Shown here: positions 1-64,000 of the stretch, piece after piece
How positions within the stretch are numbered: position 1 is the first letter of the stretch
Layout of the letters: each line of letters opens with the position of its first letter
The notes under the pieces: model-generated
Databases searched by the model: none
Seen by the model: only the letters and a program-made list of their open reading frames with translations
What the model was told of the DNA's origin: nothing
Made by a program: the position numbers and the translations under genes
Source: Starkeya sp. ORNL1
GTDB taxonomy: Bacteria; Pseudomonadota; Alphaproteobacteria; Rhizobiales; Xanthobacteraceae
Assembly: GCF_012971745.1 (NCBI RefSeq)
Contig: NZ_CP048834.1
Location: forward strand, 2,232,001-2,296,000
Direction of reading: 5' to 3'
DNA: 64,000 bases

Positions 1-275
1 CCGCTGGAAATCGCATCGAGCACGTCGTCCGGCACGTCGGGACCGACGGTGTGGCGCAGATAGTCGCGGCCGCGCGGCAGGTCGGTGATGGAACGGATGC
101 CGCCGCCGGCGCAGATCGAGATGCCGCCGGGATCGGGCATTTTCTCGATCAGCAGCACGCGGGCGCCGGCATCGTGCGCAGCGATCGCCGAGGCGCCGCC
201 GGCAAAGCCGAAGCCGACCACCAGCACGTCCCAGACTTCGTCGAAAGGCTCAGCGGCGGAATGATGAAACGTCAT
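1..275 (-). CDS. FAD-dependent oxidoreductase (fumarate reductase/succinate dehydrogenase flavoprotein type), N-terminal part only
   Basis: Partial gene running off the left edge; 91 codons from the ATG at 275 are visible. The N-terminus carries a dinucleotide-binding fold, DVLVVGFGFAGGASAIAA (GxGxxG), followed by an acidic strand end in VLLIEKMPDPGG, then a glycine-rich CAGGGIRS stretch. This is the typical start of flavoproteins of the fumarate-reductase/3-ketosteroid-dehydrogenase family. Only 13 bases separate it from the upstream permease gene, so it is probably the distal gene of the same operon. It would oxidise or reduce a small organic substrate whose identity cannot be read from this fragment. 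The family call is fairly secure, the reaction is not. Confidence 0.8.
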   Translation of the reverse strand, partial: MTFHHSAAEPFDEVWDVLVVGFGFAGGASAIAAHDAGARVLLIEKMPDPGGISICAGGGIRSITDLPRGRDYLRHTVGPDVPDDVLDAISS

Positions 276-288
276 GACGGGTACTCGA

Positions 289-2024
289 TCAGTGAACGGC
301 CGCGGTCTTCTTCCGCGTGAAGACGCGGATCAGGCCGAGGATGGAAATGCAGACGGTGACGATGACGACCGAGAGCGCGGCGGCGAGCTCGATGGCGCCG
401 TCCTCGATGAACTGGATGACGACGGTGGGCATCACCTGCGTGTCCGCCTGGGTGAGGATGGCGGACATCGACAGCTCGCGCAGGCTCAGCGAGAACACCA
501 GCACCCAGGCGATGCCGACCGCGCCGCGCATCAGCGGGAAGGTCACGTCCTTCAGCCCGCGCAGCCAGCCGGCGCCGGAGATGCGCGCCGCCTCTTCCAG
601 ATCGGTCGAGAGCTGCTGGATGCCGTTCCTCACCAGCACGAAGGCGATGGGCAGCAGCTTGCCGGCATAGGCGATGAGGATCAGCGTCAGCGTGCCGTAG
701 AACAGGTTGACGTAGCCCATCAGGATTCCCACCGCATAGGCGATGGAGGGGAAGCCATAGGCCACCATCACCAGGAAGGTGATGACCTCGCGCCCGAAGA
801 AGCGGATACGCTCTACCACCCAGCCCAGCACCAGGCCGAGCGTGGCGCACACCGTTGCCGTCGCCAGCGCCAGCAGCAGGCTGTTGAGGATCGAGGCGCG
901 GGCCACGAACTCGCCATCGAAGATCAGGGCGTAATGCTTGGTGACGAGGTTGCTCAGCGTGATGTCGGCGCCGAAGGACGACAGCACCGAGAGCAGGAAC
1001 AGCGAGCCGATCGGCAGGATCGCGGTGGCGAACACCACGAGGACGCAGAAGGCGCCGGCCACCCAGCGCCACGGCCCGAGCTTCGTCACCTGATCAGAGG
1101 TCGCCTTGCCGGTGAGGGTGCGGAAATTCTCGGCGCGGATGGCGTATTTCTGGATCAGGATGCTCACCGCGGTGAACACCAGGATCGGCATCGCCACCGC
1201 CGCCGCATAATTGAACTGCGGCGGGAATTTCAACAGGTCGTAGATCTTGGTGGTGAGCACCGAGAAATTGGCCATGGTGCCGATGGCGGCCGGCGCGCCG
1301 AACGAGGACAGCGCGTCGAGCATCACCAGTATGACGGCGGAGAGGATGGCCGGGCGCACCAGCGGCAGCGTGATGGTGAGCGCGGTGCGCAGCTTGCCGG
1401 CACCGAGGACACGCGCTGCCTGCTCATTGCTGGCGTCGACATTGGCGAGCGCCGCGCTCACCGCGAAGAACACCAGCGGATACACCCCGACGATCTCGAT
1501 GAAGACGAGGCCGCTGAAGCTCATGATGTTGAGCGGCGCGTGCTCGAAGCCGAGATAGCGGATCGCCAGCGTGTTGAGGTAGCCGGAGTTCGGCGCCGCC
1601 AGGAAGATCCAGGAGATCACCGAGATGAAGGTCGGGATCACGAAAGAGACGCCGGCGGCGAGCGCCACCAGGCTCTTGCCCGGCGCATCGGTGCGGGCGA
1701 CGATCCAGGCCAGCGGGATGCCGAGCGCGCAGGCACCGAGCGTCACCAATGCGACCAGCTCGGCGGAGTTCAGCACCGCCTGCCACATGCCGCGGCGGTT
1801 GAACGCCTTGGCGAAGGTGTCGAAGGTCAAGTTGCCCTGCGCGTCGATGAGGCTGTAGCCGGCCAGCAGCACCAGCGGATAGGCGATCAACGCCAGCAAT
1901 ATGGCAATCGAGCTGCCGATGACTAGGAGCTTCACCGGCTGCAGGCCGGAGAGCCGGCGCAGCAGCGAAACGTCGGTGCTCAGGAAGCTGCGCGAGGCGA
2001 GCGAATGCGGGGCGCTGATCTCGC

Positions 2025-2028
<4 letters not shown>
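289..2028 (-). CDS. ABC transporter permease, two fused permease domains (Fe3+/spermidine/putrescine type)
   Basis: A 579-residue inner-membrane protein with two homologous binding-protein-dependent permease halves. Each has its cytoplasmic EAA loop, ARVLGAGKLRTALTITLPL near residue 220 and ARISGAGWLRGLKDVTFPL near residue 500, the surfaces that dock on the ATPase. The architecture matches FbpB/ThiP-like permeases. I start at the ATG at 2028, which overlaps the TGA of the upstream ATPase gene, rather than at the far upstream start that would run into that gene. Translational coupling with the ATPase is expected. No binding-protein gene is visible in the window for this unit. The substrate is unknown (iron, polyamine, thiamine and phosphonate carriers all look like this). 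Confidence 0.92.
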
Positions 2029-3176
<1,148 letters not shown>

Positions 3177-3219
3177 GAGAAGCTCCTGACGGCGCAGATG
3201 GCGGGGGGATCGGACAGTT

Positions 3220-4557
3220 TCAGGCGGAGCGGGCGTAGCGGCTCTGCGGCCGGTTGAGCCCGTAATGGTCGCGCAGCGTCCGGCCCTCATATTCGGTACG
3301 GAACAGGCCGCGGCGCTGCAGGATCGGCACGACATGGTCGACGAAGGCGGCAAGGCCGCCCGGGGAATGCGCGGGCATGATGTTGAAGCCGTCGGCCGCG
3401 CGGTTCTCCACCCAGTGCTGGATGTGGTCGGCGATGGCTTCGGGGGTGCCGGTCAGCACCTTGTGGCCACGCCCGCCGGCAAGGCGCCGCAGCAGCTGGC
3501 GCAGCGTCGGGCGCTCGCGCTCGACCACATTGAGGATGATCTGCGAGCGGCTCTGCGCGCCCTGCACCGTCTTCGGGCTGGGGAAGGCCTCGACCGGGAT
3601 GCGCTCGTCGAGCGGGAAGACGCTGAAGTCGAAGCCGTCGAAGCGCTGCGAGAGATGCTTCAGCCCGACCTCGGGAAGCGTGAGGTCGTTGAGCTGCTCC
3701 TCCAGCGCGTTCGCCTCGGCCTGCGTCGAGCCGAGGATCGGCGAGAGGCCGGGCAGGATCTTGATGCGCGAGGGATCGCGGCCGATACCGACGGCGCGGC
3801 TCTTCACATCGGCATAGAAGGCCTGAGCCTCGTCCAGCTCCTGCTGCGCGGTGAAGATGGCCTCGGCATAGCGAGCGGCAAAGCCCCTGCCCTCGTCCGA
3901 GGAGCCGGCCTGCACCAGCACCGGATTGCCCTGCGGCGGACGCGGAATGTCGAGCGGGCCGCGCACCCGGAACTCCTCGCCGCCATGCTCGATGGGGTGG
4001 ATGCGGGCGGTGTCGGCATAGACGCCGCGGGTGCGGTCATAGACCCGGGCATCATCCTCCCAGCTGTCCCACAGCTTGCGCACCACCTCGACATATTCGG
4101 TGGCGCGGCGGTAGCGGTCGGAGTGCGAGTTGCGCTGCTCCAGGCCGAAATTGCCGGCGGCTTCCGCCGACCAGGAGGTGACGATGTTCCAGCCGGCGCG
4201 CCCACCGCTGATATGGTCGAGCGAGGCGAATTGCCGGGCGAGATTATAGGGCTCGGAATAGGTGGTGGAGGCAGTGGCGATCAGGCCGATGCGCTCGGTG
4301 GCGCCGGCCAGCGCGGCGAGCAGGGTCAACGGCTCCAGCTTGCCCTGCGCCACATGCTTCACGCTGCGGCCGATGGCGAGCTGGTCGGCGAGGAACAGCG
4401 AATCGAACTTGCCGCGCTCGGCCACAGCCGCCAGCTCGCGATAGAAGCCGACATCGGTGGTGCGCTCCGGCTCGCTGCCGGGATAGAGCCACGCCGCCTC
4501 GTGATGGCCCGTGCCGTGGACGAAGACGTTCAAATGCAGATGCGGGCGGTCGGTCAC
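3220..4557 (-). CDS. NtaA/SnaA/DszA-family FMNH2-dependent monooxygenase
   Basis: A 445-residue bacterial-luciferase-like TIM barrel of the nitrilotriacetate monooxygenase component A / DszA / SnaA subfamily. Diagnostic stretches are HGTGHHEAAWLYPGSEP near the N-terminus, FDSLFLADQLAIG, the substrate/flavin loop SGGRAGWNIVTSW, and VLVQAGSSDEGRGFAA. These enzymes use reduced FMN from a separate reductase to oxygenate N- or S-containing organic substrates or aromatics. It lies upstream of, and in line with, the ATPase-permease-flavoprotein genes, so the unit probably imports and oxidises one compound. No flavin reductase gene is adjacent; a general cellular reductase may serve. Confidence 0.9.
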   Translation of the reverse strand: MTDRPHLHLNVFVHGTGHHEAAWLYPGSEPERTTDVGFYRELAAVAERGKFDSLFLADQLAIGRSVKHVAQGKLEPLTLLAALAGATERIGLIATASTTYSEPYNLARQFASLDHISGGRAGWNIVTSWSAEAAGNFGLEQRNSHSDRYRRATEYVEVVRKLWDSWEDDARVYDRTRGVYADTARIHPIEHGGEEFRVRGPLDIPRPPQGNPVLVQAGSSDEGRGFAARYAEAIFTAQQELDEAQAFYADVKSRAVGIGRDPSRIKILPGLSPILGSTQAEANALEEQLNDLTLPEVGLKHLSQRFDGFDFSVFPLDERIPVEAFPSPKTVQGAQSRSQIILNVVERERPTLRQLLRRLAGGRGHKVLTGTPEAIADHIQHWVENRAADGFNIMPAHSPGGLAAFVDHVVPILQRRGLFRTEYEGRTLRDHYGLNRPQSRYARSA

Positions 4558-4796
4558 GTTGCGGGTCCATCTGGCGGCGCCGCGAGCGTCAAATAACGTC
4601 TAACGGCTGTGATACATGCTAATTCCCGGCATCCTAATTCAGTTTCTCTTATTGTCTACAGAGAATATGGATTATATGCCGCAGATATTCCCGCGGCGCG
4701 TGCGCGGCGCAGGCATGTGGCGGGCTGTTCACATTCTCCGCTATTTGGTGGACGGGATGATCTGCGCGGTTGAAAACCACCGCAATCCGGCTACGC

Positions 4797-4846
4797 CTAG
4801 AGCCCTATCCGCTCGGATGGAAGCATCTGAGCGGATAGGGCTCTAG
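4797..4846. repeat. 23-bp-arm inverted repeat
   Basis: The left arm CTAGAGCCCTATCCGCTCGG continues to 4819 and is mirrored by 4824-4846 with one mismatch around a four-base loop GAAG. There is no T-run after either arm, so it is a palindromic repeat or RNA stem rather than a clear intrinsic terminator. It sits about 150 bases upstream of the response regulator start. Confidence 0.7.
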
Positions 4847-4874
4847 GTTCAATACGCTGGAGCATGTTCTGATC

Positions 4875-4896
4875 GCAAAAGTCTTCCAACTTTTGC
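4875..4896. repeat. GCAAAAGT...ACTTTTGC short palindrome
   Basis: GCAAAAGT at 4875-4882 and ACTTTTGC at 4889-4896 are perfect 8-bp arms around a 6-base spacer, embedded between the related words GAGCATG and GAGCATA. I recall small elements of this form scattered through rhizobial intergenic DNA; that link is from memory, not a search. Confidence 0.55.
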
Positions 4897-4999
4897 GGAG
4901 CATACTCTAGAGCCCTGTCCGGCCTGCCGAAGATGGTTTGATGATCCAGCGCTCCCGCTTGTCGCACGACACAACGGCGCCCTGTTCGCGGGCGGCGTC

Positions 5000-6178
5000 G
5001 TGAGCGCTGCCAGGGCCAACATCCTCGTTGTCGACGATATCGAGGACAATCGGAACATATTGATCCGCCGGATGCGCCGCCTCGGCGTCGAGGGATGCGC
5101 CGAGGCCGCGGACGGCGTCGCGGCGCTGGAGCATATCCGCGCCAATCCTGTGGATCTCGTGCTGCTCGACGTGATGATGCCGCGCATGGGCGGCGTCGAG
5201 GTGCTGGAGACCTTGAAGCAGGAAGGCCGGCTGGAGGACACCTCGGTGATCATGATCTCGGCGGCGTCCGAGATCGAGACCGTGGTGCGCTGTCTCGAAC
5301 TCGGCGCCGACGATTATCTGCCGAAGCCGTTCGACCCCGCGATCCTGCGGGCCCGGGTCGGCTCGGTGCTGGAGAAGAAGTTCCTGCGCGCCGAGGTCCG
5401 CGCGCAGCTCAAGCGCCTGGAGGCCGAGCTCGCCCATGCCAGGCGCCAGCAGCTCGCCATGGTGCCGACCGACTTCCGCGCGCTGGAAGGCCGGCTCGAC
5501 ATCCACGCCATCATGCGCCCGGCCTATGAGGTCGGCGGCGACCTCTATGACTTCTTCTTCCTGACGCCCGACGTGGTCTGCCTCGCCATTGGCGACGTCT
5601 CCGGCAAGGGCATGCCGGCGGCGTTGTTCATGGCGCGCACCCGCAGCCTGCTGCGCGCCGGGGCCTTGCAGTTCCAGTCGATCGCCGGGCGCCCGCCATT
5701 GCCGTCCGAGCTTGCCACGCTGCTCAATGAGGAGCTGTGCAAGAACAATGACGACTGCATGTTCATGACGCTGATCGCCGGTTTCCTCGATCTGGCGAGC
5801 GGCAGCTTCTCCTATGTCAATGCCGGCCATCTGCCACCGCTGCTGCTGCGCGCTTCCGGCGCCCGCGAGGTGGATTCCACCGTCGACCCGCCGCTCGGCG
5901 TCGCCGACGACATCGTCTATCGCGACAATGTCATTCAGCTGGCGCTGGAGGACGCGCTGGTCTTCATCACCGACGGGCTGTCGGAGATGGAGGATGTCGA
6001 CCAGAACATGTATTCGGCCGCGCGGCTGCTGAAGGACCTCACCGAAGTACCGGGCTTGTCCGCCTGCACCATTGCCGAGCACCTCGTCGCCTGCGTCTTC
6101 GCCCATGCCGACGTCGCGCCGCAGTTCGACGACGTCACCGTGCTGGCGCTGCGGCGGGTGGCCTCTGCCGTTACCTAA
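5000..6178 (+). CDS. Response regulator with PP2C/SpoIIE-type serine phosphatase output (RsbU/RssB-like)
   Basis: A 392-residue two-domain protein starting at a GTG. Residues 1-125 are a receiver domain: acidic pocket VVDDIED, phospho-acceptor Asp in LVLLDVMMP, conserved Lys in LPKPFDP. A short helical linker (about 130-155) leads to a PP2C_SIG phosphatase domain with metal-binding blocks GGDLYDFF, GDVSGKGMPAAL, NAGHLPP and TDGLSEMED. Such proteins dephosphorylate an anti-sigma-factor antagonist in partner-switching stress signalling, or act on other phosphoproteins. No antagonist or anti-sigma gene is adjacent, so the partner is unknown. It stands alone, with a palindromic repeat directly downstream. 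Confidence 0.93.
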   Translation: MSAARANILVVDDIEDNRNILIRRMRRLGVEGCAEAADGVAALEHIRANPVDLVLLDVMMPRMGGVEVLETLKQEGRLEDTSVIMISAASEIETVVRCLELGADDYLPKPFDPAILRARVGSVLEKKFLRAEVRAQLKRLEAELAHARRQQLAMVPTDFRALEGRLDIHAIMRPAYEVGGDLYDFFFLTPDVVCLAIGDVSGKGMPAALFMARTRSLLRAGALQFQSIAGRPPLPSELATLLNEELCKNNDDCMFMTLIAGFLDLASGSFSYVNAGHLPPLLLRASGAREVDSTVDPPLGVADDIVYRDNVIQLALEDALVFITDGLSEMEDVDQNMYSAARLLKDLTEVPGLSACTIAEHLVACVFAHADVAPQFDDVTVLALRRVASAVT

Positions 6179-6203
6179 AGCCGGGCCGACTATTCCAGAT
6201 CGC

Positions 6204-6293
6204 CCTCATCCCCTGGCTTGACCCGGGGATCCAGGCTTGGAACCGGGCGTCGGCGGCCTGGCTGGATCCCCGGGTCAAGCCCCGGGGATGAGG
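6204..6293. repeat. Large inverted repeat between convergent genes (family B), possible bidirectional terminator
   Basis: CTTGACCCGGGGATCCAG in the left arm (6204-6234) is mirrored by CTGGATCCCCGGGTCAAG in the right arm (6262-6293) around a 27-base spacer. The arms continue into CCTCATCCCC and its complement. It lies in the 129-base gap between two convergent genes. A close relative is at 48050-48137, so it belongs to a dispersed family rather than being specific to these genes. Confidence 0.75.
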
Positions 6294-6307
6294 AAGAATA
6301 AGCGTAC

Positions 6308-8467
6308 TCAGATCCCGCAATCGGACGGCAGCGGATCGCCGGGCGCGACCACCAGACCATCGATGCTGAAGCTCGAACCCGCGCCCTGTGTCAGCGAGCC
6401 GAACGGCGCGCTGCACCGGGACGGTACGTCCGAGGTGACGATGTTGCCGTTGAAGTTCTCGATCGGGCCCAGGATGTTGACCGCCGCGGCATTGCCGCCC
6501 TCGACCCGTACATTGTCGAAGCTGACATCGCTGATCGGGCCGCCGAAGAAGCCGCTGCTATCGCCATAGAGGAAGAAGCCGCCGCTATAGCCGCCGTCGC
6601 GGATGCTGACGTTGGTGAAGCTCACATGGCTCGACGGGTTCATGAACACGCCGGCATTGAGCGGGTTGTCGATGAACACATTGGCCACATCGATGCGGGT
6701 ATTGACCTCGCCGACCGAGGGCGGCCCGAACATCAGGCCATTGGCGCCGCCCTTCAGCACCATGCCGTCAATCGACAGGTCGGCGACCGAGAGCATCACC
6801 ACGAGATCCATGGAGCGCTCCAGCGCGGAATTGTCGACCGTGACATTGCGCAGGCTCATGTCCTGGACCCCAACCAGCGTGATCCCCTCGCGATAGGAGT
6901 TGGTGATCGAGACATTCTCCACCGTGATCCGCTCGCTCTGGATCAGGGTCGGGAATTCCCAGTCGTCGGTGTCGAAATCATTGGCGACGAACAGGCCGAA
7001 AGTGACGTTCTCGATCGCGACGTCGCGGATGGTGAGATCCTTCACCCCCACCGCGGCGATCGCCGCGTAGTGAATGGTGTCGGGCTCGTCATATTTGAAG
7101 CTGCATTCCTCGTCCTCGATACCGCAAATGGTGAGGTCGTGAATGCGCGAGGCGGTGATGGTCGCGCCTTCGACATCGAACAGCTGGATGCCGTCGCTGC
7201 TGGTCCCGGCAATGTCGACCTCGCGCAACACCACGCCATCGACACCGCTGCCGGCAATGCCGTCGCGCCCCCCACGTACCGCGAGGCCGGCAACGGCGCT
7301 CTGGTCGCCCAGCCCGATCACGTCGGCATCGGGGTCGGTAACGGTGATCGTCGCCGCCGGCGCGCTGGAGCGGAACACCGCGGTGCCGCCGCTCGACGCG
7401 CCGCGCACTTCCACCGCCGCACCGCCGCCGAGCAGGAACTGGCCGGTGCCGAGCTGTACGGTGGAATCGACCGCGATCTCCCCGCCCGCCAGCACCAGCG
7501 CGCCGTCGCCGGCATCCTCCAGCGCGTCATTGATCGCGTCGGCATCATCACCGCTGCCCACGCGCACCACCTTGCCGGCGGCGTGGCCGGTCTCGACATA
7601 GATCGCGGTCTCGGCCTTGCCGGTGGCGCCGATGTGGGTGCGGATGGCGTCGGCACGCTCGACCCGGCGATAGAGCGGGTCATAGGGCGCCTGGTTGCCG
7701 GTGGCGCCGAGCGGCACGCGCAGCCGGGCGAGGAAGGTACCCTGCACGTCGCGCTCGTCGTCATAGCTGACGCCGGCAATCAGAGTGAAGCGCGAGCCAT
7801 TGCCGAGGGCGGGCAGGCCGGCGCGGGAGAATTCGAGCCGCGCCGAGACGCCGGGCACATCCTCGACATCCTCGCCCTGGTACCAGTAGCCGCCGGCGAA
7901 AGCCTTGAGCTGGGTGAGGTCGTCCGGCGCGAACACCGGCAGCCGGTAACCGATCTCGCCGTCGAAACCGCGCATCGCGGTCTCCTCGCCGGCGCGGAAC
8001 ACCAGCGTATTGGCCTCGATCAGCGCGGCATTGGCGCTGGCGACCGCGGCATCCACCGAGCCGACCGGCAGATAGGCATTGGCGCGCACTTCCCAGTCGC
8101 GGCTCAGCGCTTCCAGGCCGATGCCGAGCTGGCCGAAATCATTGTCGTGGTCGCTGTGCAGATAGTCGAAATAGGCATTGGCGCCGAGCGTCCAGACCTC
8201 GTCATAGCGCACCCGGTAGCCGGTGCCGATCGAGCCCTGCGTCACCTTCTGGTCGCCACCGAAGCTGGCGCGCAGATCGGCGAACCAGAGATTGTCGCCG
8301 CCACCGAGCAGTGGAATGAAAAGGTCGAGCGTGCCGAGCGGATTGTCGTCGATCGTGCCGATGGAGGCCTCGATACTGGCGGGCTCGGGCAGGCCCTGCT
8401 GCGCCTGGGCGAGGCCGGGCATCGCCATTGGAGCTATGATGACCGCGGAGAGAACCATGCGCCGCAT
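6308..8467 (-). CDS. Inverse-autotransporter-like outer-membrane beta-barrel protein with right-handed parallel beta-helix
   Basis: A 719-residue exported protein. Residues 1-22 form a Sec signal ending GLAQAQ. About residues 30-255 look like the inverse autotransporter (intimin/invasin) barrel, with alternating aromatic/glycine strands such as LGANAYFDYLHSDHD, GLEALSRDWEVRANAYLPV and FDGEIGYRLPVF, closing with the family-typical YDPLYRRVERADAIRTHIG. From about 300 to 690 follows a series of parallel beta-helix coils rich in I/V-x-N-V-x-I/V repeats (ITVENVSITN, LSIDGMVLKG). The passenger would be displayed on the surface; adhesion or glycan binding is only a guess. No LysM or Ig-like repeats are seen. 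An AT-rich stretch at 8550-8600 probably holds its promoter. Confidence 0.75.
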   Translation of the reverse strand: MRRMVLSAVIIAPMAMPGLAQAQQGLPEPASIEASIGTIDDNPLGTLDLFIPLLGGGDNLWFADLRASFGGDQKVTQGSIGTGYRVRYDEVWTLGANAYFDYLHSDHDNDFGQLGIGLEALSRDWEVRANAYLPVGSVDAAVASANAALIEANTLVFRAGEETAMRGFDGEIGYRLPVFAPDDLTQLKAFAGGYWYQGEDVEDVPGVSARLEFSRAGLPALGNGSRFTLIAGVSYDDERDVQGTFLARLRVPLGATGNQAPYDPLYRRVERADAIRTHIGATGKAETAIYVETGHAAGKVVRVGSGDDADAINDALEDAGDGALVLAGGEIAVDSTVQLGTGQFLLGGGAAVEVRGASSGGTAVFRSSAPAATITVTDPDADVIGLGDQSAVAGLAVRGGRDGIAGSGVDGVVLREVDIAGTSSDGIQLFDVEGATITASRIHDLTICGIEDEECSFKYDEPDTIHYAAIAAVGVKDLTIRDVAIENVTFGLFVANDFDTDDWEFPTLIQSERITVENVSITNSYREGITLVGVQDMSLRNVTVDNSALERSMDLVVMLSVADLSIDGMVLKGGANGLMFGPPSVGEVNTRIDVANVFIDNPLNAGVFMNPSSHVSFTNVSIRDGGYSGGFFLYGDSSGFFGGPISDVSFDNVRVEGGNAAAVNILGPIENFNGNIVTSDVPSRCSAPFGSLTQGAGSSFSIDGLVVAPGDPLPSDCGI

Positions 8468-8619
8468 GCTGGAGCTTCCCTGTTCCGCCGCCGGAACCGC
8501 CCGGCCGCACAGAGACGCCGCGATAGCACCGTAACGCAGCGGAAGGAACGAAGAACGACTCTAATCTATTGATATAACAACAGATTTAGAATTTCTCCGA
8601 ATCCAGACAGGCGCACCAT

Positions 8620-9141
8620 TCAGGCGATCAGCAAGCCGGAAACGGTCACTTCGTGGCAATCGTCCGCCGTGCCGTCCTGTGAGGACTGCACGAAGAACAG
8701 GCTCTCGCCACTTAGCGCGATGATCGGCGTGTGCCAGACGCCTTTGCGATAGATGATGCCGCCGCCGGCCGGCACCCGGAATGCGCGCAGGGAGGCAAGG
8801 TCCGGCCCGCCATCCGGTCCCGCCAGACACACCGCCAGCGCAAAGGCACCGCCGCGCATGGAGATGATGGTCTGCTCGGAGAAGGGATGGCGCTCCACGA
8901 GATCGACGGCCAGCGGCAGGCTCTGCGGGCGGGCCTCGAACATTGACGCGACAAGCCGGCTGCCAGGGCGGCTGTCGGGTGCGAACGCCGCGACATCATG
9001 GCGGAGCGCAGTGCCCGCATTCACCCGCTGGGCATTGGGATCGGCGGCCCGCAGCACATGGCCGAAAGGGCGGAATTGCTCGCCGTCGATCGGCTGGAGT
9101 TCGAGGGTCGGCGCCGCGGCCCACGTGAAATTTTCAGTCAA
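8620..9141 (-). CDS. allA: Ureidoglycolate lyase (AllA family)
   Basis: A 173-residue cupin-fold protein of usual AllA length (about 160-175). It carries the family blocks LELQPIDGEQFRPFGHV at the N-terminus, VERHPFSEQTIISM in the middle and RAFRVPAGGGIIYRKGVWH near the C-terminus. AllA splits ureidoglycolate to glyoxylate and urea, the last carbon-skeleton step of allantoin catabolism. It is divergent from a GntR regulator and lies close to a PuuE-like hydrolase, which fits a ureide-degradation region. The canonical allantoicase/allantoate genes are not in the window, so the natural substrate could be a related ureido acid. Confidence 0.88.
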   Translation of the reverse strand: MTENFTWAAAPTLELQPIDGEQFRPFGHVLRAADPNAQRVNAGTALRHDVAAFAPDSRPGSRLVASMFEARPQSLPLAVDLVERHPFSEQTIISMRGGAFALAVCLAGPDGGPDLASLRAFRVPAGGGIIYRKGVWHTPIIALSGESLFFVQSSQDGTADDCHEVTVSGLLIA

Positions 9142-9230
9142 GCACGCCTCGGTTCACTAGCTTTGCCCGGCTCGCAACCGTAGCAATGTCGGTCCAAGCG
9201 ATGATGGTCGGGCAGCGCCAAATTTGGTCT

Positions 9231-9239
9231 GGTCAGACC
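9231..9239. promoter_or_regulatory. Putative GntR/FadR-type operator GGTCAGACC
   Basis: GGTCAGACC lies in the allA/regulator divergent intergenic region, 46 bases before the regulator start, directly next to a second partial copy (GGTCTGGTC at 9226-9234). The same near-palindrome GGTC[A/T]GACC recurs at 9322 and four times upstream of the operon starting at 22122. FadR-family regulators bind motifs of the TGGT-N3-ACCA kind, so I infer this is the binding site of the adjacent regulator. Confidence 0.6.
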
Positions 9240-9285
9240 GGCAGCGCAGTGACATTATCCCTCGTGATTCCTGAAATGTAGTGAC

Positions 9286-10047
9286 ATGCGAAAAGTCGCG
9301 CAAGACAATCCAGATCACATTGGTCAGACCGCGCCGGCGGCGAAGCGCAAGCGGGAACCGGCGCCCACCGCGGCCCAGATGGCGGTGACTGCCCTGCAGA
9401 AAATGATCGAGGAAGAGCAACTGGCGCCAAGCGCGCCGCTGCCGCCGCAGCGCGAACTGGCCAAGGAGCTCGATGTCAGCCGCGCCACCTTGCGCGAAGC
9501 CTTGTCGATCCTCGCCACCATCGGTCTGGTCTCGATCGAGCCCGGCCGCGGCACCTTCGTGCGCGCCAAGAACGATGCCGGCGAACTGACGCCGGCACCG
9601 TCCTGGCGCTTCGCCGCCCGCTATTCGCCGGCCGAGGTCTACCAGTTCCGCTACATCGCCGAGAGCCATGCCGCCCAGCTCGCGGCGATGAACCACACCG
9701 ATGCCGAGATCGAGGAATTGCAGGAGAACCTGCAAAGCTTCCGCCGCGCCGCGCGCGAGCTCGATTTCGCCGCCTTCGCGCAGATCGATTTCGAGTTCCA
9801 CAAGCTCATCATGCGCTTCTCGCGCAACCGGCTGCTCGCCGACATGCATGACAGCTTCGCCCGCATCCTGCTGGAGAGCACGCGGCTGCCGGTGAAGCGG
9901 GACAAATTGTGGGATCCGGTCATGGAGCACGAGCGCATCGTCGAGGCGCTCACCATGAGCGACCCGGAAGGCGCCGGCTACTATATGCGCCGGCATCTCA
10001 GCCGCACCGCGGACCGCGTCGGCATCACCATCACCGAGTTCGTCTGA
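9286..10047 (+). CDS. FadR/GntR-family transcriptional regulator with FCD domain
   Basis: A 253-residue regulator. Residues about 28-95 form the winged helix ([25 protein letters not shown], then the wing [12 protein letters not shown]) and about 105-235 the all-helical FCD ligand/metal domain, with histidines in the expected helices ([19 protein letters not shown]). The first 27 residues are a variable extension, and an operator-like GGTCAGACC lies inside their codons (9322-9330). A downstream start at the ATG at 9379 is possible, although neither start has a strong ribosome-binding site. Probably autoregulated and controlling the flanking ureide and transport genes. Confidence 0.9.
9322..9330. 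promoter_or_regulatory. Second GGTCAGACC operator-like site, inside the annotated 5' end of the regulator gene
   Basis: TTGGTCAGACC occurs 91 bases downstream of the first site and within codons 12-15 of the regulator as annotated. Either it is an intragenic operator for autorepression or the true start lies further downstream. Identity of the nine bases with the other sites is exact. Confidence 0.5.
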
Positions 10048-10096
10048 CCCTCACCGCGCCGGCACGCAGCGGCGCCTGTTCGGAAAAGGAGAGCCC

Positions 10097-10996
10097 ATGG
10101 CCAAGGAAATCTTCGTCTCCTACGGCATCGATGTCGACGCGGTCGCCGGCTGGCTCGGCTCCTATGGCGGCGAGGACAGCCCCTGCGACATCTCCCGCGG
10201 CGCCTTCGCCGGCCGGGTCGGCAGCGCGCGCCTGCTCAAGCTGTTCGAGAAGTGGGGCATCAAGACCACCTGGTTCATCCCCGGCCACTCGATCGAGAGC
10301 TTCTGGGACGAGATGAAGGCGGTGGCCGATGCCGGCCACGAGATCGGCATGCACGGCTACAGCCACGAGAACCCGATCGCCATGACCCCGGAGCAGGAAG
10401 AGGCGATCTTCGACAAGTGCGTCGAGCTGATCACCAAGCTGTCCGGCAAGCCGCCGCGCGGCTATGTGGCGCCGTGGTGGGAGTTCGGCTCCAAGACCAA
10501 CGAGCTGTTGAAGCAGAAGGGCGTGAAGTACGACCACTCGCTGATGCACAACGACCATCACCCCTATTATGTGACGGTCGGCGATAAGTGGACCAAGATC
10601 GACTACTCCAAGCATCCCTCCGCCTGGATGACGCCCTATACCCAGGGCGAGGAGACCGATCTGGTCGAGATCCCCGCCTCCTGGCACCTCGACGATCTGC
10701 CGCCGATGATGTTCATCAAGGCGGCGCCGAACAGCCACGGCTTCGTCTCGCCGCGCGACATCGAGGACACCTGGCGCGACCAGTTCGACTGGATCTACGA
10801 GAATTACGATTACGCGGTGTTCCCGATCACCATCCATCCCGATGTGTCGGGCCGCCCGCACGTGCTGAAGATGCACGAGCGGCTGCATGACTACATGAAG
10901 GGCCATGAGGGCGTCAGGTTCGTCACCATGGAGACGATCGCCGACGACTTCGTAAAGCGCTATCCGCGCAGCGGCACCGCGCGCCCGAAGCCGTAA
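10097..10996 (+). CDS. Polysaccharide-deacetylase-family hydrolase (PuuE/HpPgdA-like)
   Basis: A 299-residue NodB-homology barrel. Visible features are the N-terminal strand [16 protein letters not shown] with its aspartates, the metal motif [10 protein letters not shown], the active-site strand PRGYVAPWW and the late [10 protein letters not shown] loop. This set is shared by cyclic-imidase, metal-independent allantoinase PuuE and H. pylori PgdA-type enzymes rather than secreted chitin deacetylases. No signal peptide is present, so it is cytoplasmic. A good AAGGAG precedes the ATG. Next to allA and a hydantoinase, hydrolysis of a cyclic ureide or imide is the best inference; the exact substrate is open. 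Confidence 0.85.
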
Positions 10997-11007
10997 GTAA
11001 AGAGCCA

Positions 11008-11122
11008 CGTCATCCTGAGGTGCGAGCGTAGCGAGCCTCGAAGGATGCTGAAACAATAACGGCCCTCGGAGGCGAGCATCCTTCGAGGCCCGGCTGAAGC
11101 CGGGCACCTCAGGATGAGGTCG
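11008..11122. repeat. Palindromic repeat family A, two copies in opposite orientation
   Basis: One copy reads CGTCATCCTGAGGTGCGAGC through CCTCGAAGGATG, and the second is the inverted form GCATCCTTCGAGGC to CACCTCAGGATGAGG. Together they can form a long stem-loop in the 153-base gap between the PuuE-like gene and the small MCGLCG gene. The family recurs at nine more intergenic loci in this window. Confidence 0.85.
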
Positions 11123-11149
11123 CTCTTTAGGCTCAAACAGGAGCAAGCC

Positions 11150-11458
11150 ATGTGCGGGCTGTGCGGCGCCTTTGGCGGGAGCGATCACTGGAGCGCCGGT
11201 ACCGACGCGACCGGCGCCGGCGGTACGCCGACGCTGGAGCGGCGGGCGCGCGCCGCGCTCGCCAATGAGGTGCTGCGGCTCTACGGCCTCACCCTCGACG
11301 AATGGGCCGGGCGCTTCACGCTGCGCTCGCGCACCGGCAAGATGGCCATGGTCGAGCATTTCGGCGCCATCTGGCCGGAGGCGGAAAAGCTGACCGGCAA
11401 GCCCTGCGACCCGCTCGACCCCGCCGTGATCGCGCGGATGGAGGCCAGCCGGCGATGA
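11150..11458 (+). CDS. Small conserved-type protein with N-terminal MCGLCG, coupled to a COG0523 GTPase
   Basis: A 102-residue protein of unknown function. The start at 11150 is set by AGGAG eight bases upstream; an earlier start at 11114 would lie in a repeat. It begins MCGLCGAFGG (a Cys-x-x-Cys with the first Cys at position 2, reminiscent of class II amidotransferase N-termini but far too short for one) and ends in a helical, Arg-rich region with a third Cys in LTGKPCDPLDP. Its TGA overlaps the ATG of the following GTPase gene, so the two are translationally coupled. A metal-related partner role for the GTPase is only an inference. Confidence 0.75.
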   Translation: MCGLCGAFGGSDHWSAGTDATGAGGTPTLERRARAALANEVLRLYGLTLDEWAGRFTLRSRTGKMAMVEHFGAIWPEAEKLTGKPCDPLDPAVIARMEASRR

Positions 11459-12564
11459 ACGCGGCGCGCGTCACCACGCACGTGCTGACCGGCTTCCTCG
11501 GCGCCGGCAAGACCTCGCTGCTGCGCCGCCTCTTGGTGCAGCCCGAACTCGGCGACACCGCGGTCATCATCAATGAGTTCGGCGAGATCGGCCTCGACCA
11601 TCTCCTCGTCGAGGAGACGGTCGGCGAGGATGTGGTGCTGCTGAAGAGCGGCTGCATCTGCTGCACGGTGCGCGGCGATCTCAAGAGCGCGCTGGTCGCT
11701 CTGATGGAGCGCCGGCGGCTCGGCACCATCCCGCCCTTCGCACGCATCGCCATCGAGACCACTGGCATCGCCGATCCGGCGCCGATCGTGGCGACGCTCG
11801 CCGCCGACCCGATGCTGCGGCACCATTTCCGCATCGGCAATATCGTCACCGTGGTCGATGTGCCGAACGGGCTGTCCAACATCGAGGCCTATCCGGAATC
11901 GCTGCGGCAGGTGGCGGCGGCCGACCGGCTGGTGGTCACCAAGACCGACCTGGCTTCAAATGAACAGGCCGTGCTGCTGCGGGCACGGCTCGGCGCGCTC
12001 AATCCGACCGCCGAGATGGTGACGCTGACCGAGGCGATGACACCCGACGCCGCGCTGCTGCTGAGCGACATCCATGACGACGACACCCGCTCGATGGAGG
12101 TCGCGCGCTGGCTCGCCGGCGCGGCCGAGATGGGTGGCGACCATGACCACGACCACCCGCATGGCCTGAGACATCGCCACGACCGCAACCGTCACGGCGA
12201 CATTCGCGCCTTCGTGCTCAAGGCCGACCAGGCATTGTCATGGCCGCGCTTCGCGCTGTGGCTGTCAATGCTACTCAATCGCCACGGCAATGCCGTGCTT
12301 CGGCTCAAGGGTCTGCTCGAGTTGGAGGGCGTCGACGGCCCCGTGGTGGTGCAGGGCGTTCAGCACCTGATCCACACGCCGCTGCATCTGAAGGGATGGC
12401 CGGAGGGCCAGCGCGGCACCCGCATCGTGATCATTGCCAAGGGGCTTGATCCGGCGCTGGTGCAGCGCTCGTTCGAAGCGTTCAACGGCGTGGGCGAACA
12501 TCCTTCGAGGCCGCCTGCGGCGGCACCTCAGGATGAGGTCGCTTTCATAACCACCTCATCCTGA
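11455..12564 (+). CDS. COG0523/CobW-family GTPase (putative metallochaperone)
   Basis: A 369-residue G3E GTPase. It has Walker A GFLGAGKTS, the metal motif GCICC (CxCC), switch block ETTGIADP, the guanine-specificity motif TKTD, a His-rich stretch DHDHDHPHGLRHRHDRNRHG at about residues 232-251, and a CobW_C domain from about 260. COG0523 proteins insert or supply zinc, cobalt or similar metals. Here the obvious clients are the metal-dependent hydantoinase and deacetylase-fold enzymes nearby. The last roughly 20 residues (from HPSRPPAAAPQDEV) are encoded by a family-A palindromic repeat, so the native C-terminus probably ended near GVGE. Confidence 0.9.
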   Translation: MNAARVTTHVLTGFLGAGKTSLLRRLLVQPELGDTAVIINEFGEIGLDHLLVEETVGEDVVLLKSGCICCTVRGDLKSALVALMERRRLGTIPPFARIAIETTGIADPAPIVATLAADPMLRHHFRIGNIVTVVDVPNGLSNIEAYPESLRQVAAADRLVVTKTDLASNEQAVLLRARLGALNPTAEMVTLTEAMTPDAALLLSDIHDDDTRSMEVARWLAGAAEMGGDHDHDHPHGLRHRHDRNRHGDIRAFVLKADQALSWPRFALWLSMLLNRHGNAVLRLKGLLELEGVDGPVVVQGVQHLIHTPLHLKGWPEGQRGTRIVIIAKGLDPALVQRSFEAFNGVGEHPSRPPAAAPQDEVAFITTSS

Positions 12565-12600
12565 GATGCGAGCGCAGCGAGCCTCGAAGGATGTTGAAGC
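12498..12600. repeat. Palindromic repeat family A pair, overlapping the 3' end of the COG0523 gene
   Basis: CATCCTTCGAGGCCGCC...GGCACCTCAGGATGA (12498-12541) is followed in inverse orientation by CCTCATCCTGAGATGCGAGC...CCTCGAAGGATG (to 12595). The first copy is read through by the GTPase gene, whose stop TGA at 12562 lies in the second copy. It lies between two convergent operons and may also act as a bidirectional RNA stem. Confidence 0.8.
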
Positions 12601-12610
12601 CGAGCGCCGC

Positions 12611-13369
12611 TCAATACCGCCCGACCAGCAACCCGCCATCGACCGTGACCACCTGGCCGGTCATGTAGCGCGCCGCGTCGGAGGCCAGGAACAGGATGAC
12701 GTCGGCGATATCGTCCGGCTCGCCGACCCGCCCCATCGGGATGAAGGACGCCGCCTGCTCCAGCCCTTCCGATCCGAGTGAATGCTCGATGGAGAGCGCC
12801 TGCGCGGTGCGGATATAGCCGGGGGCGACGCCGTTGACCCGGATGCCGTCGGCCGCCAGTTCCACCGCGAGCCCGCGCACCAGCCCGACCACGCCGGACT
12901 TCGCCGCCGAATAATGCACGTGCTCGTCCCAGCCATAGGCGACGCCCATGATGGAGGACAGCGCGACGATGCTGCCCGCCTTCCGCGCCCGCATGCCCGG
13001 CGCGGCCGCCCGCACGATGCGCATGATGCCCTTGAGATCGACCTCGAAGGTCTTGTCCCACTCGGCGTCGGACATCTCGGCCAGCAGCACCTTCCTGGCG
13101 ATGCCGGCATTGGCGATGATAGCGTCGATGCGGCCATGGCGCTTTTCGACATCCGCAACCACGGCGTCGGTCATCGGCGTCGACGTCACATCGAGCGGCG
13201 CGAATTCGGCGCTGCCGCCCTCCCCCACGATGGATTGCGCGACGGCGCGCCCCTCGGCCTCCAGCACGTCGGTGACGACGACATGGAAACCGGCGCGGCC
13301 GAAGGCGAAGGCGGTGGCGCGGCCAATGCCGATGCCGGCGCCGGTGATGATGACGACCTTCCTGTCCAT
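12611..13369 (-). CDS. Short-chain dehydrogenase/reductase (FabG-like)
   Basis: A 252-residue classical SDR. It has cofactor motif TGAGIGIGRATAFAF, acidic residue at the end of strand 2 (VVTDVLEA, favouring NAD), NAG in IIANAGIAR, catalytic Ser in VALSSIMGVAYGW and YxxxK in HYSAAKSG, with a conserved C-terminal GQVVTVDGG. It is the last gene of the minus-strand operon that begins at 22122, three bases after the hydantoinase. A second SDR lies two genes upstream, suggesting successive alcohol oxidations or reductions in the same pathway. Substrate unknown. Confidence 0.9.
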   Translation of the reverse strand: MDRKVVIITGAGIGIGRATAFAFGRAGFHVVVTDVLEAEGRAVAQSIVGEGGSAEFAPLDVTSTPMTDAVVADVEKRHGRIDAIIANAGIARKVLLAEMSDAEWDKTFEVDLKGIMRIVRAAAPGMRARKAGSIVALSSIMGVAYGWDEHVHYSAAKSGVVGLVRGLAVELAADGIRVNGVAPGYIRTAQALSIEHSLGSEGLEQAASFIPMGRVGEPDDIADVILFLASDAARYMTGQVVTVDGGLLVGRY

Positions 13370-13372
13370 CGC

Positions 13373-14800
13373 TCAGGCCCTCCCCGCCGGCACGGCATAA
13401 GGCGAGAGCTCGCGCTTGAGGAAGCCGCCATCGCCGGGCGCACCGAGTATCTTGCCCTCCTCCGCGACCGGCTTGCCGCGCAGGATGGTCATCACCGGCC
13501 ACCCGGTGACGCTCAGCCCCTCATAGGGCGTGTAGTCGGAGCCGTGGTGCATCAGCGACTGGCTGATGGTCTCGCGCCGCTTCGGATCCCACAGCACGAT
13601 GTCGGCGTCGAAGCCCGGGGCGATCGAGCCCTTCTTCGGATAGAGGCCGTATATCTTGGCGTGGTTGGTCGAGGTCAGCGCCACGAACTCGTTCAGGCTG
13701 ATACGCCCCTCATTGACGCCCTTGGAGAACAGGATCTGCAGCCGCGTCTCGATGCCGGGAATGCCGTTCGGCACCCAGCGGAACGAGGTGCGCGCCTTGG
13801 GGTGCAGCTTGCCCATCTCGCCTTCATAGAAGAACGGGCAATGGTCGGAGGAGAAGGTCTGGAACACGCCGGTGCGGATGCCCTCCCAGATGGCGTCCCA
13901 GCTCGCATGGTCGCGCGGCGGCGGCGAGCAGACATATTTGCCCCCGCTCTCGTCCATGTTGAGGCCCTTCATGTCGTCGGCGGTGAGCGCGATATATTGC
14001 GGGCAGGTCTCGCCATAGACCTTGAGGCCGCGCTGCTGCGCCCAGCGTATCTGCTCCATCGGCTCGCGGCCGGAGACATGCACCACCATGATCGGCACAT
14101 CGGTCAGTTCGGCATGGCTGATGGCGCGGTGCGTCGCCTCGCGCTCCACCGATTGCGGGCGGGAGACGCCGTGATAATAGGGCGCGGTCTTGCCGGCACG
14201 CTCCAGCCGCTCGGTCATGAAGCGGATGGCGTCGTAGCCCTCGCAATGCACCATGACGAGCGCGCCGCAGCCGCGCGCGCAGTCGAACACTTCCAGCAAT
14301 TGCCGGTCGTTCAGCACAAGGTCGTCATAGGTCATGAACACCTTGAACGAGGTGTAGCCGTCGCCGACCAAAGCCGGCAGTTCCTGCCCGAGCACGCTCG
14401 CCGTCGGGTCGGAGATGATGAGGTGGAAGCCATAGTCGCAATAGGATTTGCCCTCGGCCTCCTTGTGGTAGTCCATCACGCTCTGGCGCAGGCTGGCGCC
14501 GCGCGGCTGCAGCGCGAAGGGCAGCACCGTGGTGTTGCCGCCGGCAATGGCCGAGCGCGTGCCGCTCTCGAAGCCGTCCGCCATGGCCGGCCCGCCAAAG
14601 GCCGGCTGGGCGAGATGCACATGGCTGTCGATGCCACCCGGCATCACCAGCAGGCTCGAGGCGTCGATGGTCTTCGCCCCGTCCGTGAGGCTCTCCGCCA
14701 CCGCAACGATGCGGCCGTCGCGTATGCCGACATCGGCGCGCATGGTGTCGGCGGCGGTGACGACGGTGCCGCCGCGAATGACGAGATCATAGTCGCTCAT
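13373..14800 (-). CDS. Dihydropyrimidinase/D-hydantoinase-family cyclic amidohydrolase
   Basis: A 475-residue metal-dependent amidohydrolase. Binuclear site residues are visible: HxH in GGIDSHVHLAQP, the carboxylated Lys in TSFKVFMTYD, His in LVMVHCEG and IMVVHVSG, and Asp in FSSDHCPF. Length and order fit dihydropyrimidinase/hydantoinase (about 460-490). It opens a cyclic ureide to an N-carbamoyl acid. It is the seventh gene of an operon with a dipeptide-type importer, an epimerase and two SDRs, so the natural substrate may be a substituted hydantoin or dihydropyrimidine rather than plain uracil products. A second family member is at 39903-41360. Confidence 0.92.
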   Translation of the reverse strand: MSDYDLVIRGGTVVTAADTMRADVGIRDGRIVAVAESLTDGAKTIDASSLLVMPGGIDSHVHLAQPAFGGPAMADGFESGTRSAIAGGNTTVLPFALQPRGASLRQSVMDYHKEAEGKSYCDYGFHLIISDPTASVLGQELPALVGDGYTSFKVFMTYDDLVLNDRQLLEVFDCARGCGALVMVHCEGYDAIRFMTERLERAGKTAPYYHGVSRPQSVEREATHRAISHAELTDVPIMVVHVSGREPMEQIRWAQQRGLKVYGETCPQYIALTADDMKGLNMDESGGKYVCSPPPRDHASWDAIWEGIRTGVFQTFSSDHCPFFYEGEMGKLHPKARTSFRWVPNGIPGIETRLQILFSKGVNEGRISLNEFVALTSTNHAKIYGLYPKKGSIAPGFDADIVLWDPKRRETISQSLMHHGSDYTPYEGLSVTGWPVMTILRGKPVAEEGKILGAPGDGGFLKRELSPYAVPAGRA

Positions 14801-14815
14801 GGCTGCGTTCCCCCT

Positions 14816-15571
14816 TCACAGCATGATGTCGCCGCCGTTCGGCGACAGCGTCTGGCCGACATAGAAGGCACCGGCATCGGACGCGAGCAGCAGGATGGTC
14901 GGCGCAATGTCGGAGACTTCGCCGAAGCGGCCAAGCGGGATCTCCTTGATCTTCATCGCCCGCCATTCATCGGTGAGGCCGTTGAGCAGCACGGTCTCGG
15001 TGGCACCGGGGGCAATGGCGTTCACCGTCACGCCGTGCGGCGCGCCCTCATAGGCGAGTGCGCGGGTGAAGCCGACAATGCCGGCCTTGGCGGCGCAGTA
15101 ATGCGCAAGCCCCGGCGCGCCGCGATAGGCGAGCTGCGAGGCGCAATTGACGATGCGCCCATAGCCGCGCGCGACCATGTCGCCGAAGAATTGCCGCGTC
15201 ACCAGGAAGTGGCCGCGCAGATGCACGCCGAGCATGCGGTCCCAGTCGGCGACGGTCAGGTCGACAAAGGCCTTGTCGCCGCCGATGCCGGCCATGTTCA
15301 CGAGAATGTCGACCTGGCCGAGCTTGTCCTTGGCCCAGGCTGCCATGGCGCCGACGGCGGCCTCGTCGGCGACATCGCACTCGGTGCCGTAGACCTTGTG
15401 ACCCGCCGCGCTGAGACGCCCGGCCAGCGCTTCGGCATTGGCGGCATCGCCATAATGGCAGAAGGCGACTTCGGCGCCGTAGCGGGCGAACAGCTCGACC
15501 ACTTCGCCGCCAATGCCGCGGCTGCCGCCGGTCACCAGCGCCTTGCGGCCTTCGAGCGAAAACTCCTTCAT
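14816..15571 (-). CDS. Short-chain dehydrogenase/reductase
   Basis: A 251-residue SDR. Motifs are TGGSRGIGGEV for cofactor, an H-Y-G sequence after strand 2 suggesting NADP tolerance, NMAG in place of NNAG, Ser in IVNCASQLAYRG, YxxxK in HYCAAKAG and the C-terminal GQTLSPNGG. The ATG at 15571 is preceded by GGAGG and is preferred over longer readings through a repeat. It lies between the hydantoinase and an epimerase gene in the same operon. Together with the SDR at 12611 it could process the ring-opened product, but no substrate can be read from sequence. Confidence 0.9.
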   Translation of the reverse strand: MKEFSLEGRKALVTGGSRGIGGEVVELFARYGAEVAFCHYGDAANAEALAGRLSAAGHKVYGTECDVADEAAVGAMAAWAKDKLGQVDILVNMAGIGGDKAFVDLTVADWDRMLGVHLRGHFLVTRQFFGDMVARGYGRIVNCASQLAYRGAPGLAHYCAAKAGIVGFTRALAYEGAPHGVTVNAIAPGATETVLLNGLTDEWRAMKIKEIPLGRFGEVSDIAPTILLLASDAGAFYVGQTLSPNGGDIML

Positions 15572-15600
15572 CGGCACTCCTCCATCGTAGCGGCGGTGCT

Positions 15601-15714
15601 TCTCCCTCTCCCCGACGGGGAGAGGGTTGGGGTGAGGGGTCTTCACCGCTCCGCGATCGCGTTCCCCCTCACCGACCCGCTTCGCGGGCCACCTCTCCCC
15701 GACGGGGAGAGGGA
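15601..15714. repeat. Palindromic repeat family C (CTCTCCCCGACGGGGAGAG)
   Basis: Two copies of CTCTCCCCGACGGGGAGAGG flank a central CACCGACCCGCTTCGCGGGCC-like stem. The same composite, in inverse order, is at 57624-57738. It interrupts the operon between the epimerase and SDR genes without obvious promoter signals. Confidence 0.8.
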
Positions 15715-15731
15715 AAGTACGAGCCCGCCCG

Positions 15732-16643
15732 TTACGCCGTGCGGGCGGCGAGCCAATCCGCATAAGACCGGATGCCCGTCTCCAGATCGAATTGCGGCGC
15801 GTAGCCGAGATCGCGCTTTGCCGCCGAGATGTCGAAGCGGCGATGCACCTCGTCGACCGGATCCGGCCCGGATTGCAGCGCAATGTCGGCTTGCGGCAGC
15901 ACGCGCGTCACCACCTCGCCGATCTCGCCGAGCGTCGCATAGGTCTCGCCGGTGACGGTGTAGACGCGGCGCGGCAACGCGCCGGCGTCGAGCGCGAGCA
16001 GCAAGGCGCTCACCGCATCCTCGACATGGATGAACTGGCGATGGAAATCCTGGCCGAACGGCATGCGGGTCGGGCGGCCCGCCAGCGCATCCTCGATCAT
16101 GGTGCGGATGATGCAATCGGTGGTGCGGCCCGGCCCATAGACCCAGGAAAGCCGGATCGCCAGCGCATCGACGCCGAACTGGCGCCAATAGGTCCAGAGC
16201 AGCGCCTCGCTCGCCGCCTTGCTGCCGCCATAGACCGAGGTCGGGCGCAGCGGCACATCCTCCGGCACCGGGCCTTCCGGCGTGTCGCCATAGGCGCTGG
16301 TGGAGGAGCAGAACACCATGCGCCGCACTTTATGCACGCGCGCCAGCTCCAGCATGTTGGCGGTGCCGACAACATTCACCTGCACCATGGAATAGGGATT
16401 GTCGCGCGCCACCATCGGCCCGGAATGGGCGCCGCAATGCACGATGCCGTCAATGGCATGGTCGGTGGCGATGGCGTGCAGGCGATGGATGTCGCCGAGA
16501 TCGCAGAAGGTGAGCGGCGCGCCGTCGCGGGTGCGCTCGGCAAGGTCGATGGCGACCACCTTGCGGCCCTGGCTCTCCAGCCGGCGTCGCACCGCATTGC
16601 CGACCAGCCCGGCGCCGCCGGTGACGAGGATGCACTTTTCCAT
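15732..16643 (-). CDS. NAD-dependent epimerase/dehydratase (extended SDR)
   Basis: A 303-residue extended SDR. It has N-terminal GGAGLVGNAVRRRLESQG, acidic VVAIDLAE, catalytic Ser/Thr in FCSSTSAYGD and YxxxK in VYGGSKAASE, with the later RLSWVYGPGR loop and HVEDAVSALL typical of sugar-nucleotide epimerase-like enzymes. In catabolic operons such proteins often oxidise uronic or aldonic acids or epimerise keto sugars. It follows the ABC importer genes by 13 bases. Precise reaction not deducible. Confidence 0.88.
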   Translation of the reverse strand: MEKCILVTGGAGLVGNAVRRRLESQGRKVVAIDLAERTRDGAPLTFCDLGDIHRLHAIATDHAIDGIVHCGAHSGPMVARDNPYSMVQVNVVGTANMLELARVHKVRRMVFCSSTSAYGDTPEGPVPEDVPLRPTSVYGGSKAASEALLWTYWRQFGVDALAIRLSWVYGPGRTTDCIIRTMIEDALAGRPTRMPFGQDFHRQFIHVEDAVSALLLALDAGALPRRVYTVTGETYATLGEIGEVVTRVLPQADIALQSGPDPVDEVHRRFDISAAKRDLGYAPQFDLETGIRSYADWLAARTA

Positions 16644-16656
16644 TCCGAGCGTCTCT

Positions 16657-18318
16657 CTACGCGGTTCCTGACAGGCGGCGGGTCTCGGCGCGTTCGCGCT
16701 GGAGGGCGCCCTGCTCGATCGGCAATTCCGCGGCGAGCAGCATGCGGGTGTACTCTTCCACCGGGCGGGCGAAGATGGTCTCGGTCTCGCCGTACTCGAC
16801 GATCTTGCCGTAGCGCATCACCGCGACATTGTGGGCGAGCGAGCGCACCGAGTTGAGATCGTGGGTGATGAACAGCGCCGACATGCCGATCTCGGCCTGG
16901 AGATCACGTACCAGGTCGATGATCTGCGCGCGCACCCGGATGTCGAGCGCCGTGGTCGGCTCGTCGAACACCACGAAATCCGGCCCGGTGGCGAGCGCGC
17001 GGGCGATGCCGATGCGCTTCTGCTCGCCGGCCGTGAGCTGGTGGGGGTAGACGTCGGCGATGCTCGAAGGCAGGTGCACGAGGTCGAGCAGTTCCTTCAC
17101 CCGGCGCTCGCGGGCCCGGCGGTCCATTGCGGGATCGAGCTGCAGCGGCTCGGCGATCAGCGCCCGCACCGGCCAGCGCGGGTTCAGCGCCACATAGGGC
17201 TCCTGGAACACCATCTGGATGCGCCGGCGCAGCGACCGGAATTCCTTCACCGGCATGTTGGTGATGTCGACGCCGTCGAAAATGATGCCGCCGCCATCGC
17301 TTTCCAGCAGGCGCACGAGACATTGGCCGACCGTGGTCTTGCCGGAACCGCTCTCGCCGACCAGCGCGAGCGTCTCGCCCTTGCGCACGGTGAAGGAGAC
17401 ATCATCGATGGCGCGGACAACCTCGGTGGTGCCGGCGATGGGGAAGAACTTCTCCAGCCGGGTGACATCGAGCAGGCGTTTCGCGTTTTCGCTGTCGCCA
17501 AGTTCGCCACCGACCATCGGGGTCGGGCGCACCTTGGCAGCCTCGAGCAGCGTGCGGCTGTAATCCTCGCTCGGCGCGTCGAGGAAGCCGCCGACCTGTT
17601 CCAGCTCGATGATCCGGCCATCGCGCATGATGGCCACGCGGTCGCAATAATGCGCGATGATGCCGAGGTCGTGGGTGATGAGCACGACGCCGGCGCCAAG
17701 CTCGCGGCAGCGCTTCACCAAGAGGTCCAGCACCTGCACCTGTATGGTGGCGTCGAGGCCGAGCGTGGCATCGTCGGCCAGCACGATGTCGGGATTGGCG
17801 ACCATGGCCATGGCGATGACGACGCGCTGCGCCATGCCGCCGGAGAGCTGGTGCGGATAGGCGCTCGCCCGCCGCTCCGGATTGACGATGCCGACCTGCG
17901 CCAGCAGATCGACCGCCGCGGCCCAGGCCTCCTTGCGGCTGCACGGCTTATGGGCGCGCAGCACCCTCGCGATCTGCGCGCCGACGGTCTCGACCGGGTC
18001 CAGCAGCGCCTTGGCATTGGTGCCGATCAGCGCGATGCGGGCGCCGCGGATCGCGCGCTGCTCGGCCTCGTCCATCTCCAGGACCGAGGCGCCGTCGAGC
18101 CGGACATCACCCTCGACCACGCGCCCGCCCTCGGGCAGCAGGTTGAGCAGGCTGCGCGCCAGCGCCGACTTGCCGGCGCCGGTCTCGCCGACAATGCCGA
18201 GCACCTCGTCGCGGCGCAGCTCGAACGAGACGCCGGAAAGCGCCTGCCGCGTGCCCTCGCCGAAGTCGACGGTGAGATTGTCGACCGCGAGCAGCGGCGT
18301 CGAGGTCGGCGCGCGCAT
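16657..18318 (-). CDS. Dipeptide/oligopeptide-type ABC transporter ATPase, two fused NBDs (DppD-DppF)
   Basis: A 553-residue protein holding two complete nucleotide-binding domains. NBD1 (about 8-255): Walker A GETGAGKSAL, signature LSGGMAQRVVIAMA, Walker B DIVLADDATLGLD. NBD2 (about 290-540): Walker A GESGSGKTTVG, signature LTAGEQKRIGIARA, Walker B DFVVFDEPTTALD. NBD1 has Asp instead of the catalytic Glu, and NBD2 has LTAGE instead of LSGGQ. Both changes fall in the same composite ATP site, leaving the other site canonical. The ATG at 18318 overlaps the stop of the DppC-like permease gene. Confidence 0.92.
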   Translation of the reverse strand: MRAPTSTPLLAVDNLTVDFGEGTRQALSGVSFELRRDEVLGIVGETGAGKSALARSLLNLLPEGGRVVEGDVRLDGASVLEMDEAEQRAIRGARIALIGTNAKALLDPVETVGAQIARVLRAHKPCSRKEAWAAAVDLLAQVGIVNPERRASAYPHQLSGGMAQRVVIAMAMVANPDIVLADDATLGLDATIQVQVLDLLVKRCRELGAGVVLITHDLGIIAHYCDRVAIMRDGRIIELEQVGGFLDAPSEDYSRTLLEAAKVRPTPMVGGELGDSENAKRLLDVTRLEKFFPIAGTTEVVRAIDDVSFTVRKGETLALVGESGSGKTTVGQCLVRLLESDGGGIIFDGVDITNMPVKEFRSLRRRIQMVFQEPYVALNPRWPVRALIAEPLQLDPAMDRRARERRVKELLDLVHLPSSIADVYPHQLTAGEQKRIGIARALATGPDFVVFDEPTTALDIRVRAQIIDLVRDLQAEIGMSALFITHDLNSVRSLAHNVAVMRYGKIVEYGETETIFARPVEEYTRMLLAAELPIEQGALQRERAETRRLSGTA

Positions 18319-19157
18319 CAGCGGTCCCTCGTGGTGGGATCGGAGAGGTCCTTTGCCATGTCGCCGATCAGCGCGAAGCTGAGCACGGCGACGACGATGG
18401 CGAGGCCCGGGAACAAGGCGACCCACCACACGCCGAGGATCATCTGCTGGGCGCCGGTGGAGACCATCAGCCCCCATTCCGGCGTCGGCATGCGCACGCC
18501 GGCGCCGACGAAGGACAGGCCGGCGGTGAGCAATATGGCGAGCCCGACGCTGATCGAGATCTGCACGATCGCCGGGGTGAGCGCGTTGGGCAGGATGTGG
18601 CGGAACATGATGGAGAAATCGGTGGCGCCGCTGCACCGCGCCGCGCCAACGAAAGGACGCTCTCGCAGCGAGAGCACCTCGGCGCGGATGACGCGGGCGA
18701 ACATCGGGATGAACAGCACGGCGAGCACGATGGCGACGTTCCAGATCTCCTGGCCCATGACGGATACAAGTGCCATGCCGAGCACGAAGACCGGGAAGGA
18801 CTGGATGAAATCGAACAGCCGCATCACCAGCGAGGACAGCCAGCCGCGATAGAAGCCGATCAGCAGGCCGATCGGCACGCCGACGACGAAGGCGAAGGCC
18901 ACCGCGGTGATCGAGATCAGCAGATTGATGCGGGTGGCGTAGACGACGCGGGCATAGATATCCATGCCCGACACGTCAGTGCCGAACCAGTGCTCCATCG
19001 ATGGCGGCTGGAGCGAGGCGATGGGGTCGGCCTCGGTCGGCGAATAGAAGGTGATGAACGGCGCGAAGATGATCGCCAGCACCTGGAGCGCGAGCAGCAG
19101 CAACCCGACCAGCGCGGCGGGGTGACGCTTCACATAATTTCGGAAGTGCGCCATCAC
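18318..19157 (-). CDS. Dipeptide-type ABC transporter permease (DppC-like)
   Basis: A 279-residue inner-membrane protein. An N-terminal OppC-type segment (first helix at about 15-35) is followed by WFGTDVSGMDIYARVVYATR, the hallmark linker of DppC/OppC proteins, then five more membrane helices and the EAA loop AARCSGATDFSIMFRHILPN at about residue 190. It pairs with the DppB-like protein encoded by the overlapping upstream gene. The substrate is set by the binding protein at 20449-22122; ureides, opines or modified peptides are as likely as dipeptides. Confidence 0.92.
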   Translation of the reverse strand: MMAHFRNYVKRHPAALVGLLLLALQVLAIIFAPFITFYSPTEADPIASLQPPSMEHWFGTDVSGMDIYARVVYATRINLLISITAVAFAFVVGVPIGLLIGFYRGWLSSLVMRLFDFIQSFPVFVLGMALVSVMGQEIWNVAIVLAVLFIPMFARVIRAEVLSLRERPFVGAARCSGATDFSIMFRHILPNALTPAIVQISISVGLAILLTAGLSFVGAGVRMPTPEWGLMVSTGAQQMILGVWWVALFPGLAIVVAVLSFALIGDMAKDLSDPTTRDR

Positions 19158-20209
19158 ACCCGGATCCTCGGATCGGCGAGTTCGTAGAGGATGTCGACCA
19201 CGGTGTAGACGACGAGGATGAAGGCGGCGGCCACCAGCACGAAGCCCTGCAGCGCCGGATAGTCGCTGTTCACCACCGACTGCACCGCATATTGGCCGAG
19301 CCCGCCCCAGGCGAAGATGGTCTCAACCAGCACCGCGGCGCCGAGCAGGAAGCCGACGAGGAAGCCGACCAGCGTGATGATGGGCGGCAGCGAATTGCGC
19401 AGCGCGGCGCGGCGGATGACGCTTTCCGGCAGGCCGGAGGCGCGGGCGTGGCGGATGAAATCGCTGCGATAGACGTCGGCGAACACCGTCTTGGTCATCT
19501 TCATCAGCGCACCGGCATTGACGATGGCGAGCGTCGCGACGGGCAGCACCAGCCGCCCGGCGGAGGAGAAGAAGGCGGCGGGATCTCCGGCGATCAGGCT
19601 GTCCAGGGTGTAGAAGCCGGTGACAGTCGGCGGCGGCGACACGAAAGTATCGATGCGCCCAAACGGCGCCGCGGCCCAGCCCAGCATGTAGAAGAAGAAA
19701 TAGATCAGCAGGAGGCCGATCCAGAAATCGGGGATGGCGCCGGCGGCAAGGCCGTAGACCCGGCTGCCGATATCCACCGCGCCGCCCGGCCGCACCACCG
19801 AGATCACCGCCAGCGTGACGCCGACGAGGATGGTGAGGATCATCGCATAGGTGATGAGTTCCAGCGTCGCCGGCGCGCGCTCCATCAGGTCGGTGACCAC
19901 GGGATTGGAGGTGAAGATGGAGATGCCGAGATCGCCATGCAGGGCGTTCCAGACATAGCGGACGAACTGGTCCCAGATCGGCAGGTTCAGGCCCAGCCGT
20001 TCGCGGAAGGCGGCGATGGTCTCGGGCGTCGCCATGTTGCCGAGCAGCAGCAGTGCCGGATCGCCGGGCAGCATGCGCACCAGCAGGAAGGTCACCATCA
20101 TCACGCCGAACATCTGCGGCACCAGCATCCCCAGCCGGCTGATGACGATCCGTAGCGGACGCGGGATGGCGCCCCAGATACTGGCGACGGCGGCGGTGGC
20201 TGCACTCAT
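19154..20209 (-). CDS. Dipeptide-type ABC transporter permease (DppB-like)
   Basis: A 351-residue permease with the DppB pattern: first helix followed by FLLVRMLPGDPALLLLG, the Rx(L)NLPIWDQFVRYVWNAL block with HGDLGIS, and an EAA loop near SGLPESVIRRAALRNSLPP. I take the ATG at 20209 (MSAATAAVAS); a start at 20299 would translate a palindromic repeat. The 3' end overlaps the DppC gene by four bases. A terminator-like hairpin and a repeat separate it from the binding-protein gene, so permease levels may be attenuated relative to the binding protein. Confidence 0.92.
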   Translation of the reverse strand: MSAATAAVASIWGAIPRPLRIVISRLGMLVPQMFGVMMVTFLLVRMLPGDPALLLLGNMATPETIAAFRERLGLNLPIWDQFVRYVWNALHGDLGISIFTSNPVVTDLMERAPATLELITYAMILTILVGVTLAVISVVRPGGAVDIGSRVYGLAAGAIPDFWIGLLLIYFFFYMLGWAAAPFGRIDTFVSPPPTVTGFYTLDSLIAGDPAAFFSSAGRLVLPVATLAIVNAGALMKMTKTVFADVYRSDFIRHARASGLPESVIRRAALRNSLPPIITLVGFLVGFLLGAAVLVETIFAWGGLGQYAVQSVVNSDYPALQGFVLVAAAFILVVYTVVDILYELADPRIRV

Positions 20210-20233
20210 GCTTGGCCGGTCCGTTTCCTGCTG

Positions 20234-20380
20234 AACATCCTTCGAGGCTCGTGGAGCCTGTCCTCGGGCTTGCCTAAGGCAAGACCCGTGGGCTCGCACC
20301 TCAGGATGACGTGGCTCTTCAAAGACATCCCTAACCTACGTCATGCTGAGGTGCCGGCCGCGGGCCGGCCTCGAAGCACG
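20234..20380. repeat. Palindromic repeat family A, two copies, one expanded
   Basis: The first copy (CATCCTTCGAGGCTC...CGCACCTCAGGATGACG) has an enlarged loop region with CTCGGGCTTGCCTAAGGCAA. The second (CGTCATGCTGAGGTGCCGG...CCTCGAAGCA) is degenerate at its end. They lie between the binding protein gene and the DppB gene. Confidence 0.75.
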
Positions 20381-20390
20381 CAGGTCCGAT

Positions 20391-20426
20391 GGAAAAGCGC
20401 GGCTCCGGCATGGCCGCCGGAGCCGC
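20391..20426 (-). terminator. Terminator-like hairpin downstream of the binding-protein gene
   Basis: On the minus strand GCGGCTCCGGC and GCCGGAGCCGC form an 11-bp perfect stem with a 6-base loop, followed by GCTTTTCC. It sits 23 bases after the binding-protein stop, a usual place for partial termination between a highly expressed binding protein and its permeases. Confidence 0.6.
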
Positions 20427-20448
20427 AGGGGGCCGCCCCTTGGGGATC

Positions 20449-22122
20449 TCAGTCCTTGTACATGTCGTAGAAGGCATTGCCGTTCGGCGTGTACCAGGAA
20501 TAGCCCTTGACGTTGCTGCGCGTGGCCAGCTGGTAGCCGGGATTCATCAGGAACACCCAGGGAGCGGACTCCATGGTGATCTGCTGTACCCGCTTCATGT
20601 CGGTGACGCGCTTGGCCTCATCCGTGCTGGTCAGGCCGGCATTGATCAGCTGGTCGACCTCGTCGCTCTTGAACTTGGAGTAGTTGATCGCCGAGGCGCT
20701 GTTGAGCCAGAGATTGGCGACATAGGCGGCGTCCGGCACGATGGCCATGTCGCGGAAGAAGTACATCGGCACTTCGCCCTTGGTGTAGCGCTCGACCAGG
20801 GTCGAGGCCGGCAGCTTCAGCAGTTCGACATCGACGCCGGCCTTGGCGAAGGCGCTCTTGAGGATGACCGCGATCTCTTCCTCGATCTGGTCGCCGGTGC
20901 GGTAGGCCAGCTGGGTCTTGAAGCCGTTCGGGAAGCCCGCCTCGGCCAGCAGTTCCTTGGCCTTGGCCGGATCGTTCTTGAAGAAGAAATATTCGTCGGT
21001 GAAGGCCGGATAGATCTCGGAGATCGGGCTCTTGGTGAAGCGCGCGGTGTTGAAATACACGCTCTTCAGTATCTCCTCGCGCGGCACCAGATAGTTCAGC
21101 GCCTGGCGCACCTTCACATTGTCGAAGGGCGGCTTGGCATTGTTCATCTCGACGCGGTGGATAAAGTTGCCGAACACCTTGTAGACGGTGACGCCCGGCG
21201 CCTTCTGCAGCAGTGCCAGTTCGCGCGGCAGCAGATATTCCGCCACGTCGACCGAGCCGGCCTGCAGCGCGGCGACGCGGTTAGCCGAGGTCGGCATCTC
21301 GCGCAGGATCACGCGGGTGAGCTTGGCCGGGCCGCGCCAATAGTTCGGATTGGCCTCATAGACCACTTCCTGGCCGGGCGTGTACTTGGTGATCTGGTAC
21401 GGGCCGAACGAGGCGGTGTTGGTGGAGAGCCAGCGCGCCGCCCACGGATCGTCGGTGGTGAGGTGCTTCTTCACTTCCGCGGAATCGAGGATGCCGAGGT
21501 CGCTGTTGATCCAGATGCGGTCGAGCAGCGGCGAGGGATTGGGGATCGACACCTTCACCGTGTAGTCGTCGATCTTGGTGAAGGCGGCCTTGGGATCCTC
21601 GATCTTGAAGATCTGCGTCATGTACCAGTGGAAGTTCGACTTCATGTTCCAGCCGCGCTCGAACGACCACATCACCGTATCGGCGTTGAGCTCGTTGCCG
21701 CGATAGGACTTCACGCCCTTGCGCAGATGGAAGGTGATCGACTTCTTGTCCGGGGACAGCTCGTAGCTCTCGGCCAGCGCGCCGGTGATGGTGGAGAAGT
21801 CCTCATAGAGGGTGCCCTCTTCGCCCTTCTTCTGGGCGTAGGCGAGCAGGCGCTCATTGACGTTGCGGCGCACCTCGTGGCCGGCCTCGGTCGGCGGATA
21901 TTCCTGGTCGAGCGATTCCGGCGTGCGCGGCGCGGCGACCACCAGCGTGGTCTTGGCGCCCTGCGCGTGCGCGGAGGGGGAGAAGCCGGCGACCAGCGTC
22001 GCGCCGAGGAGCGTTGCCGCGAGGCCGGCAACCGCGCTTCGCGAGACCCGCGCCGCGCCGGGGAAAGACGGAAGACCCGACCATGCAAGGGCGAGCGTTC
22101 CAACACTCAGATTGCGAAGCAT
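20449..22122 (-). CDS. ABC transporter substrate-binding protein, family 5 (dipeptide/nickel/opine type)
   Basis: A 557-residue periplasmic binding protein. The long signal region ends GFSPSAHAQ at about residue 54, with no lipobox Cys. The mature part begins LVVAAPRTPESLDQEYPP and contains SBP_bac_5 blocks such as SYELSPDKKSITFHLRKGVK and RVAALQAGSVDVAE, and LFNSA-like C-terminal segments. It is the first gene of the eight-gene minus-strand operon and carries the operon promoter region upstream, where operator-like GGTCTGACC lies 43 bases before the start. Ligand not predictable; the operon points to a ureide or hydantoin compound. Confidence 0.92.
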   Translation of the reverse strand: MLRNLSVGTLALAWSGLPSFPGAARVSRSAVAGLAATLLGATLVAGFSPSAHAQGAKTTLVVAAPRTPESLDQEYPPTEAGHEVRRNVNERLLAYAQKKGEEGTLYEDFSTITGALAESYELSPDKKSITFHLRKGVKSYRGNELNADTVMWSFERGWNMKSNFHWYMTQIFKIEDPKAAFTKIDDYTVKVSIPNPSPLLDRIWINSDLGILDSAEVKKHLTTDDPWAARWLSTNTASFGPYQITKYTPGQEVVYEANPNYWRGPAKLTRVILREMPTSANRVAALQAGSVDVAEYLLPRELALLQKAPGVTVYKVFGNFIHRVEMNNAKPPFDNVKVRQALNYLVPREEILKSVYFNTARFTKSPISEIYPAFTDEYFFFKNDPAKAKELLAEAGFPNGFKTQLAYRTGDQIEEEIAVILKSAFAKAGVDVELLKLPASTLVERYTKGEVPMYFFRDMAIVPDAAYVANLWLNSASAINYSKFKSDEVDQLINAGLTSTDEAKRVTDMKRVQQITMESAPWVFLMNPGYQLATRSNVKGYSWYTPNGNAFYDMYKD

Positions 22123-22164
22123 GTGTGCGTCCTAGCCTGAACCGAACCGAGGCGGCCATGAACT

Positions 22165-22173
22165 GGTCTGACC
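22165..22173. promoter_or_regulatory. Operator-like site GGTCTGACC proximal to the binding-protein gene
   Basis: ACTGGTCTGACCG lies 43 bases upstream of the ATG at 22122, where a repressor would overlap the promoter or early leader. It has the same nine-base near-palindrome as at 9231 next to the GntR regulator gene. Confidence 0.6.
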
Positions 22174-22407
22174 GCAACACAACGTTATACCCGCACGTCA
22201 GGTGTGCAATCTCAAAATTTCGGCGCAACGCGGCTGAAAACGAGGCAAACGGCCTGACAGCGGGGTATCATGAGGGGATTGCGGGGGTAGATCGGGCATG
22301 CCGGTAGGATCACATCGCACCCGGACACTCTGCTTGCATGCACCACAACATACTGAAGCATTGGATGTTTTAGCTATAGCTGGGGTTCGTACAGCGACAT
22401 GGTCGCC

Positions 22408-22416
22408 GGTCAGACC
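22408..22416. promoter_or_regulatory. Operator-like site GGTCAGACC (distal 1)
   Basis: CGCCGGTCAGACCTTA, exact nine-base match to the 9231 site, 243 bases upstream of the proximal site. It could support looping or belong to an unannotated divergent promoter. Confidence 0.5.
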
Positions 22417-22456
22417 TTATGTCATGCTTCTGCCATCATCGGGCTGCCTTTTTTCT

Positions 22457-22465
22457 GGTCAGACC
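22457..22465. promoter_or_regulatory. Operator-like site GGTCAGACC (distal 2)
   Basis: TTTTCTGGTCAGACCGATCT, 49 bases from the previous site. An adjacent T-rich tract precedes it. Confidence 0.5.
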
Positions 22466-22561
22466 GATCTGGAGACGCCTACGCTACATGGAGATGCCGC
22501 GTGATTGCGCGCTTTCCAGGGTATCGCGATAATGTCGAGGGATTGCGGACGCGGGCCATCT

Positions 22562-22570
22562 GGTCTGACC
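22562..22570. promoter_or_regulatory. Operator-like site GGTCTGACC (distal 3)
   Basis: CATCTGGTCTGACCGCAG, 105 bases (about ten helical turns) from the 22457 site and just before the family-A repeats. Confidence 0.5.
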
Positions 22571-22596
22571 GCAGTTCGTGGACTCGCTTTGCTTCA

Positions 22597-22702
22597 GCAT
22601 CCTTCGAGGCCCGGCTTTGCCGGGCACCTCAGGATGAGGTCGTCTTTTTCAGATGAACCTCATCGTGAGGTGCAAGCGTAGCGAGCCTCGAAGGATGCTG
22701 AA
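22597..22702. repeat. Palindromic repeat family A pair
   Basis: GCATCCTTCGAGGCCCGG...CGGGCACCTCAGGATGAGG, then the inverted copy CCTCATCGTGAGGTGCAAGC...CCTCGAAGGATG, with single-base variation between copies. Located just downstream of the ribokinase gene. Confidence 0.85.
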
Positions 22703-22715
22703 GCCGTGCGCGGCT

Positions 22716-23630
22716 TTACGCCCGCCCCTGCTCCAGCTCCGCCCGCGTCGGCATGCCGGCCTGGGCGCCGACCTTGAGACAGGCGAGCGAGGCGCCGATC
22801 GAGGCGAGCCGCAACGCCTCGGTCAGCGCGGACCCCGCGGCGATCTCCGCCGCCAATATGCCGACGAAGGTGTCGCCGGCGCCGGTGGTGTCCACCGGGC
22901 GGATATCGAGCGCCGGTGCATGATGGCGGGTGCCGTCCGGCTGATAGGCAATGGCGCCCGCGGCGCCCGCCGTCGCCACGCAGGTGACGCGCCCCTCGAC
23001 CGCGAGGGTGCGGGCCGCCGCCTCCAGATCCGATGCGGACGTGCCCAGCAGACCAGCGGCGGTCAGCGCCTCATGTTCGTTGACGATGAAGATGTCGGTC
23101 GCAGTCAACACGTCCGCGAGTTCGCCGGCGGAGAGATCGATCGCGGGAGCGAAGTTCCAGATCGTTCGGCCGCCAGCAGCCTTCACCCGTCGCGCGGTGG
23201 CGAGGCTGGCGTCGAGCGGCACCTCCATCTGCATCACCAGGAGCGTATCCGCCCCCACCAACGCATCCGGCAGGTCGCTTGCGGAGACCGCGCCATTGGC
23301 GCCGCTCGCCACGGTGATGGCGTTCTCGCCGGCGGCATCGACGGTGATGAAGGCGCAGCCGGTAGGATCGTCACCGGCGAGGATGTGCTCGGTGGCGACG
23401 CCGTTCTCCTTGAGGTTGGCGAGGCAGGCCTCGCCGAAGCTGTCGCGCCCGACGCGGGCCACCATGGCGACCCGCCCTTCGGACACGCGAGCGGCGGCGA
23501 CCGCCTGGTTGGCACCCTTGCCACCGAACAGCGTGCAATAGCCGCGCGACAGCACGGTCTCACCCGGCCGCGGTATCGCGGCGACCGAGGCCACGAGGTC
23601 CATATTGATCGAGCCGAACACCAGGATCAT
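22716..23630 (-). CDS. rbsK: Ribokinase (PfkB family)
   Basis: A 304-residue PfkB-type sugar kinase of ribokinase length. It has the N-terminal GSINMDLVASV, substrate loop GGKGANQAVAAA, NEHEALTAAG and the C-terminal anion-hole/catalytic motif DTTGAGDTFVG. It phosphorylates ribose or a related pentose at O5 with ATP. It is the last gene of the operon with rpiB and an amino-acid-type importer, so together with RpiB it would feed a pentose moiety into the pentose phosphate pathway. Deoxyribose or another sugar is an alternative substrate. Confidence 0.92.
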   Translation of the reverse strand: MILVFGSINMDLVASVAAIPRPGETVLSRGYCTLFGGKGANQAVAAARVSEGRVAMVARVGRDSFGEACLANLKENGVATEHILAGDDPTGCAFITVDAAGENAITVASGANGAVSASDLPDALVGADTLLVMQMEVPLDASLATARRVKAAGGRTIWNFAPAIDLSAGELADVLTATDIFIVNEHEALTAAGLLGTSASDLEAAARTLAVEGRVTCVATAGAAGAIAYQPDGTRHHAPALDIRPVDTTGAGDTFVGILAAEIAAGSALTEALRLASIGASLACLKVGAQAGMPTRAELEQGRA

Positions 23631-23657
23631 GACCCCGCCCCTCTGCCTGCCCCGAGT

Positions 23658-24104
23658 TTAGCCCTCGGCGTCCATCTGGTGCAGCTTCTCGACGCGACGG
23701 CGGAAATCTTCGTCGGTGGAGAATTCGGCGGCAAGGTAGGAACTGATGAGATCGTTGGCGAGCCACGGCCCGACGATCTGCGCGCCGATGCACATGACAT
23801 TGACGTCGTCATGCTCGACCGACTGGTGGGCGGAATGGATGTCATGGCACACCGCGGCGCGGATGCCCTTCATCTTGTTGGCGGCGATGGACGCGCCGAC
23901 GCCGGTGCCGCACACCATGATGCCGCGCTCCGCTTCGCCGGAGGTCACCTTGGCGGCGACCTGGCGGGCGATGTCGGGAAAGTCGACCGGCTTGTCGTCG
24001 AACGAGCCGACATCGACCACCTCGTGGCCCAGACCGCGAATATGCTCGATGACGGCACCCTTGAGCGACCAGCCGGCGTGGTCGGATCCGATGACAAGAC
24101 GCAT
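23658..24104 (-). CDS. rpiB: Ribose-5-phosphate isomerase B
   Basis: A 148-residue RpiB/LacAB family isomerase. It shows GSDHAGWSLKG at the N-terminus, the catalytic Cys in GIMVCGTGVGASIAANK and VEHDDVNVMCIGAQIVG. It converts ribose-5-P and ribulose-5-P (or an allose or erythrose phosphate in specialised RpiB paralogues). I start at the ATG at 24104, preceded by AGAGGAAC. The gene lies between the binding protein and ribokinase genes. A hairpin upstream could modulate its expression. Confidence 0.93.
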   Translation of the reverse strand: MRLVIGSDHAGWSLKGAVIEHIRGLGHEVVDVGSFDDKPVDFPDIARQVAAKVTSGEAERGIMVCGTGVGASIAANKMKGIRAAVCHDIHSAHQSVEHDDVNVMCIGAQIVGPWLANDLISSYLAAEFSTDEDFRRRVEKLHQMDAEG

Positions 24105-24134
24105 GTTCAAGTTCCTCTGAAATGTTCGAAGAGT

Positions 24135-24168
24135 GCGGCAGCGCCCGGGCTTCCGGCCCGGACGCCGC
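24135..24168 (-). terminator. Strong GC hairpin after the binding-protein gene (attenuator-like)
   Basis: GCGGCGTCCGGGC and GCCCGGGCGCTGCCGC on the minus strand form a long imperfect stem with loop CGGAA, 17 bases after the binding-protein stop. No T-run follows, so it may protect the 3' end of the upstream mRNA rather than end transcription. Confidence 0.45.
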
Positions 24169-24184
24169 AAAGTCTGTTGCCGGC

Positions 24185-24979
24185 TCAGCTGGCGCGCATG
24201 TTCGCCGGCAAATCGGAGCCGTGATACTTCTTGTAGATCTCGTTGAGCTTGCCGTTCTTCAGGTTCGCCGCGATCCACTCGTTCAGCTTGGCGACGAGGC
24301 GCGGCTCGCCCTTCTTGACGCCGATGCCGAGATCGAAGGTGGTGATGAGCACCTTGGGCTCGAACGCCCGGGCCGGGTTCTTCACGCCGATCTGGTTGAC
24401 GATGGTCGCCGAGGTGGCGACGAAATCGGCCTGGCCGGTCACCGCCGCGGTCACCATGGTGGCGTCGTCGTCATAGCGCGCGACATTGAAGCCGCCATCC
24501 TTGGCGCGGTTGGTCAAAGCGGTATCCTGCGTGGTGCCGCGCGAGACCGCGACGGTCTTGCCCTTCAGGTCGTCCCAGGTCTTGACGTCCAGCGTCTTCA
24601 GCCCGCCGACCACCGACTGCAACGCCGCATAGGCATTGGTGAAGTCGATCACCTTGGCGCGCTCCGGCGTCACCGACAGCGTCGAGATGACGATGTCGGC
24701 CTTGTTGGTCTGCAGGTTGGGGATGCGGGTGGCGCCGGTGGTCTGCACCCACTCGATCTCAAGCCCCCAATCCTTGGCGAGCAGCTGCGCGGTCTCCACG
24801 TCCGAGCCGACCGGCTTCATGCTGGAATCCATCATGCCCGAGGGCGGAATGGCGAGATCGGTGGAGATGCGGATCTTCTTCGCCGCGGTGATGTCGTCGA
24901 GCTGGTCGGCCTTGGCCGCGGTGCCGCTGATCATGAAGGCAGCGGCGAGCGCTACCGCGAGTATGGAATGCTTCATCAT
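24185..24979 (-). CDS. Amino-acid-type ABC transporter substrate-binding protein (family 3)
   Basis: A 264-residue periplasmic protein. Its Sec signal (MKHSILAVALAAAFMISG) ends around TAAKADQ. SBP_bac_3 features follow: KIRISTDLAIPPSG, DVETAQLLAKDWGLE, the hinge NKADIVISTLSVTPERAKVIDFTN (first 20 quoted as NKADIVISTLSVTPERAKVI) and LKGKTVAVSRGT. Two adjacent ATGs are present after AAGGGAG; the second (24976) could also serve. The partner ATPase and two permeases are directly upstream in the operon. The nearby ribokinase and isomerase suggest a ligand that carries a sugar or sugar acid rather than a plain amino acid. Confidence 0.92.
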   Translation of the reverse strand: MMKHSILAVALAAAFMISGTAAKADQLDDITAAKKIRISTDLAIPPSGMMDSSMKPVGSDVETAQLLAKDWGLEIEWVQTTGATRIPNLQTNKADIVISTLSVTPERAKVIDFTNAYAALQSVVGGLKTLDVKTWDDLKGKTVAVSRGTTQDTALTNRAKDGGFNVARYDDDATMVTAAVTGQADFVATSATIVNQIGVKNPARAFEPKVLITTFDLGIGVKKGEPRLVAKLNEWIAANLKNGKLNEIYKKYHGSDLPANMRAS

Positions 24980-25017
24980 GCTTCTCCCTTGCGTTCCCTG
25001 TTGATTGATTTGTCGGC

Positions 25018-25788
25018 TCAGAGCCCGGTGCCGACGAACTGCGCCAGTTCCGGCGTGGCGGGCGATGAGAGGATGTCGGCGGATCCCGCCTCGTGGACCT
25101 TGCCCTTGTGCATGAACACCACCTGGTCGGCGATGCCGCGGGCAAAGCCCATCTCATGGGTGACCATCACCATGGTCATGCCGTCGGCGGCGAGCGCCTC
25201 GATCACCTTCAGCACCTCGCCGGTCAGCTCCGGATCGAGGGCGGAGGTTACTTCGTCGAACAGCATCACCTTGGGCTGCATGGCGAGCGAGCGGGCGATG
25301 GCGGCGCGCTGCTGCTGGCCGCCGGAGAGCTGCTCGGGATAGGCGTGGAGCTTCTCCGCCAGCCCGACCTGCGCCAGCACGCGCTCCGCCAATGCCTTGG
25401 CCTCGCGGCTACCCAGCTTCTTCACCGAGCGCGGCGCCAGCGTGATGTTTTCCTCGATGGTGAGGTGGGGAAACAGATTGTAGCTCTGGAACACGATGCC
25501 GACATCGAGCCGGAGCGCGCGCACGTCGAGCGCCGGATCGTCGACGCGGTGGCCGCAAACGGTGATCTCGCCGCTGTCGATCTTCTCGAACCGGTCGATG
25601 CAGCGCAGCGCCGTGCTCTTGCCGGAGCCGCTTCGCCCGATCAGCGCCGTGACCTCGCCGCGGGCGACCTCGAAACCGACACCGTCCAGCACTTTCAGCG
25701 GGCCGAAGCTCTTGTGGACATCGCGCAGTGCGACCACGGGCGCAGTGCCCCCGGCGGTCGCGGCATCAAGCGTGGCGTGAGCAAGCAT
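25018..25788 (-). CDS. Amino-acid-type ABC transporter ATP-binding protein (GlnQ/HisP-like)
   Basis: A 256-residue ATPase. Walker A GRSGSGKSTALRCIDRFE, Q-loop IVFQSYNLFPH, signature LSGGQQQRAAIARSL, Walker B VMLFDEVTSALDPEL and H-loop VTHEMGFA are the exact polar-amino-acid-uptake pattern. A 15-residue N-terminal extension precedes the ABC domain. It energises the two permeases encoded at 25814-27170. Confidence 0.94.
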   Translation of the reverse strand: MLAHATLDAATAGGTAPVVALRDVHKSFGPLKVLDGVGFEVARGEVTALIGRSGSGKSTALRCIDRFEKIDSGEITVCGHRVDDPALDVRALRLDVGIVFQSYNLFPHLTIEENITLAPRSVKKLGSREAKALAERVLAQVGLAEKLHAYPEQLSGGQQQRAAIARSLAMQPKVMLFDEVTSALDPELTGEVLKVIEALAADGMTMVMVTHEMGFARGIADQVVFMHKGKVHEAGSADILSSPATPELAQFVGTGL

Positions 25789-25813
25789 CTGGCGTTCCTC
25801 GTTCTTCCCTCGC

Positions 25814-26476
25814 TCAGGCGAGGGCCGGCTTCTTCTGCGAGGCGGAAAGCTCCAGCCGGCGGCTGAGCCGCGAGACCGGGTAGCAGAGCGCGAAATAGAT
25901 GACGGCGATGATCGAGTAGATCAGGAAGGGCTCGAACAGCGAGTTGTTGATGATCTGCCCGGACCGGGCCAGTTCAACAAAGCCGACCACGGAAGCGAGC
26001 GAAGTATTCTTGATGATCTGCACCATGAAGCCGACGCTCGGCGGCGTGGCGATGCGGATCGCCTGCGGCAGGATCACCTTGACCATGCGCTGGGTGCGGC
26101 TGAGCGCGAGCCCCTCCGCCGCCTCCCATTGCGGCTTCGGCACCGCCTCGATGCAGCCGCGCCAGATCTCGCCAAGATAGGCGGCGACATAGATGGTCAT
26201 GGAGGCGCCCGCGGCGAGCAGCGGCGAGATGTTGAAGCCGATCGCCGCCAGCCCGAAGAAGGACAGGAACATGATGACCAGCAGCGGAGTGCCCTGGATC
26301 AGTTGCACATAGGTGCCGGCCGCGAGCCGCACGGTGCGCAGCGGCGAGACCCGGCACAGCGCGATGAGGAAGCCGACCGTGCCGCCGCCGATCAGCGCGA
26401 TCAGTGACAGCCCGATGGTCCACAGCGCGCCATGGCCGAGGAAGATCAGATGATTGATGTTCAGTGCACCGCCCAT
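25814..26476 (-). CDS. Amino-acid-type ABC transporter permease
   Basis: A 220-residue HisM/GlnP-family permease with about five membrane helices and the EAA loop EAAEGLALSRTQRMVKVILP followed by PQAIRIATPP. A GTG directly before the ATG at 26476 is an alternative start; AGGAG precedes both. It ends KPALA, 25 bases before the ATPase gene, and would heterodimerise with the next permease. Confidence 0.92.
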   Translation of the reverse strand: MGGALNINHLIFLGHGALWTIGLSLIALIGGGTVGFLIALCRVSPLRTVRLAAGTYVQLIQGTPLLVIMFLSFFGLAAIGFNISPLLAAGASMTIYVAAYLGEIWRGCIEAVPKPQWEAAEGLALSRTQRMVKVILPQAIRIATPPSVGFMVQIIKNTSLASVVGFVELARSGQIINNSLFEPFLIYSIIAVIYFALCYPVSRLSRRLELSASQKKPALA

Positions 26477-26486
26477 CACCCTCTCC

Positions 26487-27170
26487 TCACAACGGCGTGC
26501 CGAGACGGCGGCGGCGCGGGAACAGCAACTGGCCGATCACCCAGAAGCCGAGCCGCATGACGAGCGACAGCGCGATATAGATCAGCGCCACCACGATGTA
26601 GGTCTCGAAGGAGCGATAGGTCTCGGACTGGATATAGTTGGCGACCGCGGTGAGTTCTTCCGCTGAGATCTGCGAGGTCACCGAGGAAGCCAGCATCAGG
26701 AGCACGAACTGGCTGGTGAGCGCGGGATAGACCCGCTCCACCGCCGGCCACAGCACGACGTGCCAGTAGATCTGCGCCTTGGAGAGCGCGAGCCCTTCGG
26801 CCGCCTCGATCTGCCCCTTGTGGATGGAATCGAAGCCGGCGCGCATGATCTCGGTGGTGTAGGCGCCGACATTGATGGTCAGCGCCACCGCCGCAACAGT
26901 AAACGCGGAGAATTTCAGACCGAGGCTGGCAAGGCCGAAATAAACGAGGAAGATCTGCACCAGCAGCGGCGTGTTGCGGATGCCCTCGACATAGATGCCG
27001 CAGATGCGCGCGATCAGCGCATTGCTGCCGCGCCGGCCGATGGCCCCCAGCGCGCCGATGATGCCGCCGAGCACGACGGCGATGGCGGCGAGCTCCAGCG
27101 TCAGCACCGCCCCGTCGAGTAGGCTGTGCCAGCGCTCCAGCACCACCGAGAAATCGAGTTCAATACCCAT
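26487..27170 (-). CDS. Amino-acid-type ABC transporter permease
   Basis: A 227-residue permease of the same family, with EAA loop EAAEGLALSKAQIYWHVVLW and VYVEGIRNTPLLVQIFLVYF in the region before it, a characteristic PAAT permease block. Ten bases separate it from the other permease gene. The two share overall design but differ in the EAA loop end (LWPAVERV against LPQAIRIA). Confidence 0.92.
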   Translation of the reverse strand: MGIELDFSVVLERWHSLLDGAVLTLELAAIAVVLGGIIGALGAIGRRGSNALIARICGIYVEGIRNTPLLVQIFLVYFGLASLGLKFSAFTVAAVALTINVGAYTTEIMRAGFDSIHKGQIEAAEGLALSKAQIYWHVVLWPAVERVYPALTSQFVLLMLASSVTSQISAEELTAVANYIQSETYRSFETYIVVALIYIALSLVMRLGFWVIGQLLFPRRRRLGTPL

Positions 27171-27195
27171 GTCGCGCGACCCGTTGGTGCTCGCC

Positions 27196-28104
27196 TCAGC
27201 CGGCTGGCTGCGGCGACTGGTTGGTCATGCGGTCATAGACGCGGAACAGCGCCTGGTTGCCGTTGGTGCCCTCGCCATGGGCACGCGCTTCCAGATACTG
27301 GCTGGTGACCAGCGCGGTGCCGGGCAGCGGCACGGCGAGCGAGAGCGCCTGCTCCTGCACCAGCCGCAAATCCTTCAGCATCAGGTCGATGCGGAAGCCG
27401 GCGCCGGTCTCGCCGTCGATCATCGACTGGCCGAGCTTGTCCAGCATCCAGGACGCCGCCGAGCCGCCGAGCAGCACCTCGCGAAGCTGGTTGAGATCGA
27501 CGCCGGAAGCGCGGCCAAGCGCGATGGCTTCGCAGATCGCCTGGATATTGATGCCGCAGATCAGCTGGTTGCAGAGCTTCACCGCCTGCCCGGCGCCGGG
27601 GACGCCGACATGGTTGATGGTGGTGCCCATGGCTTCGAAGAACGGCCGGGCGCGTGCGAAGGCATCGACTTCGCCGCCGGCCATGATGGAGAGCGTGGCG
27701 TTCTTCGCCCCGATCGGGCCGCCGGAGACCGGAGCGTCGACCATGTCGATGCCGGCGGCCTTGAGGTCGGCAGCCATGCGCCGCACCGCGACCGGGGAGA
27801 TGGTGCTCATGTCGGCGATGAGGCGCCCGCGCGGCGGGTTCGCCAGCAGGCCTGCTTCACCATGGATCACCTCCTCGACCTGAGGCGTGTCGGGCAGCAT
27901 GGTGATGGCGATATCGGCATCGCGGGCGGCGTCCGCCGGGCTGGACGCAGCCTCGGCGCCGAGCGCGGCCAGCTCGTCGATCGCCTCACGGCGCACATCA
28001 TAGGCGCGCACCGTGCAGCCGGCCTCGATGAGGTTGCGAGCCATTTCGCGGCCCATCGTGCCCAAGCCGATGAAGCCGACGCGCCCTTCTGCTTTCCGTC
28101 CCAT
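27196..28104 (-). CDS. NAD-binding beta-hydroxyacid dehydrogenase (3-hydroxyisobutyrate dehydrogenase/GarR family)
   Basis: A 302-residue dehydrogenase. Its Rossmann motif is GFIGLGTMGREMARNL, substrate loop VDAPVSGGPIGAK, catalytic Lys in GQAVKLCNQL and the C-terminal helical domain LMLKDLRLVQEQA (KDL.L motif). Family members reduce tartronate semialdehyde or oxidise 3-hydroxyisobutyrate, L-threonate or related acids. Its position at the head of the importer operon with ribokinase and RpiB points to a sugar-acid step (for example a 2-hydroxymethyl or threonate-like acid), but the specific substrate is unknown. Confidence 0.9.
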   Translation of the reverse strand: MGRKAEGRVGFIGLGTMGREMARNLIEAGCTVRAYDVRREAIDELAALGAEAASSPADAARDADIAITMLPDTPQVEEVIHGEAGLLANPPRGRLIADMSTISPVAVRRMAADLKAAGIDMVDAPVSGGPIGAKNATLSIMAGGEVDAFARARPFFEAMGTTINHVGVPGAGQAVKLCNQLICGINIQAICEAIALGRASGVDLNQLREVLLGGSAASWMLDKLGQSMIDGETGAGFRIDLMLKDLRLVQEQALSLAVPLPGTALVTSQYLEARAHGEGTNGNQALFRVYDRMTNQSPQPAG

Positions 28105-28136
28105 GATATTTCCGTTTCTGTTTTGAACTCAACGCT

Positions 28137-28889
28137 CTATCGCGCGGGGTCGGCCTTTGGCCCTCCCCCGATCGCCTGCCTGCGGCGGAACTCGTCGCCG
28201 ATCGCGAAGTGCTCGCGCAGGGTGCGGTCGGCGACTTCGGGGTCGCCGGCGACGATGGCCTGGAAGATCCGCTTGTGGTCCTCGACCAGGTAGGTCCGCA
28301 TGTCGAAGACCTTGACCAGTTCGCGGCGGCCGAGATGCGAGCGCATCAGCACCGCGGCCATGGATTCGTACAGCACGATCAGCGTCTCGGAACCGCCGGC
28401 GCGGACGATGGCGCGGTGGAACTCGAAATCGGCGCGCCCGCCGGCTTCGACATCATCGATGGTGTTCTCAATCACGCGCAGCGCCGCCTGCAGCCGCTCG
28501 AAATCGGCGACGGTGGCGCGCTCGGTGGCAAGGCGGATGGCCTGGCACTCGATGGCGATGCGGGCCTGCATAACGTCGTCGACCAGGTCGACGCGGTGCG
28601 ACAGCGCGAAGGTGAAGAAGTCGTGCAGCACCGAGATGTCCGGGCGCCGCACGATGGTGCCGACGCGGTCGCGGATCTCGACGATGCCCAGCACGGTGAG
28701 CGCACGCAGCGCCTCGCGCAGGATCGGCCGGCTGACGCCGAGCTGCGCCGCCAGCTCGCGCTCCGGGATCAGCCGGTCGCCCGGCTTCAGCGATCCGGCC
28801 AGCAGACGCTCGCGCAGGAAGGCGAAGACCTTCTCGAAGCCCTTGCCGCCCTGCTCGTCCAGCCGTGTGATTTCGAAGGTGTCGCTCAT
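28137..28889 (-). CDS. FadR/GntR-family regulator with FCD domain
   Basis: A 250-residue regulator. The winged helix is at about 15-85 with LIPERELAAQLGVSRPILRE and LTVLGIVEIRDRVGTIV; the FCD domain at about 95-235 shows metal-binding histidines (FEFHRAIV, EDHKRIF, REHFAIG). It is 32 bases upstream of the dehydrogenase gene, so it is probably the first gene of that operon and its local repressor. A TGGTAAGACCA palindrome 12 bases before its ATG is a credible autoregulatory operator. Confidence 0.92.
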   Translation of the reverse strand: MSDTFEITRLDEQGGKGFEKVFAFLRERLLAGSLKPGDRLIPERELAAQLGVSRPILREALRALTVLGIVEIRDRVGTIVRRPDISVLHDFFTFALSHRVDLVDDVMQARIAIECQAIRLATERATVADFERLQAALRVIENTIDDVEAGGRADFEFHRAIVRAGGSETLIVLYESMAAVLMRSHLGRRELVKVFDMRTYLVEDHKRIFQAIVAGDPEVADRTLREHFAIGDEFRRRQAIGGGPKADPAR

Positions 28890-28900
28890 GTGTCCGACCT

Positions 28901-28911
28901 TGGTAAGACCA
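28901..28911. promoter_or_regulatory. Putative FadR-type operator TGGTAAGACCA
   Basis: TGGT-AAG-ACCA is a perfect 4-bp-arm palindrome of the TGGT-N3-ACCA form known for FadR-like repressors, placed in the leader just upstream of the regulator at 28137-28889. A related ACAGACCACGGTC follows within 20 bases. Confidence 0.55.
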
Positions 28912-28989
28912 CAGTACAGACCACGGTCAGCGAGTCAAGGCGTGGGTGATTACCGGTCCGCGAGCGTGTCGCGGAACAGTCAGAGAGCG

Positions 28990-29070
28990 TCATGGCCGGG
29001 CTCGTCTCGGCCATCCACGGTTGGGCTGAGATCGAGGACATGGATGCCCGGGACAAGCCCGGGCATGACA
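28990..29070. repeat. Repeat family B-like composite
   Basis: GTCATGGCCGGGCTCGTCTC, CCATCCACGGTT and ATGCCCGGGACAAGCCCGGGCATGAC. The same three words in the same order occur at 57766-57847 with small differences. Confidence 0.7.
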
Positions 29071-29088
29071 TCGCCCTTTGAGTCAGGC

Positions 29089-29184
29089 GTCACCCCGGAC
29101 GGCCGCAGGCCGATCCGGGATCGCAAGAAGGTGCTGCACAGGATTCCACGTCATCCCGGCTCTGCGGCCGGGATGACGTGGAAC
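29089..29184. repeat. Repeat family D composite
   Basis: CGTCACCCCGGACGGCCGCA...GATCCGGGATCGCA, then CCACGTCATCCCGG...CCGGGATGACGTGG. A closely similar unit is at 31688-31790 and a decayed one at 31364-31418. Confidence 0.7.
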
Positions 29185-29226
29185 GTCTAGGTGATGGGGT
29201 CGCCGAAAGGGCTGCGGCGCCGCCGA

Positions 29227-29820
29227 TCACTCCTCCTCTTCGGCCGGCCCCACCTGCTGGAGCACCTGCCCGAATATCGACCAGTAGACGTCGAGATCGC
29301 AGGCTTCGAGATTGCTGACTTCTTCATCTCCGCCAAGGAAGAGCGGCACACGAAGTCCTATGCACTGATCATAGGCTGGCGCCGCACCACCGGAAGCTCG
29401 CCACTCTTTATAGAGATTGGTCGCGAGCGCCGGCTCAGCCGACTTGATGATCTCGGAATCGTGGAAGGTGATCAGATTGGCGGGGATATCGAACACGTCG
29501 CCACCTCCGATGTCGAACATCAGAACGCCTGGACCGCCGTCTTCCGTCCTATCACCATCAATCGCGAAAGCTCTGCCCAGCCAGTCGTAGCCGAAGCACA
29601 AAGCCTGCCTCTCGTAGCCGGGGAAAGCGAGTTGAATGCGTTCATGCCAGAAGCGAAGATCCGCGGGATGCACCGTGCGGTAGAGGCCACCATTGAAGGA
29701 TTTACCGCCGAGCGAATCAAAAAAATACTTCAGCTCTGGATTCGAAATTCGGGCAGCCACGCCACCACCCTGCCAACCTTGGGGATCTTCGATAAAATTA
29801 TGTAGAAATCGCTCGAACAT
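29227..29820 (-). CDS. Tdi1/DUF1851-like immunity protein (GAD-like domain)
   Basis: A 197-residue cytoplasmic protein. The C-terminal half carries the DUF1851 (T6SS Tdi1 immunity C-terminal) pattern: FNGGLYRTVHP, CFGYDWLGRAFAIDGD, GVLMFDIGGGDVFDIPANL and ITFHDSEI. The N-terminal half starts with FERFLHNF. The ATG at 29820 overlaps the TGA of the upstream nuclease gene by one base (a GTG one codon earlier is possible), which is typical toxin-immunity coupling. GC content is visibly lower than in neighbouring genes, suggesting horizontal acquisition. It should bind and block the HNH nuclease encoded upstream. Confidence 0.75.
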   Translation of the reverse strand: MFERFLHNFIEDPQGWQGGGVAARISNPELKYFFDSLGGKSFNGGLYRTVHPADLRFWHERIQLAFPGYERQALCFGYDWLGRAFAIDGDRTEDGGPGVLMFDIGGGDVFDIPANLITFHDSEIIKSAEPALATNLYKEWRASGGAAPAYDQCIGLRVPLFLGGDEEVSNLEACDLDVYWSIFGQVLQQVGPAEEEE

Positions 29821-31059
29821 CACCTATCTCCAATTCTCACACGAAAAATGACAGTACCGAGCCTCAAATTCTTGATCCTATGCCTAACCTGAGCACCAAG
29901 GCTTCTATTGACACTAATATTCAGAAACCACATGTTATTTTCGGAATCTTCTCCATTTAACTGCAAATCAACCTCGTGATCTATTTCCATTCCGGGCGGA
30001 ATTTGGCCCATGTTTTTCCTAAATGCCTTCGCTACCGAGCGGCGTCTGGCGGTCTGCCGCGCTACCGTGTTGGCCTTGTCTAATATTGCCACTTTGGCGT
30101 CTGCCTCGGCGCGTTGCGCTGCACTCCAACGTGGATGGTAGAATAAGTTGAGGTCAACTCCTTCACCATTCGCGACTACGCCACGCCGGGTGGTACCGGC
30201 GCGACGCCGATAGTGCCGTTTGATGTCGTCGACGGCCGAGGCGAGCGCGTCGGCGTCCTGGTCCCCACTCTGTCCAGGCGTCCGCGCAGGGTCGCCGGCT
30301 ACCGCTGCGAGCGCCGGGTTCTCCCCGCCCGCGATCTTGCTGCTGTAGCCGCCGAAGGACTGAGAGGCACCCGCTGGCGTGGCTGCACTGCTCTGTCGAT
30401 TGTCCGGAGCCATCAGGCCGCCGGCGAGCGGCGTATTGCCGTTGCTGGCGGCTCGGTTTTCGCCCGCCAGCCATTGAGGCGGGAAACCTGAACTGGCTAT
30501 GCCGCCGGCAAGAGCGCCGCCTGCGGCATTGAGCGAACTCAGAGACTGCCAAGCCGGATTGCCGGCCGGCGGATCAGGTTCGCCGAACAGACGCTGAAGG
30601 CCACTCTCGCCAAGCGCTATCAGATCATTGACGAGCCTCCTCGCCCGCTCCGGATCGATCTGTGCGAGGCGTAGAAGAGCGAGACGTGCCGTGACAGGTG
30701 AAAGCCTGAAGGCCGCCAGATAGGCAGCGGCCTCGCCCGCCGCGCGCGCGACACGCTGTCCCGGCGTAGTGGCGCGGATATGTGCCGGGTCCGGGACGCC
30801 GAGTGAGTTCTCGACGTTCCGAGCGATCCAGCGCGAACCAAGGGGAAGTCCATCGATCTCGGGAAAGTCTCTCCCGGACAGAGCATCGGCTTCGTCGATG
30901 CGGCGATTGACCTTCGCGGCGAGGCTGTCGGCCGGGGTGCCGAGAATGTCGTAGGTACCCTGTTCGAAGCCCGCTGCGACGTTCCAGCCGAGACCATCAC
31001 CGGCGCCCTCGACGACCGCCGGAGTCGTCCGGCGGCCGCACGTTGGAATACTGCGCCAT
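29820..31059 (-). pseudogene. Frameshifted effector with C-terminal HNH-type nuclease toxin domain
   Basis: From the ATG at 31059 (MAQYSNVRPPDDSG, with AAGGA upstream) the frame stops at 30997. From about 31025 the next frame is open without any ATG, GTG or TTG until 30413 and continues to the stop at 29820. Removing one G in the GGCGG at about 31020 joins them into about 412 residues. The middle part reads VVEGAGDGLGWNVAAGFEQG, GTYDILGTPADSL and LGVPDPAHIRATTPGQRVA. The C-terminus has an HNH-like core, MEIDHEVDLQLNG, then SENNMWFL and SVNRSLGAQ. The domain alone could still be made from the ATG at 30413 (197 residues). Either a disabled effector or a sequencing error. Confidence 0.7.
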
Positions 31060-31218
31060 TGAGGTGTCCTTGAAGGGCCAGCGCAGGCGTGCGTCTCCCC
31101 GCGTCGGCGAGGACGTGCCGGCGCAGGGCCTATGGGGTGGAGGAGTGGTCGAAGGAGGAGGCTGGTGGCGGGGCCGAAGTGACGTCAGCCGCAAAGCGAC
31201 GAAAGCCGCTCCGCTTGA

Positions 31219-31318
31219 GCATCCTTCGAGGCTCGCTGGTGCGAGCACCTCAGGATGAGGTCGCGTTTAAAGAGACCACCTCACCCTGAGGCGCCCGGCG
31301 GCGTCGGGCATCGAAGCT
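31219..31318. repeat. Palindromic repeat family A, one good and one degenerate copy
   Basis: GCATCCTTCGAGGCTCGC...GCGAGCACCTCAGGATGAGG is followed by a drifted inverted copy ending GGGCATCGAAGC. Confidence 0.75.
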
Positions 31319-31363
31319 TGCCCGCGCAGGGCAAAGCTTCCTGCTCCCCGCAGCGGTCGTTCC

Positions 31364-31418
31364 CGACGGCCACAGGGCAGATTCAGGATCGCGGGAAAGT
31401 CCTGGTGAGACTTTACGC
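31364..31418. repeat. Decayed copy of repeat family D
   Basis: CGTTCCCGACGGCCACAGGG...CAGGATCGCGGGAAAGTCCTGG...GACTTTACG aligns base by base with the better-preserved composite at 31688 (ATCCCGGACGGCCGCAGGCC...GGGATCGCATGAAGGT...GACTTCACG), with many substitutions. Confidence 0.5.
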
Positions 31419-31423
31419 AGCCC

Positions 31424-31457
31424 AAAAACAAAAGTGCCCGGACGACCGTCCGGGCAC
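31424..31457 (-). terminator. Rho-independent terminator (minus strand)
   Basis: On the minus strand GTGCCCGGAC-GGTC-GTCCGGGCAC is a perfect 10-bp stem with a 4-base loop, immediately followed by TTTTGTTTTTGGG. It is the clearest intrinsic terminator in the window, yet the nearest upstream gene on that strand ends 350 bases away. Confidence 0.85.
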
Positions 31458-31548
31458 AGAGAGCCACGATGGAAATCTTAATGAGCGGACCTGTCGGGTC
31501 AAAGCGCGCTGTGGACAGCCGTGGCGATAGTCGAAGGCCCTCTGTTTC

Positions 31549-31592
31549 AACATCCTTCGAGGCTCGCTAACGCGAGCGCCTCAGGATGAGGG
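31549..31592. repeat. Palindromic repeat family A, single copy
   Basis: ACATCCTTCGAGGCTCGC...GCGAGCGCCTCAGGATGAGG. A partial inverse end, CGTCGGCCTCGAAGGATG, follows at about 31631-31648. Confidence 0.75.
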
Positions 31593-31687
31593 CGTGCCTG
31601 AAAGCAACGTCGTCCCGACGGGCGACCATACGTCGGCCTCGAAGGATGCTCGCGCAAAGCATCGCCTCTCACTCTCCACACAAGCTG

Positions 31688-31790
31688 TCATCCCGGACGG
31701 CCGCAGGCCGATCCGGGATCGCATGAAGGTGTTGTGCGGGACTTCACGCGATCCCGGCTCTCCCGCTTCGCTGCGGCCGGGATGACGGCT
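31688..31790. repeat. Repeat family D composite
   Basis: TCATCCCGGACGGCCGCAGG...GATCCGGGATCGCATGAAGG, then GCGATCCCGGCTCTCCCGC...GCGGCCGGGATGACGG. Nearly the same unit as 29089-29184, directly downstream of the MBL-fold gene stop. Confidence 0.7.
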
Positions 31791-31806
31791 GGTGGAGATC
31801 GACCGC

Positions 31807-32808
31807 TTAAAGCTCCAGCTGGTACGTCACCGGCAACCAGCGATAGGCGGTGCCGTCGCGCTCCACGAAGCCCGCCGACGGGAACGACGTGTGATAGGCC
31901 GCAACCGCTATGCGTTCGGTGGCGGCCATGTCGTAGATGCGCTTGCGGGTCGCCGCGCCCTGCGCCTTGTCCATGTCGAACAGCGCGTGCCATTCGGGCC
32001 TGGCCAGCGAGGCCACCTCGTGGTGTGCGCAGTCGCCCCACAGCAGCAGCCGCTTGCCGCCGCTCTCGATGTGGAAGGCGAGATGGCCGGGGGTGTGGCC
32101 GTGCGCTTCCACCGCGCGGATGCCGGTCGCGACCTCACCCTCGCCTTTCAGGAAGCTCATGCGGTCACGGAGCGGCTGCACATAGGAGCGGAACATCTGC
32201 CCGGACTTGTAGGTGTTGCTGTCCTTGGGCGCGGAAAGCGAATCGTCGGACTTCCAATAGGCGTATTCGGTCTCGCCGATCACATAGCGGGCGTTCGGGA
32301 AGGCCGGCTTGCCGTCCACCAATAACCCGCCCATGTGGTCGGGATGGGCGTGGGTGAGCACCACCACGTCGATCTGCTCCGGCGTGAAGCCGGCCGGGCC
32401 GAGCGCCTTGGCGAGCCAGCCGCCGGCCGGCGGCGGCACGAAGCCCTCGGCGCCGTTGCCGGTGTCGAACAGGATGAGCTGGCTGCCGGTATTGACGAGC
32501 GTCGGAGTGAAGCCGGGGCGGAAGCGCTTCGGCGGCAGCAGATTGGCCTGCATCAATTGCTCGACCTCGGCGGCCGGCCGGTCCTCGCCGACGATCGGCC
32601 ACGGCCCGTCGATCATGACGCCGGCATCGAGGATGTTGGTCACCTCGAACTCGCCGAGGCGGAAGCGGTAGAAGGTCGTCGCCTGCGGGCCGAGCAGTGG
32701 CGCCCTGGCGTGCGCGGGTGCGGCTTTCAGCAGTGCCGGCGCCGCCAGCAGCGCGGCGGCTGAGCCGAGCAAGGTCCGGCGATCAGGCAAAATGCGGCCG
32801 TTCGGCAT
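31807..32808 (-). CDS. Secreted metallo-beta-lactamase-fold hydrolase (Tat-type signal)
   Basis: A 333-residue MBL-fold protein. The N-terminus PDRRTLLGSAAALLAAPALL looks like a twin-arginine export signal ending near AHARA. Metal ligands are in THAHPDHMGG (HxHxDH), the His in GHTPGHLAF, the Asp in LLLWGDCAHHEV and a C-terminal AYHTSFPSAG. Family members include quorum-quenching lactonases and other esterase-like hydrolases; this one is periplasmic by its signal. It is divergent from an AraC regulator, which may control it. Confidence 0.88.
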   Translation of the reverse strand: MPNGRILPDRRTLLGSAAALLAAPALLKAAPAHARAPLLGPQATTFYRFRLGEFEVTNILDAGVMIDGPWPIVGEDRPAAEVEQLMQANLLPPKRFRPGFTPTLVNTGSQLILFDTGNGAEGFVPPPAGGWLAKALGPAGFTPEQIDVVVLTHAHPDHMGGLLVDGKPAFPNARYVIGETEYAYWKSDDSLSAPKDSNTYKSGQMFRSYVQPLRDRMSFLKGEGEVATGIRAVEAHGHTPGHLAFHIESGGKRLLLWGDCAHHEVASLARPEWHALFDMDKAQGAATRKRIYDMAATERIAVAAYHTSFPSAGFVERDGTAYRWLPVTYQLEL

Positions 32809-32889
32809 GTAATCCTCCTGCGGCGTCCGCTTCGAGGCGGTCGCGGTTCGTGCTTCAATCGACAGTTGCTGTCGGCTTGGAGGCTAGGC

Positions 32890-33672
32890 ATGGAGCGCCC
32901 GCCGCACTTGTACGAACCTGCTGCCGTAACGGCCGAGGCGCTCGGCCCGTTCTGGTATCTCGACCAGGCGCGTACCTGCTTCATCGGTCCGCTGATCTAC
33001 AATGCCGCCCACCAGCATGGCGCGCCGGTGTTCCTCGCCGGCCTCTATGGCAGCTTCGGCCTGCGTATCCGCGGTGGTGACTGGCACAGCTGCCGCACCG
33101 CGGTCATTCCCGCCGGCGTGTCGCACGAGCTCGATGTCGGCGGCCAGCCGATCGGCGTGTTCTATATCGAGCCAAACCTCGATGGCGCCGGCGCGCTGGC
33201 GCCGCTGGTGCGCGAGGGCGAGGCGCTGGACGGCGCGCTGATCGGGCGTACCGGCGAGTTCGGGCTGATGCGCGAACTCTGGGAGGACAGCGCCAGCCTG
33301 AACTGGGCGAGCGCTGCGCTGGATGATCTGATCGGCTTCGCGCAGCCGCGAGCACGCCGGGAGTTCGACCGGCGTATCGCCCGCGCGGTGGCGGCGATGG
33401 ACGGGCCGGTCGCGGTGGAGACGGCGGCGCTGGCGGCGGATCTCTCGCCGTCGCGTTTCCAGCATCTGTTCACTGAAGAAGTCGGCGTGCCGTTCCGCCG
33501 CTACCGCGCCTGGATGCGCATGCGCGCCGCCATCGCCGAGATCGCGGCGGGGAGCAGCTTCACGCAGGCCGCCCACGCGGCGGGCTTCTTCGACCAGGCG
33601 CATTTCAACCGCGACTTCCGCCGGACGTTTGGGGCGGTGCCGTCGATCAGCCTGTACAGGGTGCGGATGTAG
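32890..33672 (+). CDS. AraC-family transcriptional regulator
   Basis: A 260-residue regulator. Residues 1-150 form a cupin-like sensing domain (FLAGLYGSFGLRIRGG, AVIPAGVSHELDVGG). Residues about 165-255 hold the two AraC helix-turn-helix units, ALAADLSPSRFQHLFTEEVG and FTQAAHAAGFFDQAHFNRDF, ending FGAVPSISLY. The ATG at 32890 has GGAGG at the right distance; a TTG 24 bases earlier is less likely. It is divergent from the MBL-fold hydrolase across an 81-base promoter region, its probable target. Confidence 0.9.
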   Translation: MERPPHLYEPAAVTAEALGPFWYLDQARTCFIGPLIYNAAHQHGAPVFLAGLYGSFGLRIRGGDWHSCRTAVIPAGVSHELDVGGQPIGVFYIEPNLDGAGALAPLVREGEALDGALIGRTGEFGLMRELWEDSASLNWASAALDDLIGFAQPRARREFDRRIARAVAAMDGPVAVETAALAADLSPSRFQHLFTEEVGVPFRRYRAWMRMRAAIAEIAAGSSFTQAAHAAGFFDQAHFNRDFRRTFGAVPSISLYRVRM

Positions 33673-34031
33673 TTTCCAGAACCACGTCATCCTGAGGTGC
33701 TCGGGCGCGGCCCGAGCCTCGAAGGATGCCCGTCCCCGATGACCGCCCTCTGCTTGAACATCCTTCGAGGCTCGCTGCGCTCGCACCTCAGGATGACGTC
33801 GCGTCGATAGTCCGGATTGTCCCGGCGCTCCGACAATGCTATGTCCTCACCCTCTGACACGAAGAGAGGGAGGGCATTCATGGCAAATTCGCGCACGCGC
33901 CTCCCGGATATTCCGGGCCGCTTCTAGGTCCGCCGGCCTCCACAGCGAGGCCCGCCCCGTCAGCTTCCACACGCATTCCGCAATTCCGATCCTCGCCAGG
34001 GAGAGGCGCGTCCCGTTCGCGCCGCATCGCC
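33673..34031. other. Intergenic region with family-A repeats
   Basis: A pair of family-A palindromes fills 33683-33801. The remaining roughly 230 bases before the ABC exporter hold no recognisable gene. The exporter promoter is presumably here, but I see no distinct -35/-10 pair. Confidence 0.5.
33683..33801. repeat. Palindromic repeat family A pair
   Basis: CGTCATCCTGAGGTGCTCGG...CCTCGAAGGATG, then ACATCCTTCGAGGCTCGCTG...CGCACCTCAGGATGACG, with a 26-base linker CCCGTCCCCGATGACCGCCC that also recurs in part at the 62890 locus. Confidence 0.85.
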
Positions 34032-35840
34032 ATGTTCAAGCAACGCGCCAGCGGAGCGGAAACGCTTCGTGTCGTCCTGTCTTTCACCTTCCGCCATTGG
34101 GCACGCCGCAAGGGACTTGCCGGCGGCATCGCGCTCGCCACCTCGCTGGCGACGCTCACCGAAGTGTTCGTCCCGCTGTTCGCCGGCCGGCTCGTCGATG
34201 CGCTCGCCGGCGGGCCGGCGAACGGTACTATTGCGCTGGACGCCTTCCTGGTGATGGCGGCGCTCGGCCTCGTCATGGTCGGACTGCGCCATCTCGCCTG
34301 GTGGGGCGTGGTACCGCTCACGCTCGGCATCATGAGCGATGTCGCGCAGGATGCGTTCCGGCGGGTGCAGCGCTTCTCCACCGACTGGCACGCAAACAGC
34401 TTTGCCGGCTCCACGGTGCGCAAGATCACGCGCGGCATGTGGGCGCTGGATTCGCTCAATGACGTGCTGCTCCTCGCGCTGCTGCCCTCGCTGGTGGTGC
34501 TGGTCGGCACGGTGGTGCTGCTCGGCCTGCAATGGCCGGTGATGGGCCTCGTCATGGCGATCGGCGCGCTCGCCTACGGCGCGCTCACCATCGTGCTGGC
34601 GACGCAGGTGATCGCGCCGGCCTCGCGGCTCTCCAATGCCTGGGACACCCGCATGGGCGGCGTGCTCTCCGATGCGCTCGGGGCGAATGCCGTGGTCAAG
34701 GCGTTTGGCGCCGAGGAGCGCGAGGATGCGCGGCTCGCCTGGCTGATCTCGCGCTGGCGGGCGCGCACCTGGCGCACCTGGATGCTGCACACCTGGAGCG
34801 GCACGGTCCAGCTCGCCTTGCTCTGGGTGGTCCGCACCGCGGTGACCGGCACCGCGCTCTGGCTGTGGTGGGAAGGCCGGGCGACGCCGGGCGACGTCAC
34901 CTATGTGCTCGCCACCTATTTCGTGGTGCACGGCTATCTCAGGGACATCGGCCAGCACGTGCATCACCTCCAGCGCTCGGTGAACGAGATGGAGGAGATG
35001 GTGCGGCTCTATGAGGCGCCGAGCGGGGTGGCCGACATCGAGGACGCGCCGCCGCTCGTCATCGGTGTCGGCGAGGTGCGCTTCGAACATGTCGACTTCC
35101 ATTATGGCAGCCACGCCACGGCGCTCTATCGCGACCTCGACGTGCGCATCGCGCCGGGCGAGCGGGTCGGCCTGGTCGGCCATTCCGGCTCGGGCAAGAC
35201 GACGTTCGTGAAGCTGATCCAGCGGCTCTATGACGTCACCGGCGGCCGCGTGCTGATCGACGGGCAGGACGTGTCCAAGGTCTCGCAGATGTCGCTGCGC
35301 TCGCAGGTCGCCATCGTGCAGCAGGAGCCGATCCTGTTCCACCGCACGCTGGCGGAGAACATCGCCTATGCCCGGCCCGGCGCCACGCGCGCGCAGATCG
35401 AGCATGCGGCGCAGCTCGCCAATGCGCACGACTTCATCATGCGCCTGCCGCGCGGCTACCAGACGCTGGTCGGCGAGCGCGGGGTGAAGCTCTCCGGCGG
35501 CGAGCGCCAGCGCGTGGCTCTCGCCCGCGCCTTCCTGGCCGATGCGCCGATCCTGATCCTGGACGAGGCGACCTCCAGCCTCGATTCGGAATCCGAGGCG
35601 CTGATCCAGCAGGCCATGGATCGGCTGATGGTGGGGCGCACCGCGATCGTGATCGCGCATCGTCTCTCCACGGTGCGCACGCTCGACCGCATATTGGTGT
35701 TCGACCAGGGCAGGATCGTCGAGGACGGCGACCATGACAGCCTGCTGCGCAAGCCGGACGGCATCTATCGCCGCCTGTTCGACCGCCAGTCCGGCGGGAT
35801 GCTGGATGCGGCGCCGGAGGATGCGGCGGCCTCTGCTTGA
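34032..35840 (+). CDS. ABC exporter, fused membrane and ATPase domains (MsbA/LmrA-like half-transporter)
   Basis: A 602-residue type IV ABC exporter. Six membrane helices occupy about residues 20-310, with coupling-helix region VLSDALGANAVVKAFGAEE. The ATPase domain at about 345-585 has Walker A GHSGSGKTTFVKLI, Q-loop VQQEPILFHRTLAENIAYA, signature LSGGERQRVALARA, Walker B ILILDEATSSLDS and H-loop IVIAHRLSTV. All catalytic residues are intact, so it should work as a homodimer. It could move lipid, peptide or drug-like molecules. It stands alone, ending at a family-A repeat. Confidence 0.92.
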   Translation: MFKQRASGAETLRVVLSFTFRHWARRKGLAGGIALATSLATLTEVFVPLFAGRLVDALAGGPANGTIALDAFLVMAALGLVMVGLRHLAWWGVVPLTLGIMSDVAQDAFRRVQRFSTDWHANSFAGSTVRKITRGMWALDSLNDVLLLALLPSLVVLVGTVVLLGLQWPVMGLVMAIGALAYGALTIVLATQVIAPASRLSNAWDTRMGGVLSDALGANAVVKAFGAEEREDARLAWLISRWRARTWRTWMLHTWSGTVQLALLWVVRTAVTGTALWLWWEGRATPGDVTYVLATYFVVHGYLRDIGQHVHHLQRSVNEMEEMVRLYEAPSGVADIEDAPPLVIGVGEVRFEHVDFHYGSHATALYRDLDVRIAPGERVGLVGHSGSGKTTFVKLIQRLYDVTGGRVLIDGQDVSKVSQMSLRSQVAIVQQEPILFHRTLAENIAYARPGATRAQIEHAAQLANAHDFIMRLPRGYQTLVGERGVKLSGGERQRVALARAFLADAPILILDEATSSLDSESEALIQQAMDRLMVGRTAIVIAHRLSTVRTLDRILVFDQGRIVEDGDHDSLLRKPDGIYRRLFDRQSGGMLDAAPEDAAASA

Positions 35841-35940
35841 ACATCCTTCGAGGCCGCCTGCGGCGGCACCTCAGGATGACGTGGCTCTTAAAGCGACGTC
35901 ATCCTGAGGTGCGAGCGGAGCGAGCCTCGAAGGATGGTGC
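35840..35940. repeat. Palindromic repeat family A pair between convergent genes
   Basis: ACATCCTTCGAGGCCGCCTG...GCACCTCAGGATGACG and the inverted CGTCATCCTGAGGTGCGAGC...CCTCGAAGGATG, separated by a 12-base linker. It occupies the whole gap between the exporter stop and the sortase stop. Confidence 0.85.
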
Positions 35941-35951
35941 AGCCGTGGATG

Positions 35952-36551
35952 TCACTCCACCGCCACCGCCTCCACCACATAGCGCATCGGCCCGGAGGTC
36001 CGCGCGTCGAACGGCCAGCAGGTCGCCAGCGCCAGATGGCGACCGCTCGACGATGCATCGATGCCGGAGCGGTCCCAGCGCGCGACGTCGCTGCCGGTCA
36101 TGCGGAAACGAACCGACGTGCCATCCGTGCGAGTAACGAGGATCTCATCGCCGACCACCACATCCCGCAGGAAGGCGAAATGCGTGTCGCGGTGCGCGGC
36201 ATAGACCGCGACGCCATCCTCGCCCGCATCCGGCGTGCCCTCGACATGGCCGGGGCCGAAGGCGAGCGCCTGGCCGCTGCTGCCGGCCAGCACGATGACG
36301 CTCTTGCCCAGCCGGGGAAACTCGATCCGCGCCACCGGCCAGGTGTCGGCCCAGGGCCAGGGCTTGGCCGGCGCGCCGGTGGCCAGCGTCTGTTCGAAGG
36401 CGCGCTCCAGCAGCACTTGCGCCAGCAGCGCCTTGGCGTGGATCCACAGCCCCTGCCCTACCAGCACGAGGCCGGCAAGCGCGAACAGGGCTGCCGCCCC
36501 GGTCCAGAGACCGGAGCGGCGCTTCGTCGGGATGGTCAAGCCCTGAGCCAT
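35952..36551 (-). CDS. Class GN sortase (marine proteobacterial sortase type)
   Basis: A 199-residue membrane-anchored transpeptidase. One N-terminal helix (LWTGAAALFALAGLVLVGQG) is followed by the sortase barrel: ARIEFPRLGKSVIVLAG, catalytic His in VAVYAAHRDTHFAFL, catalytic Cys in LALATCWPFDA and Arg in GPMRYVVEAV. This His/Cys/Arg set with the short size is the class found in Gram-negative bacteria alongside a single dedicated target. I choose the ATG at 36551, which overlaps the target gene by 16 bases; the pair is translationally coupled. It should process the LPQTA signal of the adjacent protein at the inner membrane or periplasm. Confidence 0.9.
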   Translation of the reverse strand: MAQGLTIPTKRRSGLWTGAAALFALAGLVLVGQGLWIHAKALLAQVLLERAFEQTLATGAPAKPWPWADTWPVARIEFPRLGKSVIVLAGSSGQALAFGPGHVEGTPDAGEDGVAVYAAHRDTHFAFLRDVVVGDEILVTRTDGTSVRFRMTGSDVARWDRSGIDASSSGRHLALATCWPFDARTSGPMRYVVEAVAVE

Positions 36552-38797
36552 TCGCGGCGTCCCGAGAGCAGAAGCATCAGGGTGGCGAGCGCCAGCAGCA
36601 TCAGGCCGGCCATCAGGCGCAGCTCGGCATCCGTCGCGGTCTGCGGCAGGTCGATGGTCTGCGCCGGCGCACTCACCGCAACCGGGGCGGCGGCGAGCTT
36701 GGCGAGACCAGGCGCGGCGCCGGCCGAGGCGCGGCGCGAGGGCGGCGCGGCATTGTCCGGCGCGGGGCGCGGCGGCACGGCCTTGTTGGCCTCGCCGAAC
36801 ACCTTGTCGAACTCCCAGCCGGCCGGCAGGTTCAGCGGCACGTCGGCGCGGGTGAGCTTGGCGTCGGCCGGACGGCTCACGGTCTGGTCGACCGCGACCA
36901 GGCTGGTCAGCCGGGTGACCAGATGGTGGGCGAGGCCGAGATCGAGGATGCGCGCATCGGCCTGCTCGGCGGTCATGTCGCCCAGCGTCTTCGCCACTTC
37001 GGCATCGTCGATCTTGCGGCGCGCCCACAGCTTGGAGAGGCCGGCGCCCTCAGCGGCGCTGGCGAGCGGCAGCGTCACGCTCCAGGGCTGGTCGCCGATG
37101 CGGCCCTTGAGAGTCACGTCGCCGTCGAGCCTATCCAGCTTCGCCGCCATCACCAGCGGCTCGCCCTTATAGAGGTCGGGCAGCAGCGCCGGCGTCGCAT
37201 CGGCTTTCGCCGAGGAGAATGTCGCGGCAAGGCCGGTCACCGCCGGGCTCTCCAGCTTGGCGAACAGCGTGCGCATGCGCTCCTCGACCTCGGCGACATC
37301 GCCGATATGGACGAAGCTGCCGCGGCCGAGTTCGGCCGCCCGGGTCATCAGGAAGCTGTTGGGCGCCGAGCCGATGGCGACCATGAACAGCCGCGACTTG
37401 CCGCGCAGCGCGCTGATGGCATCGAACAATTGCTGCTCATTCTCCACCGCGCCGTCGGTGAGGAACACCACCTGGCGCAGATGCGTGCCCTCATTGGCGC
37501 GCGGATCGGTGAGCGCCGCCTTCATCGGCGCCAGCATCTCGGTGCCGCCACGGGCATCGAGGCCTGCAACGAAACGCTGCGCCACATTGATGTTGCCGGC
37601 ATCGGCCGCGACAGTGTCGGGGAACAGCGTTTCCATGGTGTCGTCGAAGCGGATGACGTTGAAGCGGTCGCCCGGCTTCAGCCGGCTGAGGCCGTAGGCG
37701 AGGCCTTCCTTGGCCTGGCGCATCGAGGTGCCGCCCATCGAGCCGGAATTGTCGATGACGAAGATCATCTCGCGCGGCAGCGGCGCCGCCGGCTGCGCGG
37801 CGGTCGGCGGGGTGACGAAGGCCAGCAGGTAATCGTCATTGCCGACGCGCTCGCGGAACAGCCCGACCGAGGGCGCCGCGCCTGCCTTGGCGGTCCAGCT
37901 GAGTGCGAAGTCGCGATCGGCCGGCACCGGCCCGTCAAGCGTGACGAGACGCGCTTCCTCATCCGGGCTCTCGACCTTCACTGTGTGATAGGCGCTCTTC
38001 ACCTCGTCGAGCGGGAAGCCGGCCTGCAGCTTCACCGCGATCGTCACCGGATTGACCTTGCCGTACTGGTCGGGATCCAGCACCGGCGCGTCCATGGCGG
38101 GCGAGGCGGAGAGATGCCCCCAGCCCTTGCCCTGCACCGGCAGATCGACCTGCTGCACCAGCGCGGGCGGGGAGTAGCGCGGCGCCACCACCAGCGGCAC
38201 CCGCAGCGAGAAGGTGTCGCCATCCTGGCGCACCGGCTCCTGATATTCGATCTGCACCACCACGGTTTCGCCGGGGCCGATATTGGCGACCGAAGTGGTG
38301 AAGACGTTCGGCCGCTCCTGCGCGACCAGCCCGGCCTTCCTGCCTTCGGATTTGGCCTGCTCATAGATGGCGCGGGCCTTCTGCTTCTCCTTGATCTCGC
38401 CGACGATGACCCGCTCGCCGACCACCATCTTCAGCGTGTCGACGGCGCCACTTTCGGGCAGCGGATAGACATAGGTGCCCTCCACCCAGTCCTTGCCGTC
38501 ATTGCGGAAGATCTGGGTGATGCGGGCGCGCGCCGTCGGCCCGCTCACGGTGATATCGACATCGGTGCCGAGGCGGATCGCCTCGAACATCGTCTCCTGC
38601 CCGTCGCGCTTCATCAGCAGTGCGCCGGAGCCCATCTCGCCCGGGCTCGCCGGGCGCAGCGCGAGCTCTTCGGCGAAGGCCGGCGCAATAACGAGCGCCA
38701 TCGCCGCGACGGCGAGAGCGGCGATGCGAAGGGTGCGGCCGAGAAATTTTCGAGTTCTGGATCGCGCAGGCTGCGCGAGAATGATCATGGTGCTCAT
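36536..38797 (-). CDS. VIT- and VWA-domain sortase target protein with C-terminal LPXTG-like signal
   Basis: About 753 residues. A signal peptide ends AFAEE; the VIT domain (about 45-180) shows ITQIFRNDGKDWVEGTYVYP, EKQKARAIYEQAKSEGRKAG and QERPNVFTTSVANI. The VWA domain (about 320-490) has a full MIDAS: IFVIDNSGSMGG, GGTEM and FLTDGAVE. A Pro/Ala-rich linker leads to the sorting signal LPQTA, a hydrophobic helix and the basic tail RREWLRA. This is the classic single target of GN sortases. The start is chosen at MSTMIILAQ; in-frame ATGs at 38836 and 38905 are possible. Its surface role is unknown. Confidence 0.9.
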   Translation of the reverse strand: MSTMIILAQPARSRTRKFLGRTLRIAALAVAAMALVIAPAFAEELALRPASPGEMGSGALLMKRDGQETMFEAIRLGTDVDITVSGPTARARITQIFRNDGKDWVEGTYVYPLPESGAVDTLKMVVGERVIVGEIKEKQKARAIYEQAKSEGRKAGLVAQERPNVFTTSVANIGPGETVVVQIEYQEPVRQDGDTFSLRVPLVVAPRYSPPALVQQVDLPVQGKGWGHLSASPAMDAPVLDPDQYGKVNPVTIAVKLQAGFPLDEVKSAYHTVKVESPDEEARLVTLDGPVPADRDFALSWTAKAGAAPSVGLFRERVGNDDYLLAFVTPPTAAQPAAPLPREMIFVIDNSGSMGGTSMRQAKEGLAYGLSRLKPGDRFNVIRFDDTMETLFPDTVAADAGNINVAQRFVAGLDARGGTEMLAPMKAALTDPRANEGTHLRQVVFLTDGAVENEQQLFDAISALRGKSRLFMVAIGSAPNSFLMTRAAELGRGSFVHIGDVAEVEERMRTLFAKLESPAVTGLAATFSSAKADATPALLPDLYKGEPLVMAAKLDRLDGDVTLKGRIGDQPWSVTLPLASAAEGAGLSKLWARRKIDDAEVAKTLGDMTAEQADARILDLGLAHHLVTRLTSLVAVDQTVSRPADAKLTRADVPLNLPAGWEFDKVFGEANKAVPPRPAPDNAAPPSRRASAGAAPGLAKLAAAPVAVSAPAQTIDLPQTATDAELRLMAGLMLLALATLMLLLSGRREWLRA

Positions 38798-38966
38798 GGT
38801 GGATGTCCGTGCCCGCCATTGGTTCCTGGCATCCATGCTGTGCGCTTCCGCCATGGCGTACCGCCACGGGCATGTTCTGGATTGTTCGGCACGAGTGCGC
38901 CGCATCCCGCCTTACGTCGGGCAAATTTGTGCGGAAACGTGCGCATTCGTGGTGGGGACGACGGCA

Positions 38967-39764
38967 ATGGCGATGATTCTCGACGAGGCGGTCTCGGCTG
39001 ATAAAGATTTGCCGGCAGATGAAGGCCGGCGCGTTACCGCGATCCTGCGCGAGGAACTGGCGCGGCGGCGCATCTCGCGGCAATACCTCGCCGACCATGC
39101 CGGCATCAGCATCTCGACTTTGGAGAAGGCGCTCTCCGGTCGGCGCGCCTATACGCTGGCAACCTTGATCCGGCTGGAAGCGGCGATCGGCGTGCCGCTC
39201 AGGGCGGCGCAGCCGGCGCCCGCTCCGGCCCCGAGCGCTGCGTCAGTGGCCAGCGCGATCGGGCTGGCGCCCGGCGATCTCGGCTATTATTCGCGGCCCT
39301 CGGTGGCGCCGCTGGAAGGCTCCTACGTCACGCTGCGCCCGTCCTTCAGCGGCAAAGGCTCGATCTTCGCCTATCGCACGCTGATCGCTTGGGACGAGCA
39401 CGCCTCGCATCTGGTCTTCCGCGAGTCCGACCGCTCGGATGCCGCCTTTACCCAGGAAGGCGTGGTCTCGGTGCCTAACCAGTCCGGCTATGTCTATCTG
39501 GTCACCAACAAGCACGGCCAATTCCGGCTCATCACCGTGTCGCGGCCGACCATCGATGGCGAGATGCACGGCGTGCTCGCCAGCCTGATCGCCGGGCGCG
39601 GCGCGCAATTGACGCCGGTGGCGACGCCGATCGTGCTGGTGCCGGCGGCGCGCTTCAAGGAACCCGCCTTTGGCCGCGTCTCGCCCGGCGATGCGATGCA
39701 CGGGGCGTACGCGGAGTATCTGCGGCGCACGATCGAGGAACCGTTCGCGCTGTTTATTTCCTAG
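38967..39764 (+). CDS. XRE-type helix-turn-helix regulator with uncharacterised C-terminal domain
   Basis: A 265-residue protein. Residues about 20-80 form an HTH (LARRRISRQYLADHAGISIS, then TLEKALSGRRAYTLATLIRL). After an Ala/Pro linker (PAPAPAPSAASV) a C-terminal domain of about 165 residues contains GYYSRPSVAPLEGSYVTLRP and SGYVYLVTNKHGQFRLITVS, resembling sensing domains attached to such HTHs. Start at the ATG at 38967 by fit to the domain; earlier starts would lie in the opposite gene. Divergent from the sortase operon and likely its regulator. Confidence 0.8.
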   Translation: MAMILDEAVSADKDLPADEGRRVTAILREELARRRISRQYLADHAGISISTLEKALSGRRAYTLATLIRLEAAIGVPLRAAQPAPAPAPSAASVASAIGLAPGDLGYYSRPSVAPLEGSYVTLRPSFSGKGSIFAYRTLIAWDEHASHLVFRESDRSDAAFTQEGVVSVPNQSGYVYLVTNKHGQFRLITVSRPTIDGEMHGVLASLIAGRGAQLTPVATPIVLVPAARFKEPAFGRVSPGDAMHGAYAEYLRRTIEEPFALFIS

Positions 39765-39768
39765 CACG

Positions 39769-39884
39769 ACGTCATCCTGAGGTGCCCGGCGCAGCCGGGC
39801 CTCGAAGGATGTTCAAGCAGATGGCGATCATCTGGGGCGGGCATCCTTCGAGGCTCGCTGGCGCTCGCACCTCAGGATGACGTG
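39769..39884. repeat. Palindromic repeat family A pair between convergent genes
   Basis: CGTCATCCTGAGGTGCCCGG...CCTCGAAGGATG and, 28 bases on, GCATCCTTCGAGGCTCGCTG...CGCACCTCAGGATGACG. Confidence 0.85.
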
Positions 39885-39902
39885 GTTCGCTGACGTGGTC
39901 CG

Positions 39903-41360
39903 TCAAACCCCGATCGGCATGTGCGCGGCGCTGCGTTCCACCGCGCGCGCGGCGACCAGCGCCTTCCATGTCGACAGCGCCCGGTTCACCGGGTGGAAGG
40001 CCGGGCGCGGCACGAAGCGGCCACGGCCGGGGCGCGGCGTGTCGTTGCGGCCTTCCGACCACACCACTTCGCCGCGCGAGAGCGTGTAGCGCGGCAGGCC
40101 GCGCACCTCGAATCCCTCGAACACGTTGTAATCGATGATGGATTTCTGCCGCGCCGCGGAGATGGTCTTGCCCGCCTTGGGATCGAGCACGACAATGTCG
40201 GCATCGGCACCAGGGATGATGGCGCCCTTCTTCGGATAGATGTTGAGGATGCGGGCGATATTGGTCGAGGTCACCGCGACGAACTCGTTCGGCGTCAATC
40301 GCCCGGTCTCGACGCCCTTGGTCCACAGCATCGGCAGCCGGTCCTCCAGCCCGCCAGTGCCGTTCGGGATGCGGGTGAAATCGCCGAGCCCCATGCGCTT
40401 CTGCGCGGTGGTGAAGGCGCAATGGTCGGTCGCCACCACCTGCAGCGAGCCGGCGGCAAGCCCTGCCCACAGACCGTCCTGGTGCGCCCTGTCGCGGAAC
40501 GGCGGCGACATCACGCGCTGCGCGGCATAGTCCCAATCCGGATTGGCATAGACGCTCTCGTCGAGGGTGAGATGCTGGATCAGCGGCTCGCCATAGACCC
40601 GCATGCCCTTCTGCCGAGCCCGGCGGATCGCCTCATGCGCCTGCTCGGACGAGGCGTGGACGATATAGACCGGCACGCCCGCGGCATCCGCGATCATGAT
40701 GGCGCGGTTGGTGGCCTCGCCTTCGACTTCCGCCGGGCGGGAAAAAGCGTGCGCCTCCGGGCCGCGTACGCCCTCGGCCAGATATTTCTGCTGGAGTGCG
40801 GCGACGATGTCGCCATTCTCGGCATGCACCAAAGGCAGCGCGCCGAGCGCGGCGCAGCGCTGGAACGAGGCGAACATCTGGTCGTCATCGACCATCAGCG
40901 CGCCCTTATAGGCCATGAAGTGCTTGAACGTGTTGATGCCGCGGGCGACCACCTGCTCCATGGCGTTGAAGATCGCCTCGGACCAGCCGGTGACGCACAT
41001 ATGGTAGGAATAATCGGCGCTGGCCTGCCGGCTCGCCTTCGCCTCCCAGGCATCGAGCGCCTTGAGCATGTCGTCGCTGTCGGGGATGACGAAGTCGACC
41101 ACCATGGTGGTGCCGCCGGACAAAGCGGCGAAGGTGCCGCTCTCCCAGGTCTCCGCCGCCGTGGTGCCCATGAAGGGCATCTCCAGATGGGTGTGCGGAT
41201 CGATGCCGCCGGGCATGATGAAGGCGCCGGTGGCGTCGAGCACGGTGTCGCCTTTGAGGTCCGGGCCGATAGCGGCGATGGTGTCGCCCTCGATCAGCAC
41301 ATCGGCCTCATAGGAGCGGTCGGCGGCGACGACGGTGCCGCCTTTGATCACGGTCGACAT
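39903..41360 (-). CDS. hydA: Dihydropyrimidinase (hydantoinase family)
   Basis: A 485-residue cyclic amidohydrolase. It has HxH in GGIDPHTHLEMPFMG, the carboxylated Lys block INTFKHFMAYKGALM, His in LPLVHAENGD and VYIVHASSEQ, and Asp in VVATDHCAFTT. The C-terminal tail is Arg/Pro-rich (NDTPRPGRGRFVPRPAFHP). It opens dihydrouracil/dihydrothymine or hydantoins to N-carbamoyl beta- or alpha-amino acids. The ATG at 41360 is preceded by GAGGGGGAAG. The next gene upstream encodes the matching N-carbamoyl hydrolase, so this pair is a better candidate for true reductive pyrimidine catabolism than the hydantoinase at 13373. Confidence 0.93.
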   Translation of the reverse strand: MSTVIKGGTVVAADRSYEADVLIEGDTIAAIGPDLKGDTVLDATGAFIMPGGIDPHTHLEMPFMGTTAAETWESGTFAALSGGTTMVVDFVIPDSDDMLKALDAWEAKASRQASADYSYHMCVTGWSEAIFNAMEQVVARGINTFKHFMAYKGALMVDDDQMFASFQRCAALGALPLVHAENGDIVAALQQKYLAEGVRGPEAHAFSRPAEVEGEATNRAIMIADAAGVPVYIVHASSEQAHEAIRRARQKGMRVYGEPLIQHLTLDESVYANPDWDYAAQRVMSPPFRDRAHQDGLWAGLAAGSLQVVATDHCAFTTAQKRMGLGDFTRIPNGTGGLEDRLPMLWTKGVETGRLTPNEFVAVTSTNIARILNIYPKKGAIIPGADADIVVLDPKAGKTISAARQKSIIDYNVFEGFEVRGLPRYTLSRGEVVWSEGRNDTPRPGRGRFVPRPAFHPVNRALSTWKALVAARAVERSAAHMPIGV

Positions 41361-41371
41361 CGGCTTCCCCC

Positions 41372-42619
41372 TCACACGATCTCGGCCGTCTGCAATACGG
41401 CGTGCAGCAGCACGTCGGTGCCGGCCTTGGCCCATTCCGGGGTGATGGTCTCGTCCTCATTGTGGCTGAGGCCGTCGACGCAAGGACAGAAGATCATGGC
41501 GGAGGGCACCACCCGGTTCATCCAGCAGGCGTCGTGCCCGGCGCCGGAAACGATATCGCGGTGCGAATAGCCGAGCCGCCCGGCCGCCTCGCGCACCCGC
41601 CCGACCAGCGTGGGGTCGAACGCCACCGGATCGAACGAGTTCACCTCCTTGAAGGCGATGCCGAGCCCCATGCCCTCGGCAATGGCGGTGGCGCCGGTGT
41701 GCATTTCCTCGACCATGGCGTTCAGATTGGTGAGATCGGGGTGCCGGAAATCGGCGGTGAAGACCGCCTTGCCGACAATGATGTTGCGCGAGTTCGGATA
41801 GACCTCGACATGGCCGACCGCGCCGACGCCGAGCGGGGCGTGCTTCCAGGCGATCCGGTCGACCAGCTCGGTGATGCGTGCCATGCCGAGCCCGGCATTG
41901 AGCCGCTTCGGCATCGGCGTCGAGCCGGTGTGCGCATCGCGCCCGGTCAGCGTCATCTCCAGCCAGCGCGTGCCCTGGCCGTGGGAGACCACGCCGATAT
42001 CGATGCCCTCGGCCTCGAGGATCGGCCCCTGCTCGATATGCAGCTCGAAATAGGCGTGGGCCTTGCGCGCGCCCACCGGCTCATCGCCCCTGAAGCCGAT
42101 GCGCTCCAGTTCGGCGCCGAGCACCTTGCCCTCGGCATCGGTGCTGGCGTAGGCGGCGTCGAGATCGATCACGCCGGCATAGACGCCGGAGGCGACCATG
42201 GCGGGGGCGAAGCGCGCGCCCTCCTCATTGGTCCAGTTCACCACCTCGACCGGGTGTTTCGTGCGGATGCCGAGGTCGTTCAGCGTGCGCACCACTTCCA
42301 GCGCACCGAGCACGCCGAGTACGCCATCGAACTTGCCGCCGGTCGGCTGGGTGTCGAGATGCGAGCCGATCATCACCGGCAGCGCCTGCGGGTCGGTGCC
42401 TTCGCGACGGGCGAACATGGTGCCCATGGCGTCGACGCCCATGCTCAGCCCAGCCGCCTCGCACCAGGACTTGAACAGCAGCCGGCCGTCGCGGTCGGCA
42501 TCGGTGAGGGTCTGCCGGTTGTTGCCGCCGCGCACGCCGGGGCCGATCTTCGCCATCTCCATCAGGCTGTCCCACAGCCGGGCGCCATCGGTGCGGAGAT
42601 TATCGGTCGGGGTGGTCAT
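41372..42619 (-). CDS. Zn-dependent N-carbamoyl-amino-acid hydrolase / beta-ureidopropionase (M20 family)
   Basis: A 415-residue M20/amidase hydantoinase-carbamoylase enzyme. It has GSHLDTQPTGGKFDG (metal His-x-Asp), VNWTNEEGARFAPAMVAS (bridging Glu pair), FELHIEQGPILE, the dimerisation-lid TGRDAHTGSTPM and the C-terminal His in LSHNEDET. It removes the carbamoyl group as CO2 and ammonia from the product of the adjacent dihydropyrimidinase (12-base gap). N-carbamoyl-beta-alanine is the expected substrate; N-carbamoyl-L-amino acids or allantoate are alternatives within the family. Confidence 0.9.
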   Translation of the reverse strand: MTTPTDNLRTDGARLWDSLMEMAKIGPGVRGGNNRQTLTDADRDGRLLFKSWCEAAGLSMGVDAMGTMFARREGTDPQALPVMIGSHLDTQPTGGKFDGVLGVLGALEVVRTLNDLGIRTKHPVEVVNWTNEEGARFAPAMVASGVYAGVIDLDAAYASTDAEGKVLGAELERIGFRGDEPVGARKAHAYFELHIEQGPILEAEGIDIGVVSHGQGTRWLEMTLTGRDAHTGSTPMPKRLNAGLGMARITELVDRIAWKHAPLGVGAVGHVEVYPNSRNIIVGKAVFTADFRHPDLTNLNAMVEEMHTGATAIAEGMGLGIAFKEVNSFDPVAFDPTLVGRVREAAGRLGYSHRDIVSGAGHDACWMNRVVPSAMIFCPCVDGLSHNEDETITPEWAKAGTDVLLHAVLQTAEIV

Positions 42620-42816
42620 GGGCGGCAACTCCTGAACGGGGCGGTGGAAGGCGGGCGACAGCATAAGCGCGGACCCACTGCCTGCGCGACGGGCAAGACG
42701 CAGGAATGTGCAGGCTGCGGCCGGATGGCGCGCTGTTCAGGCGCGGTGCTGGCGCCGGGCTCTTGCGGGATGCGCCCGCGGCGGGGAGGATGCCCTCCCC
42801 CGATACAGGCAGCGTC

Positions 42817-43284
42817 ATGAGCATCGAATCCGTCCGCGCCTTCCTGGCCGAGAAGGCACCCGACATCGCCATCATCGAACTTGCGAACAGCACCGCCACC
42901 GTCGCGCTGGCCGCCGAGGGCCATGGTGTCGAGCCGGCGCAGATCGCCAAGACGCTGTCGCTCCGGGTAGGGGGGCAGAGCCTGCTTGTAGTCACGCGCG
43001 GCGATGCCCGGCTCGACAACCGCAAGGCCAAGGCAGCCTTCGGCGGCAAGGTCCGCATGCTCGGGCCGGAGGAAGTGGTCGCGGTCACCGGCCATCCGGT
43101 CGGCGGCGTCTGCCCGTTCGGCCTCGCGACGCCGCTGCCGGTCTATTGCGACGTCTCGCTGCAAGCCTTCGACGAGGTGGTGCCGGCGGCCGGCTCGACG
43201 CATAGCGCGGTGCGGATCGACCCGAAGCGCATGGCGGAGCTCGTCGGCGCGCAATGGGTCGATGTCTGCCAGGATGTCGCCTGA
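42817..43284 (+). CDS. YbaK/EbsC-family aminoacyl-tRNA deacylase
   Basis: A 155-residue YbaK/ProX-fold protein. Diagnostic parts are VEPAQIAKTLSLRVGGQSLL with the conserved Lys, VVTRGDARLDNRKAKAAFG, and the loop VTGHPVGGVCPFGL. Such enzymes hydrolyse mischarged Cys- or Ala-tRNA(Pro) in trans. It is divergent from the carbamoyl hydrolase and seems unrelated to the catabolic genes. The start at 42817 gives the usual family length. Confidence 0.9.
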   Translation: MSIESVRAFLAEKAPDIAIIELANSTATVALAAEGHGVEPAQIAKTLSLRVGGQSLLVVTRGDARLDNRKAKAAFGGKVRMLGPEEVVAVTGHPVGGVCPFGLATPLPVYCDVSLQAFDEVVPAAGSTHSAVRIDPKRMAELVGAQWVDVCQDVA

Positions 43285-43324
43285 CGAGAGATGGCCGCGG
43301 GGGCGCCTGGAACCGTCGCGCCCC

Positions 43325-43636
43325 TCATTGCGCCGAAGGCTGCGGCTCCAGGCATCGCAATGCGGTCTGCACGCAGGCGATGGAAGGCGTCGAGCAACTG
43401 GTCTCGGCATCCGTACTGGCCCGGGTGCAGACGTGGCAACCATCGCTCCATTGCCGGCACACCGCGCCGGCCGGCGGGGTGAACCAGCTCGGCTCCGGAG
43501 TGGGCGTCGGTATTGTCGGGGGCGGCGATGCCGGGGCAGGACCCGGCGCCGCGTCCTCGGCGAGCGCGGTATCGCCACCCATCGCGCCGAGCACGAGCGC
43601 CACCGCACATAGACGCGTGAATCGCCTCGCCATCAT
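43325..43636 (-). CDS. Small secreted Cys-rich protein of unknown function
   Basis: A 103-residue protein with a clear Sec signal (RLCAVALVLGAMGG, cleavage near TALAED), a Pro-rich linker (APASPPPTIPTPTPEPSW) and a C-terminal part with six cysteines (VCRQW, GCHVCT, SCSTP, ACVQT, RCLEP), enough for three disulfides in the periplasm or outside. GGAG precedes a double ATG. I recognise no family. It lies between YbaK and the hybrid kinase genes. Confidence 0.65.
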   Translation of the reverse strand: MMARRFTRLCAVALVLGAMGGDTALAEDAAPGPAPASPPPTIPTPTPEPSWFTPPAGAVCRQWSDGCHVCTRASTDAETSCSTPSIACVQTALRCLEPQPSAQ

Positions 43637-43717
43637 CCGCCCTTCTCCGCCCGCCGCCGGCTCTCATGCGAGCGAACTGCGCCGGCAGCGAGGCGGATGG
43701 CGCGCAGCACCCCGCCC

Positions 43718-46396
43718 TCACGGCCGCGCATCGAGAATGGTGCGCACCTTGCGGGCGAGGTCCTCGATGCTGAAGGGCTTGGTCAGCAGGTTGGTGCCGG
43801 GATCAAGCATGCCGTTGTGGACGATGGCGTTGCGGGTATAGCCGGTGGTGTAGAGCACCTTCAGCGAGGGCAGACGCTGGCGGGCGAGATCGGAGAGCTC
43901 GCGGCCGGACATTTCCGGCATCACCACATCGGTGAAGAGCAGCGAGACCGGCTGGCCCTCGTCCAGCATGCGCAGCGCCGCCAGCGGCGAGGGAGCCTCC
44001 ACCACGCTGTAGCCAAGCTCCTTCAGCGCCTCGACCGAGACGGCGCGCACCCGCTCCTCATCCTCCACCACCATCACGATCTCGGACGGCAGCCCGCCAT
44101 GGAAGTTCGAGGACTTGCCGAGGGCGGGCATCCGCGCCGCCTCGCCATAATGGCGCGGCAGATAGATCTTCACCGTGGTGCCAACGCCCAGCTCCGAATA
44201 AAGCCGCACATGGCCGCCGGACTGGCGCACGAAGCCATAGACCTGGCTGAGGCCGAGGCCGGTGCCCTTGCCGACCTCCTTGGTGGTGAAGAACGGATCG
44301 AACGCCTTGGCGATCACCTGCGGCGTCATCCCGGTGCCGGTATCGGCCACCGCGATCAGCACATATTGGCCGGGGGTGATGGCGAATTCCTTGGCGAAGG
44401 TCTCGTCGACAAAGGCGTTGGAGGTCTCGATGGTCAGCTTGCCGCCGCTGGACATGGCATCGCGGGCGTTCACCGAGAGATTGACGACGGCGTTCTCCAA
44501 TTGCCCGGGATCGACCCGGACCTGCCAGAGCCCGGCGCCGAGCACGGTCTCGATACCGATCTGCTCGCCCAGCGTACGCGTCAGCAATTCGCTCAGGCTG
44601 GCGATGAAGCGGTTCGGATTCAGCGGCTCCGGCGCCAGCGGCTGCTGACGGGAGAAGGCGAGCAGGCGCTGGGTGAGCGCCGCCGCGCGCTGGGCGCCGT
44701 CGAGCGCGCCCTCGACGAAGCGGTCGACATCGGTCTCGCCCTTGGCGAGCTTGTGCTGCAGCAGCGTCAGGCCGCCCATGATGACGGCGAGCATATTGTT
44801 GAAATCATGCGCAATACCGCCGGTGAGCTGGCCGACCGCCTCCATCTTCTGCACCTGCCGCAGCTGCTCCTGCGCCTTGGAGCGCTCCTCGATCTCCTCG
44901 AGCACACGCTGCTCCAGCGTGGCGTTGAGCGCCTGCAAGGCGGCCTCCGCCTGCCGCCGCTCGGCCAGTTCACGCTCGGCGGCGCGGAACAGCCGGGCAT
45001 TGTCGATCGCCGTCGCCGCCTGGCCGGCAATGCCGACCACCAATTCCTCATGTTCGGGCTCGAACTTGCCCGGCTCGGGATGGCCGAAGAACAGGCCGCC
45101 AATCACCTCGCCGGAACGCGAGATCACCGGCACGGCGAGATAGCTGCGCACCGGAAGGTGGCCCTGCGGCATGCCGTGATGCGGATCATTCCTGCCGTAG
45201 CGCGGATCCTTCAGTATGTCGTCCGAGCGGACAATGCCCTCGCCGCTGAAGGTTGCCGCGAACACCGCGGTGTTGCGCGGCATCGGGAATTTCGAGAACG
45301 CCTCGCGCGGTACGCCGGAGAGCGCATAGAGCATGTAGCTCTCGCCCTTGTCATTGACGACATTGTAGAAGAACGAGCCGAACGCGGCGCCGACCAGTTC
45401 GGTGCAGGCGTCGGTCACGATCTGCACCAGCCGGTCGAGATCGAGCTCGGAGGCAATGTCCGCGCCTGAGCGGTTGAGCACCTCCAGCTTGCGGGATTCG
45501 CTGCGTATCGCATTCTCGGTGTCGCGCGCTTCGGTGACGTCGACATTGACGCCGATCATGCCGACAAAGCCGCGGCGCGGATCGAGGCGCGGACGGGCAT
45601 TGGTGCGGATGGCGCGGAACACGCCATCGGCACGGCGGATCCGGGTCTCCAGCAGAAATGGGGTGTGATCGCGCATCGCGATCTCGAACGGCGCCAGCAA
45701 TGAGTGATCGTCAGGATGGATGGTGACGAACCAGTCGAATTCCGGCAGGTCCTCCGGCGTCACACCCCAGAATTCGCGCTGCGCCTTGTTGAGATAGATG
45801 CAGGCACCCTTCTCGTCGCTCATCCACAGCATCACCGGCGCGTCCTCGGCGACGAGGCGGAAGCGCTCCTCGCTCTCGCGCAAGGCGATCTCGCTCTGCC
45901 TCAGCTCGTGCTCGGCATGGATCTTGGCAGTGGTTTCCACCACCACCGCCATGACGCCGACCGGCTTGCCGCTCTCGCCAAGTATCGGCGAGTAGTCGAG
46001 GTCCATCCACCCGGATTCCGGCTTGCCGCGCCGGGTCAGCACCAGTTCGAGGTCACGGTAGGACAAGGTCCCGCCGGCCAGGCACGTCTTCATGATGTTG
46101 TCGTTGAAGTCGGCGACTTCCGGCCATCCTTCGCGCACTTTCGACCCGAACAAGGTCGGATGCCGGCCGCCGGCGAATTCGGAATAGGCATCATTGTAGA
46201 TCATGATGCCGTCCTCGCCCCACAGCGTGACGATCGGCACCGGTGATCCCAGCATCAGCGCGAGCGAGGCTCGGGTACTCGGCGGCCAGGTAACGAGCGG
46301 CCCCATCGAGGTGGCGGACCAGTCGAAGGCCAGGATGATATCGGTGGCTTCTCCACCTTTACTGAGAAAGGGGTAGTTCGCCCGCTTTTCGATCAC
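43718..46396 (-). CDS. Hybrid sensor histidine kinase (PAS-PAS-GAF-HisKA-HATPase-REC)
   Basis: About 892 residues, soluble with no evident membrane helices. It has two PAS-like domains (about 25-165 and 175-295, the second with IRRADGVFRAIRTNARPR), GAF (about 315-465), a coiled-coil linker, HisKA with H-box GGIAHDFNNMLAV, HATPase with LVNLSVNARDAM, ADTGTGM and GTGLGLSQVYGF, then a C-terminal receiver with LLFTDVVMPEMSG and LTKPFS. The GTG at 46396, preceded by GAGGG, is preferred; the frame stays open to an ATG at 46483. The receiver makes it a phosphorelay protein; no DNA-binding partner is adjacent. Confidence 0.9.
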   Translation of the reverse strand: MIEKRANYPFLSKGGEATDIILAFDWSATSMGPLVTWPPSTRASLALMLGSPVPIVTLWGEDGIMIYNDAYSEFAGGRHPTLFGSKVREGWPEVADFNDNIMKTCLAGGTLSYRDLELVLTRRGKPESGWMDLDYSPILGESGKPVGVMAVVVETTAKIHAEHELRQSEIALRESEERFRLVAEDAPVMLWMSDEKGACIYLNKAQREFWGVTPEDLPEFDWFVTIHPDDHSLLAPFEIAMRDHTPFLLETRIRRADGVFRAIRTNARPRLDPRRGFVGMIGVNVDVTEARDTENAIRSESRKLEVLNRSGADIASELDLDRLVQIVTDACTELVGAAFGSFFYNVVNDKGESYMLYALSGVPREAFSKFPMPRNTAVFAATFSGEGIVRSDDILKDPRYGRNDPHHGMPQGHLPVRSYLAVPVISRSGEVIGGLFFGHPEPGKFEPEHEELVVGIAGQAATAIDNARLFRAAERELAERRQAEAALQALNATLEQRVLEEIEERSKAQEQLRQVQKMEAVGQLTGGIAHDFNNMLAVIMGGLTLLQHKLAKGETDVDRFVEGALDGAQRAAALTQRLLAFSRQQPLAPEPLNPNRFIASLSELLTRTLGEQIGIETVLGAGLWQVRVDPGQLENAVVNLSVNARDAMSSGGKLTIETSNAFVDETFAKEFAITPGQYVLIAVADTGTGMTPQVIAKAFDPFFTTKEVGKGTGLGLSQVYGFVRQSGGHVRLYSELGVGTTVKIYLPRHYGEAARMPALGKSSNFHGGLPSEIVMVVEDEERVRAVSVEALKELGYSVVEAPSPLAALRMLDEGQPVSLLFTDVVMPEMSGRELSDLARQRLPSLKVLYTTGYTRNAIVHNGMLDPGTNLLTKPFSIEDLARKVRTILDARP

Positions 46397-46602
46397 AGCC
46401 CTCGGTCCCCACGCCACGCCCACGCAAAAACGCGTTACCGCGCATTGGGTTCCGCTGCGCGTACCAGAACAGGGCCGAGCCATTGCTGGATCGAAATGGC
46501 CGTGGCGGGCGTTCCCGCCGCTGCATTACGGTATCATTGAGCCATCGCGGCCGCGTGCCTATCATCCCCGCCGACTACCGGTTGCGACAAAGGACAATTC
46601 CG

Positions 46603-46815
46603 ATGAACGACACTGTGGCCACGCCGCCCGCCGAGCCGATGCCGACGCATCCGGAGGAGATGAAAGCCGTCTACGATCTTCGTGTCGGCAAGCTGATCAC
46701 GCTGCAGGGCAGCGCCCGCATGACGCCGGCCGGCCTGGTGACCGCCGGCATCGCCGCGTCGGCGATCCTCCTCGCCGTCAGCGTGCTGGTAAGGGCGACG
46801 CGCGGGGCACGGTAA
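46603..46815 (+). CDS. Small single-pass membrane protein
   Basis: A 70-residue protein starting MNDTVATPPAEPMP after AAGGA. The N-terminal 45 residues are polar; one hydrophobic helix (GLVTAGIAASAILLAVSVLV) ends in a basic tail RATRGAR. No family recognised. Divergent from the hybrid kinase and convergent with the aldo/keto reductase, whose stop lies four bases away. Confidence 0.6.
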   Translation: MNDTVATPPAEPMPTHPEEMKAVYDLRVGKLITLQGSARMTPAGLVTAGIAASAILLAVSVLVRATRGAR

Positions 46816-46819
46816 AGGA

Positions 46820-47899
46820 TCAGGCCGCCTCTCCCGCCTTTGCCGGCGGGTTGAGTACGCCGCGGGCGAGCTCGGGCGGCGCGCCGATATAGGGCACGCG
46901 GCCTTCCATCGAGTGGCCGGGGTCGGAATAGCCGAAGGTCGAGGTCTGTCCCGGCGCCACCAGGCTATTGACCATCGCCTCATCCTCGGGGGTGAAGACG
47001 TAGTCGAGCGCGCGGACATAGTCGTCCCACTGCTCCTCGGTGCGCGGCCCGGCTATGGCGGCGGTGATCAGCCGGTTGTTCAGCACCCAGCCCACCGCGA
47101 AGGCGCTCGGCGCGATGCCGCGCTGTTGCAGATGCTGCTTGATGTGCCGCGCGATGCGCAGCGATTCCGGCCGGAACTCGGTCTCCATCAGCCGCTTGTC
47201 GCCGCGGCCGGCGCGGCTGTCGGCAGCGGGCGGCGCGTCCGGATCGTATTTCGCGGTCAGCACGCCGCGCGCCAGCGGGCTGTAGGAGACGACGCCGAGA
47301 CCGTAAAAAGCGGCGCCCGGAAGCTGTTCGCTCTCGGCAGTGCGGTCGACCAGATTATACAGCGGCTGGCTGGCGACCGGCCGATCGATATTGAGCTGGT
47401 CGGCAAGGTGGGCGACCTCGGCGATGCGCCAGGCGCGGAAGTTCGATACCGCGAAATAGCGCACTTTGCCCTGGCGGATCAGATCGGCGAGCGCGCGGAC
47501 AGTCTCGCCGAGCGGCTGGTCATAGGTGGCGCGGTGCACATAGAGGATGTCGATATAGTCGGTATCGAGCCGCCTGAGGCTGTGCTCCACCGCCTCGAAG
47601 ATATATTTGCGCGAGGCGCCGGTCTGGTTGATGCCCTTGGCATTGCCGACGGCATTGGTGAACTTGGTGGCGATGGTATAGCGGTCGCGATTGCCCTTCA
47701 CCGCGCGCCCGATCACCTCTTCCGAGCGGCCGGCATTGTAGGTGTCGGCGGTGTCGAGAAAGTTGAAACCCTGCTCATAGGCCTTGTGGATGATGCGATG
47801 CGAGGTCGGCTCGTCGGTCTGGCCGCCGAACATCATGGTGCCCAGAGCGAGCTTGGGAACCTTCAGGGCGCTGCGGCCGAGATAGCGATACTCAGGCAT
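46820..47899 (-). CDS. Aldo/keto reductase
   Basis: A 359-residue (beta/alpha)8 AKR of the AKR11/YajO-like group. It has MPEYRYLGRSALKVPKLALG, catalytic Asp/Tyr in FLDTADTYNAGRSEEVIG, Lys in YTIATKFTN, His in DILYVHRAT, FAVSNF and GVVSYSPLARGVLT. It reduces small aldehydes or ketones with NADPH. Stand-alone gene with an insertion (DPDAPPAADSRAGRGDKR) in the loop before the cofactor segment. Confidence 0.9.
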   Translation of the reverse strand: MPEYRYLGRSALKVPKLALGTMMFGGQTDEPTSHRIIHKAYEQGFNFLDTADTYNAGRSEEVIGRAVKGNRDRYTIATKFTNAVGNAKGINQTGASRKYIFEAVEHSLRRLDTDYIDILYVHRATYDQPLGETVRALADLIRQGKVRYFAVSNFRAWRIAEVAHLADQLNIDRPVASQPLYNLVDRTAESEQLPGAAFYGLGVVSYSPLARGVLTAKYDPDAPPAADSRAGRGDKRLMETEFRPESLRIARHIKQHLQQRGIAPSAFAVGWVLNNRLITAAIAGPRTEEQWDDYVRALDYVFTPEDEAMVNSLVAPGQTSTFGYSDPGHSMEGRVPYIGAPPELARGVLNPPAKAGEAA

Positions 47900-48049
47900 G
47901 GGTCATCCTCTTGCAGGCAAAATGCGCGGAGCGGGAGTAAAGGCCCTCCCGCCGCGACACGCCAGAGCGCTCGCGCATTGTTGTCCGCTCAGACGGATGA
48001 TGCTGAGCCGGCTGCGGATGAAGCCAACCGAAGCGTCCCACCTCCGCCT

Positions 48050-48137
48050 CCTCATCCCCGGGCTTGACCCGGGGATCCAGACTTCTACCGAGCACATGCG
48101 GGATGGCTGGATCCCCGGGTCAAGCCCGGGGATGAGG
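48050..48137. repeat. Large inverted repeat, family B
   Basis: CCTCATCCCCGGGCTTGACC...GGATCCAG and CTGGATCCCCGGGTCAAG...GGGGATGAGG around a 26-base spacer. It shares its arms with 6204-6293. It lies just beyond the end of the AtuA/DUF4387 operon and may end its transcription. Confidence 0.8.
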
Positions 48138-48178
48138 GCATCTTGGAGTTTTCGGTCGGGCGTTCAGCCCAACCCTAA

Positions 48179-48490
48179 TCAGCCTGGTACCTGCAGCTCG
48201 ACCAGAGGCGCGTGCTGTTGGCCGCCATAGGCGTCGCCGTCATCGAGGTCGCACTGCACATAGGGCCTGGGGATCGAGATCTTGATCGCCTTCGCCGCGT
48301 CGTGATGGAAGAAGATCACCTCACCCTCATCGACCTGATAAAGCTTGGCGAACACCGCTTTGGTGAGGACGCCGGCATCGATGACGCGGCGGTAGCTCGC
48401 CTCGTCCTCGAACATCACGTCGAAGGTCAGCATATAGGGCCCGGCATTCTTCGAGCGGATCAGCCGTGCCATCTCGCCAAGGGTCGCCAT
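48179..48490 (-). CDS. DUF4387-family small protein (copy 2)
   Basis: A 103-residue protein. The family start LGEMARLIRSKNAGPYMLTF is followed by VMFEDEASYRRVIDAGVLTK, VIFFHHDAAKAIKISIPRP and the Asp/Gly-rich DLDDGDAYGGQQHAPL. It is paralogous to the protein at 55012-55317 over its whole length. Its ATG overlaps the stop of the preceding AtuA-family gene, so the two are coupled and probably form a complex. DUF4387 proteins are regularly found beside DUF1446/AtuA proteins; their biochemical role is not established to my knowledge. Confidence 0.85.
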   Translation of the reverse strand: MATLGEMARLIRSKNAGPYMLTFDVMFEDEASYRRVIDAGVLTKAVFAKLYQVDEGEVIFFHHDAAKAIKISIPRPYVQCDLDDGDAYGGQQHAPLVELQVPG

Positions 48491-49866
48491 CACCCGACCT
48501 CCATATATTCGTGGCGGAACATCGCGCGCGGCTCGCGCGGCGCCACGATGTGGTTGAGATTGAAGCGATAGACCGGTCCGCGGTCGGTCTCCGCCGGCGT
48601 CATCGGGAACGCGAGGCCGCTGATCAGGCCGCGCCATTCCGGGATCGGATAATGCAGCGCAAAATGCGCGAAGGTCTTGGCGAGCGCCATGGTGACGCTG
48701 CGCTCCGGCGAGATGATCGTGAACAGCACGCCGACCTCGTGGCCGACCTGGCCGGCCAGCGGCTCCAGCTTGCCCATCACGCCGTCGCGGCCATAGACCC
48801 GCATGCGGATGGAATAGTCGTCGGGCCCGACGCGGCCCTGGAACATCTCCTGCACCCGCGCGGCGAAGCGCTCGCACATGCCGGCGAACCAGCTGTCGAT
48901 CTGGCGGATGATGTAGGGCTCGCGGATGCCGGCCATGATCGCCGCCTGGTAGCCGGCAAGCTCGGCGCCCTCCAGCTTGAAGGTCGGCCGCTCGCTCGGC
49001 AGGAAGCGCGAGCGGGTGACACGCACCGCGCGGTCGTTCAAGGCCTCGTATTCGCAGCCCGACGTATCCAGCGTGCCGCCCGGCTCGGTGATGAGGAACG
49101 GGTCGGCATTCTCGTAGAGCGAGTGCGAGGCAACGCTCTGCGGCGTGCAGCGCGCCTCGGGGTCGAGCGGCTCGATATCGAAATGATCGTCGCGCACCCA
49201 GGCGAAGATGCTGTCCGGCCGCTTGCGCTGCACCGTGGAGGCGGTGCCGCATTCGAGGATCTTGGCGGCGTGCCAGGCTGAGCCGGGGTCGGCATTGCGC
49301 ATCAGCGGCACCGCCGCGAACAGCGCGGTGTCGGAGGCGCGTCCGGTGAGGATGACGTCGGCCCCCGCCTCGATCGCCTGCACGATCGGCTCGTGCCCCA
49401 TCATGGCGACGATGTGCGAGCTGCGCTCGATGATCGCCTCGCTGATCTCCGGCGCCGGATTGAGCGGGGTGATGCGACCCTCGCGCAGCTCCTGCTTGAG
49501 GAAGCCCTTGTCCTGCTCGCTGCGCACCAGGCCGAGATTGAAGCTCAGTCCCTCCTCGCGGGCGATCTCCAGCGCGATGTCGCGCATCCAGGCGACGCCG
49601 GCGTCGCCGCCCGCCATGCCGCATGAGCCGACGATGAGCGGGACCTTGAGCGTGTCCCTGCCCTGCAGCATCAGCTTGAGGTCGCGCTTGGTGCCTTCGC
49701 GGGAGAAATGCGGCTCGCCGGTGCCGAGATGATACGGCCCGGCATCGCTGGAGCCGCCGTCGCAGGCTATGACGTCGGGCTTCAAGGAAATCCCCTTGGC
49801 GAAGGAGGATTCCATGAAGCCGGACCCGATCTGGCCGGATGCCGACAGTACCCGTACCTCTCCCAT
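48490..49866 (-). CDS. Acyclic terpene utilisation AtuA-family (DUF1446) protein (copy 2)
   Basis: A 458-residue protein. It starts MGEVRVLSASGQIGSGFMES and contains IACDGGSSDAGPYHLGTGEP, VPLIVGSCGMAGGDAGVAW, ADVILTGRASDTALFAAVPL, WHAAKILECGT, EARCTPQSVASHSLYENADP and DRGPVYRFNLNHIVAP. This is the DUF1446 domain known from AtuA of citronellol/geraniol degradation, but the acyl-CoA carboxylase genes that accompany atuA are absent. Its close paralogue is at 55356-56750. It follows the D-2-hydroxyacid dehydrogenase gene by nine bases. The reaction is unknown; a hydrolytic or lyase step on a small carboxylic acid is a guess. Confidence 0.88.
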   Translation of the reverse strand: MGEVRVLSASGQIGSGFMESSFAKGISLKPDVIACDGGSSDAGPYHLGTGEPHFSREGTKRDLKLMLQGRDTLKVPLIVGSCGMAGGDAGVAWMRDIALEIAREEGLSFNLGLVRSEQDKGFLKQELREGRITPLNPAPEISEAIIERSSHIVAMMGHEPIVQAIEAGADVILTGRASDTALFAAVPLMRNADPGSAWHAAKILECGTASTVQRKRPDSIFAWVRDDHFDIEPLDPEARCTPQSVASHSLYENADPFLITEPGGTLDTSGCEYEALNDRAVRVTRSRFLPSERPTFKLEGAELAGYQAAIMAGIREPYIIRQIDSWFAGMCERFAARVQEMFQGRVGPDDYSIRMRVYGRDGVMGKLEPLAGQVGHEVGVLFTIISPERSVTMALAKTFAHFALHYPIPEWRGLISGLAFPMTPAETDRGPVYRFNLNHIVAPREPRAMFRHEYMEVG

Positions 49867-49875
49867 GGCGTCACC

Positions 49876-50847
49876 TCATGTTCTGATTTTGCCGTCCGGA
49901 CCGAGCACTCGGATCGGGCGCCCGGCCAGGAATGCCTGGATGTTCTCGACGGTCTCGCCGTAATAGAGCTCGTAATTCTCGCGGATCACGTAGCCGATGT
50001 GCGGCGTTGCCAGCACGTTCGGCAGATGGCGATAGGGGTGGTCGCGCGGCAGCGGCTCGTCATTATAGACATCGAGCCCGGCACCACCGATGCGCCCGGC
50101 GCGCAGCGCCGCGATCATCGCGTCCTCGTCGATCAGCGGCATGCGCGAGGTGTTGATGAGGAAGGCGCTCTTCTTCATGCGCGCGATCTCCGGCGCGCCG
50201 ACCACGCCGACCGAGCGCTCGCTCTCCGGCATGTGGATGGTGATCGCGTCGGAGCGCGCGAAGAGCTCTTCCTTGCTCACAGCCTCGACGCCGTGCGGGC
50301 CGGCGCGGTGCTGGGTGAGGTTGGGGCTCCAGGCGATCAGCTTCATGCCGAAGGCCTGGCCGACTTGCGCCACCGGAATGCCCATGGTGCCGAGCCCGAG
50401 AATGCCGAGCGTCTTGCCGCGTACCGCGGAGCCGAGTTGCACCTGCCAGCCGCCATTGCGGACCGAGGCGACCTCGTGATGGATGCCGCGGAACAGCGAG
50501 AGGATCATCGCCCAGGTCACTTCCACCGTCGGGAAGGAATGGGAGGTGGTGCTGCACACGGTGATGCCGAGATCGGCGGCCGCGGGCAGATCGATCGAGC
50601 GATCGTTGCGCAGCCCGGTCGCCAGCAGCAGCTTCAGCCGCGGCAGCCGCTCCAGCACGCGGCGCGGGAACAGGGTGCGCTCGCGCACCCGGCCGACCGC
50701 GTCGAAATCGGCGAGCCGGGCGACGAGCCGGTCCTCGTCCTTCTCGTGGTCGGCGAATGCCACCACCTGGCATTCCGGCGGGAGATTGCCCCACGGGGCG
50801 CAGGACAGGGCGACGTTCTGGTAATCGTCGAGCAACGCAATGCGCAT
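49876..50847 (-). CDS. D-2-hydroxyacid dehydrogenase (PGDH/glyoxylate reductase family)
   Basis: A 323-residue NAD-dependent dehydrogenase. It has the flanking catalytic domain MRIALLDDYQNVALSCAPWG, Rossmann motif GILGLGTMGIPVAQ, catalytic Arg in LINTSRMPLID, Glu in YNDEPLP and His in ATPHIGYV. It interconverts a D-2-hydroxy acid and its 2-keto acid. Sitting between the ABC importer and the second AtuA/DUF4387 pair in the same operon, it suggests a hydroxy- or keto-acid intermediate in the pathway. Confidence 0.9.
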   Translation of the reverse strand: MRIALLDDYQNVALSCAPWGNLPPECQVVAFADHEKDEDRLVARLADFDAVGRVRERTLFPRRVLERLPRLKLLLATGLRNDRSIDLPAAADLGITVCSTTSHSFPTVEVTWAMILSLFRGIHHEVASVRNGGWQVQLGSAVRGKTLGILGLGTMGIPVAQVGQAFGMKLIAWSPNLTQHRAGPHGVEAVSKEELFARSDAITIHMPESERSVGVVGAPEIARMKKSAFLINTSRMPLIDEDAMIAALRAGRIGGAGLDVYNDEPLPRDHPYRHLPNVLATPHIGYVIRENYELYYGETVENIQAFLAGRPIRVLGPDGKIRT

Positions 50848-50856
50848 GGATGAATC

Positions 50857-51990
50857 CTAAGCGGCGGCTAGGCCGGGAGAAGGAACAGGGTCGCGGCGGG
50901 CCTCGCTCGCCGGGAAGACCACCGAGCCGGCGGTCGGGACATGCAGCCAGAGCTGGGCCTGGTCATAGTCGGCCGGGGATTCGACCTTCACCACCACGCC
51001 GCCCACAGTGAGCTGGTATTGCCAGCGCCCGCCTATGTAGCTGCGCGTTGTGACGCTGGCGGGCAGCACCACGCCCTCCTCGCCGGGTGCATGGTCGGGG
51101 GAGGTGGTAAGTTCCAGCTTCTCCGGGCGGATCGCCACCGTCACCCGCGCGCCGGGCGCGAGATCGCGCGGCAGCACGGTGCGCATCTCGGCGCCGCCGT
51201 CGAGCCGCACCAAGGCGGTGCGCGCCGCATCCGCGGCGACGACCGCTCCGGAAAAGAAATTGCTGGTGCCGATAAAGTCGGCGACGAACGGATCGGCCGG
51301 GTGCTCGTAGATTTCGCGCGGCGTACCGAGCTGGACGATGCGCCCGCCATTCATCACCGCGATACGGTCGGAAAGCGCCAGCGCCTCGATCTGGTCGTGG
51401 GTGACATAGAGCGTGGTGAGCCGCACCTTCTGGTGCAGGTGATCGAGCCAGGTCCGCGCCCGCTCGCGCAGCTTGGCGTCGAGATTGGAGAGCGGCTCGT
51501 CGAGCAGCAGCACCAGCGGCTGATAGACCAGCGTGCGGGCCAGCGCGACACGCTGCTGCTGGCCGCCGGAGAGCTGGTGCGGGTAGCGGTCGGCATAGTC
51601 CGCCATCTCCACCAGCGCCAGGGCTTCGGCGATGCGCGCGCTCCGCTCCTTGGAGCGGATCTTCCGGAGCTTCAGCGGGAAGGCGAGGTTCTGCTGCACC
51701 GTCATGTGCGGCCAGAGCGCGTAGGACTGGAACACCAGCCCGCAATTGCGCGCTTCCGCCGGCAGCACCTGGCCCTTCGCGCTGTCGAAGAACACCCGGT
51801 CGCCGGCGCGGATCAGCCCCTGGTCCGGCACATCGAGCCCGGCCACCGCGGCGAGCGTGGTCGATTTCCCGCAACCGCTCGGGCCGAGCAGCGTGAGGAA
51901 TTCGCCGTCGGCAATGTGGAAGCTGACATTGTCGACCGCGGTGACGAGGCCGAAGCGCTTGGTGAGGTTCTGGACGACGAGCTCAACCAT
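50857..51990 (-). CDS. ABC transporter ATP-binding protein (Fe3+/polyamine type)
   Basis: A 377-residue importer ATPase. Walker A is GPSGCGKSTTLAAVAG, Q-loop VFQSYALWPHM, signature LSGGQQQRVALART, Walker B VLLLDEPLSNLDA and H-loop VTHDQIEA, followed by a TOBE-type C-terminus from about residue 240. Its start overlaps the end of the permease gene by eight bases. Together with the permease and the binding protein it forms a complete transporter within the AtuA operon. It is a paralogue of the ATPase at 2025-3176. Confidence 0.93.
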   Translation of the reverse strand: MVELVVQNLTKRFGLVTAVDNVSFHIADGEFLTLLGPSGCGKSTTLAAVAGLDVPDQGLIRAGDRVFFDSAKGQVLPAEARNCGLVFQSYALWPHMTVQQNLAFPLKLRKIRSKERSARIAEALALVEMADYADRYPHQLSGGQQQRVALARTLVYQPLVLLLDEPLSNLDAKLRERARTWLDHLHQKVRLTTLYVTHDQIEALALSDRIAVMNGGRIVQLGTPREIYEHPADPFVADFIGTSNFFSGAVVAADAARTALVRLDGGAEMRTVLPRDLAPGARVTVAIRPEKLELTTSPDHAPGEEGVVLPASVTTRSYIGGRWQYQLTVGGVVVKVESPADYDQAQLWLHVPTAGSVVFPASEARRDPVPSPGLAAA

Positions 51991-53725
51991 AGATCTTGAC
52001 CCCGAATGCGCGGCGCATGGCGGCGATGAAGACGACGGTGAAGATGATCTGCACGAAGGACAGCGCCGCGACTCGTCCCATCTCGCCCTGCACCCAGAAC
52101 TGGATCAGTGCGGTGCCGATGACTTCCGTTCCCGGCGCGAACAGGAACAGCGCCGTGGAGTATTCCTTGAAGAAATAGACAAAGAGCAAAGTGAAGCAGG
52201 TGAACAGCGCCGGCGTCATCAGCTTGAGGATGACGACGCGCACCGAGGTCCACCAGTCGGCACCCATGACGCGGGCGCTGCGGTCGAGGTCCGGGCCGAT
52301 CTGCATCAGCGAGGGCGAGAGCGCGCCGAAACCGGTGGGGATGTAGCGCATCGTGTAGGCGATCACGAGGATCCACAGCGTGTTGCGCATCCAGCCCAGC
52401 GGCGGCAGGAACACTGCGGCATAGAAGAAGCCGATGCCGGCAATCAGCCCCGGCAGCGCCCGCGGGAACAGCGCGAGATATTCGAGCTGGCGGCGCAGCC
52501 GGAAGTCCGAGCGGTGTACGATGAGCGAGATCAGCGCGACGAAGCAGGTCGCGAGCGCCGCCCCGCCGATGCTGACGATGATGGTGTTCACAATGGCGCG
52601 GCGCGTGATCTCCAGCGAGAACACCTCTTCGAAATGCTCCGGGGTCAGCAGTTCCCAGAACGGGATCATAGGCGTGAGGAAGTTCACGCAGGCCCTGAGT
52701 CCCAGCACGCCGATCGGGAAGATGATGAACAGCAGCACATAGCTGCCGACCAGCGCGAAAGCGACCCAGCGCAGCTTGCCGAGCTTGAACGGGCGCGGGC
52801 GGGTCGCCTTGCCGCCGACGGTGACGAAGCGCCGCGAGTTGCGCAGCATGCGGCCCTGCAGGAACACCAGCAGCATGACGATGACCAGCAGCAGCACTGC
52901 CGCCGTGCCCACCAGTCCGTAATTCGGTTTCGGCGTGGATAGCCCCTGCGTGAACAGGAAGGTGGTGAAGAAGCTGATGCCGGCCGGCTCGCCGAAGATC
53001 AGCGGGATGGAGAGCATCTCCAGCGCCGCGGTGAAGTTCAGCACGCCGCCATAGAGGATGGAAGGCAGCAGCAGCGGCAAGGTGATCGACCACAGCGTGC
53101 GCAGCGGCTTCGCCCCGCAGGAGCGCGCGGCATCCTCCAGCGAGGGATCGGCCAGCGCCGAGGAGCCGAGGCAATAAAGCAGCGCCAGCGGCACCTGCGA
53201 GATGCCGGCGATGATCGACATGCCGGTGAGCGAATAGAGCGTCCACGGGTCGGCGCCGAGGAAGCTCTTCACGAACAGCGTCACGAACCCGGCCGAGCCA
53301 TAGGCGAGGAACCAGCCGAAGGCGAGCACGAGGTGGGAGATGAAGAGCGGCCATAGCAGCATGCTGCCGAAGAAGCCGCGGCACGGCAGGTCGGTGCGCC
53401 CGATCAGCACCGCGAAGAACGCGCCGAGCGTCTGCGCGATCAGCGTGGTGATGGAAGCGAAGACGAAGGAGTTGAACAGCACCTTGCGGAGCTGCTCGCT
53501 GGCGAACAGGTCCTTGTAGTTCTGCAGCGTCAGGATCTGGCCGCGGTCATAGAGCGGCCGGTCGATGAAGGACTGGTAGATGATCGGCAGGACCGGCGCC
53601 ACCACCAGCACGAGGGTGACGAGGAACACCGACCAGTAGATCACCGTCGAGCGGGTGATCTGCCTGGGATTGGTGATGTAGCCCGGCAAGGCGCCGGGCG
53701 GCGCGAAATCCTGGACGATGGCCAT
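51983..53725 (-). CDS. ABC transporter permease, two fused permease domains
   Basis: A 580-residue inner-membrane protein with two permease halves and two EAA loops: ARSCGAKPLRTLWSITLPL at about residue 205 and SARVMGADWWTSVRVVILKL at about 490. Each half has about six helices; the central linker contains RKFVT-like basic residues (RNSRRFVTVGGKATRPRPF). It is almost the same length and design as the permease at 289-2028 (579 residues), so the window carries two paralogous transporters of this kind. Confidence 0.92.
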   Translation of the reverse strand: MAIVQDFAPPGALPGYITNPRQITRSTVIYWSVFLVTLVLVVAPVLPIIYQSFIDRPLYDRGQILTLQNYKDLFASEQLRKVLFNSFVFASITTLIAQTLGAFFAVLIGRTDLPCRGFFGSMLLWPLFISHLVLAFGWFLAYGSAGFVTLFVKSFLGADPWTLYSLTGMSIIAGISQVPLALLYCLGSSALADPSLEDAARSCGAKPLRTLWSITLPLLLPSILYGGVLNFTAALEMLSIPLIFGEPAGISFFTTFLFTQGLSTPKPNYGLVGTAAVLLLVIVMLLVFLQGRMLRNSRRFVTVGGKATRPRPFKLGKLRWVAFALVGSYVLLFIIFPIGVLGLRACVNFLTPMIPFWELLTPEHFEEVFSLEITRRAIVNTIIVSIGGAALATCFVALISLIVHRSDFRLRRQLEYLALFPRALPGLIAGIGFFYAAVFLPPLGWMRNTLWILVIAYTMRYIPTGFGALSPSLMQIGPDLDRSARVMGADWWTSVRVVILKLMTPALFTCFTLLFVYFFKEYSTALFLFAPGTEVIGTALIQFWVQGEMGRVAALSFVQIIFTVVFIAAMRRAFGVKIYG

Positions 53726-53790
53726 GGGCAGCGACGACGATCCCGATCGTGAGGACTGGTCCCGCGCCGGGCATCCGGCATGGGCGGTCG

Positions 53791-53820
53791 GGGCCGGCGC
53801 GTGCGGAGCCGCGCCGGCCC
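53791..53820 (-). other. GC-rich hairpin between binding-protein and permease genes
   Basis: GGGCCGGCGCG and CGCGCCGGCCC form an 11-bp perfect stem with an 8-base loop in the 105-base gap after the binding-protein stop. There is no T-run, so an mRNA-stability or attenuation element is more likely than a true terminator, as at 24135 and 20391. Confidence 0.5.
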
Positions 53821-53830
53821 GGGTCGTCGC

Positions 53831-54955
53831 CTAAAGCTTGTAGGCCTGCATCCAGCGCTTCAGGAAGGCGTCGTGGTCGGTGATCATGTCCGGGTTATAG
53901 TTGACCGGGATCACGTTCTTCTCGCCGATCGCCTTGATGACGGTCTGATAGGTGTAGGCGCCGTCGACCTCCTCCGGCGAGACGTCGAGCCGGTAGGGCG
54001 TGCGCCCGCCCTTGGCCATGCCGATCTGGCCTTGATGCGAGATCATCACGTCGAGCCAGAGCTTGGCGGCGTTCGGGCTATTGGAGGATTTCGGGATAGC
54101 CGAGCCGCGCATCATCACCGGCGTGCCGTCGGAGATGAAGCTCCAGCCGAGCACCTTGGCACGCTGCGCGTTGCGGACCGCAAGCCACGGATTGCCCGAG
54201 CCGGTGAGGTAGCCGAACACGTACTCTCCAGTCAGCGTCTTCTCGACCATGGGCCCGGAGGAACGCTCCACCCGCGTCATCGGCCCCACGGTGTCGAGCC
54301 ACTCCCAGCCCTTCTCGCCATGATGCTTGATGAAGGAATAGGCCGAGGTATAGCCAAACGAGCCGAACTGGGCGCCGTAGCAGCTCATCTTGCCCTTGAA
54401 GATCGCCGGGTTGGCCTTGCACTTCTCGGCAAGGTCCTGGAAGCCCTTGGGCACCATGTTCTCCGGCAGCAGCATCTTGTTCCAGATGAACAGCATCGGA
54501 TCGATGGCGATGGTGTAGAGCCCGGGATAAGGCAGGCTCCAGGCCGGCACATAGGGGATTTCCGGGGACTTGTAGTCGACCAGCTCGTTGCGCTGGACGG
54601 CGTTGATCCAGGAATCCGGCGCCACGGTCGCGAGCAGGTCGGCGGTCTTGCTGCCGGTGCCGCGCTCGGCGAGGAAGCGCTCGATGACCTCGCTGCTTTC
54701 CAGGTCGAGCGTCTGCACGTCCATCCAGGGATAGAGCGCCTTGTAGCGCGCCATCACCCCGGCCCACATGTCCACCGACATGTTCGAATAGATCAGCAGG
54801 TTCTTCTCGGCCTTCGAGCCCTCGATGATCTTGCCGTAATCCTGCGGGTAATAATCCGGGAGCTTGGCCGCCGCGGCCTGGCCGAATGCGGCGGATCCGG
54901 TCGACGCGAGCAGGCCGAGGCCGCCGGCGCCGATCATGAATTGGCGTCTATCCAT
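53831..54955 (-). CDS. Extracellular solute-binding protein, family 1/6 type, with Tat-like signal
   Basis: A 374-residue periplasmic binding protein. MDRRQFMIGAGGLGLLASTG is a twin-arginine-type signal, cleaved near AFGQA. The mature part contains NLLIYSNMSVDMWAGVMARY, VIERFLAERGTG, and the C-terminal VIPVNYNPDMI, resembling iron(III)/polyamine/phosphonate binding proteins. It delivers substrate to the fused permease downstream. Ligand unknown; the operon suggests a small organic acid or an organic-acid metal chelate. Confidence 0.9.
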   Translation of the reverse strand: MDRRQFMIGAGGLGLLASTGSAAFGQAAAAKLPDYYPQDYGKIIEGSKAEKNLLIYSNMSVDMWAGVMARYKALYPWMDVQTLDLESSEVIERFLAERGTGSKTADLLATVAPDSWINAVQRNELVDYKSPEIPYVPAWSLPYPGLYTIAIDPMLFIWNKMLLPENMVPKGFQDLAEKCKANPAIFKGKMSCYGAQFGSFGYTSAYSFIKHHGEKGWEWLDTVGPMTRVERSSGPMVEKTLTGEYVFGYLTGSGNPWLAVRNAQRAKVLGWSFISDGTPVMMRGSAIPKSSNSPNAAKLWLDVMISHQGQIGMAKGGRTPYRLDVSPEEVDGAYTYQTVIKAIGEKNVIPVNYNPDMITDHDAFLKRWMQAYKL

Positions 54956-55011
54956 CGTTTCCTCCTAAGCAGGCGGCGCTCTTTTTTGGCGCTCGCCCGA
55001 ACCCGTTCAGT

Positions 55012-55317
55012 TCAGATGTCGATCTCCATCAGTGGTGCGTATTGCTGCCCCCCGTGACTGTCGGCATCACCCAAATCGCCCTGGGTCGCCGGTCGCGGGA
55101 TGGAGGCTTTGACGGCAAGTGCGTTGTCGACGAAGAAGAACTGCACGTTGTTCTCGGACAGGCCGTAGATTCCGGCCACGGTCTTCGCCGAAATCTTCCC
55201 GGAATCCTTCACTCTTTTGTAGGTTTCGGGATTGTCGAACATGATGTCGATGGTCAGGCTGAACGGCCCGGCGTTCTTGCTGCGGATCAGGCTGGCGAGA
55301 TCGGCAAGCTTGGTCAT
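55012..55317 (-). CDS. DUF4387-family small protein (copy 1)
   Basis: A 101-residue protein. LADLASLIRSKNAGPFSLTI opens the domain, then IMFDNPETYKRVKDSGKISA, VQFFFVDNALAVKASIPRP and ATQGDLGDADSHGGQQYAPL. It lines up along its length with the protein at 48179-48490, with the RSKNAGP, SIPRP and GGQQ-AP blocks identical. It lies 38 bases after the first AtuA-family gene and 56 before the binding-protein gene. Confidence 0.87.
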   Translation of the reverse strand: MTKLADLASLIRSKNAGPFSLTIDIMFDNPETYKRVKDSGKISAKTVAGIYGLSENNVQFFFVDNALAVKASIPRPATQGDLGDADSHGGQQYAPLMEIDI

Positions 55318-55355
55318 GGAAACCCCAATTCAAATCGCTCAATTTCACCCGATAC

Positions 55356-56750
55356 TCAATTCACCTGAACATGCTCGATGTTGAACATCTCGAGCGGATC
55401 ATCGACTTCGACGACGTGATTGACGTTGAAGCGATAGACCGGCCCGCGATCGAGATAGGCCGGGCTGAAGGGGCAGGCGATGCCGGTGATCAGCCCGCTC
55501 CACTCCGGGATCGGCAAATGCAGCGCCTGGTGCCGCGTGACCGAGGCGATGGCGCTGGCGATGTCCTGCGTCGGCGCGGTGACGAGGAACAGCAGGCAGA
55601 TCTCGTGCGGCGTCGCGTCCTTGATCGGCTCCAGATCGCCCATGGTGCCGTTCTTGCCGTAGACATGGACGTTCAGCGTGATGGCATTGTCGCTGACCGT
55701 GTTGCCATAGAGTTCCTTGATGCGGCCGCGCACCTTCTCGTCGAGCCGCCGCAGCCAGTCGTCGATCTGGCGGATGATGAAGGGATCGCGCACCGAGCCC
55801 AGCACCAGCGACTGGTAGCCGACGAGTTCGGCGCCCTCCAGCTTGACCGTATAGGTGTCGGCGTGCCGGAAGGCGCTGCCGCGCACCCGCACCGAGCGAT
55901 CATCGACCGCCTCATACTGGGCGTCGCGCAGATCGATGGTGCCGGACGACTCGATGATCAGATAGGGATCGGTGTTCTCATAGAGGCTGTGCGCGGCGAT
56001 GCTCTGCGGCGTGCAGCGCAATTCCGGATCGAGCGGCTCGATGACGAAGCTGTCATGGCTGATCGAGGCCATGATGCAATCCGGGTTCTTGCGGAAGGTG
56101 GCCGCCGCCGCACCGCATTCGAGGATCTTGGCGGCGTGCCAGGACAGCCCCTCGGGAAAGCCGAAACTCGTCGGCAGCCCGGCGAAGATGGCGGTGTCGC
56201 TGGAGCGCCCCGCCAGCACCACCTGGGCGCCGCCCTCGATCGCCGCGAGGATAGGTTCGGCGCCCATCATGCCGACGATGCGTTCGCTGCGCTCGATGGT
56301 GTTCTCGTCGAATTCGGGTGCGGGATGCAGCGCGCGGATCTTGCCGTCGCGCAGCTTGGCCTTGAGATAGGCCTTGTCCTGCTCGGCATGGATCAGCGCA
56401 GCGGGGAAGCTCAGCCCCTCCTCCACCGCAATCTCCTGCAGGATCGTATAGACCGACTGCAGATGCGGCTCGCCGCCGGCGGTGCCGCACGAGCCGATGA
56501 TCAGCGGGATGCCGGCGCGCTGCGCGCCGAGCACCATGAGGCGCAGATCACGCTTGATGGCGCGGGCGGGAAACGACGGCTTGCCGGAGCCGAGCGGCGC
56601 CGGTCCCGGATCGGTGGAGCCGGCATCGGAGGCGATGAAATGCGGGTCGCGTTTCAGCCCGTTTTCGAAGGAGCTCTCGAGGAAACCGGAGCCCAGGACG
56701 CCGGTGGCGGAAAGCACGCGGATTTCCCCGTTGGGAACCTTCTTGAGCAT
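55356..56750 (-). CDS. Acyclic terpene utilisation AtuA-family (DUF1446) protein (copy 1)
   Basis: A 464-residue protein and first gene of the operon. Blocks match copy 2: EIRVLSATGVLGSGFLESSF, IASDAGSTDPGPAPLGSGKP, IPLIIGSCGTAGGEP, AQVVLAGRSSDTAIFAGLPT, WHAAKILECGA, ELRCTPQSIAAHSLYENTDP and DRGPVYRFNVNHVVEV. I start at the ATG at 56750, preceded by GGGAG, because the 25 extra codons to 56825 run into the operator region and lack similarity to copy 2. Divergence between the copies suggests different substrates or stereoisomers rather than dosage. Confidence 0.88.
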   Translation of the reverse strand: MLKKVPNGEIRVLSATGVLGSGFLESSFENGLKRDPHFIASDAGSTDPGPAPLGSGKPSFPARAIKRDLRLMVLGAQRAGIPLIIGSCGTAGGEPHLQSVYTILQEIAVEEGLSFPAALIHAEQDKAYLKAKLRDGKIRALHPAPEFDENTIERSERIVGMMGAEPILAAIEGGAQVVLAGRSSDTAIFAGLPTSFGFPEGLSWHAAKILECGAAAATFRKNPDCIMASISHDSFVIEPLDPELRCTPQSIAAHSLYENTDPYLIIESSGTIDLRDAQYEAVDDRSVRVRGSAFRHADTYTVKLEGAELVGYQSLVLGSVRDPFIIRQIDDWLRRLDEKVRGRIKELYGNTVSDNAITLNVHVYGKNGTMGDLEPIKDATPHEICLLFLVTAPTQDIASAIASVTRHQALHLPIPEWSGLITGIACPFSPAYLDRGPVYRFNVNHVVEVDDPLEMFNIEHVQVN

Positions 56751-56814
56751 CTTCCACTCCCTCAATCCGTGGCTTTTTGTCACGGCATTTTTCCCATATT
56801 CGGAGAGCGGCAGA

Positions 56815-56885
56815 AAAAGAGTCAACTCTTTTCTCGGAAACCGGCATATTATCTACGCTGCACCTGCGAAAGAGTTGACACTATC
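56815..56885. promoter_or_regulatory. Operator-like inverted repeats between the AtuA operon and its GntR regulator
   Basis: AAAAGAGTCAACTCTTTT (56815-56832) is a perfect 18-bp inverted repeat with a 2-base centre. A second, half-conserved copy GAAAGAGTTGACACTATC is at 56868-56885. The 11-mer GTCAACTCTTT also pairs with AAAGAGTTGAC across 37 bases. The position between divergent starts at 56750 and 56937 fits a dimeric GntR repressor controlling both directions. Confidence 0.7.
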
Positions 56886-56936
56886 GGGAAGTTCGGGAAC
56901 AGAGGCCGCCAGGCGCACTCATCTTGCGTGGGATAG

Positions 56937-57617
56937 ATGACCCTAGGTAATGATCAGCTCGAATTGAGTGAAGCGGTGCCGTCGGTAGAGGACGACACGC
57001 TGTCATCCGTGGCGATGGCCAAGATCATCGGCCTGATCCGCGGCGGGGAATTGCTTCCGGGCGACATCGTCAACGAGACCGACCTGGCGAAGCAATTCGG
57101 CATCAGCCGCGGCCCGGTGCGCGAGGCGGTGCGCCAGCTCCAGGGCCGCAAGCTGATCACGCGCGAGCCCTACCAGCGGGCGCGGGTGGTGAGGCTGGAT
57201 TTCGCACAGATCCGCGAGATCTATGAGCTGCGCGAGTGCCTGGAGGGCATGGCCTGCCGGCTCGCCACGCTGAAGATGAGCGACGCCGCGCTCGCCGAGC
57301 TCATGGCCGCCGTCGAACTCGCGAAGGGCCCCGACAATTACTCGCTGGTCGACACGGATTACCCGTTCAATTTCCACGAAGCCATCGTCAATGCTTGCGG
57401 CAACAGCAAGATCCGGCAGTCGCTGAGCGGCGAGCTTTATGACCTGATCCGTCTGTATCGCTGGAGCACGCACATCCGCGTGCCGGAGGGCAGAGCGCAT
57501 TCGCGCGACCACTGGCAGATCTGCCGCGCCATGCAGGCCCGCGACGCCGACCTCGCGGAGTCGCTGATGCGCGGCCACATAAGGCGGGTGGCGGCGCTGA
57601 TCGAGAATACCGGGTGA
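56937..57617 (+). CDS. GntR-family regulator with FCD domain
   Basis: A 226-residue regulator. The winged helix is at about 25-90 (IVNETDLAKQFGISRGPVRE, then AVRQLQGRKLITREPYQRAR) and the FCD domain at about 95-220 (IREIYELRECLEGMACRLA, FNFHEAIV, SRDHWQI, MRGHIRRV). It is divergent from the AtuA operon and is its most likely ligand-responsive repressor, acting at the adjacent inverted repeats. The three FCD-GntR regulators in the window differ in sequence and recognise visibly different candidate sites. Confidence 0.92.
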   Translation: MTLGNDQLELSEAVPSVEDDTLSSVAMAKIIGLIRGGELLPGDIVNETDLAKQFGISRGPVREAVRQLQGRKLITREPYQRARVVRLDFAQIREIYELRECLEGMACRLATLKMSDAALAELMAAVELAKGPDNYSLVDTDYPFNFHEAIVNACGNSKIRQSLSGELYDLIRLYRWSTHIRVPEGRAHSRDHWQICRAMQARDADLAESLMRGHIRRVAALIENTG

Positions 57618-57623
57618 ACCTGA

Positions 57624-57738
57624 CTCCCCTCTCCCCGTCGGGGAGAGGTGGCCCGCGTAGCGGGTCGGTGAGGGGGAGCACGGCTGGGGAGCAAGCAGGC
57701 CCCTCACCCCACCCCTCTCCCCGACGGGGAGAGGGAGA
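57624..57738. repeat. Palindromic repeat family C
   Basis: CCTCTCCCCGTCGGGGAGAG, GGCCCGCGTAGCGGGTCGGTG and a second CTCTCCCCGACGGGGAGAGG. Same composite as 15601-15714, in the opposite orientation. Confidence 0.8.
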
Positions 57739-57765
57739 AGTCCTGGTCAGTTGGCTCATTTCCGT

Positions 57766-57847
57766 CGTCATGGCCGGGCTTGTCCCAGCCATCCACGGTT
57801 GCTCGCTCGTCCCGGACGTGGATCCCCGGGACAAGCCCCGGGATGAC
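57766..57847. repeat. Repeat family B-like composite
   Basis: GTCATGGCCGGGCTTGTCCC, CCATCCACGGTT and GGATCCCCGGGACAAGCCCC GGGATGAC (written in two parts) repeat the order seen at 28990-29070. Confidence 0.7.
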
Positions 57848-57876
57848 GGTGCGATGGGTGAACTACAGGCCCGCCC

Positions 57877-59361
57877 TCACGTCCGGATATAGACCATCTG
57901 CGTCTCGGTGAACTCGTAGAGGCCGTGCTTGCCGTCGGCGCCGCCGATGCCGGACTTGCGGCGCCCGGCATGGAAGCCCTGCATCGCCTCGAAGTGCTCG
58001 CGGTTGATGTAGGTCTCGCCGAACTTCAATTCGCGGCTGGCCTTGATCGCCGAGTTCAGGTTCGAGGTGAAGATCGAGGAGGTCAGCCCGTAGTCGGAAT
58101 CATTGGAGAGGGCGATCGCCTCGTCGAGGTCCTTCACCTTCTGGATCGGCAGCACCGGACCAAAGGTTTCGCGTCGCATGATGTCCATGTCGGCGCGGGC
58201 GCCGGTGATCAGCGTCGGCTGGTAGTGGAAGCCCGACGCACGATCGGCGATGGCGCCGCCGGTGACGATGGTAGCGCCCTCCGCCTTGGCCCGCTCCACC
58301 GCGGCCGCCACCTTGTCGAGGCCGGCCTTGTTGACCAGCGGGCCCATATGCAGGTCCGCTTCCTTGGACGGATCGCCGTAACGGGTCGCCTCGAACAGCG
58401 GCTTCAGGCGGGCGACGAGGGCGTCATGCACGCTCTCTTCGACATAGACGCGCTCGGCGCAATTGCAGACCTGCCCGGTATTGATGACCCGGGAATCGTA
58501 GATCGCCTTCGCCGCCAGATCGAGATCGGCATCGGCCAGCACGATCGCCGGCGCCTTGCCGCCAAGCTCCAGATTGACGCGGGTGAGGTTGCGCCCTGCC
58601 GCCTGCATGATGTGCGAGCCGGTGGCGACGCTGCCAGTGAAGGAGATGAGGTCGATGCCGGGATTGGTCACCAACGCTTCGCCGGCAGTCGTGCCGCGCC
58701 CGCCGATCAGGTTGAACACGCCGGCCGGCAGGTCGGTCTCGGCCACCAGCTGGGCGAAGGCGAAGGCGTTGATCGGCGTCTCCTCGCTCGGCTTGATGAC
58801 GATGGTGTTGCCGGTGATCAGCGCCGGCGCCAGCTTGCGGGCGATCAGGAAGAACGGGAAGTTCCACGGCAGGATGCCGGCAACGACGCCGATCGGCTTG
58901 CGCAGCAGGAGGATGGTCTCGTCGGCGCGGTCGCTGCTCAGCACCTCGCCTTCGAGTCGGCGCGCCCATTCGGCCATGTAGTCGATATAGTCGGCGGTGA
59001 AATCGACTTCGATCTGCGCCAGCGAGGCGATCTTGCCCTGCTCGCGCACCAGGATCTCGGCGAGGTCGCGGCGATGCTCGCGCACCTTGGCGGAGATGGC
59101 GCGCAGATGCGTCGCCCGCTCGATCGCCGGCAGCTTCTCCCATGCCGGCTGGGCGCGCCGCGCGGCCTTCACCGCGCTTGCCACGGTGTCGGCGTCGCTG
59201 TTCGGGATCAGGCCGAGCAGCGTGCCGTCCGCCGGATTGGTGACCTCGATGGTCGCGCCGCTGGAAGCGACGAAGTTGCCGTCGATGAAGTTCTGGTAAT
59301 TCGACGGCGTGGCGGTGAGCGCGACTGAAGTATCCCGGCCGATCGTCTCGTGTTTCGTCAT
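57877..59361 (-). CDS. Aldehyde dehydrogenase (lactaldehyde/glycolaldehyde dehydrogenase AldA-like)
   Basis: A 494-residue NAD-dependent aldehyde dehydrogenase. It has GVVAGILPWNFPFFLIARK, cofactor loop FTGSVATGSHIM, catalytic Glu in LELGGKAPAIV and Cys in TGQVCNCAERVYVE, and ETFGPVLPIQKV. The NCAERVYV context and QGFHAGRRKSGIGGADGKHG resemble AldA. It likely oxidises lactaldehyde, glycolaldehyde or a C3/C4 semialdehyde from the pathway encoded upstream. Last gene of the minus-strand unit beginning at 62773. Confidence 0.92.
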   Translation of the reverse strand: MTKHETIGRDTSVALTATPSNYQNFIDGNFVASSGATIEVTNPADGTLLGLIPNSDADTVASAVKAARRAQPAWEKLPAIERATHLRAISAKVREHRRDLAEILVREQGKIASLAQIEVDFTADYIDYMAEWARRLEGEVLSSDRADETILLLRKPIGVVAGILPWNFPFFLIARKLAPALITGNTIVIKPSEETPINAFAFAQLVAETDLPAGVFNLIGGRGTTAGEALVTNPGIDLISFTGSVATGSHIMQAAGRNLTRVNLELGGKAPAIVLADADLDLAAKAIYDSRVINTGQVCNCAERVYVEESVHDALVARLKPLFEATRYGDPSKEADLHMGPLVNKAGLDKVAAAVERAKAEGATIVTGGAIADRASGFHYQPTLITGARADMDIMRRETFGPVLPIQKVKDLDEAIALSNDSDYGLTSSIFTSNLNSAIKASRELKFGETYINREHFEAMQGFHAGRRKSGIGGADGKHGLYEFTETQMVYIRT

Positions 59362-59400
59362 GATGCTTCCTCCATGGAGATGGCGTTCTCCGTCAGATCT

Positions 59401-60192
59401 TCAGGCCGATATGCCGGCGCGATGGCGGCCCAGCCAGCCGAGCCCGGCTTCGGTATTGCCGGCCGGCACGTATTCGCAGCCGATGAAGCCGGTGAATCCG
59501 GTCTCCTCAAGAGCCGCATAGAGCGCATCGAAATCGATGGTGCCGGTGCCCGGCTCGTGGCGGCCGGGGTGATCGGCGATGTGCATGTGGTGGATCAGCC
59601 CGGCATGGGCGCGCACGAAGGGCACGGGGTCTTCGCCGGCATTGGTGGCGTGGAAGGCGTCGAAGATCAGCCGGACATTGTCGCGCCCCAGCGCCTCGAC
59701 GGCGCGCACGCCGAGCGCGGAATCGTCCATGAAATAATTCGGCAGCGAGCCGGGGCCGATCGGCTCGATCAGGATGCGCATGCCGCGCGAGGCCGCCGCG
59801 TCCGCCGCCATCGCCATGTTCTCCAGATAGGTGTCCCAGAGGCGATCGTGATCGACGCCGTCGGGGCGCACTCCGGCCATGGCGTGCACCGCCTTGCAGC
59901 CGATCGCCTCGGCATAATCGAGCCCCTTGCCGACGCTCTCGCGGAACGTGTCGACGCGATCCGGCAATGCGGCGAAGCCCTTCTCGCCGCGTGCCGCATC
60001 ACCCGAGGCCAGCCCCATCTGCACGAAGGTGAGCCCGGTTTCCCTGAGCTGCCGCGCCACCTCGGCCGGGGGCGCCGCATAGGGTGCGGGGTGCTCGACG
60101 GCAGCGAAGCCGCCCCGCCGGGCCGCGGCGAAGCGCTCCAGCAGCGGGATCTCGGAGAATAGATAGCCGATATGGGCGCTGTACTTCCTCAA
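59401..60192 (-). CDS. Hydroxypyruvate-isomerase-like TIM barrel (Hyi/OtnI family)
   Basis: A 263-residue xylose-isomerase-like barrel. It has GYLFSEIPLLERFAAARRGGF (first 20: GYLFSEIPLLERFAAARRGG), VEHPAPY, metal Glu in ILIEPIGPGSLPNYF, LIFDAFHA, HHMHIADHPGRHEPGTG and the family-typical ending FIGCEYVPAGNTEAGLGWL. Members isomerise hydroxypyruvate to tartronate semialdehyde or act as 2-oxo-tetronate isomerase. Next to a racemase-fold protein and an aldehyde dehydrogenase, it fits a C3/C4 sugar-acid route. Confidence 0.9.
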   Translation of the reverse strand: MRKYSAHIGYLFSEIPLLERFAAARRGGFAAVEHPAPYAAPPAEVARQLRETGLTFVQMGLASGDAARGEKGFAALPDRVDTFRESVGKGLDYAEAIGCKAVHAMAGVRPDGVDHDRLWDTYLENMAMAADAAASRGMRILIEPIGPGSLPNYFMDDSALGVRAVEALGRDNVRLIFDAFHATNAGEDPVPFVRAHAGLIHHMHIADHPGRHEPGTGTIDFDALYAALEETGFTGFIGCEYVPAGNTEAGLGWLGRHRAGISA

Positions 60193-60245
60193 CGGGGGCC
60201 TCTGCTTGTCTTGTCGCCGGCGATGTCGTGCGGGGCTGCGATGTT

Positions 60246-60938
60246 TCAGGGATAGACCATGGCCGACAGGACGGGCACGACGCCCGTCACCATCTCGCGC
60301 ATGCGCACGACCGCCGCGTCGGGCGAGGTCAGCACCGGCGCGGCGATGCGGGCACGCACCCGCTCCGCTGCGCGCGAGGTGGAGAAATGCGCCAGCATCA
60401 CCGCGTCCATGTGGCCGAGTTGCGAGGCATATTCGGAGACCAGGCGGTTATGGGTGTCGGCGTCGCCCTTGCGCAGCCGGTCCATGGCGTCGGGCACCAG
60501 CACGGTGGTTAGGGTGGCGGAAGGGCGCAGCCGCGCGGCAGCTTCCACGAACTCGTCCTCCATCGTGACAACGGCGGGCGCGAAGGTGGCGAGCATGCCG
60601 ATCCGCTCGCCATGGGACAGCGCTTGCGCGAACATCGCCTCGTTCGGCTTCAGCACCGGGATCGGCAGTTCGGCGGCGGCACGCTCGATCGCCGGGCCGA
60701 AGGCCGAGCAGGTGACGAGCAGGCCGTCGGCACCGATGCGGTGGCCATAATGGGCGAGCGCGACGAAGCGATCGATCATCTCCTCGGTCAGATCGGGGGT
60801 GCGGGCCCGATCCGGCGAGAGCGCGTCGTCGAGCAGATTGGCGAGATCGGCCTCCGGCCAGCCGCGCGCGAACGCTTCGTGGATCGGATCGATCGCCACC
60901 GGGGTGGCATGCAGCAGGACGATGCGCGGGGCTTTCAT
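60246..60938 (-). CDS. Asp/Glu-racemase-fold protein
   Basis: A 230-residue protein of the Asp/Glu/hydantoin racemase superfamily. IVLLHATPVAIDPIHEAF opens it; the first catalytic position is present in DGLLVTCSAFGPAIE. The second expected Cys, in the strand MDAVMLAHFSTSRA, is replaced, so a two-base racemisation mechanism is doubtful. Single-Cys members such as arylmalonate decarboxylase show that non-racemase reactions occur on this fold. It lies between the sugar permeases and the Hyi-like gene. Confidence 0.82.
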   Translation of the reverse strand: MKAPRIVLLHATPVAIDPIHEAFARGWPEADLANLLDDALSPDRARTPDLTEEMIDRFVALAHYGHRIGADGLLVTCSAFGPAIERAAAELPIPVLKPNEAMFAQALSHGERIGMLATFAPAVVTMEDEFVEAAARLRPSATLTTVLVPDAMDRLRKGDADTHNRLVSEYASQLGHMDAVMLAHFSTSRAAERVRARIAAPVLTSPDAAVVRMREMVTGVVPVLSAMVYP

Positions 60939-60971
60939 CGCAATAGCTCCGGATGTGGGAAAGGCATCGTC

Positions 60972-61838
60972 CTATCCTTTGACGGCGCCGGCGGCGAGGC
61001 CGCTCATCAGCATGCGCTGGAACAGCAGGAAGATCAGCGCCACCGGCAAGGTGCTGACGATGGCGCCGGCGGCGCTGATGCCCCACACCGCCGGCTCGCC
61101 GAGGGCGAACTGGCGCATGATCACCGGCAGCGTCTTCACCTCGGTGGTCGAGGTCAGGAGGAAGGCGAACAGGAAGTTGTTCCAGGTCATGATGAAGGCG
61201 AGCAGGCCGCCGGCCACGAGGCCCGGCAGCGACAGCGGCAGGATGATCCGCCACAGCACCTTCAGCCGGCTGCAGCCGTCCATCTGGGCCGCCTCGTCGA
61301 GATCGCGCGGCAGCGTCGAGAAGTAGTTGATAAGCAGCAGCAGCACGAACGGCGCCGAATGCGTCGCCTCGGCCAGGATCATGCCGAGATGGGTGTTGTT
61401 CAGCCCATAGGTGCGGAAGATCACCAGGAGCGGCACCAGCAGCACCACGCTCGGGATGGTGTAGGCGACCAGCGTCGCCACCAGGAAGGAGCTGCGGCCG
61501 AAGAAGCGGAAGCGCACGAAGCCGTAGGCGCCGAGGCTCGCGATCACCAGCGTCAGCAGCATGTTGCCGGTGGCGATGATGGTGCTGTTGCGGAAATAGA
61601 TGCCGAACGGAACGACGTCGAACAGCGCGACATAGTTGGACAGCGTCGGCTCGGCCGGCAGATAGGTCACCTGCCGGTTGCTGAGCCAGGCGCGATCGAA
61701 GTCGGCCTTCAGCTCCGGCGTGATCGAGGCGATGAAGATCCAGATGATCGGCGCCAGCGAATAGAACAGGATGACGAACGCACCCAGCCCGACCAGAGCG
61801 CGGCGCGGCGCGGCGGATTTGCGCGCGGTGCGGCTCAT
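60972..61838 (-). CDS. Carbohydrate ABC transporter permease (MalG/UgpE-like)
   Basis: A 288-residue permease. After a short basic N-terminus (RTARKSAAPRR) come six helices, with the MalG-type block LVAYTIPSVVLLVPLLVIFR and EAA loop DEAAQMDGCSRLKVLWRIIL. The ending FLLFQRMLMSGLAAGAVKG is the usual CUT1 C-terminus. Its ATG overlaps the stop of the partner permease gene. Confidence 0.93.
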   Translation of the reverse strand: MSRTARKSAAPRRALVGLGAFVILFYSLAPIIWIFIASITPELKADFDRAWLSNRQVTYLPAEPTLSNYVALFDVVPFGIYFRNSTIIATGNMLLTLVIASLGAYGFVRFRFFGRSSFLVATLVAYTIPSVVLLVPLLVIFRTYGLNNTHLGMILAEATHSAPFVLLLLINYFSTLPRDLDEAAQMDGCSRLKVLWRIILPLSLPGLVAGGLLAFIMTWNNFLFAFLLTSTTEVKTLPVIMRQFALGEPAVWGISAAGAIVSTLPVALIFLLFQRMLMSGLAAGAVKG

Positions 61839-62773
61839 GATGCGTTCGCCAGGACGTTGCGCGCGAGGTGGCGCACATAGAAGGCGGAGACGAACATCAG
61901 CATCGCCGCCAGCACCACGGCGATGGCCGAGGCGTAGCCGATCTGGAACTGGTTGGTGAGCATGAAGCTGTAGACCGCCTCGGTATGGTTGCTGAAGCCG
62001 GGACCGCCGCCGGTCATCACGAAGATCATGTCGATGTGGTTGGACATCCAGATCATGCGCAGCAGCACGAGGAAGAGGATCGTGGGCAGGATGTGCGGGA
62101 TGGTGATGTTGAGGAATTGCGACCAGCGGCTCGCGCCGTCGACCTGCGCCGCCTCATAGAGCTCGGCGGGGATGGTCTGCAGCGCGGCGAGCAGGATCAG
62201 CGCCATCAGTGGCGTGCCGTACCAGACCATGGCGGCAACCACGATCCAGAAGCTCGCCATCGGGCTGCTCATCCATGCGATGGAGCGGTCGAGCATGCCG
62301 GCGCGGACCAGCAGGTCGTTCACGACGCCGAAATTGCCGTCGAACATGTAGAGGAACATCAGCCCGACCACGGCCGGCGGGGTGATGTAGGGCACCATCA
62401 TCGCCGCCCGCACGAAGCCGCGGCCGCGGAAATTGAGGTTGAGGAACAGCGCGATCGGCAATGCCACCGCCAGTTCCAGCGAGACCACCGCAAGGTCCCA
62501 GCGCAGCGTGCGCCACAGCCCGTCCAGGAACACCTGGTCGGACAGCATGCGCTTGAAATTCAGGAAGCCGATGAAGGCGGCGCGCTGCAGCCGCAGCAGC
62601 GACGCGTCGGTCATGGCGAGATAGACCGCCTTGAAGGTGGGATAGACGGTGATCGCGGCCAGCAGCAGGACGATCGGGGCGATCAGCATGTAAGGAAATG
62701 CGTCGAAACGCTTCCTTCGGCGTGGCGTCGCCACAGCCTGCTGCTGGGCCTGCTGGATCGGCACGTCGGTCAT
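61835..62773 (-). CDS. Carbohydrate ABC transporter permease (MalF/UgpA-like)
   Basis: A 312-residue permease. It has FPYMLIAPIVLLLAAITVYP, the block AAMMVPYITPPAVVGLMFLY, and EAA loop EAAQVDGASRWSQFLNITIP, followed by HIDMIFVMTGGGPGFSNHTE, all standard for CUT1 inner-membrane subunits. The cognate ATPase and binding protein are not in this window, so the transporter must be completed from elsewhere (CUT1 ATPases are often shared). Confidence 0.93.
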   Translation of the reverse strand: MTDVPIQQAQQQAVATPRRRKRFDAFPYMLIAPIVLLLAAITVYPTFKAVYLAMTDASLLRLQRAAFIGFLNFKRMLSDQVFLDGLWRTLRWDLAVVSLELAVALPIALFLNLNFRGRGFVRAAMMVPYITPPAVVGLMFLYMFDGNFGVVNDLLVRAGMLDRSIAWMSSPMASFWIVVAAMVWYGTPLMALILLAALQTIPAELYEAAQVDGASRWSQFLNITIPHILPTILFLVLLRMIWMSNHIDMIFVMTGGGPGFSNHTEAVYSFMLTNQFQIGYASAIAVVLAAMLMFVSAFYVRHLARNVLANAS

Positions 62774-62889
62774 GATTGGCCTCCACCGGGCGCCGGCATG
62801 GCATCAGCTTTGGCGCCCGAAACTACCCGATCCGCTCCAGCCGATTGTCGCGTGGGCGACATAAGGCGGGGCGGACTCAAAAACTCACC

Positions 62890-63000
62890 ACGTCATCCTG
62901 AGGTGCCGCGAAGCCGCTTCGAAGGATGCCCACTCCCGATGAACGCCCTCTGCTTCAACATCCTTCGAGGCCGCCTGCGGCGGCACCTCAGGATGACGTG
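62890..63000. repeat. Palindromic repeat family A pair
   Basis: CGTCATCCTGAGGTGCCGCG...CTTCGAAGGATG and ACATCCTTCGAGGCCGCCTG...GCACCTCAGGATGACG. The linker CCCACTCCCGATGAACGCCC resembles the one at 33731. Confidence 0.85.
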
Positions 63001-63014
63001 GCTATTGATCGCCC

Positions 63015-63812
63015 TCACAGCACCGGCGATGTCCCGCCGTCGATATTGATGGCAATCCCCGTGAGATAGCTGGCGCGGGCGGAGGCGAGGAAGGTGATGA
63101 CATCGCCGGCCTCACGGGCCTCGCCGACCCGGCCGAGCGGCACGCCACGGCGTTTGGCTTCTTCGGCATAGATGTCGTCCAGCGGGCGGTCGCCGACACT
63201 GAGCCCCTGCCTGGCATAGCGCCGCTCGTGCTGCCCGCTCTTGATGAAGCCGATGCACACCGTGTTGACGAGGATGTTGTCGGCCGCGAGATCCTTGGAC
63301 AGCGCCTTGGTGAGCGCGATGCCAGCGGCCCGCGCCACCGAGGTCGGCAGCGAATTGGCGGCGGGGGTGCGGCCGGCAATGCTGGTCACATTGATGATGC
63401 GCCCGCCGCCCTGCTTGCGCATCTCCGGTATGGCGGCCTGGATCAGTTCCATCGCCGCCCAGACCTTGACGCCGAAATCGGTGTCCCAGTCAGCCCGCGT
63501 GGTGCTGGCGAACGGCTTGGCCAGCGAGGTGCCGGCATTGTTGACGAGGATGTCGAGGCGGCCGAAGCGCGACACCGCGGCATCGACCAGCCGCTGCACC
63601 GCGCCCTCCTCGCCGATGTCGCCGGCGACCGGCAGCACCGTTCCCTTGCCGTGCGCCGTGATCTCGCTCGCCGCGGCGGCGAGGACATCGGCGCGGCGCC
63701 CGGCGATGATGACATTGCAGCCTTCCGCGGCGAGACGCTCGGCAGCGGCGCGGCCGATGCCCTCGCTGCCGCCCGTGACGATCGCCACCTTGCCGTTGAG
63801 CTCCAGATCCAA
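63015..63812 (-). CDS. SDR-fold oxidoreductase lacking the usual Tyr/Lys catalytic pair
   Basis: A 265-residue SDR. Cofactor motif TGGSEGIGRAAAERLA, NNAG in LVNNAGTSLAKP and Ser in INVTSIAGRTP are present. Where YxxxK is expected the sequence reads LPTSVARAAGIALTKALS, giving Thr and Arg in place of Tyr and Lys. The C-terminal part (ASYLTGIAINIDGGTS) is normal. It may use another residue, act on an unusual substrate or be a non-catalytic member. A TctA-family transporter gene lies just upstream on the same strand. Confidence 0.85.
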   Translation of the reverse strand: MDLELNGKVAIVTGGSEGIGRAAAERLAAEGCNVIIAGRRADVLAAAASEITAHGKGTVLPVAGDIGEEGAVQRLVDAAVSRFGRLDILVNNAGTSLAKPFASTTRADWDTDFGVKVWAAMELIQAAIPEMRKQGGGRIINVTSIAGRTPAANSLPTSVARAAGIALTKALSKDLAADNILVNTVCIGFIKSGQHERRYARQGLSVGDRPLDDIYAEEAKRRGVPLGRVGEAREAGDVITFLASARASYLTGIAINIDGGTSPVL

Positions 63813-63844
63813 GGCTTCCTCCGCGTCTTTCGATTGATGAGAAT

Positions 63845-64000
63845 TCAGACTTCGCTGTCGACCTTCACGCGCCGGAACATGGTCAGCGAGGACGAGAGCA
63901 GCACCACCACGGCAAGGATGAGCAGCGTGAGCGAGAGCGGGCGGCTCAGGAAGATCATGAAATCGCCGCCCGACATCTCCAGCGACTGGCGCAGGGCACG
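63845..64000 (-). CDS. TctA-family tripartite tricarboxylate transporter large membrane subunit, C-terminal end only
   Basis: Only the last 51 residues are in the window. They read LRQSLEMSGGDFMIFLSRPL followed by a hydrophobic helix and a basic/acidic tail FRRVKVDSEV. The RxSL-x-SGGD-x-IFL-RP pattern is the usual C-terminal segment of TctA/DUF112 membrane proteins, which import carboxylates with a TctC binding protein and TctB. The call rests on this short motif. Confidence 0.7.
   Translation of the reverse strand, partial: RALRQSLEMSGGDFMIFLSRPLSLTLLILAVVVLLSSSLTMFRRVKVDSEV

Follow-up and report, generated by a model that had tools for sequence, protein, structure and literature searches.

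Genes and features of the locus

The window analyzed here is a 64,000-nucleotide stretch of the Starkeya sp. ORNL1 genome. Eight open reading frames occupy its minus strand at 48179-56750, all open as initially annotated (Table 1), with gaps, in the order AtuA_1 to DUF4387_2, of 38, 56, 105, -8, 9, 9 and -1 bases; a further 186 bases separate the operon from the divergent GntR gene. The reading frames and the Pfam matches, called above the curated cut-offs, confirmed the arrangement described initially, namely two AtuA/DUF4387 pairs around an ABC importer, on one strand and divergent from a GntR regulator. The profile searches for DUF1446 and DUF4387 that had been proposed as a check matched both AtuA and both DUF4387 genes: AtuA_2 scored 70.3 bits and AtuA_1, submitted as 55356-56825 from an upstream TTG start, 65.3 bits against PF07287 (cut-off 22.8), and DUF4387_2 and DUF4387_1 scored 113.8 and 121.1 bits against PF14330 (cut-off 27). 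The D-2-hydroxyacid dehydrogenase has a GLGTMG motif at residue 151 and belongs to a common family, found in 48 of 337 genomes of the class, its own included, at E <= 1e-90.

Table 1. Coordinates of the genes and operator-like sites in the window
Feature	Position	Strand	Remarks
GntR/FCD-family regulator	56937..57617	+	Pfam GntR and FCD
Operator-like site 2	56869..56884		2 mismatches to AAAGAGTYRACTCTTT; 53 bases from site 1; one base different in L004
Operator-like palindrome 1 (AAAGAGTCAACTCTTT)	56816..56831		0 mismatches to AAAGAGTYRACTCTTT; one base different in L004
AtuA_1, large subunit of (predicted) lyase pair 1	55356..56750	-	PF07287
DUF4387_1, small subunit of (predicted) lyase pair 1	55012..55317	-	PF14330
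Periplasmic solute-binding protein	53831..54955	-	SBP_bac_8 and SBP_bac_1
Fused two-domain ABC permease	51983..53725	-	BPD_transp_1, two stretches
ABC importer ATPase	50857..51990	-	ABC_tran and TOBE_2
D-2-hydroxyacid dehydrogenase	49876..50847	-	2-Hacid_dh and 2-Hacid_dh_C
AtuA_2, large subunit of (predicted) lyase pair 2	48490..49866	-	PF07287
DUF4387_2, small subunit of (predicted) lyase pair 2	48179..48490	-	PF14330
Aldo/keto reductase, possible ninth unit member	46820..47899	-	PF00248

In the whole genome (one contig, 6,286,188 bases) AtuA gave three matches, all within the two operon genes and two of these within a single gene, and DUF4387 gave two. A second genome of the genus has the same arrangement, about 90% identical in DNA sequence (locus L004, on the same contig as in G1159); there, DNA matches cover 48179-57613 and 46820-48021 and are otherwise short, such as 186 bases at 43324-43509; the regulator is 84% identical in L004. 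The next minus-strand gene, encoding an aldo/keto reductase, is separated from the operon by 279 bases containing an inverted repeat, and it adjoins the operon in L004 too (87%); it is a candidate for a ninth gene of the unit.

The AtuA/DUF4387 pairs are related to citramalate lyase

AtuA_1 matched CmlA over its full length (E 1e-108), as AtuA_2 did PDB 9erq_A (E 1e-95), and DUF4387_1 and DUF4387_2 matched 9erq_B (E 2.4e-21 and 4.4e-19, respectively). The model of AtuA_1 superposed on 9evf ("Citramalate lyase - ADP - pyruvate complex") with a TM-score of 0.87; this title is the only place where ADP is named, and the link to an adenine nucleotide comes from it. A DUF4387 gene adjoins AtuA in all 25 relatives (L005-L029). 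In 9erq and 9evf one AtuA chain (citramalate lyase subunit A) is combined with one DUF4387 chain (subunit B), so that the earlier proposal that each pair is a two-subunit enzyme is well supported. By analogy with this lyase, both pairs likely catalyze C-C cleavage of a β-hydroxy acid at a tertiary alcohol. The carboxylate substrate suggested initially is supported and narrowed, the enzyme being a predicted lyase and the substrate probably a tertiary β-hydroxy di- or tricarboxylate.

The window pairs share with CmlA/CmlB the adjacent genes, the full-length match, the fold (AtuA_1) and the residues invariant in the family (37 columns over 29 sequences), but they are 43% and 37% identical to it and fall in a sister clade. 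In Salmonella a near-identical relative of CmlA belongs to a lone pair within a gene cluster for glutamate fermentation, whereas the window operon has two pairs and an importer. A tree of 29 rows placed 10 on the CmlA side and 19 on the side of the window proteins, and this split had support of 100/100; some rows drew a program warning for long branches and unusual composition. Moreover, 18 columns (one a gap) were the same in both window groups and different from the residue invariant in the seven-sequence CmlA group. Both pairs thus belong to the sister clade, and the substrate is therefore not fixed; the sequences do not establish citramalate as the substrate. This bears on the alternative that the pairs are ordinary citramalate lyases, acting on the R and the S enantiomer and yielding pyruvate and acetate, while the dehydrogenase reduces pyruvate to D-lactate or runs backwards. 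Among solved proteins CmlA/CmlB is closest to both pairs, the family-wide invariant residues are retained and a sister operon described below has a citramalyl-CoA-lyase-like enzyme; nevertheless, given the 18 group-specific differences, the position outside the CmlA clade and the different partner genes of AtuA_1 and AtuA_2 relatives, we regard it as unlikely.

The AtuA family is named after acyclic terpene utilisation (Atu), and the window proteins resemble the Atu protein in Pfam family and in the acetate release reported for it at a tertiary alcohol. The same step is assigned to LiuE instead in PMC4097962, so that published work does not agree on the role of AtuA. Unlike the Atu pathway, the operon has no CoA-pathway genes: none of the 16 window genes scanned (43718-62773) was a geranyl-CoA carboxylase, hydratase or CoA-synthase gene of the kind found with atuA, and the absence of a terpene-pathway carboxylase or CoA ligase, claimed from the outset, held over the same genes. 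The two-gene "AtuA-like lyase" ThnQ/ThnS of anaerobic naphthalene degradation is similar by description, with a reported cleavage at a tertiary hydroxylated carbon, but it acts on a CoA-thioester in a hydrocarbon pathway.

The two pairs differ in clade and in the neighbours of their relatives

AtuA_1 and AtuA_2 are 51% identical, and the two DUF4387 proteins 50%. Relatives of AtuA_1 have PrpD-family genes and tripartite-tricarboxylate-type binding proteins as neighbours, and those of AtuA_2 an NMT1-type ABC importer, Ldh_2 and a gluconolactonase-like gene. Judged by their sequences, the pairs belong to two separate clades, each with native partners of its own, and did not arise by a recent duplication; they therefore most likely act on two different but related substrates. 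The sequences do not establish the stereoisomers that were suggested initially as one option; different clades and neighbours fit two different substrates at least as well.

Within the fetched stretches a single AtuA was found at 25 of 26 named loci, several of them cut by contig ends. In three of three genomes (G036, G081 and G1146) an AtuA_2 relative has its own DUF4387 and no adjoining AtuA_1-type gene, and G1146 has the AtuA_2 pair but no further one anywhere in its genome at E <= 1e-60. Because relatives carry each pair alone, neither pair needs the other. Otherwise the pairs might act in series on one substrate with two arms, either citrate-like or a polyhydroxy acid derived from a lactone, and each split off a two-carbon acid, substituted or not. 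In favour of this, one operon keeps both pairs in both genomes of the genus that have both AtuA genes, and the pairs differ in clade and at residue 96, which is H in the AtuA_1 and CmlA groups and G in the AtuA_2 group; but the lone AtuA genes, including that of G1146, argue against it, and we consider it quite improbable. The lack of H96 in the AtuA_2 group could also mean that one pair has lost lyase activity or assists the other in regulation or assembly. This seems remote, as AtuA_2 has at least 3001 relatives at E <= 1e-20 (120 among the matches listed being 70-94% identical) and occurs with its own DUF4387 in the three genomes above. Two pairs with different but related substrates remain the preferred reading.

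The importer and its sister operons

The dedicated importer proposed initially is supported, with binding protein, fused permease and ATPase all encoded in the operon. The binding protein is homologous to the metal-citrate-binding protein MctA (E 5.5e-27) and has the same fold (TM 0.79-0.82). Six residues, which we infer from the titles of MctA mutants to be ligand contacts, correspond in one sequence alignment to different residues in the window protein (S26>N58, D28>S60, S79>V111, S164>G198, T199>S233 and Y221>W257); none is identical and two are conservative. The best NCBIfam models for permease and ATPase were PhnU2 (141.7 bits, far below the cut-off of 593.25) and PhnT2 (346.9 bits, below the cut-off of 457.7).

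The neighbourhood comparison suggested in the initial annotation covered 26 homologous importer loci. A CoA transferase was present in eight, AtuA/DUF4387 in six (the window and its near-copy included) and a CoA-ester lyase alone in one; L068 and L069 had been fetched partly because AtuA was already seen on the same plasmids. In the stretch fetched for each, eleven loci (L065, L070, L074, L075, L087, L088, L089, L091, L093, L094 and L095) lacked both routes; in L074 a CoA transferase was matched weakly (31%) at a distance of about 5 kb. These counts suggest that AtuA/DUF4387 pairs can replace a CoA route; the permease tree left the number of origins of the AtuA link unseparated.

The CoA-type operons of Shinella, Aureimonas, Pararhizobium and Ensifer combine the importer with a CoA transferase III, a CoA-ester lyase, a D-2-hydroxyacid dehydrogenase and RraA. 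They share the homologous three-gene importer with the window operon, and their hydroxyacid dehydrogenase falls into the same Pfam families, but it is only 30% identical to that of the window and cleavage would take a CoA route instead of AtuA/DUF4387. In Shinella the citramalyl-CoA-lyase-like enzyme had 5vxc ("Citrate lyase subunit beta-like protein, mitochondrial") as best PDB match and RipC as best NCBIfam model (134.7 bits, below the cut-off of 375). Regulators are of the IclR type in the CoA-type sister operons and GntR in the AtuA-linked ones.

An operon primarily for acquisition of iron or magnesium through metal-hydroxycarboxylate chelates, the lyases destroying the ligand to free the metal, would agree with the metal-citrate-binding protein as closest fold and with the annotation of importer relatives as iron transport. 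However, these are inherited labels. In sister operons with the same importer, IclR-type regulators accompany genes of catabolism (CoA transferase, CoA-ester lyase, dehydrogenase and aldolase), and the AtuA-linked importers come with GntR regulators; we consider metal acquisition as the primary role very unlikely.

The regulator and operator-like sites

Both the GntR DNA-binding and the FCD domain were found in the 56937..57617 product, which is probably the local regulator of the operon; its best NCBIfam model was TIGR03338 phnR_burk (101.5 bits, below the cut-off of 271.5). Two palindromic operator-like sites sit in the gap between the GntR and AtuA_1 genes and are candidates for GntR binding. 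Sites with at most three mismatches to AAAGAGTYRACTCTTT numbered two in the window against 0.12 expected, and two or more occurred in none of 100 shuffles. Elsewhere in the genome the pattern had a single further place, with three mismatches. Since the reversed control pattern had 10 places, what carries weight is how near the two sites lie to each other rather than how many there are.

Proposed function and significance

Taken together, the operon is reasonably likely to serve the regulated import of a small tertiary β-hydroxy carboxylate of the citramalate/citrate class and the cleavage of this acid without CoA. The GntR/FCD protein would bind the two palindromes and be released by substrate or product. 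The importer, as its fold suggests, would take up the acid, possibly bound to a metal as a chelate. Each pair would be a heteromeric nucleotide-binding lyase, the reaction type being carried over from the solved relative, that splits the tertiary carbinol carbon from the carboxylate-bearing carbon to give a 2-oxo acid (e.g. pyruvate) and acetate or a substituted acetate, and the D-2-hydroxyacid dehydrogenase may interconvert 2-hydroxy and 2-oxo acid before or after cleavage. That the route is self-contained, as described initially, is not evident from the genes: none in the operon deals with acetate, and a single dehydrogenase is all that could act on the 2-oxo or the 2-hydroxy acid.

More tentatively, AtuA/DUF4387 pairs may be interchangeable modules for cleavage without CoA. 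Coupled to the same class of hydroxycarboxylate importer, they would take the place of a CoA transferase III and a CitE/CLYBL-type lyase, the two enzymes of the CoA route, plausibly with a nucleotide instead of CoA activating the carboxylate. The large sister clade with both window proteins would hold new lyase specificities, and among the operons examined only this one and its near-copy L004 would combine two.

The AtuA/DUF4387 pair is widespread, and its names still refer to a terpene pathway or to an unknown function. At least 4038 and at least 3001 relatives, in overlapping sets, were scored for the two window AtuAs, and an NCBIfam search at E <= 0.01 found no model matching any of the four window subunits. 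With a solved lyase, a transporter and a reaction class now linked to the pair, many unassigned carbon-uptake operons can be tested directly. With two non-redundant pairs in one operon, specificity can be tested in one host by single-gene removal, and if replacement of the CoA route holds true, these pairs would provide a second biochemical means of cleaving acids that resemble citramalate and citrate.

Organization and distribution of the operon

The eight genes between 48179 and 56750 lie on the minus strand, spaced -8 to 105 bases apart, and likely form one operon, from which a GntR/FCD gene diverges across 186 bases. They include two AtuA (PF07287) and two DUF4387 (PF14330) genes, and the coordinates and family calls of the initial annotation were correct. 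The rest of the 6.29-Mb single-contig genome contained no further AtuA or DUF4387 members. REP-like inverted repeats of the CCCCGGGCTTGACCCGGGGATCCA type flank the operon in opposite orientation; repeats of this type are also present in other parts of the window and in L004, a near-copy of the operon on a contig of genome G1159. Beyond the GntR gene lies a second minus-strand gene set.

Features of the operon region (window positions)
Feature	Position	Strand	Remarks
DUF4387_2	48179-48490	minus	pair 2
AtuA_2	48490-49866	minus	pair 2
D-2-hydroxyacid dehydrogenase	49876-50847	minus	
ATPase	50857-51990	minus	importer
Fused permease	51983-53725	minus	importer
Binding protein	53831-54955	minus	importer
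DUF4387_1	55012-55317	minus	pair 1
AtuA_1	55356-56750	minus	pair 1
GntR/FCD gene	56937-57617		divergent from operon
Second gene set	57877-62773	minus	aldehyde dehydrogenase, xylose-isomerase-like TIM barrel, Asp/Glu racemase family, two ABC permeases
REP-like repeats	48050-48137		flanking operon
REP-like repeats	57760-57853		flanking operon
REP-like repeats	28988-29069		

The motif AAAGAGTYRACTCTTT occurs twice in the divergent gap, 53 bases apart. With up to 3 mismatches the window holds 2 sites versus 0.12 expected, and at least two were reached in 0 of 100 shuffles. Genome-wide there was one additional place (3 mismatches), and a reversed control pattern found 10 places; chance sites therefore arise at this looseness, and what counts is that the two best sites lie paired in the gap. 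In L004 each site carries one changed base, and much of the gap towards GntR is altered.

Among 30 genomes of the genus, own genome included, both AtuA genes were found at E <= 1e-60 in two (this genome and G1159) and the AtuA_2 pair alone in G1146, while 27 had no AtuA match at this threshold. The window and L004 share the stretch 46820-57613, outside which matches are short; this is compatible with transfer as a unit without proving it.

Probable lyase class and substrate of the two pairs

CmlA/CmlB, a solved two-chain citramalate lyase (PDB 9erq, 9evf), is related to AtuA and DUF4387. The AtuA of a Salmonella plasmid shares 94% identity with CmlA. On that plasmid AtuA and DUF4387 come after glmS, glmL, glmE and the gene for methylaspartate ammonia-lyase, and a class I fumarase is encoded a few genes beyond; a similar cluster occurs in a Prevotella record. 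The paper on the enterobacterial cluster assigned no function to the DUF1446 protein and stated that the citramalate formed still needs splitting, citrate lyase being suggested first (PMC4682846). AtuA itself is reported to cleave beside a tertiary alcohol (PMC4847356), a step that another paper credits to LiuE instead (PMC4097962), and the AtuA relatives ThnQ/ThnS are reported to do so as well, as cited from unpublished results (PMC12016498). By our own synthesis, CmlA, AtuA and ThnQ/ThnS may all split a beta-hydroxy acid in a retro-aldol type reaction. The window pairs probably belong to this lyase class. Of 48 plasmid records matched by AtuA, 12 are from Klebsiella; one of these plasmids (NZ_CP055107.1, 301.8 kb, typed conjugative) combines an AtuA/DUF4387 that falls on CmlA's side of the tree with aldehyde dehydrogenases and a fumarate hydratase.

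For a 29-row tree the program flagged several long branches and three rows of odd composition; with 100/100 support, the tree separated CmlA's side (10 rows: CmlA, Salmonella, Prevotella, Klebsiella, Halomarina and five same-family genomes) from 19 rows including both window proteins. We know of no characterised member on the latter side. Column comparison of AtuA_1 and its best listed relatives (n=120), AtuA_2 likewise (n=121) and the CmlA group (n=7) revealed 70 columns conserved throughout, 18 columns (including one gap) setting the CmlA group apart from both window groups, and five columns differing between the AtuA_1 and AtuA_2 groups, among them residue 96, which is H in the AtuA_1 and CmlA groups versus G in the AtuA_2 group. 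Since the window AtuAs lie outside the CmlA clade and columns separate the groups, citramalate itself is an unlikely substrate. The chances are about even that the two pairs serve two different substrates.

Histories of the two pairs

Pairs 1 and 2 have different histories. A named genome scan with AtuA_1 returned 26 loci, L004 with both pairs and L005-L029 with one AtuA each, then DUF4387, within the fetched stretch. A tripartite-tricarboxylate-type binding protein matched anywhere in the stretch in 24 of these 25; because betaproteobacteria are rich in such proteins, the association is weak. A PrpD-family homologue lay within 4 kb in 9 of 24 AtuA_1-type loci searched (58-80% identity to the copy of L013, itself among the nine, on which Pfam was run). 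Several metagenome-assembled records (L008, L012, L024, L026, L029) bear species names such as Chitinophaga pinensis and Bordetella parapertussis that may be wrong, their matched genes resembling unnamed betaproteobacteria.

The loci of AtuA_2 relatives in G036, G081 and G1146 have an NMT1-type binding protein in common (71-77%). An Ldh_2 dehydrogenase is present in both G1146 and G036 (76%), and a gluconolactonase-like gene lies some 4-6 kb away in both G081 and G1146 (80%). A relative of the latter gene (about 60%) stands directly upstream of AtuA in L018. The combination of an importer, a 2-hydroxyacid dehydrogenase and AtuA/DUF4387 thus recurs although the dehydrogenases come from unrelated Pfam families. 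This suggests a dehydrogenase step within the pathway; against it, the D-2-hydroxyacid dehydrogenase family is common by itself (48 of 337 class genomes). In L057 (G145, 8.6-17.9 kb), AtuA/DUF4387 accompany a FAD_binding_2 gene, an aldehyde-dehydrogenase match, a GntR gene and a D-2-hydroxyacid dehydrogenase that shares 56% identity with the window copy. A PrpF-family gene is also present there, with 4-oxalomesaconate tautomerase as its best NCBIfam model, below the cut-off.

The importer and the CoA route

The binding-protein model (pLDDT 93) had the metal-citrate-binding protein MctA, solved with Mg2+-citrate or citrate, as its closest fold (TM 0.79-0.82). At six MctA positions taken from mutant titles, none was identical in the window protein and 2 were conservative, so the ligand is probably related to, yet different from, that of MctA. 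The protein had 52 relatives at E <= 1e-20, far fewer than the AtuAs by the same kind of search. A paralogous importer in the same genome (L089, C1:2838000-2855000; permease 34% identical) lies near PrpF-like (56% to the L057 copy), Ldh_2-like (40%) and TctA-like (62%) genes, probably another organic-acid cluster.

Among 26 importer-homologue loci, window and L004 counted, a CoA transferase was present at 8. Two Ensifer strains, Aureimonas, Shinella, Pararhizobium and G1038 carry behind the importer, in this order, homologues of CoA transferase, CoA-ester lyase, hydroxyacid dehydrogenase and RraA; in G617 the CoA transferase is present, and in G530 this gene and a lyase. AtuA/DUF4387 occurred at 6/26, namely the window, L004, Microvirga (L068) and Martelella (L069), both chosen in part for their AtuA genes, G613 (L076), and G075 (L058), whose importer homologue is remote. 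G359 had a lyase-like gene only, and 11/26 had neither CoA transferase/lyase nor AtuA/DUF4387. In seven genome-drawn loci of the importer clade, AtuA was found in 1 and CoA transferase in 3. The nearest solved proteins to the Shinella CoA-ester lyase were human CLYBL-type entries, CLYBL being a citramalyl-CoA lyase, and its best NCBIfam was the itaconate-pathway lyase RipC, under cut-off; for the Shinella CoA transferase the nearest protein was succinate-hydroxymethylglutarate CoA-transferase, with a CaiB/BaiF protein almost level. From this gene order we infer that AtuA/DUF4387 may replace the CoA route. The parts of the operon are ordinary and their combination is unusual: two non-redundant CmlAB-type lyase pairs and a rare MctA-like importer, with a local regulator alongside.
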